A stretch of 64,000 nt of DNA from Pardosa pseudoannulata (lineage: Eukaryota; Arthropoda; Arachnida; Araneae; Lycosidae): positions 1 through 64,000 of the forward strand of contig JAGEOH010000234.1 of NCBI GenBank assembly GCA_032207245.1, read 5' to 3'. Shown piece after piece: positions 1 through 64,000 of the stretch. The translations under genes and the position numbers were made by a program. Under the pieces are notes generated by a model. The model was not told where the DNA came from, searched no databases, and worked only from the letters and a program-made list of their open reading frames with translations. Every line of letters begins with the position of its first letter. Position 1 is the first letter of the stretch.

Positions 1-187
1 GATTTGGAGTTCTACGGTCTACTTTTTCGTTATGCAATGGCTAATGAGATTGGGATTTACTCCTAAAAGCCAATTCCGAACGGCTAAGAGCATTCATATC
101 AGCTTTGAGATTCGAATCTACGAATTCCAGTACCGAAGCACAGCGCCCTATTCACTCGACTATCGTTCGGCCTTATCCGTTTGGTTT
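1..187 (-). repeat. tRNA-derived SINE copy, partial and degenerate
   Basis: Read on the - strand, this stretch has a box-B-like GATTCGAATC core (about 109-119) behind a tRNA-like head, then a conserved tail region (about 40-95) that recurs at 225-275 and, more diverged, at 7490-7540. Box A is weak. The copy is old and is cut by the window edge. No coding capacity is seen. Confidence 0.55.
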
Positions 188-447
188 GGTATGATTTGGT
201 ACGGCCTACTGTATTGCTGACAAGAGCTAATGAGATCGGGACTTACTGCTTAAAGCCGATTCTGAACAGCTACGAACATCCATGCCAGCAGCGGGATTTG
301 AACCCACGAACGCCGGTACCAAATACCAGCACTCTACGATTCGGCTGTCGTTCGGCCGTAGCCGTTGGGAATCGGCTTTAAGAAGTAGATTCCGATTTCA
401 TTATCTCTAGTGTAACAAGACAGTAGACCATTATGCTGCAAACCAAA
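188..447. repeat. Fold-back SINE structure (inverted arms around a tRNA-like core)
   Basis: The left arm (about 188-275) is the imperfect reverse complement of the right arm (about 361-447); both carry the motif read as AATGAGATCGG with a downstream AAAGCCGATT. Between them sits a minus-strand tRNA-like core with a box-B-like sequence (GGTTCAAATCC, complement of 294-304). The single copies at 1-187 and 7442-7632 have only the left arm, so this is either two SINEs in inverted order that share one tRNA head or a fold-back derivative. Confidence 0.55.
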
Positions 448-466
448 CCAAAACTGAAAATATATG

Positions 467-1685
467 CAGTGGACTCCGCTTAATGTAATCAGTTTGGGGC
501 ACCTTGATTTTTATAAAAATAACCGATTGATAACAATAAACGATATGCAAAATTATATAAATTTACCCCCCCCCCTTTAATTCACACGTATTAAATTTCA
601 AAACAAAATGTAAAAACATGCCTTATATTGTCCTGCTTTTATGTATATTATCCTTTAAAACATAAGAATTGTATGCATAATTTAAAAAAAATTGATCAAT
701 TGTTGACTGTCTACAATTTTTTCTAAGAAGCTCATTGATAAATTGTTCGTAATCATAATCAACCTGTCATAACGATTTAAAATTTCGATCTTTTGTTTTA
801 ATGTTAAATCATTTCGCTTTCTGGCTTCCATATCGACAAGCTGCATGTAAGCGAGCAAGGCATAAAATGTGAATACGCTCCTTCTCAGTTCCGATAAGAA
901 TGTGTTACCTTCTGCTTAACTGACAACCACTGACTACAAAACAGGGTGTGCGTATTTCTGAATAAGAGATTTGAAAAAAAATTTTCAATTTTACAACTCC
1001 TCTTCAACCTCCACTCAAAATACAGTTTCTTTTAAGTCAAAGAGTTTTAAATTAATTTTACAATTTACACTAAATCACAAATTTGTGATGAAAATCACAC
1101 TCAGTTTATTTAATTTGTGATTAAGTGAATGTTTCAGTCTATTTAGTATGAATGTTATGTGTTTCCTTTGTGTTTTCTTTGTTAATTCAATTAGATTTTA
1201 AATATTCAATTTTTGCAAAATTTTTCCTCAAAATGTTGTTTTTATTTATGTATCAATTTGTTGAGTTACGATACCCTCGCCAGATTTCAAACGCCACGCT
1301 GCAATCACGCCAATTTCGCCAAATGTGGTTGAAGCACTAACAAGATCCATGATTAGAAACAGGAGAGTGGGCTAAGAAGAGGAGTTGAAAAATTTCAGGA
1401 ACGTGTAATACCTCACTCCCTTGTTCATTCCCCATTCCCTAGGTTGAAGAGGAAGAATTTTCAAAAATTCAAACAGCGAAGGAAAAGAAAGGATGGGTTC
1501 CTTCTGAATACATTGTGAATATTCCTTTGCCAGTTAAAATGAGGTTAGAAAACTGATAACATTAATGATCACATAAAACGATAATTTTAACATACATATG
1601 AATAGAGAAAATCGAAATCAAGTGATTTCGATAACAATAAACGATTGATAACAATAACTTCGATCACATTAAGCGGAGTTCACTG
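467..1685 (-). mobile_element. Internally deleted pogo/Tigger-like DNA transposon
   Basis: The termini are inverted repeats of about 24 bp: CAGTGGACTCCGCTTAATGT at 467 and its near-complement ending ...GGAGTTCACTG at 1685. A second shared subterminal motif (GATTGATAACAATAAACGA) appears at both ends. TA follows the right end and TG precedes the left end, consistent with a decayed TA target duplication. At 1.2 kb it is about half the length of an autonomous pogo/Tigger element. A short remnant of the transposase lies inside on the - strand (682-831). The rest of the interior is non-coding and AT-rich. The family call rests on the termini and the remnant. Confidence 0.65.
682..831 (-). pseudogene. 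pogo/Tigger-like transposase remnant
   Basis: A 49-codon frame begins MEARKRNDLTLKQKIEILN, which resembles the N-terminal Psq/CENP-B-type helix-turn-helix of Tigger-like transposases. The downstream part in the next frame reads like the family's short C-terminal tail ending STIDQFF before a stop. The DDE catalytic core is absent, so an internal deletion joined the two ends of the gene. It is not functional as a transposase. The length is far below the usual roughly 500 residues. Confidence 0.55.
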
Positions 1686-1974
1686 TACTTTCTGCTTCTT
1701 ATGTAAACAGTCGCACTCACTGTATTATAGAAAAAAATTAAACATAATAAAATCCTCACTCGGGAAATGGAAATCAAGTTTTTAGTTTTAATGACATAAA
1801 TAATAAAGCCTAATTTATAATATCTTAGCAAATTAAATTAAATTCAGGCATTATTTTAAATATTGCTATATGGTGTTTTCACAGCCAAATCATAACAAAA
1901 TTAAATATTTTCAAGCATATTTCAGAAAAACATTTCTTAAAGTTCCAAGGATTTTAGATTGTTATTAATACATA
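1686..1974. other. AT-rich DNA, nothing recognised
   Basis: No open frame of note, no RNA gene and no repeat relation that I could see, apart from general AT richness. Confidence 0.5.
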
Positions 1975-2640
1975 TTGAGGCTTGACTAAAGAACTGGGTT
2001 CCCCCGCCAACTTGGCGACAATAGTCTAAGTATGGTCTCCTAATATTTTGTCCTGATCTCATTGTGTCGAAACAATCTGTATCTATATTATAATTTATAT
2101 GATATTTGCATCCAAATTTCCTTGTGTAACTCTTTTCTTATATATTAAAACTGCGCAATGCTTAAAAAAATAAGATATAACAAACCATTAATGGTTCACT
2201 ATGGCTGATTTTTAATAATTTGGAGCTGTTGCGTTTGTAAACTGTTAAGGGTTTAATTGCCAATTAATATAAATGTCCGGTTTTCAAGTCGTTTTCGTTA
2301 ATTAAGTAAGAGTATATAATTCTATTACGATGGCGCATTATGCAATAACTAAAGTCGCCAGAAAAAGGAAGAAATACAATGTTTAAGTGGATTACCTTTG
2401 TGTTTTAGTAAATATCGCCAATATTTTTGCCAAATTTGCCATGGGGAAACCCAATTCTTCAGTAGTCCCCATATTGAATGCAATTTGAGCTCTCATTTGA
2501 GGAAGAATGTTAAAATCATTCATTTTATGATAAAAATATCGATTTAAGAAAAAAAATTCAATAAAATATTCCGAATTATAATTTTGCTTGACTATATGAA
2601 AAAAAATAATAATTTGCACAACCATTTATTTTATATTCAA
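1975..2640. repeat. Diverged dispersed repeat, copy 1
   Basis: It shares ordered blocks with 8190-8715: an AACTTGGCG block near the start, an ATTTATAT..GATATT(T)GCATCC-type block, and a block reading roughly GTAAATATCGCCAATATTTTTGCC near the end. Similarity is patchy, so this is an old copy of an unidentified element. No coding sequence was found. Confidence 0.45.
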
Positions 2641-3109
2641 AGAAAATAAATGGTTTTGCAATATTTTAATACACGATTTAAAATGAGAAAATATGTTAAT
2701 TCTTATTCATTAACTAAAATTATTGCTCTGACAACCTATCAATCGCTTGTTTATTAGATTTTTAGTAAATCAATAATGAATCTATCATTTATTATAAAAT
2801 GCAATGACAGAAACGGACTCATTTAGATTATGTTATTAAAGATATAATTCACTTTACAATTTATAAAGCCGTTAGACAAGCCTGATAAAAGAATTCTAAT
2901 TAACCCAAAGAACTGGATAGACAGGTTACCGCCCATCAAATTACACATTTATAATGTTTATTTTATTTATTTATTTATTTTGCTGCCATTAACTTTTGGA
3001 TAATGACAGCTTTCAAAAACCTATTAGCAGTCTTTTGATCAAGAAGGTGCTGACACTGATTTCCACAAGTAATCGCTATTTTTCTCTCAAGAGAGAAAAG
3101 TAATGTTTT
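2641..3109. other. AT-rich DNA with a short (TTTA)n tract
   Basis: A (TTTA)n microsatellite lies at about 2958-2982. Otherwise this is featureless AT-rich sequence. Confidence 0.5.
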
Positions 3110-4035
3110 TTTCTCTTCTACTTTTTTATAACCCTCCCTTGCCTACCAGTGATGCTCCGCTCACCAATACGAATTGCTTCCTAGTCTGTATTTAAGATTT
3201 TGGGCGAGTGAAATAACAGACACAGGGATGGATTGACCACTAACTTTTTGTCAGTCCTTTATATCACATATGATATACACATCTGATGATTAATACGCTT
3301 GTATATCACATGTGCTGCACAATGAACTATATTTTATGTAGAAGCTTGTATATAAAATATAGTTAATTGTTCACACAGAAGGGTAATTTTTAAGAATAGA
3401 TTGATTACCTTAACCCTTTGCCTTACCTGTGTTCTTCTTCTACCTTTTTATAGATGACGACCCTCCCTTGCCTACCAATGAAGATCCGCTCACCAACACG
3501 AATTACTTCCCTGTCTGCATACAGCTTTTTGGGTCAGTGAAAGAACAGACACAGGGATGGATTGACCATTAACTTTTTGTCAGTCCTATGTATGATATAC
3601 ACATCTGATACTTTATACGCTTGTATATCACATCTGCTGCACAATTAATTATATCTTATATAGAACCTTGTATATAAAATATCTTTCATTGTTCCCACAG
3701 AGGGGTAGTTTTTAAGAAATTAAAATTGAATTGATTACCTTAACCCTTTGCCTTACCCGTACATCGTCGACCTGATTTTATAGAGGATCCCTTGAATGAA
3801 TCCTCACCAACACGATTTACTTCCCTTCGAGTAGCCTTTTTGGGTCGAATAAAAAAGACAGGGATGGTTTCCAAATCATATAAAAAAAAACAATCTAAAT
3901 ATCAGATATGATATACAACACATCTGATGCCTTATACGTTGCTATATACCATGTGGTACACAATGAACTATATTTTAAGAGGAAAATAATTTGGTGTAAC
4001 GTCCTAAGATAGTTTTTAAGTAGATTGATTATTAA
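3110..4035. repeat. Tandem repeat, about 325-330 bp unit, three copies
   Basis: Units start near 3110, 3439 and 3763. Anchors are CCCTCCCTTGCCTACCA at 3132 and 3461, the phrase ACAGACACAGGGATGGATTGA in copies 1 and 2, TATGATATACA plus a later TATATAAAATAT block, and a closing TTAACCCTTTGCCTTACC in copies 1 and 2. Copy 3 is the most diverged and carries deletions. No open frame spans a unit. Confidence 0.75.
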
Positions 4036-4374
4036 TGTTATTGTTCTTATTACCTATAGAAAATGCAACCAAGAAGATGTAAAAAATTTACTTCCCCTAT
4101 AATTTTTTAGGAAAGAACAGAACAATATTAAGCCAAATTTTATGCAGCTATATGAATTACAATCTGAGCTTATCCTAGATATCACACTGCGCTTAATATA
4201 TTTTAAATTGAAATAAAAAATATTTTTTGTTCCCTAAATGCATTAAGAATTAAAAAATTGCATTACCTTAATTTTCCACAAGAGTTTCTCAATTTTGAAT
4301 ATTAGTTCTATACATTGTAACTGAGTGCCTTAATAGTGTTGATCAAGACTTTGCATAGATGGACGACTTTGTGG

Positions 4375-5400
4375 TAAGGTGTTGTTTTTCCCCTCACCAC
4401 GATGTCTAGATAGTGTCCTCCAAATCAAAAAAAAAAACCCAGACTAACATCCAGAAAGAGGATCATCGGAACACACAAGATACGCGACAACTGACACAAG
4501 ACTTTTTTTGAGGTGATTTTGACCAAATTGTTGAATTTAGATCAGAGTTGAAGATTTTTATTCCTAATGATCAGACAATTTTAATGAGGCAACCAGATTA
4601 AGTCATGAAGATATTTAGAAAAGAGATCATTGTTTTCATAGCCATTTATTAGAGGCTATACCATTTTACTAGTCAGCTTATCCAGAATCAGCTATCGAGA
4701 CGTCTGTCTCTTGATCATCCATGACCCTTTTTTTTTTTATACGAAAATCTTTCTAAATCTTAAGATAAATACCCTGTACTTTGGGTTATCTTTTAATTCA
4801 TTCTTCTTCAGGATTAAACATGTATTTCTTTTACTCTGACTTCGTTTTTTTATCTATCTTGTAAAACCATATGTGCTACATCAAAAACTTTCTTGAGTGA
4901 GAACTTATTGAGACAAATTGTTTTTCCCTCAACCACGATGCAGACTTTTGTGTCCTACAATCGAAACAAAAGCCAACCGGCAAGACTCTGAAAGAGGATC
5001 ATCGGAACCACAAGAACCGAATTTGATTTCTGAAATTCCAGAACTTTAGGCCTGATTGTCTAGAAAACAGTTTTGAAGTGTCATCAAATGACCGATGAAA
5101 TTGTATGATCTAAAAAGAGACGAAGGAGATTTTTTTAAAATAGTTTATTCAAACCAGCTATTCAGAGTTCACCAGTCTCTCTATCGAGAGTTTCCTTACA
5201 AACATTGGTAAATTTAGAGAAGCAGTACTAATCGAGTCGTTTGAATCCTCCTTCAGAGTTTTTCTTACAAAATCCCACCATTCGATATATGCGTTACTGA
5301 GAATAACGATACCTGTACTTTGGGTTATCTTTTATTCATTCTTCTTGTATGTATTTTTCTCTGATTTTTTTATCTTCTGAAGATAATTGCTATTTCAACA
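4375..5400. repeat. Tandem duplication, about 540 bp unit, two copies
   Basis: Copy 1 begins near 4375 and copy 2 near 4915. Shared anchors are GTTTTTCCC-TCA-CCACGATG, AGAGGATCATCGGAAC, and CTGTACTTTGGGTTATCTTTT (shortly before 4800 and 5340). Both units end in a T-rich tract. The copies have many indels and no coding sequence. Confidence 0.7.
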
Positions 5401-5559
5401 CTTTTCATTGAGTGTACTGTCACATTTACTGAGAACTCGAAGCTACCGAATTGTTATTTTCATTATTAGGGATAGGGGCCATTCTCTGGTTGGAGTGAGA
5501 GAATACAACGTCGTTTTTTTTATATGGAACTCGTCCCCTATTGCGGCAGTGAGAGAGTT

Positions 5560-6850
5560 TTTTCCTTTAATTTTCAAATCTTGTAAATATGTTATTGTTG
5601 TCCTTAAATGTGTTTCGAGTGTAAATAAATCATTTAATCGAACAGTGTTTATTGTGTCATAACAGGGAGCTTAAACATCCGGAAAACTGAACTGTAATAA
5701 AACATCTTTTTTTTCAACCGAAGCAATTTTGTAAATTCAATGCCATCTAAAATAAATACCATTAAGATTTTACATCAGTAAAAGTGTGAGTAATTTTGGC
5801 CGAAGACCTCAATTCGCAGATGTGCTTCACTATATCTACAAAACCGACCCCATTATGATCCACTCCATTCCTTAGGGAAAATAGGAGCCCTCTAAGGGCA
5901 TCCTTTTTTTCGAAGCACTTGTTTATTTTCAATTGAGATTTTTATATTTTTTTATGCAGTGCATATGAAAGGAGTTCCCTTTTCGGATAGGGTACCCAGT
6001 TTGTAGAAGCTGACCTCCAGGTAGATTTTCTGCGTACAGTGATTCAGGGAGTCGAGATAGAGCCTGCGACTGAAGAGATCTCTCTTTATAAAATACAAAT
6101 GCGTTTTTTTTATATAACGCTGTTTGATCTGTTCCGTCTCTATAGCAGAAGAATATGTTTTTGTTCTACCTTTAATTTTCATCAATCTTGTAAATAAATG
6201 TTATTTGTTGTCCTTAAAGTTTCGGAGGTAATTTAATGCGACGGTCTACGAACAGTTACGATATTGTTTGAGATATAACAGCTTAAACTCGGAAAACTGA
6301 ACTGTAATAAAAGTCTTTTGTATGTGTAAGACCGGAAAGCAATTTTGCTTCATAGATACCATTTAAAAAAACAATCAAACAACCATTAAGCACCTCTTTC
6401 TATGACTTTACAAGCACAACAGCCTTTTATAGGCCTTGGCTGCCTCAACTTCTTCCATCATCTTCTATCATTGGCCTCTCCTCTCCAATTCCTGAATTTT
6501 CCACATCATCCACCATCTAGTCGGGGGTCATCCTTTCCCTTTTAGAGCACTTTGTTGAGGTTTCTCAATTGAGATTTTTTATGGATAAGATAGTTGACCT
6601 TATGCACAAGCCCAACCTAGAGAACCAGTTCCCTGATATAATGGATAGGGTACCCAGCTATACCCCTAGGCACTACCCAGGTACCCATTTTAGTCACCTC
6701 GTACAACATGTATGAGCTACGTTGGGAACTGTTCTTTTGCACCCGGTCACCACACGGACGAAGCATCTCTTTATAGATGTAAAATCACACAAATGCCTTT
6801 TACTGTTTGAGAAATAACAGCTTAAACTCGGAACATAACTGTTTTCTTCG
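5560..6850. repeat. Tandem repeat, about 600-635 bp unit, two copies and a partial third
   Basis: Anchors recur in order: CTTGTAAATA-TGTTATT-GTTGTCC at 5580 and 6184; GCTTAAAC-TCGGAAAACTGA at about 5670, 6290 and (shortened) 6820; TCAATTGAGATTTTT at 5930 and 6565; GGATAGGGTACCCAG at about 5986 and 6646. Open frames in this area are short and not conserved between the copies, which argues against coding. Confidence 0.65.
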
Positions 6851-7199
6851 TCTCTATCAAAGTTTCCGTTTATGTGTCGTATTGATTACAACCTTTTGTC
6901 TAGGATGCTGCTGTTTTACTGCTATCTACATAAATCTACAGGCAAACTGTTGCAATAATTTTGGAGAGATTCACCGAATTCCTCCCATATACTTTAAAGA
7001 AATTAGAAACTCCATGCTTCCCTATTGGATCACACGCAAAACAAGCACAGAGTTATGGACTATTAAAAGTCGTAATCCAGACATCATGTATAAACAACAT
7101 CCGCTGAACTGAGACAAGTTATGACGAAATTCCCTCATAAATGCCTTCAGGACATTGCGTTGCTTTTGGAAGCAACGCAATAGTACTTATGTTTTATGT
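6851..7199. other. Intervening DNA, nothing recognised
   Basis: A 101-codon open frame overlaps here but starts at a non-ATG codon, lacks any recognisable domain and runs out of the tandem repeat before it. I do not call it a gene. Confidence 0.5.
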
Positions 7200-7441
7200 T
7201 TTCAAAGACCATCTAGATATTATTTCAAATCTATTTTCTTAGATATTACTGGTCATAAAATCTAAAAATGGATATCCTGAGTAGTTAAGATAAATTTTTG
7301 ACAGATAAAAGATAAGTAACATGTGTGCATATGTTTTACAGCATTTTTAATCCATGAAGATGAATAAACTATCCCAGTCCGTCTGTATCCACACGGACAG
7401 CGTACCGATACTTCCCAGTTTGATGATAAAAATTCGAGCGA
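7200..7441. repeat. Diverged repeat, copy A (interrupted by a SINE)
   Basis: It aligns with 7920-8165: TTCTTAGATATTACT-GTCATAAAATCTAAAAA, a TTTTACAG-ATTTTTAA block and ATAAA-TATCCCAG. The homology resumes after 7632 (TTCCCAGTTA), so the SINE at 7442-7632 split this copy. Confidence 0.65.
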
Positions 7442-7632
7442 GGTTGTTTGGGAACACTACAGTCAACTATTTCGGTACATGAGGACTATTGGACAAGAAC
7501 CTATTACTTAAATTCGATTTCGAACAGCTGCGAACAAAGATTCTATGAGAGAGATTCGAATTCGGGAACTCCGATACCAAATAGCAACGCCCTAAACATT
7601 CCGCTATCATTGTGCAAAATTCCTGTGATATT
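7442..7632 (-). repeat. tRNA-derived SINE inserted in repeat copy A
   Basis: It belongs to the same family as 1-187 and 188-447. The complement contains a box-B-like GAATTCGAATCTC (7551-7563) and a tail with the conserved GCTGTTCGAAATCG segment. Comparison with 8150-8185, which lacks it, gives an approximate empty site. Box A is degenerate. Confidence 0.55.
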
Positions 7633-7919
7633 ATCTTTTCCCAGTTATTAGTCTTTATCAGGAATAATCATCAAAATGAAGGTATTACCAGTATACAAAA
7701 GGTACGGAGTATTTATGAATTATCCTTATATGGTCAAAATTTTGGTACTATGAAATAAATACTTAATTCGTTTTTTTTCTTTTTCAAACAAGAAATTAAT
7801 ATATATAATCAATGATAATTCCATATCTGAAATGTAAATTAATTAAACGAACAACTGGAATTTGACCTTGTTTGAATTCTTATAGTCAATATATTCAATG
7901 CTGCTTTATTATGAAGACA

Positions 7920-8165
7920 GTTTAAGGCCATCTAAATTGATTTCAAATACTTTTTCTTAGATATTACTCGTCATAAAATCTAAAAAAAAATATTTTAAGC
8001 TTTTAATATAATGTTTTGACAGATATAAGGTAAATAGCATATAAACTCAGAATTTTACAGAATTTTTAAACCACAAGGATACATAAATTATCCCAGATTG
8101 GATGTGTTTAATCGAACAGAATACCAACCTTGCCAGTTTGGATATAAAATATCCAGTAAGATTAA
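7920..8165. repeat. Diverged repeat, copy B
   Basis: Partner of 7200-7441, without the SINE. It serves as the empty-site comparison. Confidence 0.65.
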
Positions 8166-8189
8166 CTATTATTCATTTCCCAGTTAAGG

Positions 8190-8715
8190 TTTAACATCAG
8201 AAACGAGTACATCAGCTAACTTGGCGGTAAAACGATGCCAACTTTATTCTGCTAATCTCGCCTTGTCCAAAGAATCCGTGTCAACATTTTGATTTATATT
8301 ATATTGGTATCCGGCCCTCCTTTGTGAAACCAATGTGTTACATTTTAAATGTCCCTTATTCGTCTTTGGTATTAATTTTGTGAAATTAAATTAATTGGCT
8401 TTTGTGAAAAATAGGTATTTCACCGAAAGTCAAACTCGTATTATAGGATTTCTGTTTAGATGTTTCTTACTGATTTACAACTCCGTTCTTCAATAATTCA
8501 CTGTTGCTATTTTTTAAGCATTTAGAACTATTGATTTTGTATGCTAATGAGAGATTAATTGCCTCGTTACTTCTGCACTTTGCTTGTCAGATAAAATTAA
8601 AAGTGAAATTAGTTTACGTATTTGGGTTTTGTAAACATCGCTAATAATTTCACCAAATTAGCCAACGGAGTACCCTTGTCCGAAGTAGCACTCACTGTTA
8701 TTAAATGTTAAGAAG
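8190..8715. repeat. Diverged dispersed repeat, copy 2
   Basis: Same block order as 1975-2640 (CTAACTTGGCG, a TTTATATTATATTGGTATCC block, TGTAAACATCGCTAATAATTT). Patchy identity indicates age. No coding sequence is seen. Confidence 0.45.
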
Positions 8716-8827
8716 AAAAAAATACCTAAAGATGAACTAAAATTAATAGTGTAATAATCGAAATAAAATAGTAAAAAAGGATAATTTAATGGGAGTGACG
8801 TGGATAGCCACTCGTATCAACCAATGA

Positions 8828-9342
8828 AAGCCACTGTAGCTTAGTCAGCAAAGGCAACGGTATCGTAACTGAGAGGTTGCGGGTTAGAAACCAGAGGTGG
8901 CCTAAGATCCGCCGTGTTCTTTAAAGGTGACTGGTTCACGTAAAATATATTCGTGGTCAGAATGTCCTCCAAGTTCTCAATCAATACCTCTGGGGGTGGC
9001 AGGCCAAGCCCATGGGTCTTCTGCTTGGTCCCTGCTTCTAAATTACGAGGGCCTACTTGAGCGAAGTTGTATTTTCACCTTAATGGTGCTCATTAAAACG
9101 AAAGGCGTACCCTTTGGACCTAATAAGAGAGCCTGCAGGCTCAATAGTGCTTGGTTAATTCCAAGTGGCATGAGATGCAACAATAACAACAATGGACCAC
9201 CAACTGTGTTAATGCTATCTCGGAAGATAAAGAAAAGGCGAATTTGCAAATGGAATTCTTTACTGGTTTTTAATGAATTTTATCGAAGAAAAATCTACTG
9301 AGCTGTGAAATATTAAAATAATAATAATAATAATAATAATTT
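8828..9342 (+). repeat. tRNA-headed SINE with (AAT)n tail
   Basis: The head (about 8828-8900) resembles a tRNA: box-A-like TAGCTTAGTCAGC followed about 40 bp later by box-B-like GGGTTAGAAACC, with complementary ends CCACTG/GAGGTGG. A unique body of about 400 bp follows, and the element ends in an (AAT/ATA)n tract at 9313-9342. This matches the architecture of chelicerate SINEs transcribed by RNA polymerase III. An open frame of 124 codons inside it is incidental. Confidence 0.6.
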
Positions 9343-9609
9343 AGAGGGCAGGCCGTTGGAAGCCATTTAAACAACATATCACTAAAGTCATTAGGTTGGT
9401 TGGTTGGATGAGGTTTAATGGCGCAAGGTCCAATATGGACAAGATGCGCCAGACAAAAGGTAAAAAACAACAACAAATTAGAACAAACAGCAATAGATTA
9501 AAAGTATATACGAAAAGAACACAAATGATACGGACCAGAGTAAAAATTTTTAAACATTAAAAACAGAACATGATATATGAGATGAGAAAAAAGTGATGAA
9601 AGGAAGCCA

Positions 9610-12600
9610 TTATAAAAAAGAATAAAAACCAATGCGCTTGAGAAAGTCAAAAAGGTCAGGATGAGGGGATTCACCCAAAAGGTCATTTAAACTTAAATTT
9701 TTAGTACCAAAATACATTAAATAAAAACGAGTAAAACGGGTGCAAGAAGTTAAAAAATGATGGACTGTGTGCTGGAAGTCGCAGTATGGACAACGAGGAG
9801 GGAGTTCCCCCAAAAGTAAATGAGAGTGGGTGAGTCTGGTGTGCCCGATACGTAGTCTAGTCAAAATGACATCACGTTTACGACTAGGAATCAAAGCCCA
9901 AGGCGTGATATTTGGTTTGATACCATGGAGTTTATTTAGCGTTTCTTTTCCCCAGTCATCAATCCAGTTATTTCGGACTATAAGTAAGTTGCATTTTTTA
10001 TATCGGTGTAAGAGAGTGAGCCATTATAATGATCATTAGCATTCCTAGCAACAACGTCAGCCTTATCATTCCCCGCAATACCTACATGACTGGGCACCGA
10101 ACAGAAGAGAATATGGAAACCACGACGGATGAGCTGCTAATAAAGATTAAGAGTCATATAAATAAAGCTGTTTAATATGATACCCGAACTGAGATTGTAC
10201 AATACGCTCAAAGAGTCTGTATATATCACAAATTTTTTCCTCTTGCTATTTGAAATGAAATTAAGTGCCTCATATACGGCAATAAGTTCGGCAGCAAAAA
10301 CTGAGCAGAAAGAAGGAAGTCGGTAACTTCGAGCAGTAGTGTCACACACAACTCCAAAACCAACGTAGTTATCAGACTTCGATCCATCCGTGTAGATTTC
10401 GTTATAGCTTTTGTAGCTATCTCTGTGATTGTGAAAGAGTTGCTTATATATGTGAGCATCAGTTGTATTTTTAGTGAAGCCTTTAAAAGGATTCATATAC
10501 GAGACTTTAAGCTCCTTCCAGGGTGGTATTTTAAAATAGGGTTTAGGCAACACTTCCTTGTCCTTAAGCAATGAATTTTCTAAAATCCTCCGCATACGCA
10601 GACCGAAAGGCGGAATGAAAGATGGGCGATTAGAATAAAAATGATCATAATGACGGTTTAAAAGTATGTTTTTAAGAGGATGAGAAGGATGAGATAAAAT
10701 GCGATAAAAAGTATTCAATGAAAAATGAGAACGGATATGATTCAATGATGGTTCGTAGCAGTCAACATAAAGACTTTGTACAGGTGATGTTCTAAAAGCT
10801 CCAGAACAAATGCGTAGTGCAGAATGATGCACAGTGTCCAGTTTACGTAAAACCGATGGACGCGCTGAACCATAAACGGAACAAGCGTAGTCAATTTTGG
10901 AGCGAATGATTGAACGGTAAATGCGAAGCAGAGAAGAGCGATCGGCTCCCCACGAAGTATTAGCGAGGATTTTCAGAAGGTTTAGCTTTTTTTCGCAGTT
11001 TTTTCTAATAAAAGAGACATGATGAGCAAAGAATAACTTTTTGTCAAAGATGACACCTAAAAACTTAGCAGAGTCTGAAACAGTAATTTTTGTTGACCCA
11101 AGATAAATTTCGGGGTCAGGATGGATGCCACGTTTTCGGCAAAAGTGGACACAAGAAGTTTTTTCGCTAGAGATCTTAAAGCCGTTAAAATTAGTCCACT
11201 TAATAATATTACGAATGGCCCCTTGAAGTTGCCGCTCGATGAAACGCATATCTTGCCCGGAACATGATATCTGGAGATCGTCAACATAAAGGGTAGCTTT
11301 AATGGAAGGTGGAAGTCTGTTTAAAACCTGATTTATCTTTATTGAAAAGAGAGTCACACTTAGAACTGAACCTTGAGGCACTCCCTCTTCCTGAATATAA
11401 ACATCAGAAGACGTGTTTTTTATACGAACTCTAAAATCCCGATGTGAAAGAAAGTTTTTAATAAAAATTGGCAAGTTCCCACGAAATCCAAAATCATAGA
11501 GATCGCAAAGGATGCCATAGCGCCATGTCCGATCATATGCCTTTTCAATGTCGAAAAAGATAGAAACTAAATGGCTCCTTTTCAAAAAAGCGTTGCGAAT
11601 CTGCGTTTCTAAGTAAAGAATATTATCAATAGTGGACCGACCTTTTCTAAAACCACTCTGGAGAGGAGGAATACAATTTTTGCTTTCCAAGATGTAAACC
11701 AAACGAGAATTGACCATTCTCTCAAATACTTTACAAAGGCAGCTAGTGAGGGCAATTGGGCGATAATTGCTAGGGTTAGAGGCGTCTTTGTCTGCTTTGG
11801 GAATAGGGATAATTATGGCAGATGTCCACTGAATAAAAAAGGTGTGCTCTGTCCAGATGCGGATTATATAGGCTTAGAAGATTTAAGAGAGAATTGTGAG
11901 ACAGATGTTGTAGCATTTGATATGTGATATTATCAGGACCAGGGGAAGAATTCTTTAGGTGTCTTAAGTTGGTAAGTAGTTCGAAGTCAGTGAACGGACA
12001 GTTGTAAGGGAGATTAGAGACCGTAGAGAAGTTTAAAGATTGCTTCTCAGCTTTCATTTTGTGGCGTAAAAACTCAGTAGAATATGACGTGCTATTTGAA
12101 GATGAAGCAAAGGACAATGCGATGGTATTGGCAATATCTTTCATATTCGAGATTAATTGGCCGTTATGATGGAGACAAGAAACTGAATAGTTATTATAGT
12201 AAATACCCAAAGCACGCCTTACTTTCGTCCAGAGCTGCTTGGATGAAGTGTTATAATTTATACCAGAGACATATCGTTTCCAAGAATCCCGTTGGCAACG
12301 TCTCCTAACTTTCCTCGCCTGGGCTTTAGCTTTTTGAAATTTTAGTAGGTTTTCAGTAGACGGATACCTACGAAATATGCTCCAAGCCTTTTGCTGACGC
12401 TTTTTGGCCATATGGCATTCCTCGTTCCACCAAGGCTTTTTATTTTTAAGGGGGCGGTTCTTAGATAGAGGAATGCTAGCATTAGCAGCTTTTAGAATGG
12501 TGGAGGTAACAATATGGACAACGTTGTCGATATTACCTTCGATCATGTCCGGAGTGATTATAGCAAGGGAAGTGAAGGTATTCCAGTCTGCCTTATCATA

Positions 12601-13287
12601 GATGTAGTGCGGAATAGAAGTAGAATCTCCAAATTGTGAATACAGGGGGGAGAGGAAAATCGGGAAGTGGTCACTGTTGTGCAAGTTTTCTGAAACCCAG
12701 AAGTTGTAAAACGGAGCAATGGGGGGAGAGCAGATAGCAAGATCAATGGCATGAAACGTTTGCGTAGGGGTGTGAAAATAGGTACTGTCGCCGTTATTCA
12801 GAATGCACAGAGAAAAGTCATTAATGAGATTTTCAATAAGTTCCCCTCTATTGTTGAGATCAGTGCTTCCCCAAATGGGGCTATGGGCATTAAAATCACC
12901 GACTATTATAAATGGAGGAGGTAGTTGGTTAATTAGACTATTTAGTGATTGCTGTGACACAGATTCGTTGGGAGGGAGATAAATACAACAAATAGTGGTG
13001 AGATGCTTTAGATGTATGCGAGCAGCAACGGCTTGGAGATTAGTGTTAAGTGTGACGTCTATGGAAGGAATGTTACAGTTTATCAACAGAGCAACCCCAC
13101 CAGAGGCGCGTTCACCCAAGTCATAATCTTTGCGGATAGTTTTATAGTTATGGAGCTTCAGATTAGTTCTGCAATTTAAGTAGGTCTCTTGTAAAGCCAG
13201 GCAGACAGGACTATGATCGGAAACGAGAGTTTTTAAATCATCCATCTTATTGCGAACACCGTGGCAGTTCCAGGAGAGAACAGCCAT
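9610..13287 (-). pseudogene. E1 ORF2: endonuclease-RT-RNase H polyprotein, frameshifted
   Basis: The start is the ATG at 13287-13285 within TGATG, whose TGA ends ORF1. Residues begin MAVLSWNCHG, the endonuclease entry motif; VGDFNAHSPIWG and NSDHFPI (SDH) follow. A one-base insertion near 11849 shifts the frame just before the RT. The RT then reads openly to 10137 with FFDIEKAYDRTW (motif A), GVPQGSVLS (B) and YVDD (C), and RNase H starts with IYTDGSKS and YTDS. The RNase H end (10136-9895) is scrambled by further shifts. The C-terminal domain with LTRLRIGHTRLTHSH and a CPYC-x7-H-x4-C knuckle is readable to 9610. The gene encodes the target-primed reverse transcription machinery and is inactive in this copy. 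Confidence 0.88.
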
Positions 13288-14516
13288 CAAGAGGAAATTC
13301 TAAGCGGATTACGATTTCCTATGATTCCTTTTGCCTCTTTTTCCGGAACATCTTCATCCATCGATTCCCCAGAGAGTTCAGAGTCCGAGACACGTAAATT
13401 TAAAATGCTGTCATCAATATTTGGTTGTTTGGGAATCTTTTTAACTTTAAAATAATCAGCTTTGTAGCTGGACCCTTTCGTAAACACTGGTCTAGAAGGG
13501 CAATTTTCATTTTTCTTTCTAACTTTTTTTTGTTGAATTTTCGCTTGCTTCGTTTGAGTACAGATTTCATTATTATTTTTCTGACTTGTTGATGTAGGTT
13601 GAGGAGGACTGCGAGTTTGCGATGGGGAGAGAGATGTGAGAGCAATTATTTTAGTAGGTGAGTCAGTTTGAATACCAACAGATTTCATACTTTTAGTGGC
13701 AGCAGAATAGGAGAGTCCAGGTTTGGGGGTACATGACTTTACTAGGTTACGAGCTTCTGTGTATGATATATTTTGTTTTACTTTTACAGCCTGTATTTCT
13801 TTTTCGGTTGCCCAATTTGGGCAAGATCTAGAATAAGAAGGATGGTCACCCTTGCAGTTGACGCATTTAAATGGTTCCGAGCAACCTTCGCTGCCATGTC
13901 CAGGGGCACCACAACGTGGACAGGTAAGATTACCACGACAGGAAGTCTGTGAATGACCAAATCTTTGACATTTAAAGCAGCGTAGAGGATTAGGTATGTA
14001 TGGTCTAACGGAGCAGTTCAGGTATCCGGCTTTGATAGTAGTAGGAAGTTTAGGAAGGTCAAAAGTCAGGATTAGATGTTTAGTATTAAAAGTATTATTG
14101 TCTTTGCGGATTGTGATTCGACGGACAGCACTGACGTGTAGCGGTTTTAGATTTTCCAGAATTTCAGATTCAGATAGATATTGAAGGTCAGACTCAGATA
14201 TAACGCCTCGGGATTGATTAAGTGTTCTGTGAGCGGACACGGAAACAGATTTTAATCCAATGCTCTTCAGTTTCAAAATATTAGTTACTTGGCCGGCATT
14301 GGCGACTTCTACCAGAAGGTCTCCAGATTGCAATTTTTTAATGTTCGTTACCTCACCGACAGTCGATTGGATGGTTTTGTGTATGAGAAAAGGGGAGATT
14401 TGGTGGAAATTTCCTTCGTTACATTTGATTATGAAAAAACGAGAATAATTAACACTAATTTCTGAAGATTCACTTGACAACACATTGACAGGGAGATTTT
14501 TGTTTTTAGAACCCAT
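13287..14516 (-). CDS. E1 ORF1: nucleic-acid-binding protein with three zinc knuckles
   Basis: 409 residues, intact, ATG at 14516. The N-terminal part has an RRM-like segment (FFIIKCNEGN, SPFLIHKTIQS), the middle carries CFKCQRFGHSQTSC, CPRCGAPGHGSEGC and CVNCKGDHPSYSRSC, and the C-terminal third is basic and then acidic. Such proteins coat the element RNA and help form the retrotransposition RNP. The TGA stop overlaps the ORF2 ATG in TGATG, suggesting coupled termination and reinitiation. The closest relative in the window is E4 ORF1 (48494-49762). Confidence 0.88.
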   Translation of the reverse strand: MGSKNKNLPVNVLSSESSEISVNYSRFFIIKCNEGNFHQISPFLIHKTIQSTVGEVTNIKKLQSGDLLVEVANAGQVTNILKLKSIGLKSVSVSAHRTLNQSRGVISESDLQYLSESEILENLKPLHVSAVRRITIRKDNNTFNTKHLILTFDLPKLPTTIKAGYLNCSVRPYIPNPLRCFKCQRFGHSQTSCRGNLTCPRCGAPGHGSEGCSEPFKCVNCKGDHPSYSRSCPNWATEKEIQAVKVKQNISYTEARNLVKSCTPKPGLSYSAATKSMKSVGIQTDSPTKIIALTSLSPSQTRSPPQPTSTSQKNNNEICTQTKQAKIQQKKVRKKNENCPSRPVFTKGSSYKADYFKVKKIPKQPNIDDSILNLRVSDSELSGESMDEDVPEKEAKGIIGNRNPLRISS

Positions 14517-15073
14517 AATGAAAGAATTAGAGATTCGGACCCGACCGCACCACCCACCATGGAGCCCAACAAGGGGATGCAGGATTCTGCACCAGTGCTA
14601 GCCGGGCCTATACGCTCACAGTCAGAAGACCGATCGCTTGAACCGTAGCAGATGACAATGTCTAATCCACCAGCCGATTGATACGCACCGGAACTTACGT
14701 ACCCCCCGTTTACTCGAAGCCGAGGCCAAAGCAATGTGTTGAAGTTTCCCCGCACAAATGGAAATGCCATTCAGATGATTCCCCTACGAGAAAACCCCTC
14801 AATTACCAGGATCCCCATTTCCGAGGACACGGGTATCCACGCACGGCAAACACGTGGGCAGTTTAAAACGCCAAGAGGAGCAAGAGACAACAGAGTGGAA
14901 ACAGCTTCTCAAGGGGTGCCCTCACCTCAAAAGAGGAAACCGCAAAGAGGGAGAAGGATAAGAATAAAGTAGAAGGGAAGAGGAGAGTAGAAAAGGAAAG
15001 AGAAAAGATCGCTGGGGTACCTCGGGATTGCGACACCCGTGTTTACCTAAAGTAGGTAAACCCCCTGAGGGGG
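14517..15073 (-). promoter_or_regulatory. E1 5' UTR with internal promoter region (inferred)
   Basis: The first bases on the element strand can fold as CCCC-TCA-GGGG followed by GTTTACC-TACTTTA-GGTAAAC. The same start recurs at the 5' ends of E2 to E6. Non-LTR elements of this type need a downstream internal promoter, so the conserved first 50 bp are the likely core. No TATA box is expected or seen. Confidence 0.6.
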
Positions 15074-15074
15074 C

Positions 15075-15266
15075 GGAGCAGAAGGAACGGCCGACCATTA
15101 CATGTTTCACTGTAGTCTGACGTCTAGTCTCCACTTCAAGCAACCCTCACCAGAGGCAAGGTTAGCCTGGGCCACAGGGCTAAACAAGAATAGGATCTTG
15201 CGAAAGAAGGCCCAGAACCTAATCACGTGGCTGATAGCCAATCAGAACGCCATAACGACTCCCTGA
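15075..15266 (+). pseudogene. P0 ORF2 C-terminal fragment
   Basis: The 63 codons read GAEGTADHYMFHC... to NAITTP and a TGA stop. They match the C-terminal zinc-knuckle tail of P1 ORF2 (GEVGTAEHYMFEC, LISWLISNQEAILQP), including the HYMF-x-C half of the knuckle and the final WLIANQN helix. Everything upstream (endonuclease, RT, RNase H) is missing. Confidence 0.85.
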
Positions 15267-15299
15267 AGCCTTTCAACCTTGGGGCTATAACAGCTAACT

Positions 15300-15412
15300 T
15301 TTGAAGGGCTCTATCAGCACATCTGGCTTGTAACCCAGGGTTCAATCGCGCGGCTGATGCTTCAGCTTGTAAGGACCCTGGGACTCGCGCGGCCAAAGTA
15401 GCAAATAACCAA
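15300..15412 (+). promoter_or_regulatory. P0 3' UTR stem-loop, first copy
   Basis: Nested stem: outer CCCAGGG / CCCTGGG and inner GCTGA-TGCT-TCAGC, with the flanking GGCTTGTAA motif. Duplicated at 16236-16350. It is equivalent to single copies in P1 (39850-39925) and P4 (57435-57510), where both stems show compensatory changes. Probably an RNA structure recognised by the element's own RT (inference). Confidence 0.65.
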
Positions 15413-16235
15413 TTTCTTATCTATATTGATCGCAATTGTTCAACGTCCATGTTATTTATGTTTCTTACAGTGACAATGTAAAGTAACCCAAGCTTTCTCA
15501 TTTACAATTATTGCTATTGTCCAATGTCAAAATTATTTTATTCAAAATATAATGTATCTTAACAAGTATCAACAATCCCCTACATCTCCAATTTATTCGT
15601 CATGACAGCTAATGTCGTCCCAGCAGCACCATCCATAATATCATTTCTCTAATAAGTGTCAATTCATTATAAAGCATAATGTATATATACTAATTAAGCA
15701 TCTAATTTTCCATTATTGCATTAACTCCATGTCTCATAATGTCATATTTAATCAACGTCACAGTTATTTAATATTAATGTGATAGCGTAATGTATATAAT
15801 GTGTTCTAATATGTGTTCAAGCATTTACAGCTAATTTTAACTATTATTGCATTTAACTCCATGTTTCTCATAATGCATATTTAATCAACGTCATTGTTAT
15901 TTAATAGTAATGTGATAGCGTAATGTACAAATAATGTGTTCTAATAAGTGTTCAAGCATTTACAACTTTTATTTTTGTCCTGTATTATTGCATTTATTCC
16001 ATGTTCTCATAATGCTATTTAATCAACGTCATTGTATCTAATATAGTGATAGTAATGTATAATGTGTTCTAATAAGTGTTCAAGCATTTACATTATTTAA
16101 ATATTGCTTAGCTTTCATAACTATTTAATACGTCATATTTTTAATTCTGTATAAAATGCATAATTGTTCAACTTTAATGTTGTAATTGAACTATTTACTA
16201 CCTTGTACTATTTGTAGCCAAAGCCGAAGGGATTA
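15413..16235 (+). repeat. P0 3' UTR tandem repeats, about 130 bp unit
   Basis: The phrase GTGTTCTAATA-GTGTTCAAGCATTTA recurs at 15801, 15936 and 16064 (spacing about 130), with TTAATCAACGTCA-TGTTATTTAAT and CCATGTTTCTCATAATG between. A weaker copy precedes it near 15640. Non-coding. Confidence 0.7.
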
Positions 16236-16350
16236 CTTCTGACGGGCTCTATCAGCACATCTGGCTTGTAACCCAGGGTTCAATCGCGTGGCTGATGCTT
16301 CAGCTTGTAAGGACCCTGGGACTCGCGCGGCCAAAGTTATAAATAACCAA
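16236..16350 (+). promoter_or_regulatory. P0 3' UTR stem-loop, second copy
   Basis: Near-identical direct repeat of 15300-15412, about 937 bp downstream, including the same outer and inner stems. The two copies bracket the tandem repeats. Confidence 0.65.
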
Positions 16351-16469
16351 ATTCCCCAACTTTAATCCTTGGAATTGTTAAACGAATTGTTGTATATATA
16401 TTGTGTCAGTTTACTGTATCCCATGTTTACTCATCTATAGTGTTTTTCTGTTCTCTACCACTGTTAGCC

Positions 16470-16612
16470 AAAGCCGAAGGGACCACTCGCGGGGCTGTGT
16501 CTTCCAGAGGCTTGTAAGGTCCCTAAGGCCGCGGCACTCATTCCTAAGGACCTGGCCTAACCAGAGTCCTCCATGTACAAACCTCACCTACTGTTTATTT
16601 TAATAAACGGGT
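16470..16612 (+). promoter_or_regulatory. P0 3'-terminal stem-loop and AATAAA end
   Basis: GGGACCACTCGCG ... GGCTTGTAAGGTCCC can pair through GGGACC/GGTCCC. AATAAA follows at 16602 and then CGGGTGGC. The same terminal module closes P1 (40739-40865) and P4 (58345-58472). No poly(A) tract follows AATAAA. Confidence 0.6.
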
Positions 16613-17260
16613 GGCTGCTGGTTGTTTGAACTGGTGGGGAGGTTTGTCTGGTTGGTTCCGCTGGCAGCGTTTCTCGGCTCGTCTGGTGGGCGCCCCGACC
16701 GTGTCGGTCGGGCGTTCTTCTTGGCGGAGGCCGGCGATGGGCCGAGTGAGCGGACTACCGTCTTGGGACAGCCCTTAGTTGACCGGGCACAGAGGCTGCT
16801 TAGCGCTCCTCTCGTGTCCGCGGGACGGGAGCTCACGAGACTGATCTCGTGTCTGGGTGTGGACACCGGGCCTGTACCCAACGCCCCAAACCAAACTTCG
16901 TTTGGTGGGCGGCAGGCCGCTGGTCAGCCAATCCCCAAGAGACCCCAGTCTGCACCCAGACACCATAGCGATAGGTCGGTTGTATCCTGAACTCCAGAGC
17001 CTAAGTCCCAACTTGCGCGGAAGAACTCATCGGACGACTTCCAAACCTGCACCATTGGATTCAGTATCGAATTCTACATCAGGATCTGCAATTTCGTCAA
17101 TTTTCTGCAATAATTAGGGCTCCAACTAATTAAAAACCGTGCATCACGTGGCGATATAGCGCGCCAATACGAGTCGGGGGAAGGGGGTCGATTTCCTAGA
17201 CCCAAAACATCCAAGCAGAAGACGGATTTTTATTTTCCAGCGGCTGTTCTACGCGTCACA
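16613..17260 (+). promoter_or_regulatory. P1 5' UTR, proximal structured part
   Basis: GC-rich, unlike the AT-rich surroundings. Hairpins seen: CCCGACC-gtgt-GGTCGGG (about 16694-16711); a three-way CTCGTG (16811) / CACGAG (16834) / CTCGTG (16846) set in which the middle strand can pair either way; and ACCAAAC-ttc-GTTTGGT (16890-16906). Similar sequence recurs in P2, P3 and P5. The role may be promoter, translation or RNA packaging; the function is inferred. Confidence 0.65.
17249..17260. repeat. Target-site duplication of E2 (left copy)
   Basis: CTACGCGTCACA here and again at 23095-23106, 12 bp identical, bracketing E2 inside the P1 5' UTR. Confidence 0.92.
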
Positions 17261-17502
17261 GGTTGGTTGGTTGGTTGGTTGAAGTTTAATGGCGCTAATT
17301 CCTCTAGGGACAAACTGCGCCAAACAAGATGAAAAAAATTACAGGCTTAAAAACAGATTAAAGCAACTATAAAAATAAATCATACAACATAAAACACGAA
17401 TAAAAATTAAGTTATATACAGATTAACAAGATTTGAAAATTGAGTGAATTGAAAAATGAAAGATTAAAAAATGAAAATTAGAAAATTGAAACACAAAAAA
17501 AA

Positions 17503-20500
17503 TCAAATTTCAGTATAAAAACCAGATTGACGAAGAAAGGGGAACAAGTTTGGATGTGGAGTTTCCCCGATGATTAAATTAAGATTAGGAGATGGATTAC
17601 CAAAAAATTTTATATACAATGATTTAGAACAAACACAGGACGTTAAAATATGTGCGACTGTGTAAGGAGTCTTGCAATACGCACACTGTGCAGGAGCTTC
17701 ACCCTGCAAGAGATGGGCATGGGTGAGCCTGCAATGACCCTACTCGGAGACGAGTGAGTATTACATCATGTTTCCTAGAAGGAAGTTGAGGCCATTTAGT
17801 TATTTTTGTTTTAATTTTATGCAGCTTATTTGAAGGAATGTTATCCCAGGAGATCTGCCATTTATTATGTAAAAGATCTTTAATGTAATTTTTCAAGTCA
17901 GGATAAGGTAGACCAGTGTTGAGAAAGTCGCTTGCAGACCTGGTAGCCATGTCCACAAGTTCATTGCCTTTAATGCCGATGTGAGAGGGAACCCAGCTAA
18001 AAACTAGCGAGATTCCCATGGAAGTAAGGTTAGTTATTGTTGTAAGAATTTTGAAAATAATAGGATTATTACAGTTATTGGATTGCAATGAATTAAGAAC
18101 ACTTTGGGAGTCTGTATAGATAATAAAGTTTTTACTATTGTGATTCAACAATTCTTCTAAAGCCTTCAAGATAGCAAAGGCTTCAGCAGAAAAGATGGAG
18201 AGTTTAGGATGGAGTCTGTAGCTATTGATTTGATCTTTAATAAGGTATGCACAGCTGACATAGTTAGTGGATTTTGAACCATCTGTGAAAACAGAGGTGT
18301 AATTTTTATAATATTGCTTGTGATGTTCAAAAATTTGTTGATAAATGATATTGCTAGTTGAATTTTTGTCAAATGACTTAAAGGGGTTTATTATAGTAAA
18401 AGTAGGAGTGTGCCAAGGATGTATTCCAATAGCTGTGGGTATTGTATCTATATTGTCTAAGTTAAGATCTCTTAAAATTTCATTTATCCTCCCCTGAAAC
18501 GGCAGAACACAAGAAGGTCTAGCATTGTATAATCTCTTGAGGTAATAATTGAGTGTATGTTGATGGATGGGATGGTTGATATAAGATGACGTTCTGAAGT
18601 AGTACTGAAGAGATAACATCTGTCGACGTAATTCAAGAGGAGCGTCACAGCAGTCAACGTAGAGACTTTCTACAGGAGATGTTCTAAAAGCTCCGGAACA
18701 CAATCGAAGAGCGGAATGGTGAATGGTATTCAGCTTTTGAAGGACAGAAACGCGTGCTGACCCATATACAGGACATCCATAGTCCAGTTTTGAGCGGATG
18801 ATGGCATGATAGATCTTAATTAGGGAAGCGCGATCAGCTCCCCATGAGGTCTTTGAAAGGATTTTGAGGATGTTGAGCTTCCTTTCGCAATTTTTCCGCA
18901 AGTTTGTGATATGGGGTGCAAAGGTAAGTTTTTTGTCAAAAATGACTCCGAGAAAATTCACCTCATTCACAATGTTGATGTTATTTCCAAGAAACTGGAT
19001 CTCTGGGTCAGGGTGCAGACCTCTTTTTTTGCAAAAATGCACACAACATGTCTTTGAACTTGAAAAGCTGAAACCATTCTCCATCGCCCACTTACTGATC
19101 TTGTTAACTGCAGTCTGGAGTTGTCTGTTAATGAATCTCATATCCGCTCCTTCACATGAGATATGGAGATCGTCGACATACAAGCTTCCATTAACAGAGG
19201 GAGGTATCTCGTTCAGAATCCCATTAATTGCAATAATGAATAAGGTCACACTCAGTACGCTTCCCCGAGGAACTCCTTCTTCTTGTATAAAAGTGCGTGA
19301 TAATGTATTTCCTACTCTAACACGGAAATTTCTTAAGGCCAAAAAGTTTTGAATGAAAATAGGCATATTACCACGCAACTCTAAATTGAATAGCTGCTGT
19401 AGAATCCCATGACGCCAAGTGCGGTCATATGCCTTTTCTATATCGAAAAACACCGACACCAAATGCTTCCGTTTAACGAATGCATTCCGGATTCTGGTTT
19501 CCAAATCAATTATGTTATCTAACGTGCTCCTTCCACGACGGAAACCACTCTGAAAATTTGATAGGTAATTATTTTTCCTAAAGGTAGTATATCAGACGAA
19601 CGTTTATCATTTTTTCAAGTAATTTGCATAAACAGTTCGTCAGAGCAATTGGACGGTAGCTGAGAGGATTCATAGGGTCTTTATCAGGTTTTAGAATGGG
19701 GATTACAATAGCCTCTCTCCACGAGGAAGGAAAGCTATGTTCTCTCCAAATTCTATTGTAAAGATTTAGAAGGTTGAGCATTGAAACTGAAGAGAGGTTT
19801 TATATCATTTCGTACGAAATATTATCCGGACCAGCAGAAGATTTATGGACTTTATTCAAGGCTCTGTTTAGTTCTGAAATGGTAAAATCAGTATTATAGG
19901 GAAAGTTAAACGTAGTTTGAAAGTTTAAGGGTTTATCCTCGACCAGTTTTTTAAGTTTTGTAAAAGATGAAGAGTAATTAGAACTTGAAGATATATCAGC
20001 TAAGGATGAGGCTATTGTGTTGGCTATGTCATCCACAGAAGTTATTAGGTTGTTATTATAATTTAAAATTTGGATTTGGTTGTTTGGGTAAACGCCTGAA
20101 CAGCGCTTAACTTTTACCCATAAATCTTTACTGGAAATGGTGGATGTGATACTGCTTATATAATTCACCCACGAATCCTTCTGGCTACGTCTTAAAGTGC
20201 GACGGAAAAACACTTTTGCATTTTTTATAATTTATTAAGTTCTCCGTCGTAGGATGTCTCTTGAACAATTGGAACGCTTTTCTCTTAGCTTTATAACAAT
20301 TTTTACACTCTTGGTTCCACCATGGCTTTGTTTGCTTTTGAGGACGACAGGAAGATTTTTTAATGGAGATATCAGCTGCAGAAATTATTGTTTCAGTAAT
20401 ATGATCCACTGCTTCATCAATAGTATTATTGTTGACCATGTCTGTAGAGATATTGGCTAGAATACGAAATTTATCCCAATCAGCGGAGCCTAGAACATAA

Positions 20501-21177
20501 CGAGGAACACGCTGATTGGTATTGGTGGCATTATTGTGAGTTAGGATAATAGGAAAGTGATCACTATTATAAAGGTAAGAATCCACTGCAAAATTCCAGA
20601 ACGGAAAAATTTGAGGGCTGGATATTGCTAAATCAAGGGAGTGAAAGGTTCTTGTAGGGGAATGGAGGTAAGTATATTGGTTTGTATTGTAGATGCACAG
20701 ATCATGGTCGGATATCAGCTTTCCTATTTGACGACCCCGTTTATTAAGGTTGGGGCTACCCCACAATGGATTATGACCATTCAAGTCCCCAACAATAATA
20801 AAAGGGATTGGAAGTTGAGTAATTAGGTTATTAAGAGTGTTCTGGGAGATGATATTATTTGGAGGAATATAGAGGTTACAGACAGTTATTAGAGATTGTA
20901 TATGAATTTGAACAGCAACTGCTTGGAGGTTAGTACTAATGTTTAAAGTTCTCACAGGGTAGTCATGAGAAGTGAAGAGGGCTACACCACCACAAACCCT
21001 GCCCCCTTCAATGTAATCTTTTCTGATAGTACTATAACGTTTTAATTTGGCTGATTTATTGCTGTCAAGTAGAGTCTCTTGAAGGGCAAAACAAACAGGA
21101 TGGTATTTATTTACGAGGTCTCTGATATCAGAGACGTGACTTTTGAAGCCATGGCAGTTCCAAGACAACAGCGCCAT
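17503..21177 (-). pseudogene. E2 ORF2: endonuclease-RT-RNase H polyprotein, multiply broken
   Basis: ATG at 21177 (MALLSWNCHGFK). The endonuclease is readable with VGDLNGHNPLWG and NSDHFPI. A T-run insertion near 20206 shifts the frame, an AAA-to-TAA type nonsense codon ends the segment at 19800, another shift lies near 19577, and a further shift near 17735 falls in LRVG. Between them the RT is well preserved: FFDIEKAYDRTW, EEGVPRGSVLS (arginine where relatives have glutamine in motif B), LYVDD. RNase H has FTDGSKS, SAEAFA, YTDSQS and NELVD. The C-terminal knuckle CAYCKTPYTVAHILTSC is kept. At least four lesions make it a pseudogene; E3 gives the intact comparison. Confidence 0.9.
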
Positions 21178-21207
21178 TGTAAAAGTTAGGGAGGAAAAGG
21201 ATGGAGT

Positions 21208-22527
21208 TTATGTTGGTTGGGACTTAGCCCACATGCCTTCAGAGTCCGAGTTATCAGTCAACATATCCTCTTCGGAAGTGACATAAACTTTTATTGAATC
21301 GTCCTCAGCAACTGGACGATTTTTTAAGAAATCTTTGCTCGACAATTTAGATTTGAAAGGTTTTTTGGAGGTTTCGTCATCGTCGAAATCCTCCAGTAGA
21401 TTACTTTTATTTTTTATTTTTTCTTTCAGTCTTGCAGCTGTAAGTTTTTCATGTTTGGGAGTCTTTTTCTTAGATGGAATACTAGTAATCTTTGCTTTTG
21501 ATAAAATCTTACTTGATGCTTGAGTTTTAGGAGTTAATTTGTTTCTAGGTACGCGTTCATTTAAGGGTTTTGGAACAATTACATTTTCAACTGTAAGAGC
21601 TTTATTTTCAAATTTTGAGAGTTGATCACGAGGACATTTAGGGCTATTGGGTAATTTTGGAATATTTTCAGTTTGTGTGCTTATTGTTTTGCATTGTTTT
21701 ACAGCTGCAGCAAAAGAGATTCCAGGTTTGGGTGTTCTTTCTTCTACTAGTTTCCGAGCGTCTGGATAGGAGATGTTATTTTTCACTTTTACTGCCTGTA
21801 CTTCCTTTTCAAGTACCCACTTAGGGCAAGTACGGGAAAAGGCAGGATGGTCTCCTTTGCAGTTGACGCATTTAGGTTTTGATTTGCAGTCAACGCCATC
21901 GTGGCCAACTTCTGCGCAACGAGGGCAGGTAATGGAACCACGACATGATGTTTTAGAATGTCCAAAACGTTGGCATTGAAAACAACGTAATGGACTGGGA
22001 ACAAAGGGACGTACAGGGCATCGAAGGTATCCAGCATTAATATGAGATGGCAGTGATGGAGTGTTGAATGTGAGAATAAGATGTTTAGTCGGCAGAATTT
22101 TGCCGTCTCGACGGATGGTAATTCTTCGTACTCCACAAACATTCTGCTGTTTCAAACCTTCTAGGATATCTTCCTCGGAAACGTTGTAAAGTTCACCTTC
22201 GGAGATAACACCTCTACTAAAGTTTAATGTACTATGAGCAGAGACCGTCACAGAAAGTTCTCCGAATTTGGTGCATTTCAGTAGATTTGAGGCTTGCTTC
22301 GTGTCTGCCACTTCTATCAGCAAGACACCAGATCTTAATTTTTTTACTGATTTTACTTCTCCGACAGATGTTGAGATGCACTTGTGTATTAGAAAAGGCG
22401 AGACAGCCGAAAAGCTTCCCTCCTTTCTCTGTACAATGAAAAATTTCGCATGACTTAAATTGACAATCACATCATTGTGCCCCTTTTGACCCAAGGGGAG
22501 AGGTTGTGGGGGGGTTGAATATTCCAT
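21208..22527 (-). CDS. E2 ORF1: zinc-knuckle nucleic-acid-binding protein
   Basis: 439 residues from the ATG at 22527 (MEYSTPPQPL), chosen because E3 starts at the equivalent codon; upstream in-frame codons have no ATG. It contains the RRM-like region (FFIVQRKEGSF, SPFLIHKCIS), CFQCQRFGHSKTSC, CPRCAEVGHDGVDC and CVNCKGDHPAFSRTC, then a lysine-rich stretch and an acidic serine-rich tail (EDDSIKVYVTSEEDM). Intact. The ORF2 ATG lies 30 nt downstream of the stop. Confidence 0.9.
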   Translation of the reverse strand: MEYSTPPQPLPLGQKGHNDVIVNLSHAKFFIVQRKEGSFSAVSPFLIHKCISTSVGEVKSVKKLRSGVLLIEVADTKQASNLLKCTKFGELSVTVSAHSTLNFSRGVISEGELYNVSEEDILEGLKQQNVCGVRRITIRRDGKILPTKHLILTFNTPSLPSHINAGYLRCPVRPFVPSPLRCFQCQRFGHSKTSCRGSITCPRCAEVGHDGVDCKSKPKCVNCKGDHPAFSRTCPKWVLEKEVQAVKVKNNISYPDARKLVEERTPKPGISFAAAVKQCKTISTQTENIPKLPNSPKCPRDQLSKFENKALTVENVIVPKPLNERVPRNKLTPKTQASSKILSKAKITSIPSKKKTPKHEKLTAARLKEKIKNKSNLLEDFDDDETSKKPFKSKLSSKDFLKNRPVAEDDSIKVYVTSEEDMLTDNSDSEGMWAKSQPT

Positions 22528-23094
22528 AATTAAATAGAAGTTGTTCAGATCCGGCGGCACCACCCACCATGGAGCCCAACAAGGGGATGCTAAACGCTCC
22601 CAAAAAAGGGACAGAAAGTCGCACCAGTGCTAACCGGGATCTATACGCGCACAGCTACCCCTTAAGCAGCCTCGACCCATTAAAGTGCCCAGCAGGTAAC
22701 CGATTGCTTGGCCCAGGCCAGTGACAAAAGTCGTCCGACCAGCCGATTGATGTAGACGGGACCATTCTACACCTCCCGTTTACCCGAAGCAGGGGCCAAA
22801 GTAATGTGTTGGTTTCCCTCAATTACCAGGATCCCCCTTTCCGGGGACACGGGTCTCCACGCACGGCAAACACGTGGGTGGTTAACAAATCGCGAGATGT
22901 TGTGTTCAGAAAAGGAACACAACATATCGCGATAAGCCCTCACCTCCGAAAAGGTAACCACAGCGAGGGAGAAAGGAAGAGAGAAGGAGGAGAAGAGGAA
23001 ACAGGAAAGAAAAGGAAAAGAACAAAAGATCGCTGGGGTACCTCGGGATTGCGACACCCGTGTTTACCTAAAGTAGGTAAACCCCCTGAGGGGA
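22528..23094 (-). promoter_or_regulatory. E2 5' UTR
   Basis: Same 5'-terminal hairpins as the other E copies. It also contains the conserved stretch seen on + as CCACCATGGAGCCCAACAAG, shared by E1 to E5. The internal promoter is inferred. Confidence 0.55.
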
Positions 23095-23106
23095 CTACGC
23101 GTCACA

Positions 23107-23252
23107 GCTCCATAAAAGTGGTACCGTTGGAACCAGAAGTCATCCATAGGATATATTTTTTTTTTGTGTGCAAGTGGAATAATTAGTGTATGTGCAATTA
23201 ATTTAAGAAGCCAAATATCGGGAATTTCCCGAACTTAGCCTCTGCAACGCAA
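23107..23252 (+). other. P1 5' UTR, middle piece between E2 and J
   Basis: Continues the P1 5' UTR across E2: GGTACCGTTGGA and ...CTTAGCCTC...CGC match 41519-41655 in P2. It ends at GAAATCTCCCCT, the J target duplication. Confidence 0.75.
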
Positions 23253-23264
23253 GAAATCTCCCCT
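23253..23264. repeat. Target-site duplication of J (left copy)
   Basis: GAAATCTCCCCT, repeated exactly at 33030-33041. The P2 sequence at about 41655 (TTCTCCCCTACTAGGG) shows the uninterrupted state. Confidence 0.85.
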
Positions 23265-23531
23265 CAAGGTCAAGGTCAAGGTAATTGGGTTAACGGAGTA
23301 CCTAGCGAAGTGGAAAGTCTTCACTTTAACCTCCGAACGTGAAGTGATCAAAACATAAATTTAGGCCTCAAGGCAAAAAGTAATCCAAACAAGAATTTAA
23401 AACGCTCCAGCTCACAAGAGAGCGTGGAGGTGAGTACGTTCTCTTAAAAAATTAAGAGTAACCAACGCGTTGTCTAATTAAAGGATAATTAGACTGTAAC
23501 CTTGACAGTGACCAATTGGGATGGTTAACAG

Positions 23532-23633
23532 TTGGTTGGTTGGTTGGTTGGTTATAGCTTAATGGCACTGAATCCTCCTGGGATATATTGTGCCAAACAC
23601 AAGTACTCAGTAAAGAAAAATATATTTTAAAAA
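23532..23633 (-). mobile_element. E-family stub, 102 bp, 5'-truncated
   Basis: Only the 3' UTR end of an E element is present: (CCAA)n plus the GGCACAATATATCCCAGGAG-type 3' block on the element strand. It is flanked by exact 14-bp duplications GGGATGGTTAACAG at 23518-23531 and 23634-23647. This is a classic aborted target-primed insertion, located in the J 3' UTR. Confidence 0.88.
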
Positions 23634-24049
23634 GGGATGGTTAACAGAGTTATATAATTCCATAAAATGTTGCTCAAAAATAACATAGATAGGTAGTACA
23701 ATACAAAAATAGGGACTAAAACAATGCAGCTTGGTACAACAATAAAAAATAAGTAAAAAGTGACAGCACTAACAAAAAGATATATTTTTGGTTTTTATAA
23801 AATTTTTAAGTTTTTATTTAGCATTTTTTCAGTTTTTTATATTTTTTGAAAACATAAAACAAGACGATACGTTACAATAACAAAAATGCAAAAGCAAAGT
23901 AGCGGAACGATATGATACCCAAAAAATTGGAAAAAATTAAAAATAAATAAGCCAAAAAATAGAAAACGGTACTTCACAAATAAAATAATAAGTGAAAACA
24001 ATTTAAATTAATTACAAACTTAAAAACAGAGAATTTGGAAAAATTTCAG

Positions 24050-24150
24050 GAAGTGGTCGTCACCAGGGATCGAACCATCAACCTCCGGAGAGAGCAGTAT
24101 TGAGCGGACACGCTACCAAGCGTGCCACTCGGCCATGAGATATTACGTGA
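24050..24150 (-). repeat. tRNA-like sequence in the J 3' UTR (SINE head candidate)
   Basis: The complement reads a box A (TGGCCGAGTGG) and, about 50 bp later, a perfect box B (GGTTCGATCC), spaced like a class-II (Leu/Ser type) tRNA. Acceptor ends do not pair convincingly, so I treat it as a tRNA-derived SINE head or pseudo-tRNA, not a tRNA gene. AT-rich sequence to about 23650 may be its tail. Confidence 0.5.
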
Positions 24151-24490
24151 AAAAAGCGAAGTTAAAGACAACGAAAAATGCTTATTCTCCTCTCCTTCGT
24201 TTTGAAGGGGGAAGAGCCATATCAGGACGATATAATAATGCTCTGGGCCTTTTAGCCGAGCTAGGAACAGCAGGATTATACACAGGAAGATTGTGAAGTA
24301 CAGGATTCTGAATAAATTCAATGCTACGGTGAAAACGTAGCGCAAGTCTTTTGAATTCAGGTAGAATAGGCCTGACTTTAAGATTATTATGTATCATATC
24401 ATTCCTCACGTACCAAGGAGCAGAAACACATTTTTTAAGGACAGAATTTTGGACAACTTGAAGACTCTTGAGATGGGTAAGAGCGGCAGT

Positions 24491-24502
24491 TCCCCATACA
24501 GG
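24491..24502. repeat. Target-site duplication of E3 (left copy)
   Basis: TCCCCATACAGG here and at 30317-30328. The last GG may belong to the element's own terminal repeat, so the duplication is 10-12 bp. Confidence 0.9.
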
Positions 24503-24731
24503 TTGGTTGGTTGGTTGATTGAAGTTTAATGGCGCTAAATCCTCTAGGGACAAACTGCGCCAAACAAGATGAAAAAAAAAATTACAGGCTCAAAAACAGA
24601 TTAAAGCAATTATAAAAATAAAACAAACAACATAAAACACAAAAAAAAAATTAAGTTATATACAGATTAACAAGAATTGAAAATTGAAAGATTAAAAATT
24701 GAAAATTAGAAAATTGAAACACAATCAAAAA

Positions 24732-27700
24732 TCATATTTCAGTATAAAAACCAGATTGACGAAGAAAGGACAACAAGTTTGGATGTGGAGCTTCCCCGAT
24801 GATTAAATTAAGATTCGGCGATGGATTATCAAAAAATTTTATATACATTGATTTTAAACAAACACAAGAGGTTAAAATATGTGCGACTGTGTAAGGTGTC
24901 TTGCAATACGCACACTGTGGAGGATCTTCACCCAGCAAGAGATGGACATGGGTGAGTCTGCAATGACCCACTCGTAGACGAGTGAGTATTACATCTTGTC
25001 TCCTAGAAGGGAGTTGGGGCCACTTGGTAATTTTTATTTTTACTTCTCGCAATTTATTTGACGACACGTTATTCCAACAGTTCTGCCATTTAGCATGTAT
25101 TAATTCTTTGATGTAATTTTTTAAGTCGGAGTAAGGAATACCAGTATTAATGTAATTAGTAGCAGATTTTGCAGCTTTATCAACAAGTTCGTTGCCTTTG
25201 ATGCCAACGTGAGCGGGAATCCAGCTAAAAATTAACGAGATTCCCATGGATGTAAGGTTAATTATTGCAGAAATTATTTTCAAAATGAGGGGGTTCTGAA
25301 TATCAGGAGAGAGCAAAGAGTGTAAAACGCTTTGAGAATCAGTGTAAATAATGAAATTTTTACTATTGTGGTGCATCATTTCCTCTAAAGCCTTCAATAT
25401 GGCAAAGGCTTCAGCAGAAAAGATGGAGAATTTGGGATGTAATTTGTAGCTATAGATATTTTTCTCGATAATATAGGCACAGCTGACAGAATTTGTGGAT
25501 TTTGAACCATCAGTGTAAACAGGAGTGTAGGTTTTAAAATATTGTTTGTGATTTTCAAAAATTTGTTGATAAATAATATCAGGAGTTGAACTTTTATCAA
25601 ATGAATTAAAAGGGTTAATGACGGAAAAGTTAGGAGTGTACCAGGGATATATTCTATTGTTTGCTTGCAGGATTTCAATATTGTCAATGTTTATGTCTTT
25701 TAGAATAACTTTTATTCTTTCCTGGAAAGGCAGAACAGAAGAAGATCTAGCATTATAGAGACGCTGGAGGTAGGGATTAAGGGTATGAGTATGAACGGGA
25801 TGGTTCACATAAGATAGGGTTCTGAAGTAATATTGTAAGGATAAAACGTGTCGTCGTAATTCAAGAGGAGCTTCACAGCAGTCAGCGTAGAGACTTTCTA
25901 CGGGAGAGGTTCTGAAAGCCCCTGAGCACAAGCGAAGAGCAGAATGGTGAACGGTGTTCAACTTTTGAAGGACAGAAATGCGTGCAGACCCATAGACAGA
26001 ACATCCATAATCCAGTTTTGAGCGGATAACAGCACGGTATATTTTAAGTAGGGAATCCCGATCAGCTCCCCAGGAGGTTTTAGAGAGAACTTTTAATATG
26101 TTAAGTTTCCGTTCGCAGTTATTTCGCAAATTTTTAATATGGGGTGCAAATGTGAGTCTTTTGTCAAATATTAAGCCAAGAAAATTTACCTCATCTACTA
26201 TTTTGATTGTATTACCAAGAAACTGGATTTCTGGATCAGGGTGCAAATTTCTTTTTTTACAAAAATGTACACAACGGGTCTTTGAACTAGAAAAGTTGAA
26301 ACCATTTTCGCTCGCCCACTTACTGATTTTGTTTACTGCATTCTGAAGTTGTCTATTGATGAACCTCATGTCAGTTCCTTCACAAGAAATATGGAGGTCG
26401 TCCACATACAAGCTTCCTTTAACGGAGGAAGGTATCTCATTTAAAATCCCGTTAATTGAAACAATAAACAAGGTTACACTTAATACACTTCCCTGAGGGA
26501 CCCCCTCTTCTTGGATGAAATTGCGAGAAAGAGAATTTCCAATGCGAACTTTGAAATTCCTTAAAGCCAAAAAATTTTGTATAAAAATAGGCATATTGCC
26601 ACGCAAATCTAAATTATAAAGGTTCTGTAAAATGCCATGTCGCCAACTTCGGTCATATGCCTTTTCTATGTCAAAGAAAATGGAAACCAGATGGTTTCTT
26701 TTAACGAAAGCATTCCGGATTCTGGTTTCCAAGTCTGTCATATTGTCTAAAGTGCCCCTTCCACGACGGAAACCGCTCTGATAATTTGATAGACAGTTGT
26801 TTTCCTCCAGGTAATATATAAGACGAACGTTAATCATTTTTTCTAAAATCTTGCATAAACAGTTCGTCAAAGCAATTGGACGGTAGCTGAGAGGATTCGT
26901 GGGGTCTTTATCAGGTTTGAGTATGGGGATTACAATAGCCTCTCTCCATGAAGAAGGAAAGGTATGTTCTCTCCAGATCCTATTGTATAATTTTAGCAAA
27001 TTTGTTATGGAAGCCGATGAAAGGTTTTTTATCATTGTGTAGGATATATTATCAGGACCAGCAGAAGATTTATGAATGTTATGTAAGGCTCTATTTAATT
27101 CAATAATGGTAAAATCTGTATTGTAAGGTAAATTTTCTTTTGTTTTGAAATTTATGGGGGTTTTCTCTACAATAGTTTTGAGTTTTATAAAAGAAGGTGA
27201 ACTATTTAAGCAAGAAGAGATATTGGCTAATGATGAGGCTATTGTGTTGGCTATATCATCAGGAGAAGAAATGGAGTTGTTATTACAACGTAAAATAGGA
27301 ATCTGATGGTGTGGGTAAATGCCATAACAACGGTTAACTTTCTCCCATAAGTCTTTGCTAGAAAGGGAGTTAGAAATACTATTAACATAGTTAATCCACG
27401 AATCTCTCTGGCTACGTCTTAAAGTGCGACGGAAAATACTTTTGCACTTTTTATAATTTATGAGGTTTTCAGTGGTAGGATTTCGTTTAAACACTGAAAA
27501 CGCTTTCCTTTTTTCCTTATAAGTCATACTGCATTCTTGGTTCCACCATGGCTTTGTTTGCTTGTGAGGACGACAGGATGATTTTTTGATAGAAAGATCA
27601 GCTGCAAAAATTATTGTATCAGTTAGTTGTTTCACTGCTTCGTCAATGGTGTTATTTACTACCATTTCTGTAGAAATAGTAGCAAAGGTACGGAATTTAT

Positions 27701-28403
27701 TCCAATCAGCGGATCCTAGAATATAACGAGGTACCCGCTGTTTGATATGGGAGCTATTTTTATGAGTTAAAATAATAGGAAAGTGGTCACTATTAAAAAG
27801 GTACGACTCTACATGGAAATTCCAAAAAGGAAAAACTTCAGGGCTGCAGATTGCTAAGTCTAGAGAGTGAAATGTTCTTGTGGGTGAATGTAGGTAAGTA
27901 AGCTGGTCTTTATTGAAAATGCAGAGATCATAATCGGAAATTAGTTTTTCAATTTGACGACCCCTTTTATTAAAGTTGGGGCTACCCCACAATGGACTGT
28001 GGCCATTCAGGTCGCCGACAATAATAAAAGGAGCAGGTAGTTGTGTTATTAGGTTATTTAGAGCATTTTGGTTAATTTTAACATTTGGAGGGAGATAGAG
28101 GTTGCAGACAGTTATTAGAGTATGTATATGTATCTGTATAGCTATGGCTTGGAGCTCAGTGTTAATGCTTAAAGTAGTAGAAGGGTAGTCATGAGACGTG
28201 AAGAGGGCTACACCACCACAAACCCTGCCCCCTTCGACGTAATCTTTTCTGAATGTTGTGTAACGTTTTAATTTAGCTGATTTATTTTTGTCCAGGAGTG
28301 TCTCTTGGATTGCAAAGCAAAAAGGTTGGTACTTATTAACGAGGTCTCTAATATCGGAGACGTGACATTTGAAGCCATGGCAGTTCCAAGATAAAAGCGC
28401 CAT
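24732..28403 (-). CDS. E3 ORF2: intact endonuclease-reverse transcriptase-RNase H protein
   Basis: 1223 residues from the ATG at 28403 (MALLSWNCHGF), chosen over upstream non-ATG codons because E2, E4 and E5 start alike. Domains: APE-type endonuclease, about 1-235, with E34, GDLNGHSPLWG (130-140) and SDH (205-207); RT, about 480-760, with FFDIEKAYD (576-584, catalytic D578), GVPQGS (634-639) and YVDD (666-669); RNase H, about 955-1085, with D964, E997, D1022 and D1075; C-terminal knuckle C1164-C1167-H1175-C1180. All catalytic residues are present. The protein would nick target DNA and copy the element RNA at the nick. It lies 31 nt downstream of the ORF1 stop. Confidence 0.95.
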   Translation of the reverse strand: MALLSWNCHGFKCHVSDIRDLVNKYQPFCFAIQETLLDKNKSAKLKRYTTFRKDYVEGGRVCGGVALFTSHDYPSTTLSINTELQAIAIQIHIHTLITVCNLYLPPNVKINQNALNNLITQLPAPFIIVGDLNGHSPLWGSPNFNKRGRQIEKLISDYDLCIFNKDQLTYLHSPTRTFHSLDLAICSPEVFPFWNFHVESYLFNSDHFPIILTHKNSSHIKQRVPRYILGSADWNKFRTFATISTEMVVNNTIDEAVKQLTDTIIFAADLSIKKSSCRPHKQTKPWWNQECSMTYKEKRKAFSVFKRNPTTENLINYKKCKSIFRRTLRRSQRDSWINYVNSISNSLSSKDLWEKVNRCYGIYPHHQIPILRCNNNSISSPDDIANTIASSLANISSCLNSSPSFIKLKTIVEKTPINFKTKENLPYNTDFTIIELNRALHNIHKSSAGPDNISYTMIKNLSSASITNLLKLYNRIWREHTFPSSWREAIVIPILKPDKDPTNPLSYRPIALTNCLCKILEKMINVRLIYYLEENNCLSNYQSGFRRGRGTLDNMTDLETRIRNAFVKRNHLVSIFFDIEKAYDRSWRHGILQNLYNLDLRGNMPIFIQNFLALRNFKVRIGNSLSRNFIQEEGVPQGSVLSVTLFIVSINGILNEIPSSVKGSLYVDDLHISCEGTDMRFINRQLQNAVNKISKWASENGFNFSSSKTRCVHFCKKRNLHPDPEIQFLGNTIKIVDEVNFLGLIFDKRLTFAPHIKNLRNNCERKLNILKVLSKTSWGADRDSLLKIYRAVIRSKLDYGCSVYGSARISVLQKLNTVHHSALRLCSGAFRTSPVESLYADCCEAPLELRRHVLSLQYYFRTLSYVNHPVHTHTLNPYLQRLYNARSSSVLPFQERIKVILKDINIDNIEILQANNRIYPWYTPNFSVINPFNSFDKSSTPDIIYQQIFENHKQYFKTYTPVYTDGSKSTNSVSCAYIIEKNIYSYKLHPKFSIFSAEAFAILKALEEMMHHNSKNFIIYTDSQSVLHSLLSPDIQNPLILKIISAIINLTSMGISLIFSWIPAHVGIKGNELVDKAAKSATNYINTGIPYSDLKNYIKELIHAKWQNCWNNVSSNKLREVKIKITKWPQLPSRRQDVILTRLRVGHCRLTHVHLLLGEDPPQCAYCKTPYTVAHILTSCVCLKSMYIKFFDNPSPNLNLIIGEAPHPNLLSFLRQSGFYTEI

Positions 28404-28434
28404 TGTTAAAAGTGGGGGAAAAAAGGAAATCAAG

Positions 28435-29749
28435 TTAGGCAGGTAAGGTCTTAGCCCACATGCCCTCCGTGTCTGAGGGATCCGTCAACATTTCCTCTTC
28501 AGACGTAATATACACTTTAATTGAGTCCTCCTCAGCATTTGGATTTTTTAGGAAATCCTTTTTTAACATTTTGCATTTTAAAGGCTTAGATGATTCGTCG
28601 TCGTCAAAGTCTTCCAGAAGCTGAACACTCTTATTTTTAATTTTTTCTTTGAGTCTTGCTGCTGAAATTTTTTGAGTTTTAGGAATTTTTTGTTTAGGTG
28701 CGAAACTAGTACTCTTTGACTTTAGCAGTAATTTATTAGAGGCATTAGTTTTGGGGGTTAGTTTATTTTTAGGTAATCTTTCATTAATTGGTTTTTGTAC
28801 AAAAACGTTTTCAACACTTATAGATTTATTTTCAAGTTTTGGTGGAGAAGTACTAGAAGATTTTGGACTATTAGGTGCGAGTGACTTATTTTCAGTTTGG
28901 GTACTGACTGATCTGCATTGCTTTACGGCTGCAGCAAAGGTGATTCCGGGTCTAGGAGTCCGTCCATCAACACGTTTTCTAGCCTCTGTATATGAGATGT
29001 TATCCTTCACTTTTATTGTTTGTATTTCTTTTTCTAAAATCCACTTAGGGCAAGAGCGCGAATAAGCAGGATGGTCCCCTTTGCAGTTGATGCATTTGAA
29101 TTTTGACTTGCAATCAACGCCGTCGTGGCCAACTTCTGCACAACGAGGACAGGTAATGGATCCACGACAAGATGTTTTGGAATGTCCAAAACGTTGGCAT
29201 TGAAAGCAACGCAGTGGACTGGGAACAAAAGGACGTACAGGACATCGTAGGTATCCTGCATTAATATGTGAAGGCAGGGATGGAGTGTTAAATGTTAGTA
29301 TCAAATGTTTAGTTGGCAATACTTTTCCATCGCGACGTATGGTAATGCGGCGAACTCCACAGACATGCTGTTCTTTTAAGCCATCTAGTATCTCTTCCTC
29401 GGGAACATGGTAGAGTTCTCCCTCCGAGATTACACCTCTGCTGAAATTTAATGTGCTATGGGCAGTTATTTTGACTGGGATATTACCAAATTTGTTGAGT
29501 TTTGTTAAATTTTCGGCTTGTTTCGCGTCTTTCACTTCTATGAGCAAGACACCTGATCTAAGTTTTTTTCATAGTTTTGACTTCTCCGACATGTGATGTT
29601 ATGCATTTGTGAATTAGAAAAGGGGAGACAGCTGAAAAGCTTCCCTCCTCTTTCTGTGCAACAAAGAATCTAGCCTTATTCAAATTGACATTTGCTACGT
29701 GCCCCTTTTGACCCAAGGGGAGAGGTTGTGGGGGGGTTGAAGATTCCAT
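28435..29749 (-). pseudogene. E3 ORF1: zinc-knuckle protein with one +1 frameshift
   Basis: The ATG at 29749 gives MESSTPPQPLPLGQKG, 63 codons in frame. One extra base next to a run of seven T (about 29565-29573, + strand) relative to E2 then shifts the frame. The remaining 370 codons (29547-28435) are open, with CFQCQRFGHSKTSC, CPRCAEVGHDGVDC and CINCKGDHPAYSRSC and the same acidic tail as E2. The lesion is adjacent to a homopolymer, so a sequencing error is possible; otherwise this copy would need ORF1 supplied in trans. Confidence 0.88.
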
Positions 29750-30316
29750 ATTTAAAAGGAAGTTGTTCAGATCCCGGCGGCACCACCCACCATGGAGCCC
29801 AACAAGGGGATGCTAAACGCTCCCAAAAAGGGACATAAAGTCGCACCAGTGCTAACCGGGATCTATACGCGCACAGCTACCCCTTAAGCAGCCTCGACCA
29901 ATTAAAGTGCCCAGCAGGTAACCGATTGCTTGGCCCAGGCCAGTGACAAAAGTCGTCCGACCAGCCGATTGATGTAGACGGGACCATTCTACACCACCCG
30001 TTTACCCGAAGCAGGGGCCAAAGTAATGTGTTGGTTTCCCTCAATTACCAGGATCCCCCTTTCCGGGGACACGGGTCTCCACGCATGGCAAACACATGGG
30101 TGGTTACCAAATCGCGAGATGTTGTGTTCAGAAAAGGAACACAACATATCGCGATAAGCCCTCGCCTCCGAAAAGGTAACCACAACAAGGGAGAAAGGAA
30201 GAGAAAAGTGAAGAGAGGAGGAGAAAGGAAAGAAAAGGAAAAGAACAAAAGATCGCTGGGGTACCTCGGGATTGCGACACCTGTGTTTACCTAAAGTAGG
30301 TAAACTCCCTGAGGGG
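29750..30316 (-). promoter_or_regulatory. E3 5' UTR
   Basis: Near-identical to E2 22528-23094, including the 5'-terminal hairpins (one G-to-A change in the first stem) and a palindromic TCGCGAGATGTTGTG / CACAACATATCGCGA pair at about 30111-30153. Confidence 0.55.
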
Positions 30317-32803
30317 TCCCCATACAGGACAACCATAGGTCATTATGGGTCTGATATAACTTTTATATAACAATAACTTTGTTTTCGTATGCAGGCGACT
30401 TCGATAATTGAGATATAAATTTAGAGTGCCAATTGCAGCCTTCATTTTTCGAACAGTGTTTTCGATATGAAGTCTCCAATTTAATTTTGAATCTAGGGTA
30501 ACACCTAGGTATTTATAAGAAGACTCCCAGGGAATATCTTCATCGTAAAGTTTAAAGTTATTGTGCTTAATGAAATTAGAAACATTTTTCTGAGTGAAAA
30601 TCATGGCAGCACATTTAGTTGGATTTACCTTGATACGCCAACAAGAAAGCCAGTGCTCATAAATTTTGAGATAATTCCGAATGGTAGAGAACGCACAGCG
30701 TGTTTGTTTGTGTCGGGAGAGGATGGCTGTGTCATCTGCGTAGAGGCAAAGCTCGATACGTGGATCAGATGGCATGTCATTAATATAAACGTTGAACAGT
30801 TTAGGGCCAAGTAAGCTACCCTGAGGAACCCCTGAAAGAATAGGTCGAGGTGTTGAGAGAGTGTTGTTAACTCTGACAACGAACTCACGATTTTGAAGAT
30901 AATGAGAGAAAATTTTAATAAGCTGGGGGGGGAAAATTTAAGTTAATGAGCTTAAAAATTAGCCCTTCCAACCAGATTTTGTCGAATGCTTTCGCAATGT
31001 CTATGAATATAGCAGCAGTAACGTGTTTAACAGCGTTAGCAGCATGAATTAGTTCTGCAACCCTCCAGAGTTGGTGCTGGGTGGAGTGTTTACGACGGAA
31101 ACCAAATTGTTCCGGTCGAATGATGTTATAAGTATTGCAGAACTCGTCCATGCGCTGAGCTAAGATATATTCATAGACTTTTGAAATACCCGACAAAAGA
31201 CTGATTGGACGAAAATTTGAGGGGACGGTGTGGTCGAGTCCCGGCTTCGGCAGGGGTACCACAACCGCTTTCTTCCAGACGTTGGGAAAATAATTGAGAT
31301 TAAGTAAACTATTGATAATGAAGGTGAGGGAGATTAAAAAGTTAGCTGGAAGATGGATAAGCATATTAGTGGAGACAGAATCAACACCAGGAGCCTTATT
31401 CTTTTTGAGTTTCCTCAGGTAGACGAGAATCTCAGAGGGGTACGTAGGAGTGAGAGTGTTGTCTGTAGAAGAGTTTAGAAACTGTTCAACCACAGAGTTA
31501 ACATTAATAAGAGTATCATTGTCAAAAATATCAGAGTTGGGAGTGAACTGACTTCTAAGACTGTCAGCTAAAAGCTCAGCCTTATCAGAGTTTAAATGAG
31601 CCACCGAATTGGGTCCATGAAGGGACGGAATGTGTGTTCGTGTCCTACGAAGACGTGAGGCTGCCCTCCAAATGCTGTTGTCAGAAGCCGTTAACGACTC
31701 AACATAAGTGTTCCAGCGTTCTCTATTGCAGATCCTAATCTCTTTCCGGACCAGGGCTTGCAAACGATTTAAAGAAACTTTGAGATCAGGATCACGTGAG
31801 TTCTGCCAGTCCCTCCTAACAGAGTTTCTTTCGTTGATCAAATGTCTGATGTGACGAGGAAGGCGATAATAGTCAATGGTTTTGACATGAGGCTTGGTAG
31901 CTTCGGCGTAAGCAGCGAGAATAAAATCACGAAACTTACAGACCGAATCCTCAGCAGACTCAGGAGAGTCGATGGAGTGGAAAGGAAAACCTTTCGTGCT
32001 GAGAATATGCTCGTAGTCCTCCCAGTTGGTATGGAGGGTGTAAGGCGAGCGAATGTCAATCCCACTGATATTAAACACCAGCACAACAGGGAGATGATCA
32101 GACGAAAGATCGTTAACAGCGGAAATTTCGTGGGGATAAGGGAAATTGCGGGTGATGGCAAAATCAATTATTGAATAAGGATGACCAATATAGGTAGAAG
32201 AATTTGGGGCGATAATTTGAGCCAAAGTATTATCAGCCCAGCGGCGAAGTTTAGAGCCACGGTGATCGAAATTGCGACACCCCCAAGAATAGTGGTGCGC
32301 GTTAAAGTCACCCGCAATAATAAAATTTGGATAATTTTTGGTAAGAATTTCAATATCTGGGACTAGCAGAGTACTTCTACCATTTCTAGCATAAATAGCA
32401 ATTAGAGCAAATTTAGGAAGATTTTGAATATGAATTTCAACAATAGTGGCTTCACAATTTTGAAGCCGGGGGGTAGGGATCCTAACATGTGAAATAGTAT
32501 TTTTGAGGTAAATTCCAGTGCCACCCCAAACAGCATTATTGCAACTACGAGGCCTGTCGTTATGGTAAAATTCGTAGTTCGCAATATGACAATTCAAACC
32601 CTGGGAGAGGTGAGTCTCCGAGACTAAGAACGCGTCAAAGTTATTGTCACATATAAACTGCCTGACTTCTGAAATTTTGGGATGAAGCCCGTTAGCATTC
32701 CAGAAGCCAATGTTAAGAGCGTTCAAGTTAGAAACATCGAACACAGAGCCGGAAAAGACAGGGGGGACAAGTCCCTAACATACACGGAGTGTACCGAAGT
32801 ACA

Positions 32804-33029
32804 CTAAGCCGAGAGTGTAACTACACTCTGATAAAGAATAAAAACCCTGTCCATAGGGTGCGAGGCAGCCCTAAGTTCAGGGAGTGCAGCTTTAAACGCT
32901 GCAAGCAGGAGTTTTTTATCGTAGTTAGCCTCGAGGGTAACTAAGTATTTTAAAAAGTCGACATCAGCCTCGCAACTGGGGGTCGACGAATTTTGAGAGG
33001 GCGCGGAGGGAGCTTCCTTGGCAGGAGAG
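32804..33029 (-). pseudogene. J ORF1 C-terminal fragment
   Basis: About 75 codons ending RAASHPMDRVFILYQSVVTL and a stop 60 nt before ORF2. The open frame runs on past 33029 into P1 sequence, but the target duplication shows that J stops there. The position and the short linker to ORF2 fit the end of a Jockey ORF1. No zinc knuckle is left, so the call rests on context. Confidence 0.5.
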
Positions 33030-33041
33030 GAAATCTCCCCT

Positions 33042-34860
33042 ACTAGGGAGAAAACGGTGAAGAACCGGGTGGGGAATTTTCCTCCCAAATCTTCAATCTG
33101 TGATATCGTCAAGAATTATTAATATTTCTCTTCAATCTTTGGAACTTAAGTTCCAGTAGTGCCAGTGATGCAATCATCCGAGTTTGGAGGAAATATCTCA
33201 AAAATTAGCCTAATTAGAGGCTAATTAGTGTGTGTGGTGTTTTTAGTGTTTGTGGCCTAATTAAAGGCATCTTTAGTGATATCTCTTTGGATTACCCTTC
33301 TAGAGGACCTTCTGAACCCTCCGCATCAAGCGGTAAGTCAAACAATTCATTTTTGGATTAATTAGAGTGTTAATTAATTTTAACCAATTAACATAAAATA
33401 CCAGCCAAGTTTTTGAATTTACAAACTATCTAAGTACTTATGTGTGTTCCTAGGACTAAACTACATTAGGATGCCAATTTTCTTTTTGTTATCTGCATAA
33501 CTTGTGTCTTAATTAATTTAATTGTGCCTAAACTAATTAGTGTTATTTTTGCTATTTCATTTGTGATTTCAGAGTTCTGCTTTTATACATGTGTAATATA
33601 AGTGTGCATTAACATACCATATCATTTTTAAGTGTCTGCTTACATAATTATCCCAGTAATTAGCTTAATTATTTTAATTAACTTCTTAGTGTTTTTCTGT
33701 GTTTATTGTAACTTTATGTTCCTCATACTTGTTTATATGCCTTGTGCTAGTCGAGACGAGTCCAACGACACCAACCTCTAGCTCCTGCTGTTCTTAGTTC
33801 GCCGTCAACGGCACTAATTAATTCTTAATTAGCCCCTATTAATTAGCTCATAGGAGCCGTAATTCTTTTGGTAGAGCCTCCGTGCCAGCTGCCCTCTATT
33901 TAGCAGCTCAGTGTGCATTAATCCCTTCAGTTTTGTCTTGCTGCAGCATTTTATAGTCCTTAAATCGGCCGGTATTAATTAGCCGATTTAATTAAATCGT
34001 CGTTAATTATCTCGGTAACTACTCACCGTAGCTTAGCGAGGCGGGTGTCGCTGGATTCCTTGTGACTAGAGGACTCAATTTCTGTGCTCATTTCTCATTT
34101 ATACTCATTAGTTGTGACTCTATGTGCTTAATTAATTCATAATTAAGAGTAATTAAACTGCTCCTACACTGTAACTATTGCCCAAAAATCCAAAGTGTAG
34201 CATATCTTTAGAAAGCTTTTTTCAAGACGGACAAGCTAAACTAGCTGTTCTCCAAATCCCATTACTTTTTAAATTCATCGATATTTCCGTGAGGGACTTG
34301 TAATTTTTCTTCAAACCCACGTGGTAGCACGTGGTCTGCAATTTCTCTACTGGGTGCGGCCATCTTTTCCGCCATCTTGGTATTGCAACCCACGTGGTCG
34401 CAAAGGTCGTTGAGGTCGACACTTGTCCTTGGGACTTTAACTTTTTTCTGGCCCCAGTCCGGACTTAGAAAATTTTCGAGGTTCTTCGGGACTTAGAAAA
34501 TTTTTCGAGGTTTTTTGGACTTAGCCATTTTTCAGCCCAATTTTCGGACTTAGTCGTTTTTTGGGCATTTTTCTGGACTTTGTCTAAATTTTCACTTTTT
34601 TAGTGGGACTTAGTCGTTTTTTCGGAAAATTTTGGACTTTGCCAAAATTTTTCCATTTTTTGACTTTGTCACTCTTTCGACTAAATAAGTCGGACTTAGT
34701 CATTTTTTTAGGAATTTTTCGGACTTTGCCGAAATTTTCCCCTTTTTTGTTTTTTGCTGTTTTTTAGGCCTTACAAGGCCTGGGCTTTAATTTTTTTTTT
34801 CCCAAGTTCTGTGGAGACCTCCACCCAAACGGGCGGTAACGGACACCGCAGCCCATAATC
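33042..34860 (+). promoter_or_regulatory. P1 5' UTR, distal part
   Basis: 1.8 kb without coding capacity. It is rich in TTAATTAG-type words (33190-34170) and ends in an irregular minisatellite at 34435-34735 where GGACTTAG or GGACTTTG recurs eleven times about every 25-30 bp, each followed by a T-rich run. Leads directly into the ORF1 ATG at 34861. P6 has a similar TAATTAG-rich leader, much shorter. Confidence 0.6.
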
Positions 34861-36418
34861 ATGAATAACTGCTCAGATAACTGCTCCTCGGGTGAGGAAT
34901 GTGCCCGAACCCCTAAAAAACAAAGAAAATCATCTAGGAAACACACCGAGACAAAGAGGCTAGTAGACGAACTAGCAACCCCAAAGCTAACTGCAGAAAA
35001 GCAGGCCGATTCCGAAGATGATGCGCCGTTGGCAAACCTTAAGAATAAGCAGACTAAGAAAGCTAAAAAAGCTAAGAAAAAGATCACGCCAGTAACCGTA
35101 CCTAGCGACGCAGATATGGACGGCAGTGACTCAGAAGATGAAAGCTCCCACGAGGAGGTAGTCTCAGATGGAAATGGTGGTCTGAGGACAACGACTAAAG
35201 CAGCCGTAGTAAATCCAATAGATGCAAACCAAGAGCACAAGAAGAACGCTCGCAGCAAACAATACGAAAGTGAGCACTCACCTCTTAGTGACGATCAGCA
35301 ACATGGCCCAGACCTCCCTACGATCATAACTCAAAGGGCACGGAACGCCATGATAACTGACCCCTCTCTACGTCACATGTCACAGAGGGCGAAAGATTGC
35401 TTAGTGGACCTCCTCGCAGATATTGAAGAGACCTACAGCATTGCCCTGGAGGCACTTAAGCTCAATAAAGCGGTGGTACTTCAAAAAGAGGAGCCGGTGT
35501 ATTACTCTGATCCGAAACTAGACGTGCTAATGAGCAAGCTCCAATCTTTGGAGCAAAAAGTAGAGGATTTGAATAACAGGAACGTGCCGCCTACAGCAGC
35601 AAATGACATCCCCCACCAGAACCTTGCAGCAGCAGCCCCAACCAGCAAGACATACGCGACAGCAGCAAGGGCACCCAAGAGCACCCTGGTACTGAAACCA
35701 GCAACGGAGGACAGCAATCCAAAGACCGTCCTCAGAAAGCTTAAATCCCTACCATGCCCAGACGATGTGAAAATAACCAAGCTGAAAATACTGCCCAGCC
35801 GGATAGAAGTAAGGTGCGACAGCGAGAGCCACAAAGATTCGTTGAGCGCCTATCTTCAGGAAAAGCTCGCGGAAGAGGCTAAAATAGAAGACAAGCGACC
35901 CTCTACAAAGGATTATGGTTTTGAACGCTCCCAACAACTTGGACGAACAAGCCATAATCAAATCGATTACAGCAAAAGAAGACAGCGCCCCATGCAGGGT
36001 AATTAGATCTTACAGATCAAGCAGAGAAGGCCACACCCACTGGGTGGTACTGTGCCCCAGAAGAACGGCGCAAAGAGTATTAACGGCTGGCCAAGTGCTA
36101 ATAGACTTTCTGAAATTACGGGTGAAGAAACATCACCAAATACATAGGTGTAGGAATTGCCAGCACATAAATAGGCACCACACCTCGGAATGTCAGGCAA
36201 GACCCTATTGCTCATGGTGCGGAGGGAAGCACACAGCAGAGAAGTGCAAGGCCAGGGTTCCCAGCTGCATCAACTGCTGTGCGTGGAACGACGCCCATGA
36301 AAAGGACAACTCAGTCCCCTCACACCAGAAAAACTACATCCCCGTGGATCACGCAGCCGACTCACCTTTCTGCCCGACATACAACGACATTGCTAATGGA
36401 CGAGCAACCTCAACCTAG
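34861..36418 (+). pseudogene. P1 ORF1: zinc-knuckle protein with one frameshift
   Basis: ATG at 34861. The acidic/basic low-complexity N-terminus is followed by a conserved block (ITQRARNAMITDPS, SQRAKDCLVDLLADIEETYS), a predicted coiled coil (KLQSLEQKVEDLNN) and an RRM-like region (VKITKLKILPSRIEVRC). An extra base near 35908 shifts the frame; the remainder (MVLNAPNNLDEQ...) carries HTHWVVL, CRNCQHINRHHTSEC and CSWCGGKHTAEKC and ends at 36418. P4 and P6 show the same order. The protein would bind element RNA; this copy is broken once. The end overlaps ORF2 by 23 nt. Confidence 0.85.
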
Positions 36419-39400
36419 GCCAATGGAAGAGAATATCTTAGAAGCAACCACACAGACGAAACAGCGCAAACGAGCCCATAGAACATCAACAAAGAACACC
36501 AAAGCCCTATCTATTCTCCAAATAAACGCCAACCACGCGAGAGCAGCCACGGCAGCAATCCCACTAGTAGCTCACCAACATCAAGCCCACGTACTTCTGA
36601 TCCAAGACCCTTACGTCTTTGAGGGTAGACTGCATGGCTTCCCCAGTGCGTGGAGGAACTTCTCCTCAGTTAACAAAAAGGCATGGCTAGTAATCACGGA
36701 CGGTGAAATTACTTACTCTCCGCCAATTCCAAAACAATCATCGGTCTTCCTGCCATTAGAGACCACGCACGGCACCCTTATAGTAGGATCCCAGTATGCG
36801 GCACCCTCAGAGGACTTTGTCGAGGCGCTAGCAGAATGGGAAGGTGTCCTAGCAGGTCTGGATACCAACACCAGCTTATTTCTGGGAGCAGACTTTAATG
36901 CCAGATCGCCCATATGGGGATATGATTGGGAGGATGCTCGAGGCTCGACATTAATCGAACATTGTTTTCTGCACGACCTCAGCATCCTAAATGATGCGCA
37001 AAGCATTCCCACTTTTAATCACGCCGGCAGGCAGGGTTGGCCAGATGTCTCCCTGCTAAAGTCCAACAACAATGTGAGGGCAAGCTCCTGGCGAGTACTT
37101 GAGGCCGAGTCTCTCAGTAACCACTTCTATGTTCAAACTGTACTGGGAGCAGTCCCGACGAGAACTCGGTCATCCAGGTATAATACCAAGTATGGTAACC
37201 ACAGGAAGTTCCAGAAGAAACTACAAGTCACTGTAGGGGAAATTCCCACAAGGTTGGAGGATGTCAGGACACACCGTGGTCTGGACCTCTATACCTCGCA
37301 GCTGCTCGAAGCAATTAAAAGGGCATGCGATAAAGCCTATCGCAAGAAGACCCTGAAAATAGTCAGAGAGTTCAAGTGGTGGACCCCAGCACTTTCCACT
37401 CAGCGGAACCTAGTAACTGCCCTAGCCAGAAGGTTTAGAAGAGATTCCTCCAACGACAATATCAGACAGAAGCTTTCTAAGGAACGTGCCAACTTTAAGA
37501 AGCTAATTCTGCAAACAAGAAACAAGGCATGGCGACTTTTCTGTGAAAATACAACCAAAGCATACGGGGGCAGTTACAAACTGGCACACAGTAAGTTGTT
37601 CACGCCGCATGAAGTGCTAGTGGACTGGGCGAAGCCAACTTCCAACCTTGAGTCTCAAGCTCTGCTGACCGAAGCCCTTTTTGGCCCTAGTGAAGAAGCA
37701 CCCTCTCTCCCACGCTGCCTACCAAATATAGCAGGCAATAAGCAAATAGAGCTGCAGGAAGTTAGGGACGCGGTCTTCTCTCTAAACAAGAACAAGGCAC
37801 CAGGTCCAGACAATATTGATGTGGTAATACTGAGACAAGTATTCAGCGCACACAAGACCTTACTCAGAGAATGGGTAGCCAAGTGTTTCAAGTTCGGCCA
37901 CTTCCCGAGCCCCCTTCGGCAAGGGCAGGTGGTTTACTTCCTTAAGGGCAACAAAGACCCCACGCTCCCCAGTTCCTACAGGCCCATATGCCTGTTGCCA
38001 ACTCTGGGTAAAGTTCTTGAAAAAATCATAGCAAAAAGGATATCCTACCATCTGGAATCCAATAGCTTACTGAGCCCTCAGCAACACGGCTTCCGAGAGA
38101 ATCGCTCATGCGAGACGGCTCTTGAAACCCTAATGCAGATAATAGAAATCAACACCAGGGATAAACTGTTCACAAATGCGCTGGCAATAGACATTACAGG
38201 GGCCTTCGGTCCACTTCTCTGGAATCTGGTTGCAGAACGGATTATTAAAAGCATAAAGGGCCTGGGCGCTGACATAATAGTGTACGCGGACGATTTCCTC
38301 CTCGTCACCAGCGGTTCTCACAGGAGAGAAATTGAGAGAAAAGCACAGCCTGTTATCGACAAGCTCCAGGAATCCCTGAATGAAAATGGTCTGACGGTCT
38401 CCCTGCAAAAGACACAGAACATCACCTTCTACCCTAAGGGGAAACGACTGAGTAGGCTCCCGACTCTGAAAATGTCAGGCTCCATTATCAAGTCTACGAC
38501 CCAACTCAAATATCTGGGCCTAACCATGAGTGCTAACCTCTCATGGCATGCGCACATAAAAGCCATCAAGCAGAAAGTCCTGTCTCACCACCTCAACCTG
38601 GTTAAGGTTACGGGAAGGATGTGGGGTGTCCCCAGCAAGTTTCTTAAACTTTGGTACCTGACTGTATCAGAAAGCTGCATACTTTACGCAGCAGGCATTT
38701 GGGGAAGGCTGATGACGGAGTCCGAAAAGGAGAGCTTGCTGAAAATTCAGCGACCTTTTCTGATTAGGATTGCGCGCGCCTACAAAACTACCCCTAACAC
38801 AGCTCTCCAGGCTCTAACAGGCATTCCCCCACTGCCCCTGACAGTCAGCAAGGCTGCAAAAGCAGCAGCCATTCTAAGACTAGGCAGGAAAATTTCAATA
38901 GGCGCAAACTCCTACGCCCCCAGCGAAATCATTCGCAATCAAAACACCTCCCATCTGCACCCGGCAGACAGGACTTTCGACGTAGCAGCAGAGCAGCATA
39001 GGCCTCAGATGCAACCAAGCTTCTTAGCCTTTACAGATGGTTCCAAGACCGAAACTGGAGTGGGCTCTGCATTTATAATAACAAACGGTCAAGAACGTCT
39101 AGCCACGTGGTCGCAGTCACTCAACCCTGAGGCTACTGTGTTCCAAGCGGAACTGCATGCAATTTCGGAGTGCCTGAAATGGCTCAGTCGCAACCACATA
39201 CGTGAGGCTACCATCCTCTCAGATAGCCAGGCAGCAATCAAAGCCATAGCTAAATTTGTGCAACAGGACCCCACAGTCCAACAAGTCCAGAAACAAATCA
39301 GTAAATCCAGTTTTAAGGTCAGATGGGTAAAAGCCCACTGTGGAATCACTGGAAACGAAGAAGCGGACGTAGCGGCAAAGTCAGCGACTACCAGAACGCC

Positions 39401-39842
39401 AGAGACCAAACTCCCCCTAGCTCGCTCTTTCATAAAGAGACAATTAAGGGAAGACATGTTAAGCTCCTGGGCCAGAGCCTGGTCAACTGCAAGTACAGGA
39501 AGATCATTGTACTATTACCTAAACAAGCTGTCCGAGAAGACAATCTTCGACTCTCCAGCGGTCAATGCACTCCTAACTAACCATGGCCCGTTCCCGGCAT
39601 ACCTCCATAGGTTCCACACGGGAGGAGCCACGTCACCCAACTATGTCTGCGGAGAGGTGGGGACAGCTGAACACTATATGTTCGAGTGCACCCTCACCAC
39701 ACAGCTCCATTTTAAGCGACCAGTTGAGTCAGCTGGCCTTGCCTGGGCTAACTCCTTAAACACCAACAAGGTGCTAAGAAAGCGAGCGGCCCAACTAATC
39801 TCCTGGCTCATCTCAAATCAGGAGGCAATCCTCCAACCCTAG
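36396..39842 (+). CDS. P1 ORF2: endonuclease-RT-RNase H, open but with RT core deleted
   Basis: 1148 codons from the ATG at 36396, inside the end of ORF1. The endonuclease (about 36-245) has GADFNARSPIWG, but its SDH triad reads SNH (241-243), whereas P2 and P4 keep SDH. The RT has KAPGPDNIDV, SYRPICLLP and ALAIDITGAF (595-604), then jumps directly to GPLLWNL: the motif-B segment (usually about 80 residues with PQGS) is missing in frame. YADD is at 630-633. RNase H is readable with FTDGSK (D881), AELH (E919), SDSQ (D943) and EEAD (D991). The C-terminus ends WLISNQEAILQP. Although open throughout, it cannot be a working RT. Confidence 0.9.
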   Translation: MDEQPQPRPMEENILEATTQTKQRKRAHRTSTKNTKALSILQINANHARAATAAIPLVAHQHQAHVLLIQDPYVFEGRLHGFPSAWRNFSSVNKKAWLVITDGEITYSPPIPKQSSVFLPLETTHGTLIVGSQYAAPSEDFVEALAEWEGVLAGLDTNTSLFLGADFNARSPIWGYDWEDARGSTLIEHCFLHDLSILNDAQSIPTFNHAGRQGWPDVSLLKSNNNVRASSWRVLEAESLSNHFYVQTVLGAVPTRTRSSRYNTKYGNHRKFQKKLQVTVGEIPTRLEDVRTHRGLDLYTSQLLEAIKRACDKAYRKKTLKIVREFKWWTPALSTQRNLVTALARRFRRDSSNDNIRQKLSKERANFKKLILQTRNKAWRLFCENTTKAYGGSYKLAHSKLFTPHEVLVDWAKPTSNLESQALLTEALFGPSEEAPSLPRCLPNIAGNKQIELQEVRDAVFSLNKNKAPGPDNIDVVILRQVFSAHKTLLREWVAKCFKFGHFPSPLRQGQVVYFLKGNKDPTLPSSYRPICLLPTLGKVLEKIIAKRISYHLESNSLLSPQQHGFRENRSCETALETLMQIIEINTRDKLFTNALAIDITGAFGPLLWNLVAERIIKSIKGLGADIIVYADDFLLVTSGSHRREIERKAQPVIDKLQESLNENGLTVSLQKTQNITFYPKGKRLSRLPTLKMSGSIIKSTTQLKYLGLTMSANLSWHAHIKAIKQKVLSHHLNLVKVTGRMWGVPSKFLKLWYLTVSESCILYAAGIWGRLMTESEKESLLKIQRPFLIRIARAYKTTPNTALQALTGIPPLPLTVSKAAKAAAILRLGRKISIGANSYAPSEIIRNQNTSHLHPADRTFDVAAEQHRPQMQPSFLAFTDGSKTETGVGSAFIITNGQERLATWSQSLNPEATVFQAELHAISECLKWLSRNHIREATILSDSQAAIKAIAKFVQQDPTVQQVQKQISKSSFKVRWVKAHCGITGNEEADVAAKSATTRTPETKLPLARSFIKRQLREDMLSSWARAWSTASTGRSLYYYLNKLSEKTIFDSPAVNALLTNHGPFPAYLHRFHTGGATSPNYVCGEVGTAEHYMFECTLTTQLHFKRPVESAGLAWANSLNTNKVLRKRAAQLISWLISNQEAILQP

Positions 39843-40865
39843 GTCGAAACAGGCTTGTAACCCATGGTCTCACTCGCGTGGCCGGTGATCCGGCTTGTAA
39901 GAGTCCATGGGATCGCGTGGCCTATGTTGAATGCCAACCCTGGCGGAAGACCTAAAAGTAATTTATTGTGTCATTTTGTGTTTAACATTACTAAAATTCC
40001 TATTTTCACCTTATGTAAAGCTACAAAGCTATTAGAGTGCTCACTTCTGACCTCCTAAAATCTTAGTTTATTTTGCATCTTAGTATGTTTGTCATATGTG
40101 AATCCTGTTAGTATTTGACTTTTATATGTTCCTCCTGTAAATATTTTTAAAATATGTCTTTTATGATGTCAGTAATTTCTGTCAATTCACTATGCTCCTT
40201 AATTCATTATCATGTATATTAATTCATGTATCATACTTTCTTACATTTAATATCTGCCTCCCTATATCTAATTATATTATATTTAAATTGCCATCTTTAA
40301 ACTTAATATTTAAAGTGCAACTAGCCAAAATATCTCATTTATCGATGTGTTAGTGTGGTGCAAATGTGCCAAACATGCCTATTTCGTTCCATTAATGTAA
40401 ATATTCAGTGTAATTCTTGTTTCTTTTTTTCGTTATAATTAATATTTGCCTCTCTTTATATTATTATTTTTATATAATTTGCCTTCTTTATATTTAATAT
40501 CTAAAGTGTAACAAGCCTAAATACCTACTTATTGTAGTGTTAGTGTGGCGCTTATGAGCCGACTTGTCATTTTTGCTTCAACAATGTAAATGTTCAATGT
40601 TATTTTCAGTGTAATTATTCAGTGTTAAATTCGTTTCCTATGTTCCTTCTCTCAGTTCTTCTTTTTATGTAATAATGGTAACCTTGTAAAGTGTACAGCA
40701 AATAGCTGCTCATCAAGAAGAAGCAAGCCGAACCGAGGGAGACCACTCGCGAGGCCTGTGTTCCCGAAAGGCTTGTAAGGTCCCCGAGGTAGCGGTAAAG
40801 CTTTAGTTAAACTGGCCTCACCAGTCCAATGTAAATTCAGCCTATATGTTTACTTAAATAAACGG
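39843..40865 (+). promoter_or_regulatory. P1 3' UTR with stem-loops, tandem repeats and AATAAA end
   Basis: The stem-loop at 39850-39925 has outer CCCATGG/CCATGGG and inner GCCGG-TGAT-CCGGC. A two-unit repeat of about 185 bp follows (AGTGTTAGTGTGG-GC at about 40347 and 40535). The terminal stem GGGAGACC...GGTCCC is at 40739-40785 and AATAAA at 40857-40862. The same order occurs in P0 and P4. Confidence 0.65.
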
Positions 40866-42297
40866 GTGGCGGATGGTCGCTCTGGCTGGTGGTCTGGCTT
40901 GTCCGGCTGGCAGCGTTTCTCGGCCCGTCTGGCGGGCGTCCCGGCCGTGTCGGTTGGGCGTTCCCCTTGGAGGAGACCGGCGGTGCGCCGAGCGGAGCGA
41001 CGACCGTCTTGGATCCGCCCTTAGTTGTCCGGGCACAGAGGCTGCCTAGCGCTCCTCTCGTGGCCGCGGGATGGGAGCTCACGAGACTGATCTCGTGTCT
41101 GGGTGTGGACACCGGGCCTGTACCCAACGCCCCAAACCGAACTTCGTTCGGTGGGCGGCAGGCCGCTGGTCAGCCAATCCCCAAGATACCCCAGTCTGCA
41201 CCCAGACACCATAGCGATAGGTCGGTCGTGTCCTGAGCTCCAGAGCCTAAGTCCCAACTTGTGCGGAAGGAATCATCTGACAGCCTCCAAACCAGCTCCA
41301 TTGGATAGAGCATCAAAATCTATGCAAGGATCTGCATTTTTGTGAAAATCCGTCAATAATTAGTGCTCCCACTAATTAAAAACTGTGCCTCACGTGGCGA
41401 TATAGCGCGCCAAAACGAGCCGGGGGAAGGGGGTCGATTTTCTAGACCCAAAACACCCAAGTCGCCGACGGTATATATTTATTTGCAGCTATTCAACGCA
41501 TCGCAGCCCTTCAAGTGTGGTACCGTTGGATAGCCACTGAAAATATCTACCAGCTAAAATCTTTGTGCATCGAAGTGTTAATTAGTGCCAGAGCTACAAA
41601 TTAAAGTAGCCAATTATCCTCAATTTCCAGGACTTAGCCTCCACAGCGCGCGTTTTCTCCCCTACTAGGGCGAAAACGAAGAAGAACAAAATACTCTCCA
41701 CCGATCGTCAGACCCTCGTCGATTTTCGTCACGATAGAATCAACCGAAGGGCAACTGACAATAGGGTCTCAATATGCTGCTCCATCCGATAACTGTACAG
41801 AAGCTCTAGATGAATGGAACAATATAATTCTAAATCTGGACAAGAATTCTAGCTTTCTGCTAGGAGCTGACCTCAACGCCAGGTCTCCTCTCTGGGGATA
41901 CGACTGGGAGGATAGCAGAGGCTCGCTTCTGATCGAACTTTGCTTTCAACACGACCTCTGTATTCTCAACAATCCCTCCAGCACACCCACCTACAACCAT
42001 GCGGGCAGAAGGGGCTGGCCCGACGTCACTTTGCTGCGCTCAAACTCTGCTTTACGCGCCAGTGATTGGCGGGTTGTCGAGGAAGAATCTCTGAGCGATC
42101 ACAGTTTCATCGTGACAAAATTGGACACAATAACTATAAAGAATAGCTCAACAAGGTTTAGGACTAAATATGGCAACCACGCCAAATACAGGAAAGCTCT
42201 ACAACCCAAATTGGGAGCGCTCTCCGGGCAACTTGAGTCTGTAATTACTACTGAACAACTTGACAGCCTGACCACTTCGCTAATTACCTCCATACAA
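40866..42297 (+). mobile_element. P2, 5' UTR fused to an ORF2 fragment
   Basis: The 5' UTR (40866 to about 41732) follows the P1 3' end directly and matches the P1 leader, including CCCGGCC-gtgt-GGTTGGG, CACGAGA/TCTCGTG and ACCGAAC-ttc-GTTCGGT hairpins. The rest of the leader and all of ORF1 are deleted; sequence jumps into the ORF2 endonuclease. The copy ends at 42297 where P3 leader sequence begins. Confidence 0.78.
41733..42297 (+). pseudogene. P2 ORF2 endonuclease fragment
   Basis: Open for about 188 codons: IGSQYAAPSDN, GADLNARSPLWGYDWED, NHAGRRGWPDVTLL, SLSDHSF (SDH intact), RTKYGNHAKYRKALQ. It corresponds to the middle and end of the P1 endonuclease. It has no start codon of its own and is cut before the RT, so it is a relic. 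Confidence 0.85.
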
Positions 42298-42572
42298 GAA
42301 GTTTATCTGGTTGGTTCCGCCGGCAGCGATTCTCGGCTCGTCTGGTGGGCGCCCCGACCGTGTCGGTTGGGCGTTCCTCTTGGAGGAGACCGGCGGGGGG
42401 CCGAGCGAGCCGACTACCGTCCTGGGACTGCCCTTAGTTGACCGGGCACAGAGGCTGCCTAGCGCTCCTCTCGTGTCCGCGGGACGGGAGCTCACGAGAC
42501 TGATCTCGTGTCTGGGTGTGGACACCGGGCCTGTACCCAACGCCCCAAACCAAACTTCGTTTGGTGGGCGTT
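42298..42572 (+). other. P3 5' UTR fragment
   Basis: Matches P1 16630-16910 closely, with the same CTCGTG/CACGAG/CTCGTG set and ACCAAAC-ttc-GTTTGGT hairpin. It begins abruptly inside the P2 ORF2 frame and ends at GGTGGGCG where piggyBac sequence starts. Both edges are deletion joins. Confidence 0.75.
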
Positions 42573-42765
42573 TTCAGTATCTGACGATATTAGAAAACAA
42601 AATAAAGGAGCACACTGGCCAGTATTTGTTAAATCCAGAGGCCGTTGTGAATTATGTTCATCAAAAAAAATTGAATCAAGACCACATTCCCAATGTTCCT
42701 TATGTAAAATTTTCCTCTGTGTAAATGAAAAAAAAAACTGCTTTTATGACTTCCACAATAATTGA
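42573..42765 (+). pseudogene. piggyBac transposase C-terminal fragment
   Basis: About 63 codons in one frame ending at TAA (42763-42765). The paired cysteines (RCELC, CSLC, FLCV, NCF) and the final H fit the C-terminal RING/PHD-like cysteine-rich domain of piggyBac transposases. No DDD core is present. The open frame extends upstream into P3 leader sequence only by chance. Confidence 0.8.
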
Positions 42766-43085
42766 CATTTTTGCCTAAAAAGGAGTTATTCGCTTCTAAA
42801 GGCTTCTAGGTATAATAAGCTTCTAATTAAAATGATAAAGTGAATTAAAAATAAAACTTTTTCCCTTTTATTTAGCCTATTTATTTAGTACTATACCAAT
42901 TGTTATGCATAGAAGTAAGTACCAACGGGACTTTTAAGTCCCAATTTTAAAATTAGCAAAAAAACATTGAAAAATTTAAAAATACTTTCTAAATTTAATA
43001 TGAGATGTTTCTGGTGCATAAAGAAATATAATAAAAAATTTTCAAACTCTTTTTCAAAAATTTAAGTAATTTGGGAAATAAAGGG
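42573..43085 (+). mobile_element. piggyBac transposon relic, 3' part only
   Basis: The first 190 bp encode a piggyBac-type C-terminal cysteine-rich domain (HWPVFVKSRGRCELCSSKK, CSLCKIFLCV, NCFYDFH). A 300-bp AT-rich 3' end follows and finishes in GGG immediately before TTAA (43086-43089), the hallmark target of this superfamily. The catalytic core and left end are missing, lost in a deletion that also removed the leader and start of P3 ORF1. Confidence 0.8.
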
Positions 43086-43258
43086 TTAAGGAAGTTCAGC
43101 GCCTATAGGAACAATCACACCCACTGGATTTTCCTCTGCACCAGGAGGGAAAGCCAAAGACTCATAAACGCGGGCTCCATTATCGCAGGCTTTCAAAAGC
43201 TGAAGGTAAAAGGACACTTTTACGTCCATAGGTGCAAAAACTGCCAGGAGGTAAATCT

Positions 43259-43272
43259 CCACCACACTTCGG
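43259..43272. repeat. Target-site duplication of E5 (left copy)
   Basis: CCACCACACTTCGG here and at 54754-54767. The last GG may be part of the element's terminal repeat, giving 12-14 bp. Confidence 0.92.
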
Positions 43273-44607
43273 TTGGTTGGTTGTTTGATGCTTTATGGCA
43301 CTGAATCCTCTAGGGACATATTGTGCCAAACACAAGGTAAAAATATTTAAAGGTGGTTATTAAAAACGTCGAATAAACATACAATAATGACACAAACTTG
43401 TAAAAATTTAAAATATAAAAGAGAAAACTGCTAAGAACAAAGTGAAAAGGTTAAAACTGTTTGGTGATAAAAGATGCGTAAACCATCAAATATGATTATA
43501 AAAATCGATATCTTTAAGAAATTTAAAAAGGTTAGGATGAGGTGACATACCAATAAGATCACGGATACTGATATTTTGAGAAAAGTACCGACGACGAAGA
43601 TTATTAAAATTCGGACAGTCAATTAAAATGTGTTTCACGGTCATATTGACCTTGCAGGCTTGGCAGATTGGAGCAGGATCACCGAGAAGGAGGTGACAGT
43701 GGGTAAAACGGGTGTGGCCAATACGTAGACGGGTTAATACAACATCCCATTTCCTTGTATTTTGAGAGGGCCATTGGTTAATAATAGGTTTAACTAAGTG
43801 CAATTTATTATCAACTAGATGGTCCCACGATTCTTGCCAATTTCGTTTAGTCCTAAGTTTGATATGGTTCTTCAAGTCGCAGAATGGAATAGCAATATTA
43901 AGGGGATCAACAGCCGATTTTGCAGCACAATCCACGAGATCATTACCCTTTATTCCCACATGAGAAGGAACCCAACAAAAGAGAATTGAAAAACCCTCCG
44001 AGACTAGGATGCCAACAAACTTGTTGATGTATAAAATTAAAGGGTGACTATTGTTGTGTAAAGTAGAGAGTGAGTGTAAAGAGCTCAAAGAGTCGGTATA
44101 AATAATGAAATTTGTTCCTGTTGTAATGCTTTAACTCCTCTAAGGCTTTAAAAATAGCGATCAGTTCAGCAGTGTAAATAGAAAAACAAGAGTTCAGCTT
44201 GTAGCTATAAATATCGTTGTCTATTGCATATGCGCAGCCAACATAATCGTGAGATTTTGATCCATCGGTAAAAACAGGAATATAATTATGATATGAAAGT
44301 CTATGATAATTAAAAAGATGTTTAAAAACAATATCAGCAGTAGAAGCTTTGTCAAAGTTTGTAAAAGGGTTTAAAAACTTAAAATTGGAAGTTTCCCATG
44401 GTGGAGGTAAAGTTTCAGGAATGAGAATGTTAAAATCCTTTATATTATGAGCAGTTAAAATAGAAATCATTCTGGTATGGAATGGAGGAGTACAAGAAGT
44501 TCTGGCTCGATAAAGACGGCTTAAGTAAGAATTCAAAGTAAAATTTGTTAACGGGTGATTTGGATGACATAATATTCTAAAATAATAATGGGACGCTAAA
44601 ATTTCGC

Positions 44608-44620
44608 GTCTTAGTTTTAG
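44608..44620. repeat. Target-site duplication of E4 (left copy)
   Basis: GTCTTAGTTTTAG here and at 50318-50330, 13 bp identical, lying in E5 ORF2. Confidence 0.93.
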
Positions 44621-44817
44621 GTTGGTTGGTTGGTTGGTTGATTGGTGTTTAATGGCGCAAGATCCAAGAGAGGATATGCTGCGCCAAACAAAAGAGCACA
44701 TAAAACAAAGGTACTCAAAAAAAAAGTAAGAGATTACTAATGAAAAATTAAGAATATAACAAGTGATAAACGAAGGATAATAAATTACATTAAAAAAAAT
44801 TTTTTTTTTTTGGGGCA

Positions 44818-47800
44818 TTAAATGAGGTTTAAAACATTGATGCAGATGAGAAATTCAAAGAGTTTGGGATGAGGAGTTTTGCCTAAAAGTTCATTCAATG
44901 CAGGATGATAAGTTTTAAAATATAAATAGTAAAAACGTTTTAAAACAGCACATGAAGTTAAAATATGATGTACAGTGAGATGAGTATTACAAAAGGCACA
45001 TTTAGGAGGAGGCTCAGACAGAAGTAAATGTTTATGGGTTAGTCTGGTGTGACCGATACGAAGACGGGATAATATAACATCTAATTTCCGATTGGATAGT
45101 GAAGGACAGAAAGTAACAGTTGCCATAATTGAATGAAGCTTGTTCCCCGTTTCCAGGTTCCAGTCAGCTTTCCAGCGGTCCATGGTGATCAAAGCAATGG
45201 CCTTTTTAATATCCTCATAGGGAATGGGGCCAGGGTAGGGGACAGTAGCATGTCTGGCCAGATCGTCAGCCTTTTCATTGCCTGGGATACCCACGTGACT
45301 GGGAACCCAGCAGAGTAAAATGTGATAACCGGACAGAGTAAGTTTTTTATATAATTTTATAGAACAGGAGATGTAACTGCAACAATTAGTGCCGGAAGTG
45401 ATACTTTCCAACGCGCTCAGAGAATCAGAATAAATGATGTAGTATTTTTTATTGGTGATGGAGATGTGTTTTAGAGCCTCGTAAATAGCAATCGTTTCAG
45501 CCGTAAAGATGGAGCAAAAAGAGGGAAGACAGTAACTAGAAGTAACAGAGTTACTCCAATATGCTAAGCCAACGTAGTTTTTATATTTAGAGCCATCGGT
45601 GTATATATCTTCATAGTTCTGATAAGAATTTTTCCAGGATAAAAAAAGTTGGTGGTAAATATGTGGGTCAGTGCTGTCTTTAGTGAAGCCTTTAAAAGGC
45701 TGCATATAGGAGATATGTTTTTCCCAGGGTGGCGTATTAAATAGGAGGAAAGGCAAAGCATTGAGGGTAGTAAGTTGAGTGTTTTCGAGATTTTTGCGAA
45801 TTCTGACACCAAAAGAAGGGATGCAAGATGGGCGATGATGATAAAGATTATCCAGGTGATTATCTAAAAGCATGTTTCCTAACGGATGGGAGGTATGAGA
45901 GATGATTCGGAAATAATGGTCAATGAAATTTTATTACGGATGTGATGTAGAGATGGCTCATGACTAATTACATAAAGGCTAGGAATGGGAGACGTCCTAA
46001 AAGCACCAGAGCAGATTCTGAGGGCAGAGTGATGCACAGCGTCAAGTTTTTTTAAAACGGAAGAACGGGCAGAGCCATAAACGCAGCATGCGTAATCCAT
46101 TTTAGATCTAATAACTGCTCGATACACACGAAGCATGGAATCCCGATCAGCACCCCAAGAAGTGTTGGAAAGAACCCTTAAAAGATTTAAGCCTTTTTCA
46201 CATTTGGAACGAAGATAAAAAACGTGGTTGGCAAACGTAAGTTTGTTGTCGAAGTAAACCCCTAAAAACTTTACACAATTGTGAACGTCAATTTTAGTAG
46301 AACCTAAAAAGAGCTCAGGGTCCAGATGGAGCCCGCGTTTACGGCAGAAGTGAACGGAAGTGGTTTTCTCCGCAGATATATTAAAACCATTGAGACTGCA
46401 CCACTTAAGAATACGGTTAATCGTGGTTTGTAATTGCCGCTCAATGAAGCGGATGTCTGTACCTTGTGCAGAGATTTGCAAGTCGTCAACGTATAAGCAC
46501 CCATGAACAGTAGACGGAAGTTGGCTTAGGATGTCATTAACCTTAATAGAGAATAAGGTAACACTTAAAACTGAACCCTGAGGAACGCCCTCCTCTTGCA
46601 CAAAGCAGTCAGAAAATATGCCGTTCATACGGACTTTAAACTGCCGGTATGAAAGGAAGTTTTTAATAAAATTTGGTAAGTTACCTCTAAAACCCAAACG
46701 ATGTAGATCACGTAGAATGCCATACCTCCAGGTATGATCGTAAGCCTTTTCTATATCAAAGAAAATTGACATCAAATGATTTCGCCTCACAAAGGCATTA
46801 CGAATTTGGGATTCCAGATAAAGAATATTATCCAGAGTAGATCTATTTTTCCTGAAACCACTCTGAAAAGGATGGATCTGATGCTCCTTCTCCAAGATAA
46901 AAACGAGGCGTTTGTTTACCATCTTTTCAAGAAGCTTGCATAAGCAGCTAGTAAGGGCAATGGGGCGGTAGTTGTACGGATTACTGGCGTCTTTACCAGG
47001 TTTATTGATTGGGATTATAATAGCTTCTTTCCATGAGGTTGGAAAGGTTTGTTCTATCCAGATTCTATTATAAAGGTACAGCAAGTTTATAAGAGAATTG
47101 TAAGAAAGATGTTTTAACATATTAAAAGAAATAGCGTCAGGACCAGGAGAAGTGTTTCCAGACTGATGGAGACATGAAAATAGTTCTTGTATCTCAAAAG
47201 GGCTATTATAAGGAAGGTTTAGAGAGGTTTTAAAGTTTAAAGTTTGTCTTTCTGAGTGGGTCTTATATGACAAGAATTCCTTTGAATAAGAATGTTGGCT
47301 AGAGACAGTATAAAAAGCTTTACCAATAGTATTCGCAATTTCTTTGATATTTGAAATAATATTACCGTTAAGCGAGAGAGTAGAAATTGGATGGTTATAG
47401 TAAATACCCATTGCCCTTTTTGCTTTGCACCATAACTCCTTACTGGAAGTCGAATTGGTTATGCTGGAGATATATTTAACCCAGGACTCCTTCTGGGAAC
47501 GACGTCTGACCTTTCTAGCATAAGCTTTAGCTTTGTTAAAAGCGATAAGGTTAGTAGTTGTTGGGTACCTACGAAAGATACTCCAGGCTTTCTGCTGCAA
47601 TTTCTTAGCACGAAGACAATCGGAGTTCCACCACGGCTTTTTATTTCTGTTTATAGGGCGAGATTTTGGAATACTGACATCTGCAGCATTAATAATAGTG
47701 GATGTTACATTATTAACTGCTTCGTCAACGGTGCCAGTAGTTATTTCAGGAGTGATAACGGCGAGTGAAGTGAAATTCAACCAGTCTGCCCTATTTTCAA

Positions 47801-48491
47801 TATAACGGATATGGGAGGAGATATTATGAGAATTACGGTAAAGCGGAGAGAGAAAGATTGGGAAATGATCGCTATTATGAAGATCACTGGAAACTGAAAA
47901 TGAATATAAAGGAAGAATTGAGGGAGAGCATATGGCAAGGTCTATGGCATGGAAACTCTTGGAAGGCTTATGGAAGTAAGTATTATCGCCATTGTTGAGG
48001 ATACATAAAGAGAGATCTGATATGAGTGACTCGATGGCTTGTCCTCTATTGTTCACCTCAGTACCTCCCCACAGAGGGCTATGGGCGTTAAAATCCCCGA
48101 GCAAAATGAAGGGAGGTGGAAGTTCCTGTATTAAATCTATTAATTTATGTATGTTTATGGCTTCGTTCGGAGGTAAGTAAAGGCTGCATATAGTAGTTAG
48201 ACGTTTTAACCGGACACGGGCCGCGACGACTTGAAGGTTGCTTTTAATATTAAGGGACTGAAAAGGAACACTATTCGAAATAATAAGAGCGACACCGCCA
48301 GAGGCTTTATTGCTAAGTTCGTGATCTTTCCTTAAAACAGTATGGTTTCGTATTTTAGGGACTTTGCTTTGAGTTTGTAAGAATGTTTCTTGCAGAGCAA
48401 TGCAAGCAGGATTATGGTCATAAATCAGAATGTGTAGATCGTCAATTTTATGCAGAAAACCGTGGCAATTCCAAGAAAGCAGCAGAGCCAT
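44818..48491 (-). pseudogene. E4 ORF2: endonuclease-RT-RNase H with one frameshift
   Basis: ATG at 48491 (MALLLSWNCHGF), two bases after the ORF1 stop (TAATTATG). The first 850-odd codons are open: LGDFNAHSPLWG, NSDHFPI, FFDIEKAYDHTW, GVPQGSVLS and LYVDD. A one-base change near 45920 shifts the frame after the RT thumb; the following 351 codons are open with IYTDGSKY, TAETIA, YSDSLS, PSHVGIPGNEKAD and the CAFCNTHLTVHHILTSC knuckle. Only this single lesion separates it from a complete protein. Confidence 0.92.
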
Positions 48492-48493
48492 AA

Positions 48494-49762
48494 TTAAAAG
48501 GGATTGGAAGATTGAGAAGAGGCAATCCCGTCAAGGTGCTTGGAGGAATCGATTTCTTCGTGTTCCATGGACTCATCAGAGACATCAGAATCCGAGGGAT
48601 TTAAGTTTAAGATTGATTCGTCAATAAAAGGTTGGGGAGGTACATTTTTTTGTTTGAAACGAGAACTTTTCCATTTGTAAGTAGAATCTTTTTGAACTGG
48701 GGGTCTATTTTCTGAGCTGTTTTTTATAGTCTTTTTTTCTTTACGATTGGTGTTCTGAGTTTCAGTTGATATTTCAGGCATTACAGAGCGTTTATTATTC
48801 AGAGATTTAGACGTGGAAGGTGGGGCAACTAGTTTAGCAGGTTGTCTGTTACGTTGATTGGAGTTTAAAGGCTCTGAATCCTTTAGAGGCAAACTGTCTA
48901 TTTTAGCCGGAAATTCAGTTTGAGTAGCTATTGATTTCATGGATTTGGTTGCGGCAGAATATGAGAGTCCAGGTGTTGGAGTACTGGAATTTACTATTTT
49001 GCGGGCTTCTACATAGGAAATATTCTGTTTTATTTTTGTAGTTTGAATTTCTTTCTCAATTTTCCAGTTTGGGCACGATCGGTAGTAAAAGGGATGATCT
49101 CCCTTGCAGTTGATACATTTAAAAGGCTCAGAGCATCCTTCACTGCTGTGTCCAGGGGCAGCACAACGTGCGCAGGTCAAGGACCCCCGACAGGAAGTCT
49201 GCGAGTGACCGAACCTTTGGCATTTGAAACATCGTAACGGGTTAGGTATGTACGGTCTCACTTTGCAGTTAAGGTAGCCGGCTTTAATGTTAGTTGGGAG
49301 TTTTGGCAAGTCGAAAGTTAAAATTACATGTTTAGTGTTGATTATGTTATTATCTCTACGGATGGTAATACGGCGGACAGCACTGACATTAAAGGGTTTT
49401 AGGTTTTCCAGGATTTCAGATTCGGAGATGTTTTGCAAATCGGGTTCAGATATTACACCACGGGATTGGTTCAAACTTTTGTGGATGTTTATGTTAACAG
49501 ATCTTGTACCTATGGCTTTAAGCTTGGTTATATTTATAGCTTGGGCGTTGTTGGCAACTTCCACGAGAAGATCACCAGACTGTAACTTTTTAACGTTCTT
49601 CACATCTCCAACAGCAGACTGTATGACTTTGTGGATAAGAAACGGGGACACATCTTTCAAGTTTCCTTCATTGCATTTAATTATAAAGAATCTTGCAGCA
49701 GTAAGTATTTTGGAATTTGTTGACGACTCAATTACAGGGGAGTGTTTTTTGAAAGTATCCAT
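48494..49762 (-). CDS. E4 ORF1: zinc-knuckle nucleic-acid-binding protein
   Basis: 422 residues, intact, ATG at 49762 (MDTFKKHSPV). RRM-like region FFIIKCNEGNLKDVSPFLIHK; knuckles CFKCQRFGHSQTSC, CARCAAPGHSSEGC and CINCKGDHPFYYRSC; C-terminal acidic serine-rich tail. The closest relative is E1 ORF1. The TAA stop is two bases from the ORF2 ATG, so ribosomes could reinitiate. Confidence 0.92.
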   Translation of the reverse strand: MDTFKKHSPVIESSTNSKILTAARFFIIKCNEGNLKDVSPFLIHKVIQSAVGDVKNVKKLQSGDLLVEVANNAQAINITKLKAIGTRSVNINIHKSLNQSRGVISEPDLQNISESEILENLKPFNVSAVRRITIRRDNNIINTKHVILTFDLPKLPTNIKAGYLNCKVRPYIPNPLRCFKCQRFGHSQTSCRGSLTCARCAAPGHSSEGCSEPFKCINCKGDHPFYYRSCPNWKIEKEIQTTKIKQNISYVEARKIVNSSTPTPGLSYSAATKSMKSIATQTEFPAKIDSLPLKDSEPLNSNQRNRQPAKLVAPPSTSKSLNNKRSVMPEISTETQNTNRKEKKTIKNSSENRPPVQKDSTYKWKSSRFKQKNVPPQPFIDESILNLNPSDSDVSDESMEHEEIDSSKHLDGIASSQSSNPF

Positions 49763-50317
49763 GATAAGAGTTATTTAGATTCAGACCCGACGGCACCACC
49801 CACCACGGAGCCCAACAAGGGGATGCAGGGTACTGCACCAGTGCTAGCCGGGCCTATACGCTCACAGTCAGAAGACCGATCGCTTGAACCGTAGCAGATG
49901 ACAATGTCTAATCCACCAGCCGATTGATACGCACCGGAACTTACGTACCCCCCGTTTACTCGAAGCCGAGGCCAAAGCAATGTGTTGAAACCTCCCCGCA
50001 AAAATGGAAATGCCATTCTGATGATTCCCCTACGGGGAAGCCCCTCAATTACCAGGATCCCCATTTCCGAGGACACGGGTATCCACGCACGGCAAACACG
50101 TGGGCAGTTTAGACGCCAAGAGGAGCAAGAAACAACAGAGCGGAAACAGCTACTCAAGGGGTGCCCTCACCTCAAAAGAGGAAACCGCAACGAGGGAGAA
50201 AGATAAGAATAAAGTAGAAGAGAAGAGGAGAGTAGAAAAGAAACGAGGAAAGATCGCTGGGGTACCTCGGGATTGCGACACCCGTGTTTACCTAAAGTAG
50301 GTAAACCCCCTGAGGGG
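49763..50317 (-). promoter_or_regulatory. E4 5' UTR
   Basis: Very close to E1 14517-15073, including the terminal hairpins and the CCACCACGGAGCCCAACAAG stretch (+ strand) near 49800-49819. Internal promoter inferred. Confidence 0.55.
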
Positions 50318-52901
50318 GTCTTAGTTTTAGTGGCGCCTCACAACAGTCGGCGTAGAGACTTTCGACCGGGGACGTACGGAATGCACCAGAGCATAATCGA
50401 AGAGCCGAATGATGAATGACGTTAAGTTTCTGAAGGATAGACTTACTGGCAGAACCATACACAACTGAGCCATAATCGAGCTTAGAGCGAATAAGACAAC
50501 GGTAAATTTTTAAAAGAGAGGTCCTGTCTGCACCCCAGAAAGTATTAGAGAGGACACGCAAGATGTTAAGTGATCTCTCGCATTTCTTACGCAGATGGAT
50601 GATGTGGGGTTCAAAAGTTAGCCTGTTGTCGAAGATCACGCCCAAGAATTTTATTTCTTTCAAGATTTTTATATTTTGTCCTTCCATTTGAATAACAGGA
50701 TCAAGATGAATACCCCGTTTCCTACAGAAATGAACTGCGCAGCTTTTTGACGCAGAAAAACTAAAACCGTTACGATCGGCCCATTTCACAATTTTGTTGA
50801 CAGAAGTCTGAAGTTGCCGTTCAATGAAACGCATGTCGGCCCCATCACAAGAAATGTGAAGATCGTCTACATAAAGATTTGCTTTAACTGATGGCGGTAT
50901 TACATTAAGAATGTTATTAATTGCGATGATGAATAAATGACCACTAAGAACGCTGCCCTGAGGGACCCCTTCTTCTTGCGTAAAAATATTGGAATAACAA
51001 TTTCCAACCCGAACTTTAAAATTGCGTAAAGATAAAAAATTTTCAATAAAAATAGGCAGGTTTTCCCCTCATGTCGTAACTGTATAATTGTTGCAGTATC
51101 CCGTAACGCCAGGTACGGTCATACGCTTTCTCTATGTCGAAGAAAATTGATACCATGTGATGACGCTTCACAAAGGCGTTCCGTATTTTACTTTCAAGAT
51201 CGACAATGTTGTCAATGGTACTCCTACCCCGACGGAAACCACTTTGGTTCAGAGATAAGTACTTATGAGCTTCGAGATAATAATTAAGCCGAGCACTGAT
51301 AATTTTCTCCAAAGTTTTACTAAGACAGCTAGTGAGAGCAATTGGGCGGTAGTTAAGCGGATTCTTTGGTTCTTTTTTAGGCTTCAGGATGGGTATGATG
51401 ATAGCCATTCTCTAGGAGGTCGGGTAAGTATGTTCGTGCCAGATTCTATTGAAAAGAAATAAGAGGTTGGAGAGAGATGTGGGTGATAGATTTTTTATCA
51501 TACAATAAGAAATATTATCAAGGCCGGCAGAGGAATTAGAGGTATTCTGGAGGGCTCTATGTAATTCAATTTCAGTAAGGTCACTATTGTACGGAAAAAA
51601 GCGTTTAGTGTGAAAGTTTATTTTATTTTTTTCTATTAAAGTTCTGTGTTTCATAAAGGATGACGAGTAATTGGTCTTTGAGGAGATATAAGCAAAAGTA
51701 GAAGCAATGGCGTTTGAAATGTCATTTAAGGAAGAGATATTTTGGTTATTGATTTCGAGGAAATTGATTTGATTGTTAGGATAGACACCAGAGCTGCGTC
51801 TGACTTTATCCCACATAATTTTACTAGGAGTAGAAGTAGTTATGCTACTGACATATCTCGCCCAAGAATCCTTTTGGCTGCGTCTTAAAATCCGTCGGAA
51901 GATGGCTTTGTGTTTTTTGTAAATCAAGAAATTGTTTGTGGTAGGGTACCTTTTAAAAACATTCCAGGCCCGTCTTTGATCTTTGTAAGCATTTTGGCAT
52001 TCCTGGTTCCACCACGGCTTTGTCTGTCGACGATAACTACCAAGAGATTTTCGAATCGAAGAGTCTGCTGCTTGAATAATAGCATTTGTTACAAGTTCGA
52101 CGGCTTCATCGATATCTCTATTATCTACCATATGCCTGGTTATTTTTGCTAGGCTGCTATATAGCTTCCAATCAGCTGAATCAAAAATATACCTAGGGGT
52201 ACGCTGAATAGGCTTAATATAGGAAATGCGGGTAAGGATAATAGGGAAATGGTCGCTGTTGTGGAGGTCAGGGTCGACTTTAAGGTTCCAGAAAGGGTAT
52301 TGCTGCGGAGAACATATGGCTAAGTCAAGGTGATGGTAGGTTCTATTTGGAGAATGAAAATAGGTGATTTCATTGTTATTGAGAAGCGAGAGATTATGGT
52401 CTTGGATTAACTGTTCTATTTGTTTGCCACGATGATTAATATTGGGACTACCCCAAAGAGGATTGTGACCATTCATGTCACCAAGAATAATGAAAGGCAT
52501 AGGAAGCTGAGAAGTCAGATTATTTAGAGACTTTTGATCTATTGTAACGGATGGGGGGAGGTACAGACTGCAAATGGTAATGCTTGAATGGATATGAATC
52601 CTGACTGCAACAGCTTGTAAGTCAGTTTGCAAATTGATGGGAGCACAAGGATAGTCTTGGGCAATGAGCAGAGCCACCCCGCCGGACGGCCTGTCACCTT
52701 CCATGTGATCTTTTCTAAAAGTTGTGAAATACCGGAGCTTTGCTGCTTTTGCTGTATGCAGGAACGTCTCCTGCAGAGCAATACAAATAGGCTGATAATT
52801 GTTAACCAGATCCCTGAGATCGGAGGTATGGTGGTGGAAACCATGGCAGTTCCAAGTCAACAGAGCCATTATAAAACAGGCGAAAGAAAGGGAAAAAGCG
52901 G

Positions 52902-54200
52902 TTAGCACTGAGGAGAAGCGGATGGCGTGTCCGTCTCAGAACCGCTGCTAGTAGACATATCATCGTCCGGTGACACGTACATTTTTAGAGAATCGTCTTC
53001 AGTAGGGACGAGATTCTCCAAGATAGGACGATGTTTTCAGAAAATCTATTCGAGATAATTTCTTTTTACTTGTCACAGTTTGTGCTTTGGTTTGATTTTT
53101 ATTTCCAGTAATTTTTTTCTTAGTAGTTCCTTTATGTTTAGATGAGGCTGGTACATTCAAACTGGTATTTCGGATGTCAGAAGCATTTTTACTATTACTG
53201 TTAGTCTGAGTGTGCGTTTCATGAATATTTTTACGAATCTGTAAATCTGGTTTGGGAATAGAGAGCAAAGATTGTGTGTTTACAGGATGTAATTGCTTGG
53301 AGGAAATATCAGTAACGGAGGATTTATTAATAATTTTACTTGGGATATATCAGTTTGGGTACCGCATGACTTCATATTTTTTGAGCTAACTACGGAGGAG
53401 AAGGAAACTCCAGGCTTTGGACAACGAGAAGCAACTATTTTTCGAGCTTCCGGGTAATATTGTTTTTCTGCTTTAAATTTTGCACTTCTTTTTCGAATTG
53501 CCAGGACGGACAAACACGGGAGAAAGAAGGGTGAGCACCTTTGCAGTTCACGCATAAAGGTGTTTTATCACAGTTAAGAGACTCGTGGCCGACTTCTGCA
53601 CAACGTGCACAGGTAACGGACCCACGACACGACAGCTTGGAATGTCCAAATCGCTGACACTGGAAGCAACGAAGAGGGTTAGGAATGTAAGGGCGAACGG
53701 TACATTTCATATAAGCAGCATATAAATTAGAGGGGAGTTTAGGACTATCAAAAGTAATAATTAGATGTTTAGTTTTAATGGTTTGCCCGTCGCGACGAAT
53801 AGTTATTCGACGGACCGCGACAACACCTTGACTTTTCAGATTTTCCAGGATTTCATCCTCTGGAACATTGTACAAATCAGACTCAGATATAACGCCTTTT
53901 GAAAAAATTTAGGGAACCATGCGGGGAAACAGAAACAGAAAACGGGCCTAAAGTATTACTGGATAATAAAGACTTAGCTTGGTCGGAAGAGGAAACTTGT
54001 AATAGGAGATCGCCAGATTTGAGCTTTTTAATTGATTCGACTTCACCAATTACGGACTGAATAGTTTTATGTATTAGAAACGGAGAAATAGAGCTGAAAC
54101 TTCCATTTGCGTTATTTTTAACAATAAAAAAACGAGCTTTGTTACTTACGAGGTGCTCTCCGGTTGAGGGAGAGAAATTTGGCGTGTTTTGAGAACCCAT
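52902..54200 (-). pseudogene. E5 ORF1: zinc-knuckle protein, several frameshifts
   Basis: ATG at 54200 (MGSQNTPNFSPS). Open to about 53900, then shifted near SFLIHK-linked SLNF, then MYNVPEDEILENLKSQG with CFQCQRFGHSKLSC, CARCAEVGHESLNC and CVNCKGAHPSFSRVC, then at least two further shifts before a tail ending PSASPQC and TAA at 52902. Domain order equals that of E2 and E3. Non-functional. Confidence 0.82.
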
Positions 54201-54753
54201 AATAGCAAAAAATTACTTCGGATCCCGACGGCACCACCCACCATGGAGCCCAACATGGGGATGCAGATACCTGCACCAGTGCTAGCCGGGATCTATACGA
54301 TCACAGGTACCAGAAAGTACACCGATCACTTAGTCCAAGCCGAAAACCGACCAGCCCATTGGTACATGTGGACCAATATGTACCTCCCGTTTACACGAAG
54401 CCGAGGCCAAAGCAACGTGTTGGAAACTCCCCGCCAAAATGGAAATTCCATAAAAGATGATTTCCCCCACGGGAAGTCCCCTCAATTACCAGGACCCTCA
54501 TTTCCGCGGACACGGGTCTCCACGCACGGCAAACACGTGGGCAGTAAACAGTTCGCGAGAGGCTATGTTCAGAATGGAACATAGCATCACGAGAAAAGCC
54601 CTCAACTCCGAAGAGGTAACCGCAATGAGGGAGAAAAGGGAAAGAACAAAGTAGGAGACGAGAGGAGGGGAAACGGAAAAAGAGAAAGTTCGCTGGGGCA
54701 CCTCGGGATTGCGACACCCGTGTTTACCTAAAGTAGGTAAACCCCCTGAGGGG
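54201..54753 (-). promoter_or_regulatory. E5 5' UTR
   Basis: Same terminal hairpins and the CCACCATGGAGCCCAACATG stretch (+ strand). More diverged than the leaders of E2 and E3, consistent with greater age. Confidence 0.5.
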
Positions 54754-54974
54754 CCACCACACTTCGGAATGTAGGTCCAAGACTTATTGCTCGTGTTGCG
54801 GCGGAAAACACTCCGTAGAAACCTGCAAGGCAAAGACACCCTCGTGCATTAACTGCTGCACCTGGAACGACCTTCACAAGGAAGATGCGTCTGTACCAAA
54901 GGACAAAGAACACTACCTCAGGGTAGATCACGCGGCAGACTCCCCCTTTTGTCCAGTGTACCAGGACGTAGTAA

Positions 54975-55194
54975 ATGGAAGAATCGCCTCAACGTAGGCC
55001 AATGGAGAACAGCGTGTCTCTTCCTTCCTCGGCCACAAATCACGAACTAATAACGGCTACTGAACACGCTATGACCGTAACCAAAACAAGGGGTAACGGG
55101 CAACCGAACTCTTCCAGGCCTTATCCGCCTCACCCTTCTCACAGCAGTCGAACCATTCACAAAGGACTTAATATCATCCAGATAAATGCTGGTT
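54975..55194 (+). pseudogene. P3 ORF2 N-terminal fragment
   Basis: ATG at 54975, inside the end of ORF1. About 73 codons (MEESPQRRPMEN ... LNIIQINA) match the P1 ORF2 start up to QINAN. The frame then continues without interruption into ORF1-type residues (SGTSDELVPDGNGDL), so a copy join lies at about 55190. Confidence 0.75.
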
Positions 55195-56489
55195 TAAAAA
55201 ATGCTGGTTCCGGTACAAGTGATGAACTTGTACCGGACGGAAATGGCGACCTAAGAGTTCGGAAAAAGGCAATCAAGACGCCTGGCTCAAGCCCTAAGGA
55301 ACAAGAGACAGTCGATTCATCGGACAGGGAACAGCAGCCCGAACGGGTATCAACACCGAAACAAGATAAACCGCAGCATAGCCCCAATCTCCCTACGAAA
55401 ATAACCCAAAGGGCACATAATGCCATGGTAACAGACCCCTCTGCGACACATGTCACAGAGGGCGAAAGACTGCCTAATAGACCTCCTCGCTGATATAGAG
55501 GACACGTACAGCGTGGCGTTAGCAGCCCTGAAGAACAACAGAGCAGTGGTCCTCCAGAGAGAAGAGCCAGTGCAATACTCGGACCCAAAGCTGGACACGC
55601 TCATGGAAAAGCTCCAGTCACTGGAAAAGAAGGTCGAGGAGATATCTACCAAGAATGTGTCGCCTCCAGCAGCCAGCGACATCTCCCACCAGCATCACGC
55701 TCCCTCCGACCCCCCAAGCAAATCCTATGCGTCAGCAGCCAGGGCTCCGAAAATTACTTTGGTCCTGAAACCAGCAACAGAAGACACCAGCCCAAAGGCC
55801 GTTTTCCAAAAGCTGAAATCTCTGCAGTGCCCGGAAAACGTCAGGATAACCAAGCTGAAAATCCTGCCCAGCCGGATCGAGGTAAGATGCGACAGCGAAC
55901 AACACAAAGAGTCGCTCAGCACCTACCTCCAAGAAAAGTTGGCCGAAGAAGCAAGAATAGAAGACAAAAGACCCTCCTTTCAGCGGGTAATGGTCTTAAT
56001 GCTTCGAACAAACAAGATGAGCACACTATACTAAATGCCTTCAAAACCAAAGAGGACAGCGCTCCATGCAATGTAATCAGGACGTACAGGTCCAGCAGAG
56101 AGGGCCATACGCACTGGGTGGTACTGTGCCCCCGCAGAACAGCACAAAGAGTCCTGACCGCAGGCAACATGTCAGGCTTTGAGAAACTCCGGGTGAAAAA
56201 ACACCACCAAATTCACAGGTGTAGGAATTGCCAACATATCAATCGGCACCACACCTCGGAGTGCAAGGCAAGGCCATACTGTTCGTGGTGCCGAGGGAAA
56301 CATGCAGTAGAAAAATGCAAGGCTCGGGTTCCCAGCTGCATCAACTGCTGCGCGTGGAACGAAGCCCACGAAAAAGACGCATCAGTCCCAATGGACCAGA
56401 AGCACTACGTTCCAGTAGACCATGCGGTCGACTCGCCATTCTGCCCAATTTTTAATGACATAGCAAATGGACGAGCTACATCAACCTAG
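55195..56489 (+). pseudogene. P4 ORF1, two frameshifts
   Basis: Same order as P1: DELVPDGNGDL, ITQRAHNAMVTDPS, then a two-base deletion near 55440; SQRAKDCLIDLLADIEDTYS, coiled coil KLQSLEKKVEEIST, KSLQCPENVRITKLKILPS; then a one-base change near 55995; HTHWVVL, CRNCQHINRHHTSEC, CSWCRGKHAVEKC and a stop at 56489. The first part of the gene is missing. Confidence 0.83.
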
Positions 56490-57398
56490 ACAGATGCAAG
56501 CGCGAGATCCCACCAACAGGCACAGAACAAAACAGCTCAGGAAACGATTACCCAGCAAAGTAACTAGAGACCTAACTCTTTTGCAACTGAACGCCAACCA
56601 TGCGAGAGCAGCGACGGTAGCTATCCCAGTGGTAGCACTTAAACAAAAAGCACACGTTCTCTTGTTGCAAGACCCTTACGTCTTCGAGGGCCGATTACAC
56701 GGCTTCCCCAGCACGTGGAGGACATTCAGTTCATCCAACAAGGCCTGGATCGTCCTCACGGACGGAGAAATTAAGTACTCCCCTCCAATTGCGAAGCTCT
56801 CATCGGTCTTCCTGCCGCTTGAGACCTCACATGGCACCCTAATTGTAGGTTCCCAATATGCAGCACCCTCCGAGGACTTTGACGAGGCGCTTACAGAATG
56901 GGACGCAATCTTAGCAGGTATGGACAACAACTCCAGCCTTTTCATGGGCGCAGACTTCAATGCCCGCTCACCCATATGGGGTTATGACTGGGAAGATGCT
57001 CGAGGTTCGTCACTAATCGAACACTGCTTTTTGCACGACCTCAGCATTCTAAATGATGCGCACAGCATACCTACCTTTAACCACGCTGGCAGACAGGGTT
57101 GGCCAGACATTTCCCTGCTTAAGACCAACACTAACGTACGAGCAAGCTCTTGGCGCGTACTTGAGACCGAGTCTCTTAGTGACCACGCCTACGTTCAAAC
57201 TGAACTAGGAACTGTCCCGACGAGAACTCGGTCAATCAGATACAACACCAAGTACGGTAATCATCAAAAGTTTCTAAAGAAACTACAAGTGACGTTGGGG
57301 GAAATCCCAACCACTTTGGAAGATGTTAGGACACCACATCAATTGGACCTCTTCACCCCGCAGCTGTTAGCAGCGATCAAAAAGGTCAGCGATAAAGC
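56467..57398 (+). pseudogene. P4 ORF2, endonuclease only
   Basis: ATG at 56467 (MDELHQPRQMQ), 23-nt overlap with ORF1. LQLNANHARAATVAI, GADFNARSPIWGYDWED and SLSDHAY (SDH intact) are present. At 57398 the coding sequence (GATAAAGC) is joined to the last bases of ORF2 (AATCAGGAGGCGATCC), out of frame. Relative to P1, about 2.5 kb including RT and RNase H is deleted. Confidence 0.87.
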
Positions 57399-58472
57399 AA
57401 TCAGGAGGCGATCCTCCAACCCTAAGGTCAAAAACAGGCTTGTAACCCATGGTTTCAATCGCGTGGCCGGGGCTCCGGCTTGTAAGATTCCATGGGATCG
57501 CGCGGCCTTTGTACAAAGTCGGACCTTAAACCAACCCATCTCTAATCTTTATTTAACTGTTTCATCATTATCTAAATGTTATTATCGCCTATTATGTCTA
57601 TATCTGTGTTTAAATTCCCAATTGTTGCCTGTAGATAAGTAGTTACTTATTCCATGGTTGTACAGTATGTAAGAATATCTATCCCTATTGCCATTCTTTT
57701 GTATTTTTATTCTTCTTAAGTGCCTTATGTTTTTGCGGTAATATGTTGAACAGCCTGCCAGTGTTTTTCGTACTATGCCTCCAAGTTTTAGTAAAAACCT
57801 GATTGTCCAATCACAAAGTTCTTTTCATAACTATTTTGTTTAGCGCCACTATGTATCTGTAAATAATATCGCCAAGTGCCTTATAGTACCTGATTTTTGT
57901 AATCACCAACCTACTCTTATCACTCATTTATTTGCTCACCTATTATGCTCAGTGCCATTATGTATCTGTATATAATATCGCCAATTGCCTTACAGAATCT
58001 GATTTTTGCAATTTGCCCTTATCACTTATATTTTTGTTTTTCTCTTTATCACATTTCCTACATACTCATCTTGTTAAGTGCTTTTATATAACTGTTTAAA
58101 ATCGCCAAGTGACTAGCAGTTTCAGATTTTTGCTCTCACCAATCAATTCTCTTCATTTTATTTAATTTTCTTTTTTTTCCGCTCTATGCCATTATGTGTC
58201 TGTACATCTCATTCATCCTTTGTCTTCATCTATTGATTTTGTATTGCCATTTATGTTTAACCTAACCAAGACTTGTCTCATTCCACAGTCAGTAGAAGCG
58301 CCCATGTCACAACCAATAATTGCCACCAACATGTAAGCCCAACTGAGGGAGACCACTCGCGTGGCCTGTGTTTCCATGAGGCTTGTACGGTCCCCGAGGT
58401 TGCGGCAATTCTGCAAATACCTGGCTCAACCAGTGTAATATGTAAACTCCAGTTGTTTATTCAAATAAACGG
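57399..58472 (+). promoter_or_regulatory. P4 3' UTR
   Basis: The stem-loop at about 57435-57510 has outer CCCATGG/CCATGGG and inner GCCGG-GGCT-CCGGC. Tandem repeats of about 105-125 bp lie at 57840-58210 (GTGCC-TTATGTATCTGTA, ATCGCCAA-TGCCTTA-AG). The terminal stem GGGAGACC...GGTCCC is at about 58343-58400, then AATAAA. Confidence 0.65.
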
Positions 58473-58798
58473 GGGTGGCTGACCGCTTCGGTTGGAGGTG
58501 TGATCTGTCTGGCTGGTTCCGTGCCCGGCGGGACTCGGGCCGTCTGGGGGGCGGTCCGGCCGTGTCGGTTGGGCGCTCCCCTTGGAGGGTCTGGGGTCCG
58601 GACGGGGGAGCGACGACAGGATGGTGATGGCCCTAGGATGTACGGGCACAGAGGTTGCCTAGTGCACCTCTCGTGGACGCGGGACGGGAGCTCACGAGAC
58701 TAATCTCGTGTCTGGGTGTGGACACCGGGCCTGTATCTAACGCCCCACACAAAACTTCGTTTGGTGGGCGGCAGGCCGCTGGTCAGCCAATCCCCAAG
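58473..58798 (+). promoter_or_regulatory. P5 5' UTR, proximal part
   Basis: Keeps CCGGCC-gtgt-GGTTGG, the CTCGTG/CACGAG/CTCGTG set (about 58667-58709) and the ttc-loop hairpin (ACAAAAC-ttc-GTTTGGT, one mismatch). The leader stops at CCCCAAGAG and joins ORF1 sequence; the distal leader is deleted. Confidence 0.6.
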
Positions 58799-59017
58799 AG
58801 TCAAGCAGCTCTAGCGACTCCGATGAAGAAACTCCCCTCGTAGAGCTAAAGAGGCAGGACCTCACGAATAACGAGCAGTGCAAAAGGCAATTAAGCAAAT
58901 CAACAGTGAGCGAAGATAGCAGCACCTCCGACAGCTATGGCCACTTAAGCTCCTCAGAGAATGACAAAAAAGGCAGTTCAAGTGACGAACTAGTACATGA
59001 TGGTAAAGGCTAGGAAA
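58799..59017 (+). pseudogene. P5 ORF1 N-terminal scrap
   Basis: About 70 codons of serine-, aspartate- and glutamate-rich sequence (SSSSDSDEETPLVELK ... SSDELVHDGKG) ending at a TAG. It matches the N-terminal low-complexity part of P1 and P6 ORF1. Recognisable ORF1-like bases continue to about 59075 in another frame. Confidence 0.65.
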
Positions 59018-59078
59018 AAGTCCATCAAGACGTCAGGCTCACGTCCCCAGGAACCAGTGACAGCCGTATCACCGTATG

Positions 59079-59094
59079 GGGTGCTCCCAGCACC
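59079..59094. repeat. Direct repeat flanking the viral insert (left copy)
   Basis: GGGTGCTCCCAGCACC, matching 59676-59691 (GGGTGTTCCCAGCACC) at 15 of 16 positions. Candidate target-site duplication of the viral cDNA integration. Confidence 0.65.
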
Positions 59095-59675
59095 CAGCAC
59101 ATTTATTTTGCGATTCTCACAAAGACGGCCTTACAAACTTTCTAACACTTATCTAAGAGCTCAGCTTAGTGTGCAATGGCTACTCCAGTTTCTCTCGTTA
59201 CCCAAGTGGACAGTATCTTCGATAAGGTCAGCCTCTCTGACGACGAGATAGAGGCCCTAAAGTCCACCCTTGACACCTATGCCTACCAAGGGTTTCACCC
59301 CATAGTAGTTGTCAATGAGCTCCTTCGAAAAGCTGAGACCCAGCAGCAATTCAAGAAGGATCTCACGAGGCTCATTGCCATAGGTGTCAAGAGAGGCACC
59401 AACCTCGAGAAGATCCAGGGGAGATCTTCTACAGAAGCATCCACAGCCATCAGAGAACTTATAGCCCGCTACAACATCAAGACGGGCTCTCCCCGCACCA
59501 GCACAGACATCACCATGGCCAGAATTCTGGCCATTGCGCCACATGTGGTGGCAAGGGTGTTGAAGTCAGCGAAGGACGTCACTCTAGTGACGGGTGGAGT
59601 AGCAATCTCCGCCACCTTCCTTCCGCTGAGCTTCCCCGGGCGGGAGCCATCATCCCCAAAGACGCCGCATTCACT
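59095..59675 (+). other. Endogenous viral element: phenuivirus-like nucleoprotein gene fragment
   Basis: The insert comprises about 23 bp of unassigned sequence (59095-59117), then CACAAAGAC (59118-59126), which resembles the conserved terminal octamer family ACACAAAG of phlebovirus segments, about 50 bp of leader, and the coding region from the ATG at 59176. The coding part is the N-terminal two-thirds of a nucleoprotein. The sense strand is +, the mRNA sense. Low divergence from an open frame suggests either a fairly recent insertion or constraint. Confidence 0.75.
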
Positions 59676-60072
59676 GGGTGTTCCCAGCACCAAGAGAGAG
59701 CTCTGGACCGCAAGTCGGGAAACCGAGAAGGGAAGGCACCTATTCCAGTACTTACCACGGGGAGATAGAAAAAGGCTGTTTGGCTCACCAGCAGTAAGCG
59801 CCCTGTTAACAGGTCACGGGCCCTTCCTAGACTACCTCTTCCGTTTCAGAATACTTAATACAAATATCTGTGTGTGCGGTGAAACAGGCACGGCAACCCA
59901 CTACATGTGTAACTGCCCACTTAGAGTGCAATTCCACTTCAGACGGCCACCAACATCGGGCCAAGCACTATGGGCGGAACAACTTAACACAAAAACGCTA
60001 GCGAGAAGGGCCGGCGACCTGATGGCATGGCTAGTGACAAACCAGACAAACCTACTCGAACCGAGACCCTAG
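59176..60072 (+). CDS. Chimeric ORF: viral nucleoprotein fragment fused to P ORF2 C-terminus
   Basis: 298 codons, no stops. Residues 1 to about 166 resemble phlebovirus-type nucleoproteins (Tenui_N family): the AYQGF motif (36-40), a helix ending VKRGTN (71-76), and ELIARYNIKTGSP (94-106) followed by the DITMARILAIAPH helix (111-123). The family is usually about 245 residues, so roughly the last third is missing. Residues about 167-298 are the end of P ORF2 (FGSPAVSALLTGHGPF, CVCGETGTATHYMCNC knuckle, WLVTNQTNLLEP). The ATG is the first in the viral part. Nucleoproteins coat viral RNA; whether this fusion is made or does anything is unknown. Confidence 0.75.
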   Translation: MATPVSLVTQVDSIFDKVSLSDDEIEALKSTLDTYAYQGFHPIVVVNELLRKAETQQQFKKDLTRLIAIGVKRGTNLEKIQGRSSTEASTAIRELIARYNIKTGSPRTSTDITMARILAIAPHVVARVLKSAKDVTLVTGGVAISATFLPLSFPGREPSSPKTPHSLGVPSTKRELWTASRETEKGRHLFQYLPRGDRKRLFGSPAVSALLTGHGPFLDYLFRFRILNTNICVCGETGTATHYMCNCPLRVQFHFRRPPTSGQALWAEQLNTKTLARRAGDLMAWLVTNQTNLLEPRP

Positions 60073-60490
60073 TGCTCAACCATGAAATCATAACGTAACT
60101 CTGCGGTAATACATAGTTTATCAGAAAAGAGTAAATCTCTCAAAAAGAAAAATTGCAAATATAAAAGGAAAAGTGTAAACCTATTGATCTATTGTTAATT
60201 GTAATTGTATTATTATCTTTATTATTTTTATTTTCTATTTAAAATCAAAATATCATTTATAAACTTTTTCTGTGACCACACCAAAACGAGCAAGCAAGCA
60301 GTCTGTAAATAAAAATGTTATTAGTGTATCACCTGAATAACTAAAGTACACCAAACATGTAACAAGACATCAAGCAACTCAGCTACGAAGAAGTTCCTGC
60401 GAAAAGCAGAAGGGGCAATACAAAGGGCGGACTCCTGTGGAGGCACCCCCCCCCCGCGCAGCCCAATGTGACAAAAAATTTCAATAAACG
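60073..60490 (+). other. P5 3' UTR
   Basis: AT-rich, then GGAGGCACCCCCCCCCC and AATAAACGGTGGC. It lacks the long tandem repeats and the first stem-loop of P0, P1 and P4, so P5 and P6 are probably a separate subfamily. Confidence 0.55.
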
Positions 60491-61599
60491 GTGGCATGCC
60501 GTTCCTAGTGGGACGGATTGGTCTGGCCGACTCCGATAATGAACGACGCTCCCCGCTAAATCATCTCTGCTCGTGCACGCACAGTCTTTCACTAAACTTC
60601 AAGTACCAGTAACAGAAATGCTTTAAACACCTGCCAATTTGGTCACTATAAACATCTAGGGGCTCCGTGACACGTCGAACCAAATTCGATGCTGGGCGAT
60701 CCTCCCAGCTACCAGCACACAAGCCTTAAACCTCTCCTCGTATTGGTAGGCTGCGGGTAGAAGGGCTTTTCTCAAATTTCCAATCCCCCATATACCTGTC
60801 CTAGCGACGAGCGAGTAAAGACGTGTCTTCAGCGAGCTCTCGAGCCAGCGACCAGCGAGTGTGGAAAAAACCGTCCCTCATTCCTGCAAATAGCATCGAT
60901 CGAAAGAGCGGAGCATAGCTGTCCGCCCAAATTTGGATACCCTGCATTAATTAGCGCCCGAGCTATTAATTAAAAACCGTCCAAATTACAGGCGATATAA
61001 CCAGCCACCGTCGACCCCACGGCAGAGCGGAGCGACCCATCGGTGACTTCACCAAAACAACAACGTGTCAAGGCGACAACACCTAGTTCGGAGCCCTACA
61101 TCTCAAGTTCCTGAAGTGCCACCGACTAGAAACCAGCACGGTTGGATAGCTGGAATCTAGCTCTTCAATCTGACATCAATCCCAAGTGTGTGTGTGTTTT
61201 AGTGCCAACTTAACGAGATCTCCATCGCCGAGGCCTAATATCGGAGAAAACTCCCCCTCCAAGCAGTTCCGAAGAAGATCCAGAGGGTGAATTTTTTCAC
61301 CCAAAGCTTCATCCCTTAGCTTTTTGGAAGTTAAGCTGATATAGTCAATGACCTCCATCCATCCAATTTGTGAGTGAATCCGGCGTTAATTAGCGATCTT
61401 ATCCGCTAATGAACTAATTAACTAATTAATTCTCCAGTGTGCGTATTATTTGTGCCAAATTAAATAACTTTGTGGATTACTGTTCCCGACCATCTAAGCT
61501 ACCCCAGCGCACCAAGCGAGCCCTAGGGCCACAAGATTACCAGTGCCAACCGCTTCCCAAACAGCCAAGTTACCTCGCAAGAGCCTTACCAAATACCAA
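60491..61599 (+). promoter_or_regulatory. P6 5' UTR
   Basis: About 1.1 kb, diverged from P1 but with parallel blocks: TTAATTAGCGCCCGAGCTATTAATTAAAAACCG (compare P2 41355-41388), GGCGATATA, CACGGTTGGATAGC. A (TG)n tract is at about 61183-61193. No coding capacity. Confidence 0.55.
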
Positions 61600-63010
61600 A
61601 TGCAAGACTCGGACACTGACATGCGCCCCTCACAGAGGGCGCGCACCAAGACCAAAAGGTTGTGCGACGAAATGTCCCACCCAAAACTAGCAGCAGAGAT
61701 AGCAGGCGCAACACCTGACCAAAAAGAGAACACCGATCATAGCAGTGACGGAAGCGCACACAGTGAATTAGTGCCAGACGGCAGTGGCAGCCTCCGGAAA
61801 AGGCGCACCAAGTCGCAACGTCATAAGCAACCAGAGGCCATACAGGAAGATAACTCCCAAACAACTCCACGAAAACAAAACAAAAAGCACAAGCAGCTCC
61901 TCATCGGATACCAGCGAAGATGAAGGAAAACCACTGAGCGCACTGATAGCAAGAGATCACCTTCCGAATTCCATCACAGAAGAGGCACACAACGCCCTGG
62001 TGACAGACCCTTCGCTCATGCGTTTATCCAGCAACGCAAAGGAAACAATCCTCGGATTGCTACAAAGAATCGAGGAGAATTACCAAAGAGTGAAGTCAAC
62101 GATAGCACCGAAGCGCCGCCCTCAGCAGACCGTCAAGATCGACAGCCATCCCGACCTACAGCCAATACCAGAAAAGTTAGCATCGCTCGAGAAAAAGATA
62201 GAAACGATGATCCCACCCAGCACAGCGGAAGCGACACCACCAACGTACGCGTCGCAATTAAAAAGGCCGAAAAGCACATTAGTCATCAAGCCAACGAATG
62301 AAAACAGCAAGACAAACCTGATGAGCAAACTAATCAATCTGAAGTGTCCGGACGATGTCAGACTAACCAAACTCAAAAAGGCACCAGGACACATTGAACT
62401 GAGGTGTACAACGGAGACAGCGAAGGAAAAACTACAAACATACCTAACCGAGGAACTAAAAGAGATGGCCACAGTGGAAAACAAACGTCCTACACTCGTG
62501 CGCCTAATGGTGTTAAATACCCCAGATAATATCGAGGAAAAACAAATACAAAGAGCCTTCTCTGACAAAAACCCTGAAGCGATTAGAGCAGTAGCCAACT
62601 TCACCTCCAGACGAGAGGGCCATAGCCACTGGGTACTCTTAGTCCCAAAAAGCATTGCTATAGCAAACCTACACACGGGACACGTCCTAGTAGATTTCCA
62701 AAAACTTAAGATCAAAAAGTACATAAATTTTCACAGGTTTTGTAAAAACTGCCAGGCGCTAAATGAACATCACACCTCGCAATGCAGGACAAAACCGTAC
62801 TGTGCACATTGCGGCGGCAGGCATAACGCAGAAAGCTGCAAAGCAAAGAACTCATCATGCATAAACTGCGAATCGCATAACGCCTCCGTCGATGACGACA
62901 AAACCATCCGGCAAGAAAACAAGCACAAACACTACTTCAACCATAGACACTCTGCAGATTCCTCCACTTGCCCACTATACAAAAGAATAATACAAGGAAA
63001 AGAACTCTAA
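61600..63010 (+). pseudogene. P6 ORF1: zinc-knuckle protein with one frameshift
   Basis: Likely ATG at 61600 (MQDSDTDMRPSQRA). The low-complexity N-terminus with ELVPDGSGSLRK is in the first frame, then a one-base shift near 61880, then about 370 open codons: ITEEAHNALVTDPS, ETILGLLQRIEENYQ, a short coiled coil (EKLASLEKKIETM), CPDDVRLTKLK, REGHSHWVLL, CKNCQALNEHHTSQC, CAHCGGRHNAESC and INCESH. Same order as P1 ORF1 but clearly diverged. The stop is at 63008-63010. Confidence 0.83.
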
Positions 63011-63011
63011 A

Positions 63012-63160
63012 ATGAAGGTAGCGTCCATCAACGTAAACAACAGCAGAGCAGTCACAGCAGCAGCAGCCACCACCGCCCTGAACTACGGACTTGACATAAT
63101 GTTGATACAGGATCCGTACATTTACAACGGAAAACTGCACGGCTTTCCCAACCACATTGA
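63012..63160 (+). pseudogene. P6 ORF2 N-terminal fragment
   Basis: ATG at 63012, two bases into the TAAAATG that links it to ORF1. About 50 codons (MKVASINVNNSRAVTAAA ... IQDPYIYNGKLHGFP) match the first segment of the P endonuclease (IQDPYVFEGRLHGFP). Ends at the E6 junction. The rest of the element is gone. Confidence 0.85.
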
Positions 63161-63279
63161 GGGAGAAAGGAAGAAAAAGGAGGAAAAGAGGAAAGAAAAG
63201 GAAAAGAACAAAAGATCGCTGGGGTACCTCGGGATTGCGACACCCGTGTTTACCTAAAGTAGGTAAACCCCCTGAGGGG
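63160..63279 (-). mobile_element. E6, isolated 5'-terminal fragment of an E element
   Basis: Only the first 120 bp of the E leader, with the exact CCCC-TCA-GGGG start at 63279 and the GTTTACC...GGTAAAC hairpin, in - orientation. The 3' remainder is missing. Normal 5' truncation cannot produce a 5'-only piece, so deletion or recombination joined it to P6. No target duplication is seen. Confidence 0.82.
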
Positions 63280-63347
63280 GAAAATCCTGAGGGTATACGA
63301 AAAATTGTTCCCAATCCTTTCCAGTAGGTAAGTTTACATTTATTCAC
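63280..63347. other. Junction DNA, nothing recognised
   Basis: Short stretch between E6 and the transposase relic. It matches neither P nor E. Confidence 0.4.
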
Positions 63348-63856
63348 TGGCCAAACTCAAGGGCAATCAGAAATTATTGTCCAGAATCCCTGAAGCAGAG
63401 TGAATTTAGAAATGCTACATGCATTATAGATTGCACTGAATTTCTTATGCAGCCTCCAAACCCTCAATTTGCCCAGTCTCAAACATTTTAAAATTATAAA
63501 AATAATTATACTTTGAAAGTGCTTGTAGCAATTACACCCACGGGGCAAATTTGTTATCTGTCAAAGGGATGGGGGGGGGAACAGTATCGGATAAAGAAAT
63601 TACATTGCAGTCTGACTTCATGGATTTAGTGAAGGTAGGAGATGTCATACTTGCTGACAAAGGCTTCAATTTAGAAGAATTCTTTCTGGTCAAAGGAGAT
63701 ACTTTAAATGTACCCTCATATACCCGAGGTAAAAAACAGCTGTCAAAAGAAATTTTTTATTTAAAAAAGGTATCAAATGTGAGGATACATGTGGAAAGTG
63801 CAATTAAGTGTTTCCATATATTAAAAAATCCTATCTATTTTACATTTGTACATTGA
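63348..63856 (+). pseudogene. Harbinger/ISL2EU-like (DDE_Tnp_4) transposase fragment
   Basis: The first segment reads WPNSRAIRNYCPES and then IIDCTEFLMQPPNP (first catalytic D), followed by a TAA in what should be the FSNYK region, then TLKVLVAITPTGQICYLSKG. A G-run at 63571-63579 shifts the frame; it continues with TVSDKEITLQSDFMDL, DVILADKGFNLEEF (second D), NVPSYTRGKKQLSKE and VRIHVESAIKCFHILKN (the E region) to a TGA. The domain order fits DDE_Tnp_4 transposases. With one nonsense codon and one frameshift it is a dead relic. Confidence 0.8.
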
Positions 63857-64000
63857 GAATATGTGTTACATTATGTAATATGAAACCTCCCTTTGTAGAA
63901 TAATTTTTAAAAATAAATTTAATTTCAATTTTATATACTTAACTTCACTTATTCTAACTTATCAGCTTAATTTTAAATATTTAAATTATCGAGCGAACTG
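63857..64000. other. AT-rich end of window
   Basis: No feature recognised. Possibly the 3' flank of the transposase relic, but no terminal inverted repeat is visible before the window ends. Confidence 0.4.

Follow-up and report, generated by a model that had tools for sequence, protein, structure and literature searches.

A phenuivirus-like nucleoprotein fragment with a probable cap-snatched leader in a mosaic of non-LTR elements of Pardosa pseudoannulata

Introduction

The locus described here raises the question of how the gene of an RNA virus came to lie in frame with the remains of a retrotransposon in the genome of Pardosa pseudoannulata, and how much of its route is still recorded at its two ends. 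Since such joints are seldom readable, the entry of RNA-virus genes into invertebrate genomes is mostly inferred. Endogenous viral elements (EVEs) derived from phenuivirus nucleocapsid genes are known in ticks (PMC10675110), and phlebovirus EVEs have been described in Ixodes (PMC2987831) and bunyavirus EVEs in crustacean genomes (PMC4573495), while the accessible part of PMC6191289 holds nothing on phenuiviruses. Herein we analyse a stretch of 64,000 nucleotides (the window), in which a fragment of a nucleoprotein (N) gene lies between non-LTR sequences. Its features are collected in Table 1, where the family labels D and E were coined in this analysis.

Table 1 Features at and around the N insert, in window coordinates.
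Feature	Positions	Strand	Evidence
Family D, 5'UTR-like start, directly after AATAAA (58464-58469) of the preceding element	58470-58799	+	Matches within the window; AATAAACGG joint
Family D, ORF1 fragment with a stop and a frame change (approximate boundaries)	58800-59097	+	ORF1 DNA match; translations
Imperfect 19-nt direct repeat, left copy; probable target-site duplication	59079-59097	+	17/19 identical to right copy
20 nt that separate the left repeat copy from the viral terminus; probably a cap-snatched host leader	59098-59117	+	Genome pattern search
Viral 5'UTR, opening with CACAAAGACGG (phenuivirus terminus minus its first A)	59118-59175	+	Printed termini
Phenuivirus-type N gene, 5' two thirds, ~166 codons, open	59176-59675	+	Tenui_N, PDB, profile and fold matches
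Imperfect 19-nt direct repeat, right copy	59676-59694	+	17/19 identical to left copy
26 nt without assignment to N, D or E	59695-59720	+	No counterpart in E siblings
Family E, ORF2 3' end, in frame with N	59721-60072	+	Matches to two sibling copies (contig C60)
Family E, 3'UTR, ending in AATAAA (60483-60488), next element directly after	60073-60488	+	C60 siblings; AATAAA/CGG scan

Results

Identity of the nucleoprotein fragment

An ATG frame of 298 codons (59176-60072, + strand) has the N fragment as its first ~166 codons and continues in frame past 59675 into a non-LTR ORF2 tail. A preliminary description of this DNA had recognized a phlebovirus-type (Tenui_N) nucleoprotein from the motifs AYQGF, VKRGTN and ELIARYNIKTGSP in the frame that opens at 59176, and frame and motifs are indeed present, the latter at conserved columns of the N family. 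Its identification is borne out by Pfam, where residues 1-166 match Tenui_N (PF05733) over residues 26-140 at E = 9.8e-18, with 65 bits where the cut-off is 25, and the whole 298-codon frame matches at E = 4.4e-17; with either query Tenui_N is the sole family above its own cut-off, and no host or transposon gene matches better. The top PDB chain by sequence is likewise a phlebovirus N (4j4x, 5.9e-10). In an alignment of 35 sequences, Y37, G39, G74 and R116 are invariant and Q38, F40, D41, R73, Y99 and T113 nearly so, the window N having H at residue 41. A model predicted from these 35 aligned sequences (pLDDT 76.8 and pTM 0.68, with confidence dropping to low at residue 141 and beyond) found 124 PDB chains at E ≤ 10, 45 of them at ≤ 0.001, and the best 50 of the 124 are all phenuivirus N. 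For these best 50, the rmsd was below 10 Å in five and at least 10 Å in 45, with TMq between 0.51 and 0.59, a poor whole-chain superposition that is probably explained by a flexible N-terminal arm. The protein is incomplete and does not have both full lobes: the Tenui_N match ends at profile position 131 of 224, and relatives mostly measure 240-260 residues. The window N is a phenuivirus-type nucleoprotein fragment.

Viral relatives

Of two single-sequence protein searches, one returned only the protein P0001 and the other P0001 together with an ORF2 tail (P0002). Virus relatives were recovered only via the profile of an alignment (A1) that combined the window N and P0001 with two stretches of N taken from the PDB output. 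This profile retrieved 74 proteins at E ≤ 1e-4, each of which carries PF05733. P0001 is 99% identical to the window N, the others 24-35%. Among viral contigs of IMG/VR, 18 stretches matched a pattern, and none of the 18 encodes a relative. A phylogeny, as the preliminary description had proposed, gave no supported place in a named genus. In a quick tree of 75 rows, Cumuto virus and Wugcerasp virus 12 stand next to the window N and P0001 on very long branches; the joining fork receives zero support, and the tree comes with a program warning about false joins. We therefore speak of a "phenuivirus-like" virus and claim no genus. With P0001 set aside, Cumuto virus N is the protein most identical to the window N (35%, covering 64% of the query). 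The source virus would have belonged to a phenuivirus-like lineage, to which no protein found is more than 35% identical apart from the insert's own copy, P0001. Six short unnamed Tenui_N proteins (P0063, P0064, P0069, P0071, P0073 and P0074; 156-219 aa, encoded on contigs of 0.7-6.3 kb in public data) are candidates for additional N fragments of endogenous origin.

Copies of the insert

A genome search located three N loci, on the window contig (C234) and on contigs C661 and C346, with the same joints at the insert in all three. The blocks shared around the insert extend over 19 kb at 99.3% (C234/C661) and 7.8 kb at 99.6% (C234/C346). Over 7751 bases the loci differ pairwise by 19, 19 and 32 substitutions, and the 578-nt insert shows no substitution and three gap columns. 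The loci go back to one integration that was recently duplicated, or represent partly unresolved haplotypes. At a larger scale, ~40694-44620 and 50318-64000 of the window recur on C661 and C346 at 96-99.8%, with breaks between blocks; either segmental duplication or unresolved haplotypes would account for these recurring blocks. P0001 (197 aa, on a public contig of 1435 nt) has two residue changes in its first 150 and the same E joint. At the 3' side of the insert it is read in another frame and does not keep the fused one; in that other frame its final 29 residues coincide with the window, as judged by eye. To judge from its sequence, P0001 is a more distant copy of the insert.

The contigs are just 34-69 kb long, which might suggest an assembly artefact or contamination with viral cDNA. 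Such an origin is, however, extremely improbable given that the joints are identical in three contigs, that the right-hand joint also occurs in P0001 on its separate contig, and that what is fused to the host elements is a truncated insert. In all three contigs a viral gene adjoins host DNA, and we regard the N insert as an endogenous viral element, presumably an inherited one.

The fused N-ORF2 frame is free of stops in all three genome copies (open over 300, 300 and 299 codons), as might be expected had its 298 codons been retained as a working antiviral protein or a source of small RNAs. The copies are nevertheless too alike for this openness to mean selection, and P0001 does not preserve the fusion, which leaves retention very unlikely. 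Most likely the insert is today a passive fossil, probably with no present function; a putative use of the insert as an antiviral small-RNA source is possible.

The left end: viral terminus and probable leader

The sequence CACAAAGACGG at 59118 stands 58 nt upstream of the N ATG. Printed segment ends are ACACAAAGACCG, ACACAAAGACCC and ACACAAAGTCCG, with CCGTCTTTGTGT (complement ACACAAAGACGG) at the opposite end of one segment (PMC6001614), and the tenuivirus terminus is given as ACACAAAGUC (PMC8148189). Within the window CACAAAGAC occurs once, at this place, against a chance expectation of 0.53 and at least one occurrence in 41 of 100 shuffles. Since this count is near chance, only the position counts as evidence, and the chance of finding CACAAAGAC within 60 nt before the ATG on the same strand is ~2.5e-4 by our own arithmetic.

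Phlebovirus mRNAs obtain their caps from those of the host and lack polyadenylation (PMC5533932), and the cap-snatched leaders of tospoviruses measure ~12-18 nt (PMC8148189). The 20 nt at 59098-59117 are slightly longer than the latter and are probably a cap-snatched host leader. They have three exact matches in the 2.4-Gb genome, all of them N copies; a search for the donor gave no other genome match at 0-1 mismatch, and 36 at two mismatches against 17 for a control pattern. The first viral A is missing behind the leader, possibly because priming took place inside the terminus, which would give such a loss. It is also possible that these 20 nt stem from the D element, of whose adjoining piece no other copy was found by DNA (58780-59130 has no genome match besides the three N loci).

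The surrounding elements

The preliminary description had set the N fragment inside a retrotransposon, embedded between P-element pieces. The retrotransposon setting stands insofar as non-LTR sequence lies on both sides, although it belongs not to one resident element but to a mosaic of two families. The P-element pieces could not be confirmed: no P-transposase family appeared among 12 translations compared with Pfam at the protein level (one of them a related ORF2 at 36279, three of them parts of the N-ORF2 frame), and the flanks are non-LTR. On the left, 58332-58800 matches 40725-41186 (79%) and 16462-16941 (77%), 58508-58770 matches 42306-42570 (81%), and 58976-59074 matches ORF1 DNA at 55213-55322 (69%). 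On the right, the stretch following N shares 50% identity with the terminal part of the related full ORF2 (36279-39842), in which domains for endonuclease, reverse transcriptase and RNase H are present. AATAAA with CGG immediately after it, where one element ends and another starts, is found four times on the + strand of the window (16602, 40857, 58464 and 60483) and once on the - strand, at 20745 within a coding frame. The surroundings of the insert are a mosaic, D on the left and E on the right, in a head-to-tail array, which could reflect site-specific or end-to-start insertion.

The window's order of E and then the next element is repeated on contig C60 (loci L023 and L024). In L023 (C60:127000-136999), a family E element at 944-6045 of the reverse complement has an ORF1 of 509 and an ORF2 of 1193 codons, and since both are open from stop to stop, family E may have been active recently. 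The window itself holds another long non-LTR element on the - strand (24732-29547), with an open ORF2 of 1233 codons and an ORF1 of 370 codons that appears zinc-knuckle-like by eye.

The flanking repeat and the right-hand joint

The interval that the preliminary description had assigned to the viral fragment (59095-59675) agrees to within 3 bases with the segment that the repeat copies enclose (59098-59675). The left copy stops where the leader starts, and the right copy begins at the end of demonstrable N homology. A 17/19 match was reached in none of 3000 shuffles of the junction stretches (maximum 16, once) and in one of 3000 random window pairs with like spacing. The simplest reading of the repeat is a target-site duplication that has since acquired two changes. 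For the empty site, a 32-mer joining the flanks was searched in the genome with up to three mismatches and found none; its three matches, all at three mismatches, are the right-hand joints of the N copies. A telomere-repeat target was also considered and dropped, as three TTAGG-type patterns had no match in the window. There is no poly(A) tail at 59640-59720, and one mark of classic LINE-made copies is thereby missing. Since the duplication is present but poly(A) absent, we regard the insert as working like a non-LTR mRNA copy and do not call it a classic one. For insect EVE insertions, PMC2987831 reports neither target duplications nor poly(A) tails as apparent in any case.

At the E joint, a search of the genome with 59676-60200 by DNA gave six matches: the three N loci, two copies on C60 (82% and 85%) and one weak match. 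Both C60 copies match the window from 59721 (30/30 and 29/30 of the first 30 bases, by eye) and continue through the 3'UTR into the following element at 73-74% overall; upstream of 59721 they diverge from the window at once, with GGGAAAC shared at the joint. This sharpness would suit a one-step origin by template switching, in which a reverse transcriptase on E RNA changed to N mRNA at 59720/59721, ran to its capped 5' end and passed on to D RNA, the 19-nt repeat being a re-copied scrap of N or chance. The succession of three unlike pieces would fit as well, a route of this kind would be required for an N mRNA lacking poly(A), and the P0001 frame can be loosely aligned with N past 59675. The hinge is the 45 nt of 59676-59720, which would favour template switching if they were N. 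Scored as N against the two nearest relatives, however, they were equalled by 39 of 500 shuffles over 15 residues and 100 of 500 over 21 residues, and in the sum over all relatives by 84 and 242 of 500, respectively. Template switching would, moreover, leave the 17/19 repeat at both ends without explanation, and we consider it doubtful.

Discussion

Our preferred reading, to which we give a probability of roughly 0.6, is that a cDNA of the N mRNA was inserted with target duplication into an already existing D/E mosaic. A phenuivirus-like virus would have infected a germ-line cell, where the machinery of a resident non-LTR element would have reverse transcribed the virus's cap-snatched, non-polyadenylated N mRNA from an internal point as far as its 5' extremity, together with the leader. 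The cDNA would then have entered the mosaic D/E copy by target priming and left the 19-nt duplication, and the block was later duplicated, as seen in the assembly, to at least three contigs. A leader, a terminus without its first base and no poly(A) are what reverse transcription of such an mRNA would leave. That N mRNA was reverse transcribed by a resident non-LTR element had already been proposed in the preliminary description. This proposal agrees with the flanking repeat, with the structure of the 5' end and with the mosaic of non-LTR families, the enzyme being one that we infer. Against the preferred reading count the lack of an empty site, the 45 nt that may be N, the missing poly(A), a 20-nt leader without donor and the absent first viral base.

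Both ends of the insert are nearly base-exact, and the combination of repeat, probable leader and terminus points to non-LTR reverse transcription of a capped viral mRNA. The insert also records a phenuivirus-like lineage that the proteins found match at 35% or less, P0001 aside. We put forward more tentatively, and with less conviction than the preferred reading, that the locus holds the complete 5' end of a cap-snatched viral mRNA with its host leader, caught by a non-LTR reverse transcriptase while it switched among E RNA, the viral mRNA and D RNA. If this were true, cap-snatching and viral capture by R1-like elements could be read directly in invertebrate genomes.

Phenuivirus N EVEs are already known, and what is new here is the unusual legibility of the ends, with a repeat and an apparent capped leader; in the open-licence literature searched, we found no description of a cap-snatched leader within an endogenous element. 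The non-LTR elements of the window are presumably R1-like: their related ORF2 likewise combines endonuclease, reverse transcriptase and RNase H, but in contrast to R1-like elements they stand head to tail. With the LINE-made copies of viral mRNAs in mammals (PMC2987831) the insert shares a target-site duplication and a start at the mRNA 5' end, whereas it has no poly(A), is truncated at its 3' side and lies within a mosaic of two non-LTR families. The phenuivirus EVEs of ticks (PMC10675110, PMC2987831) likewise place a phenuivirus-like N gene in an animal genome; compared with them, the insert of the window has both of its ends readable, in the form of a flanking repeat, a probable capped leader and a viral terminus.
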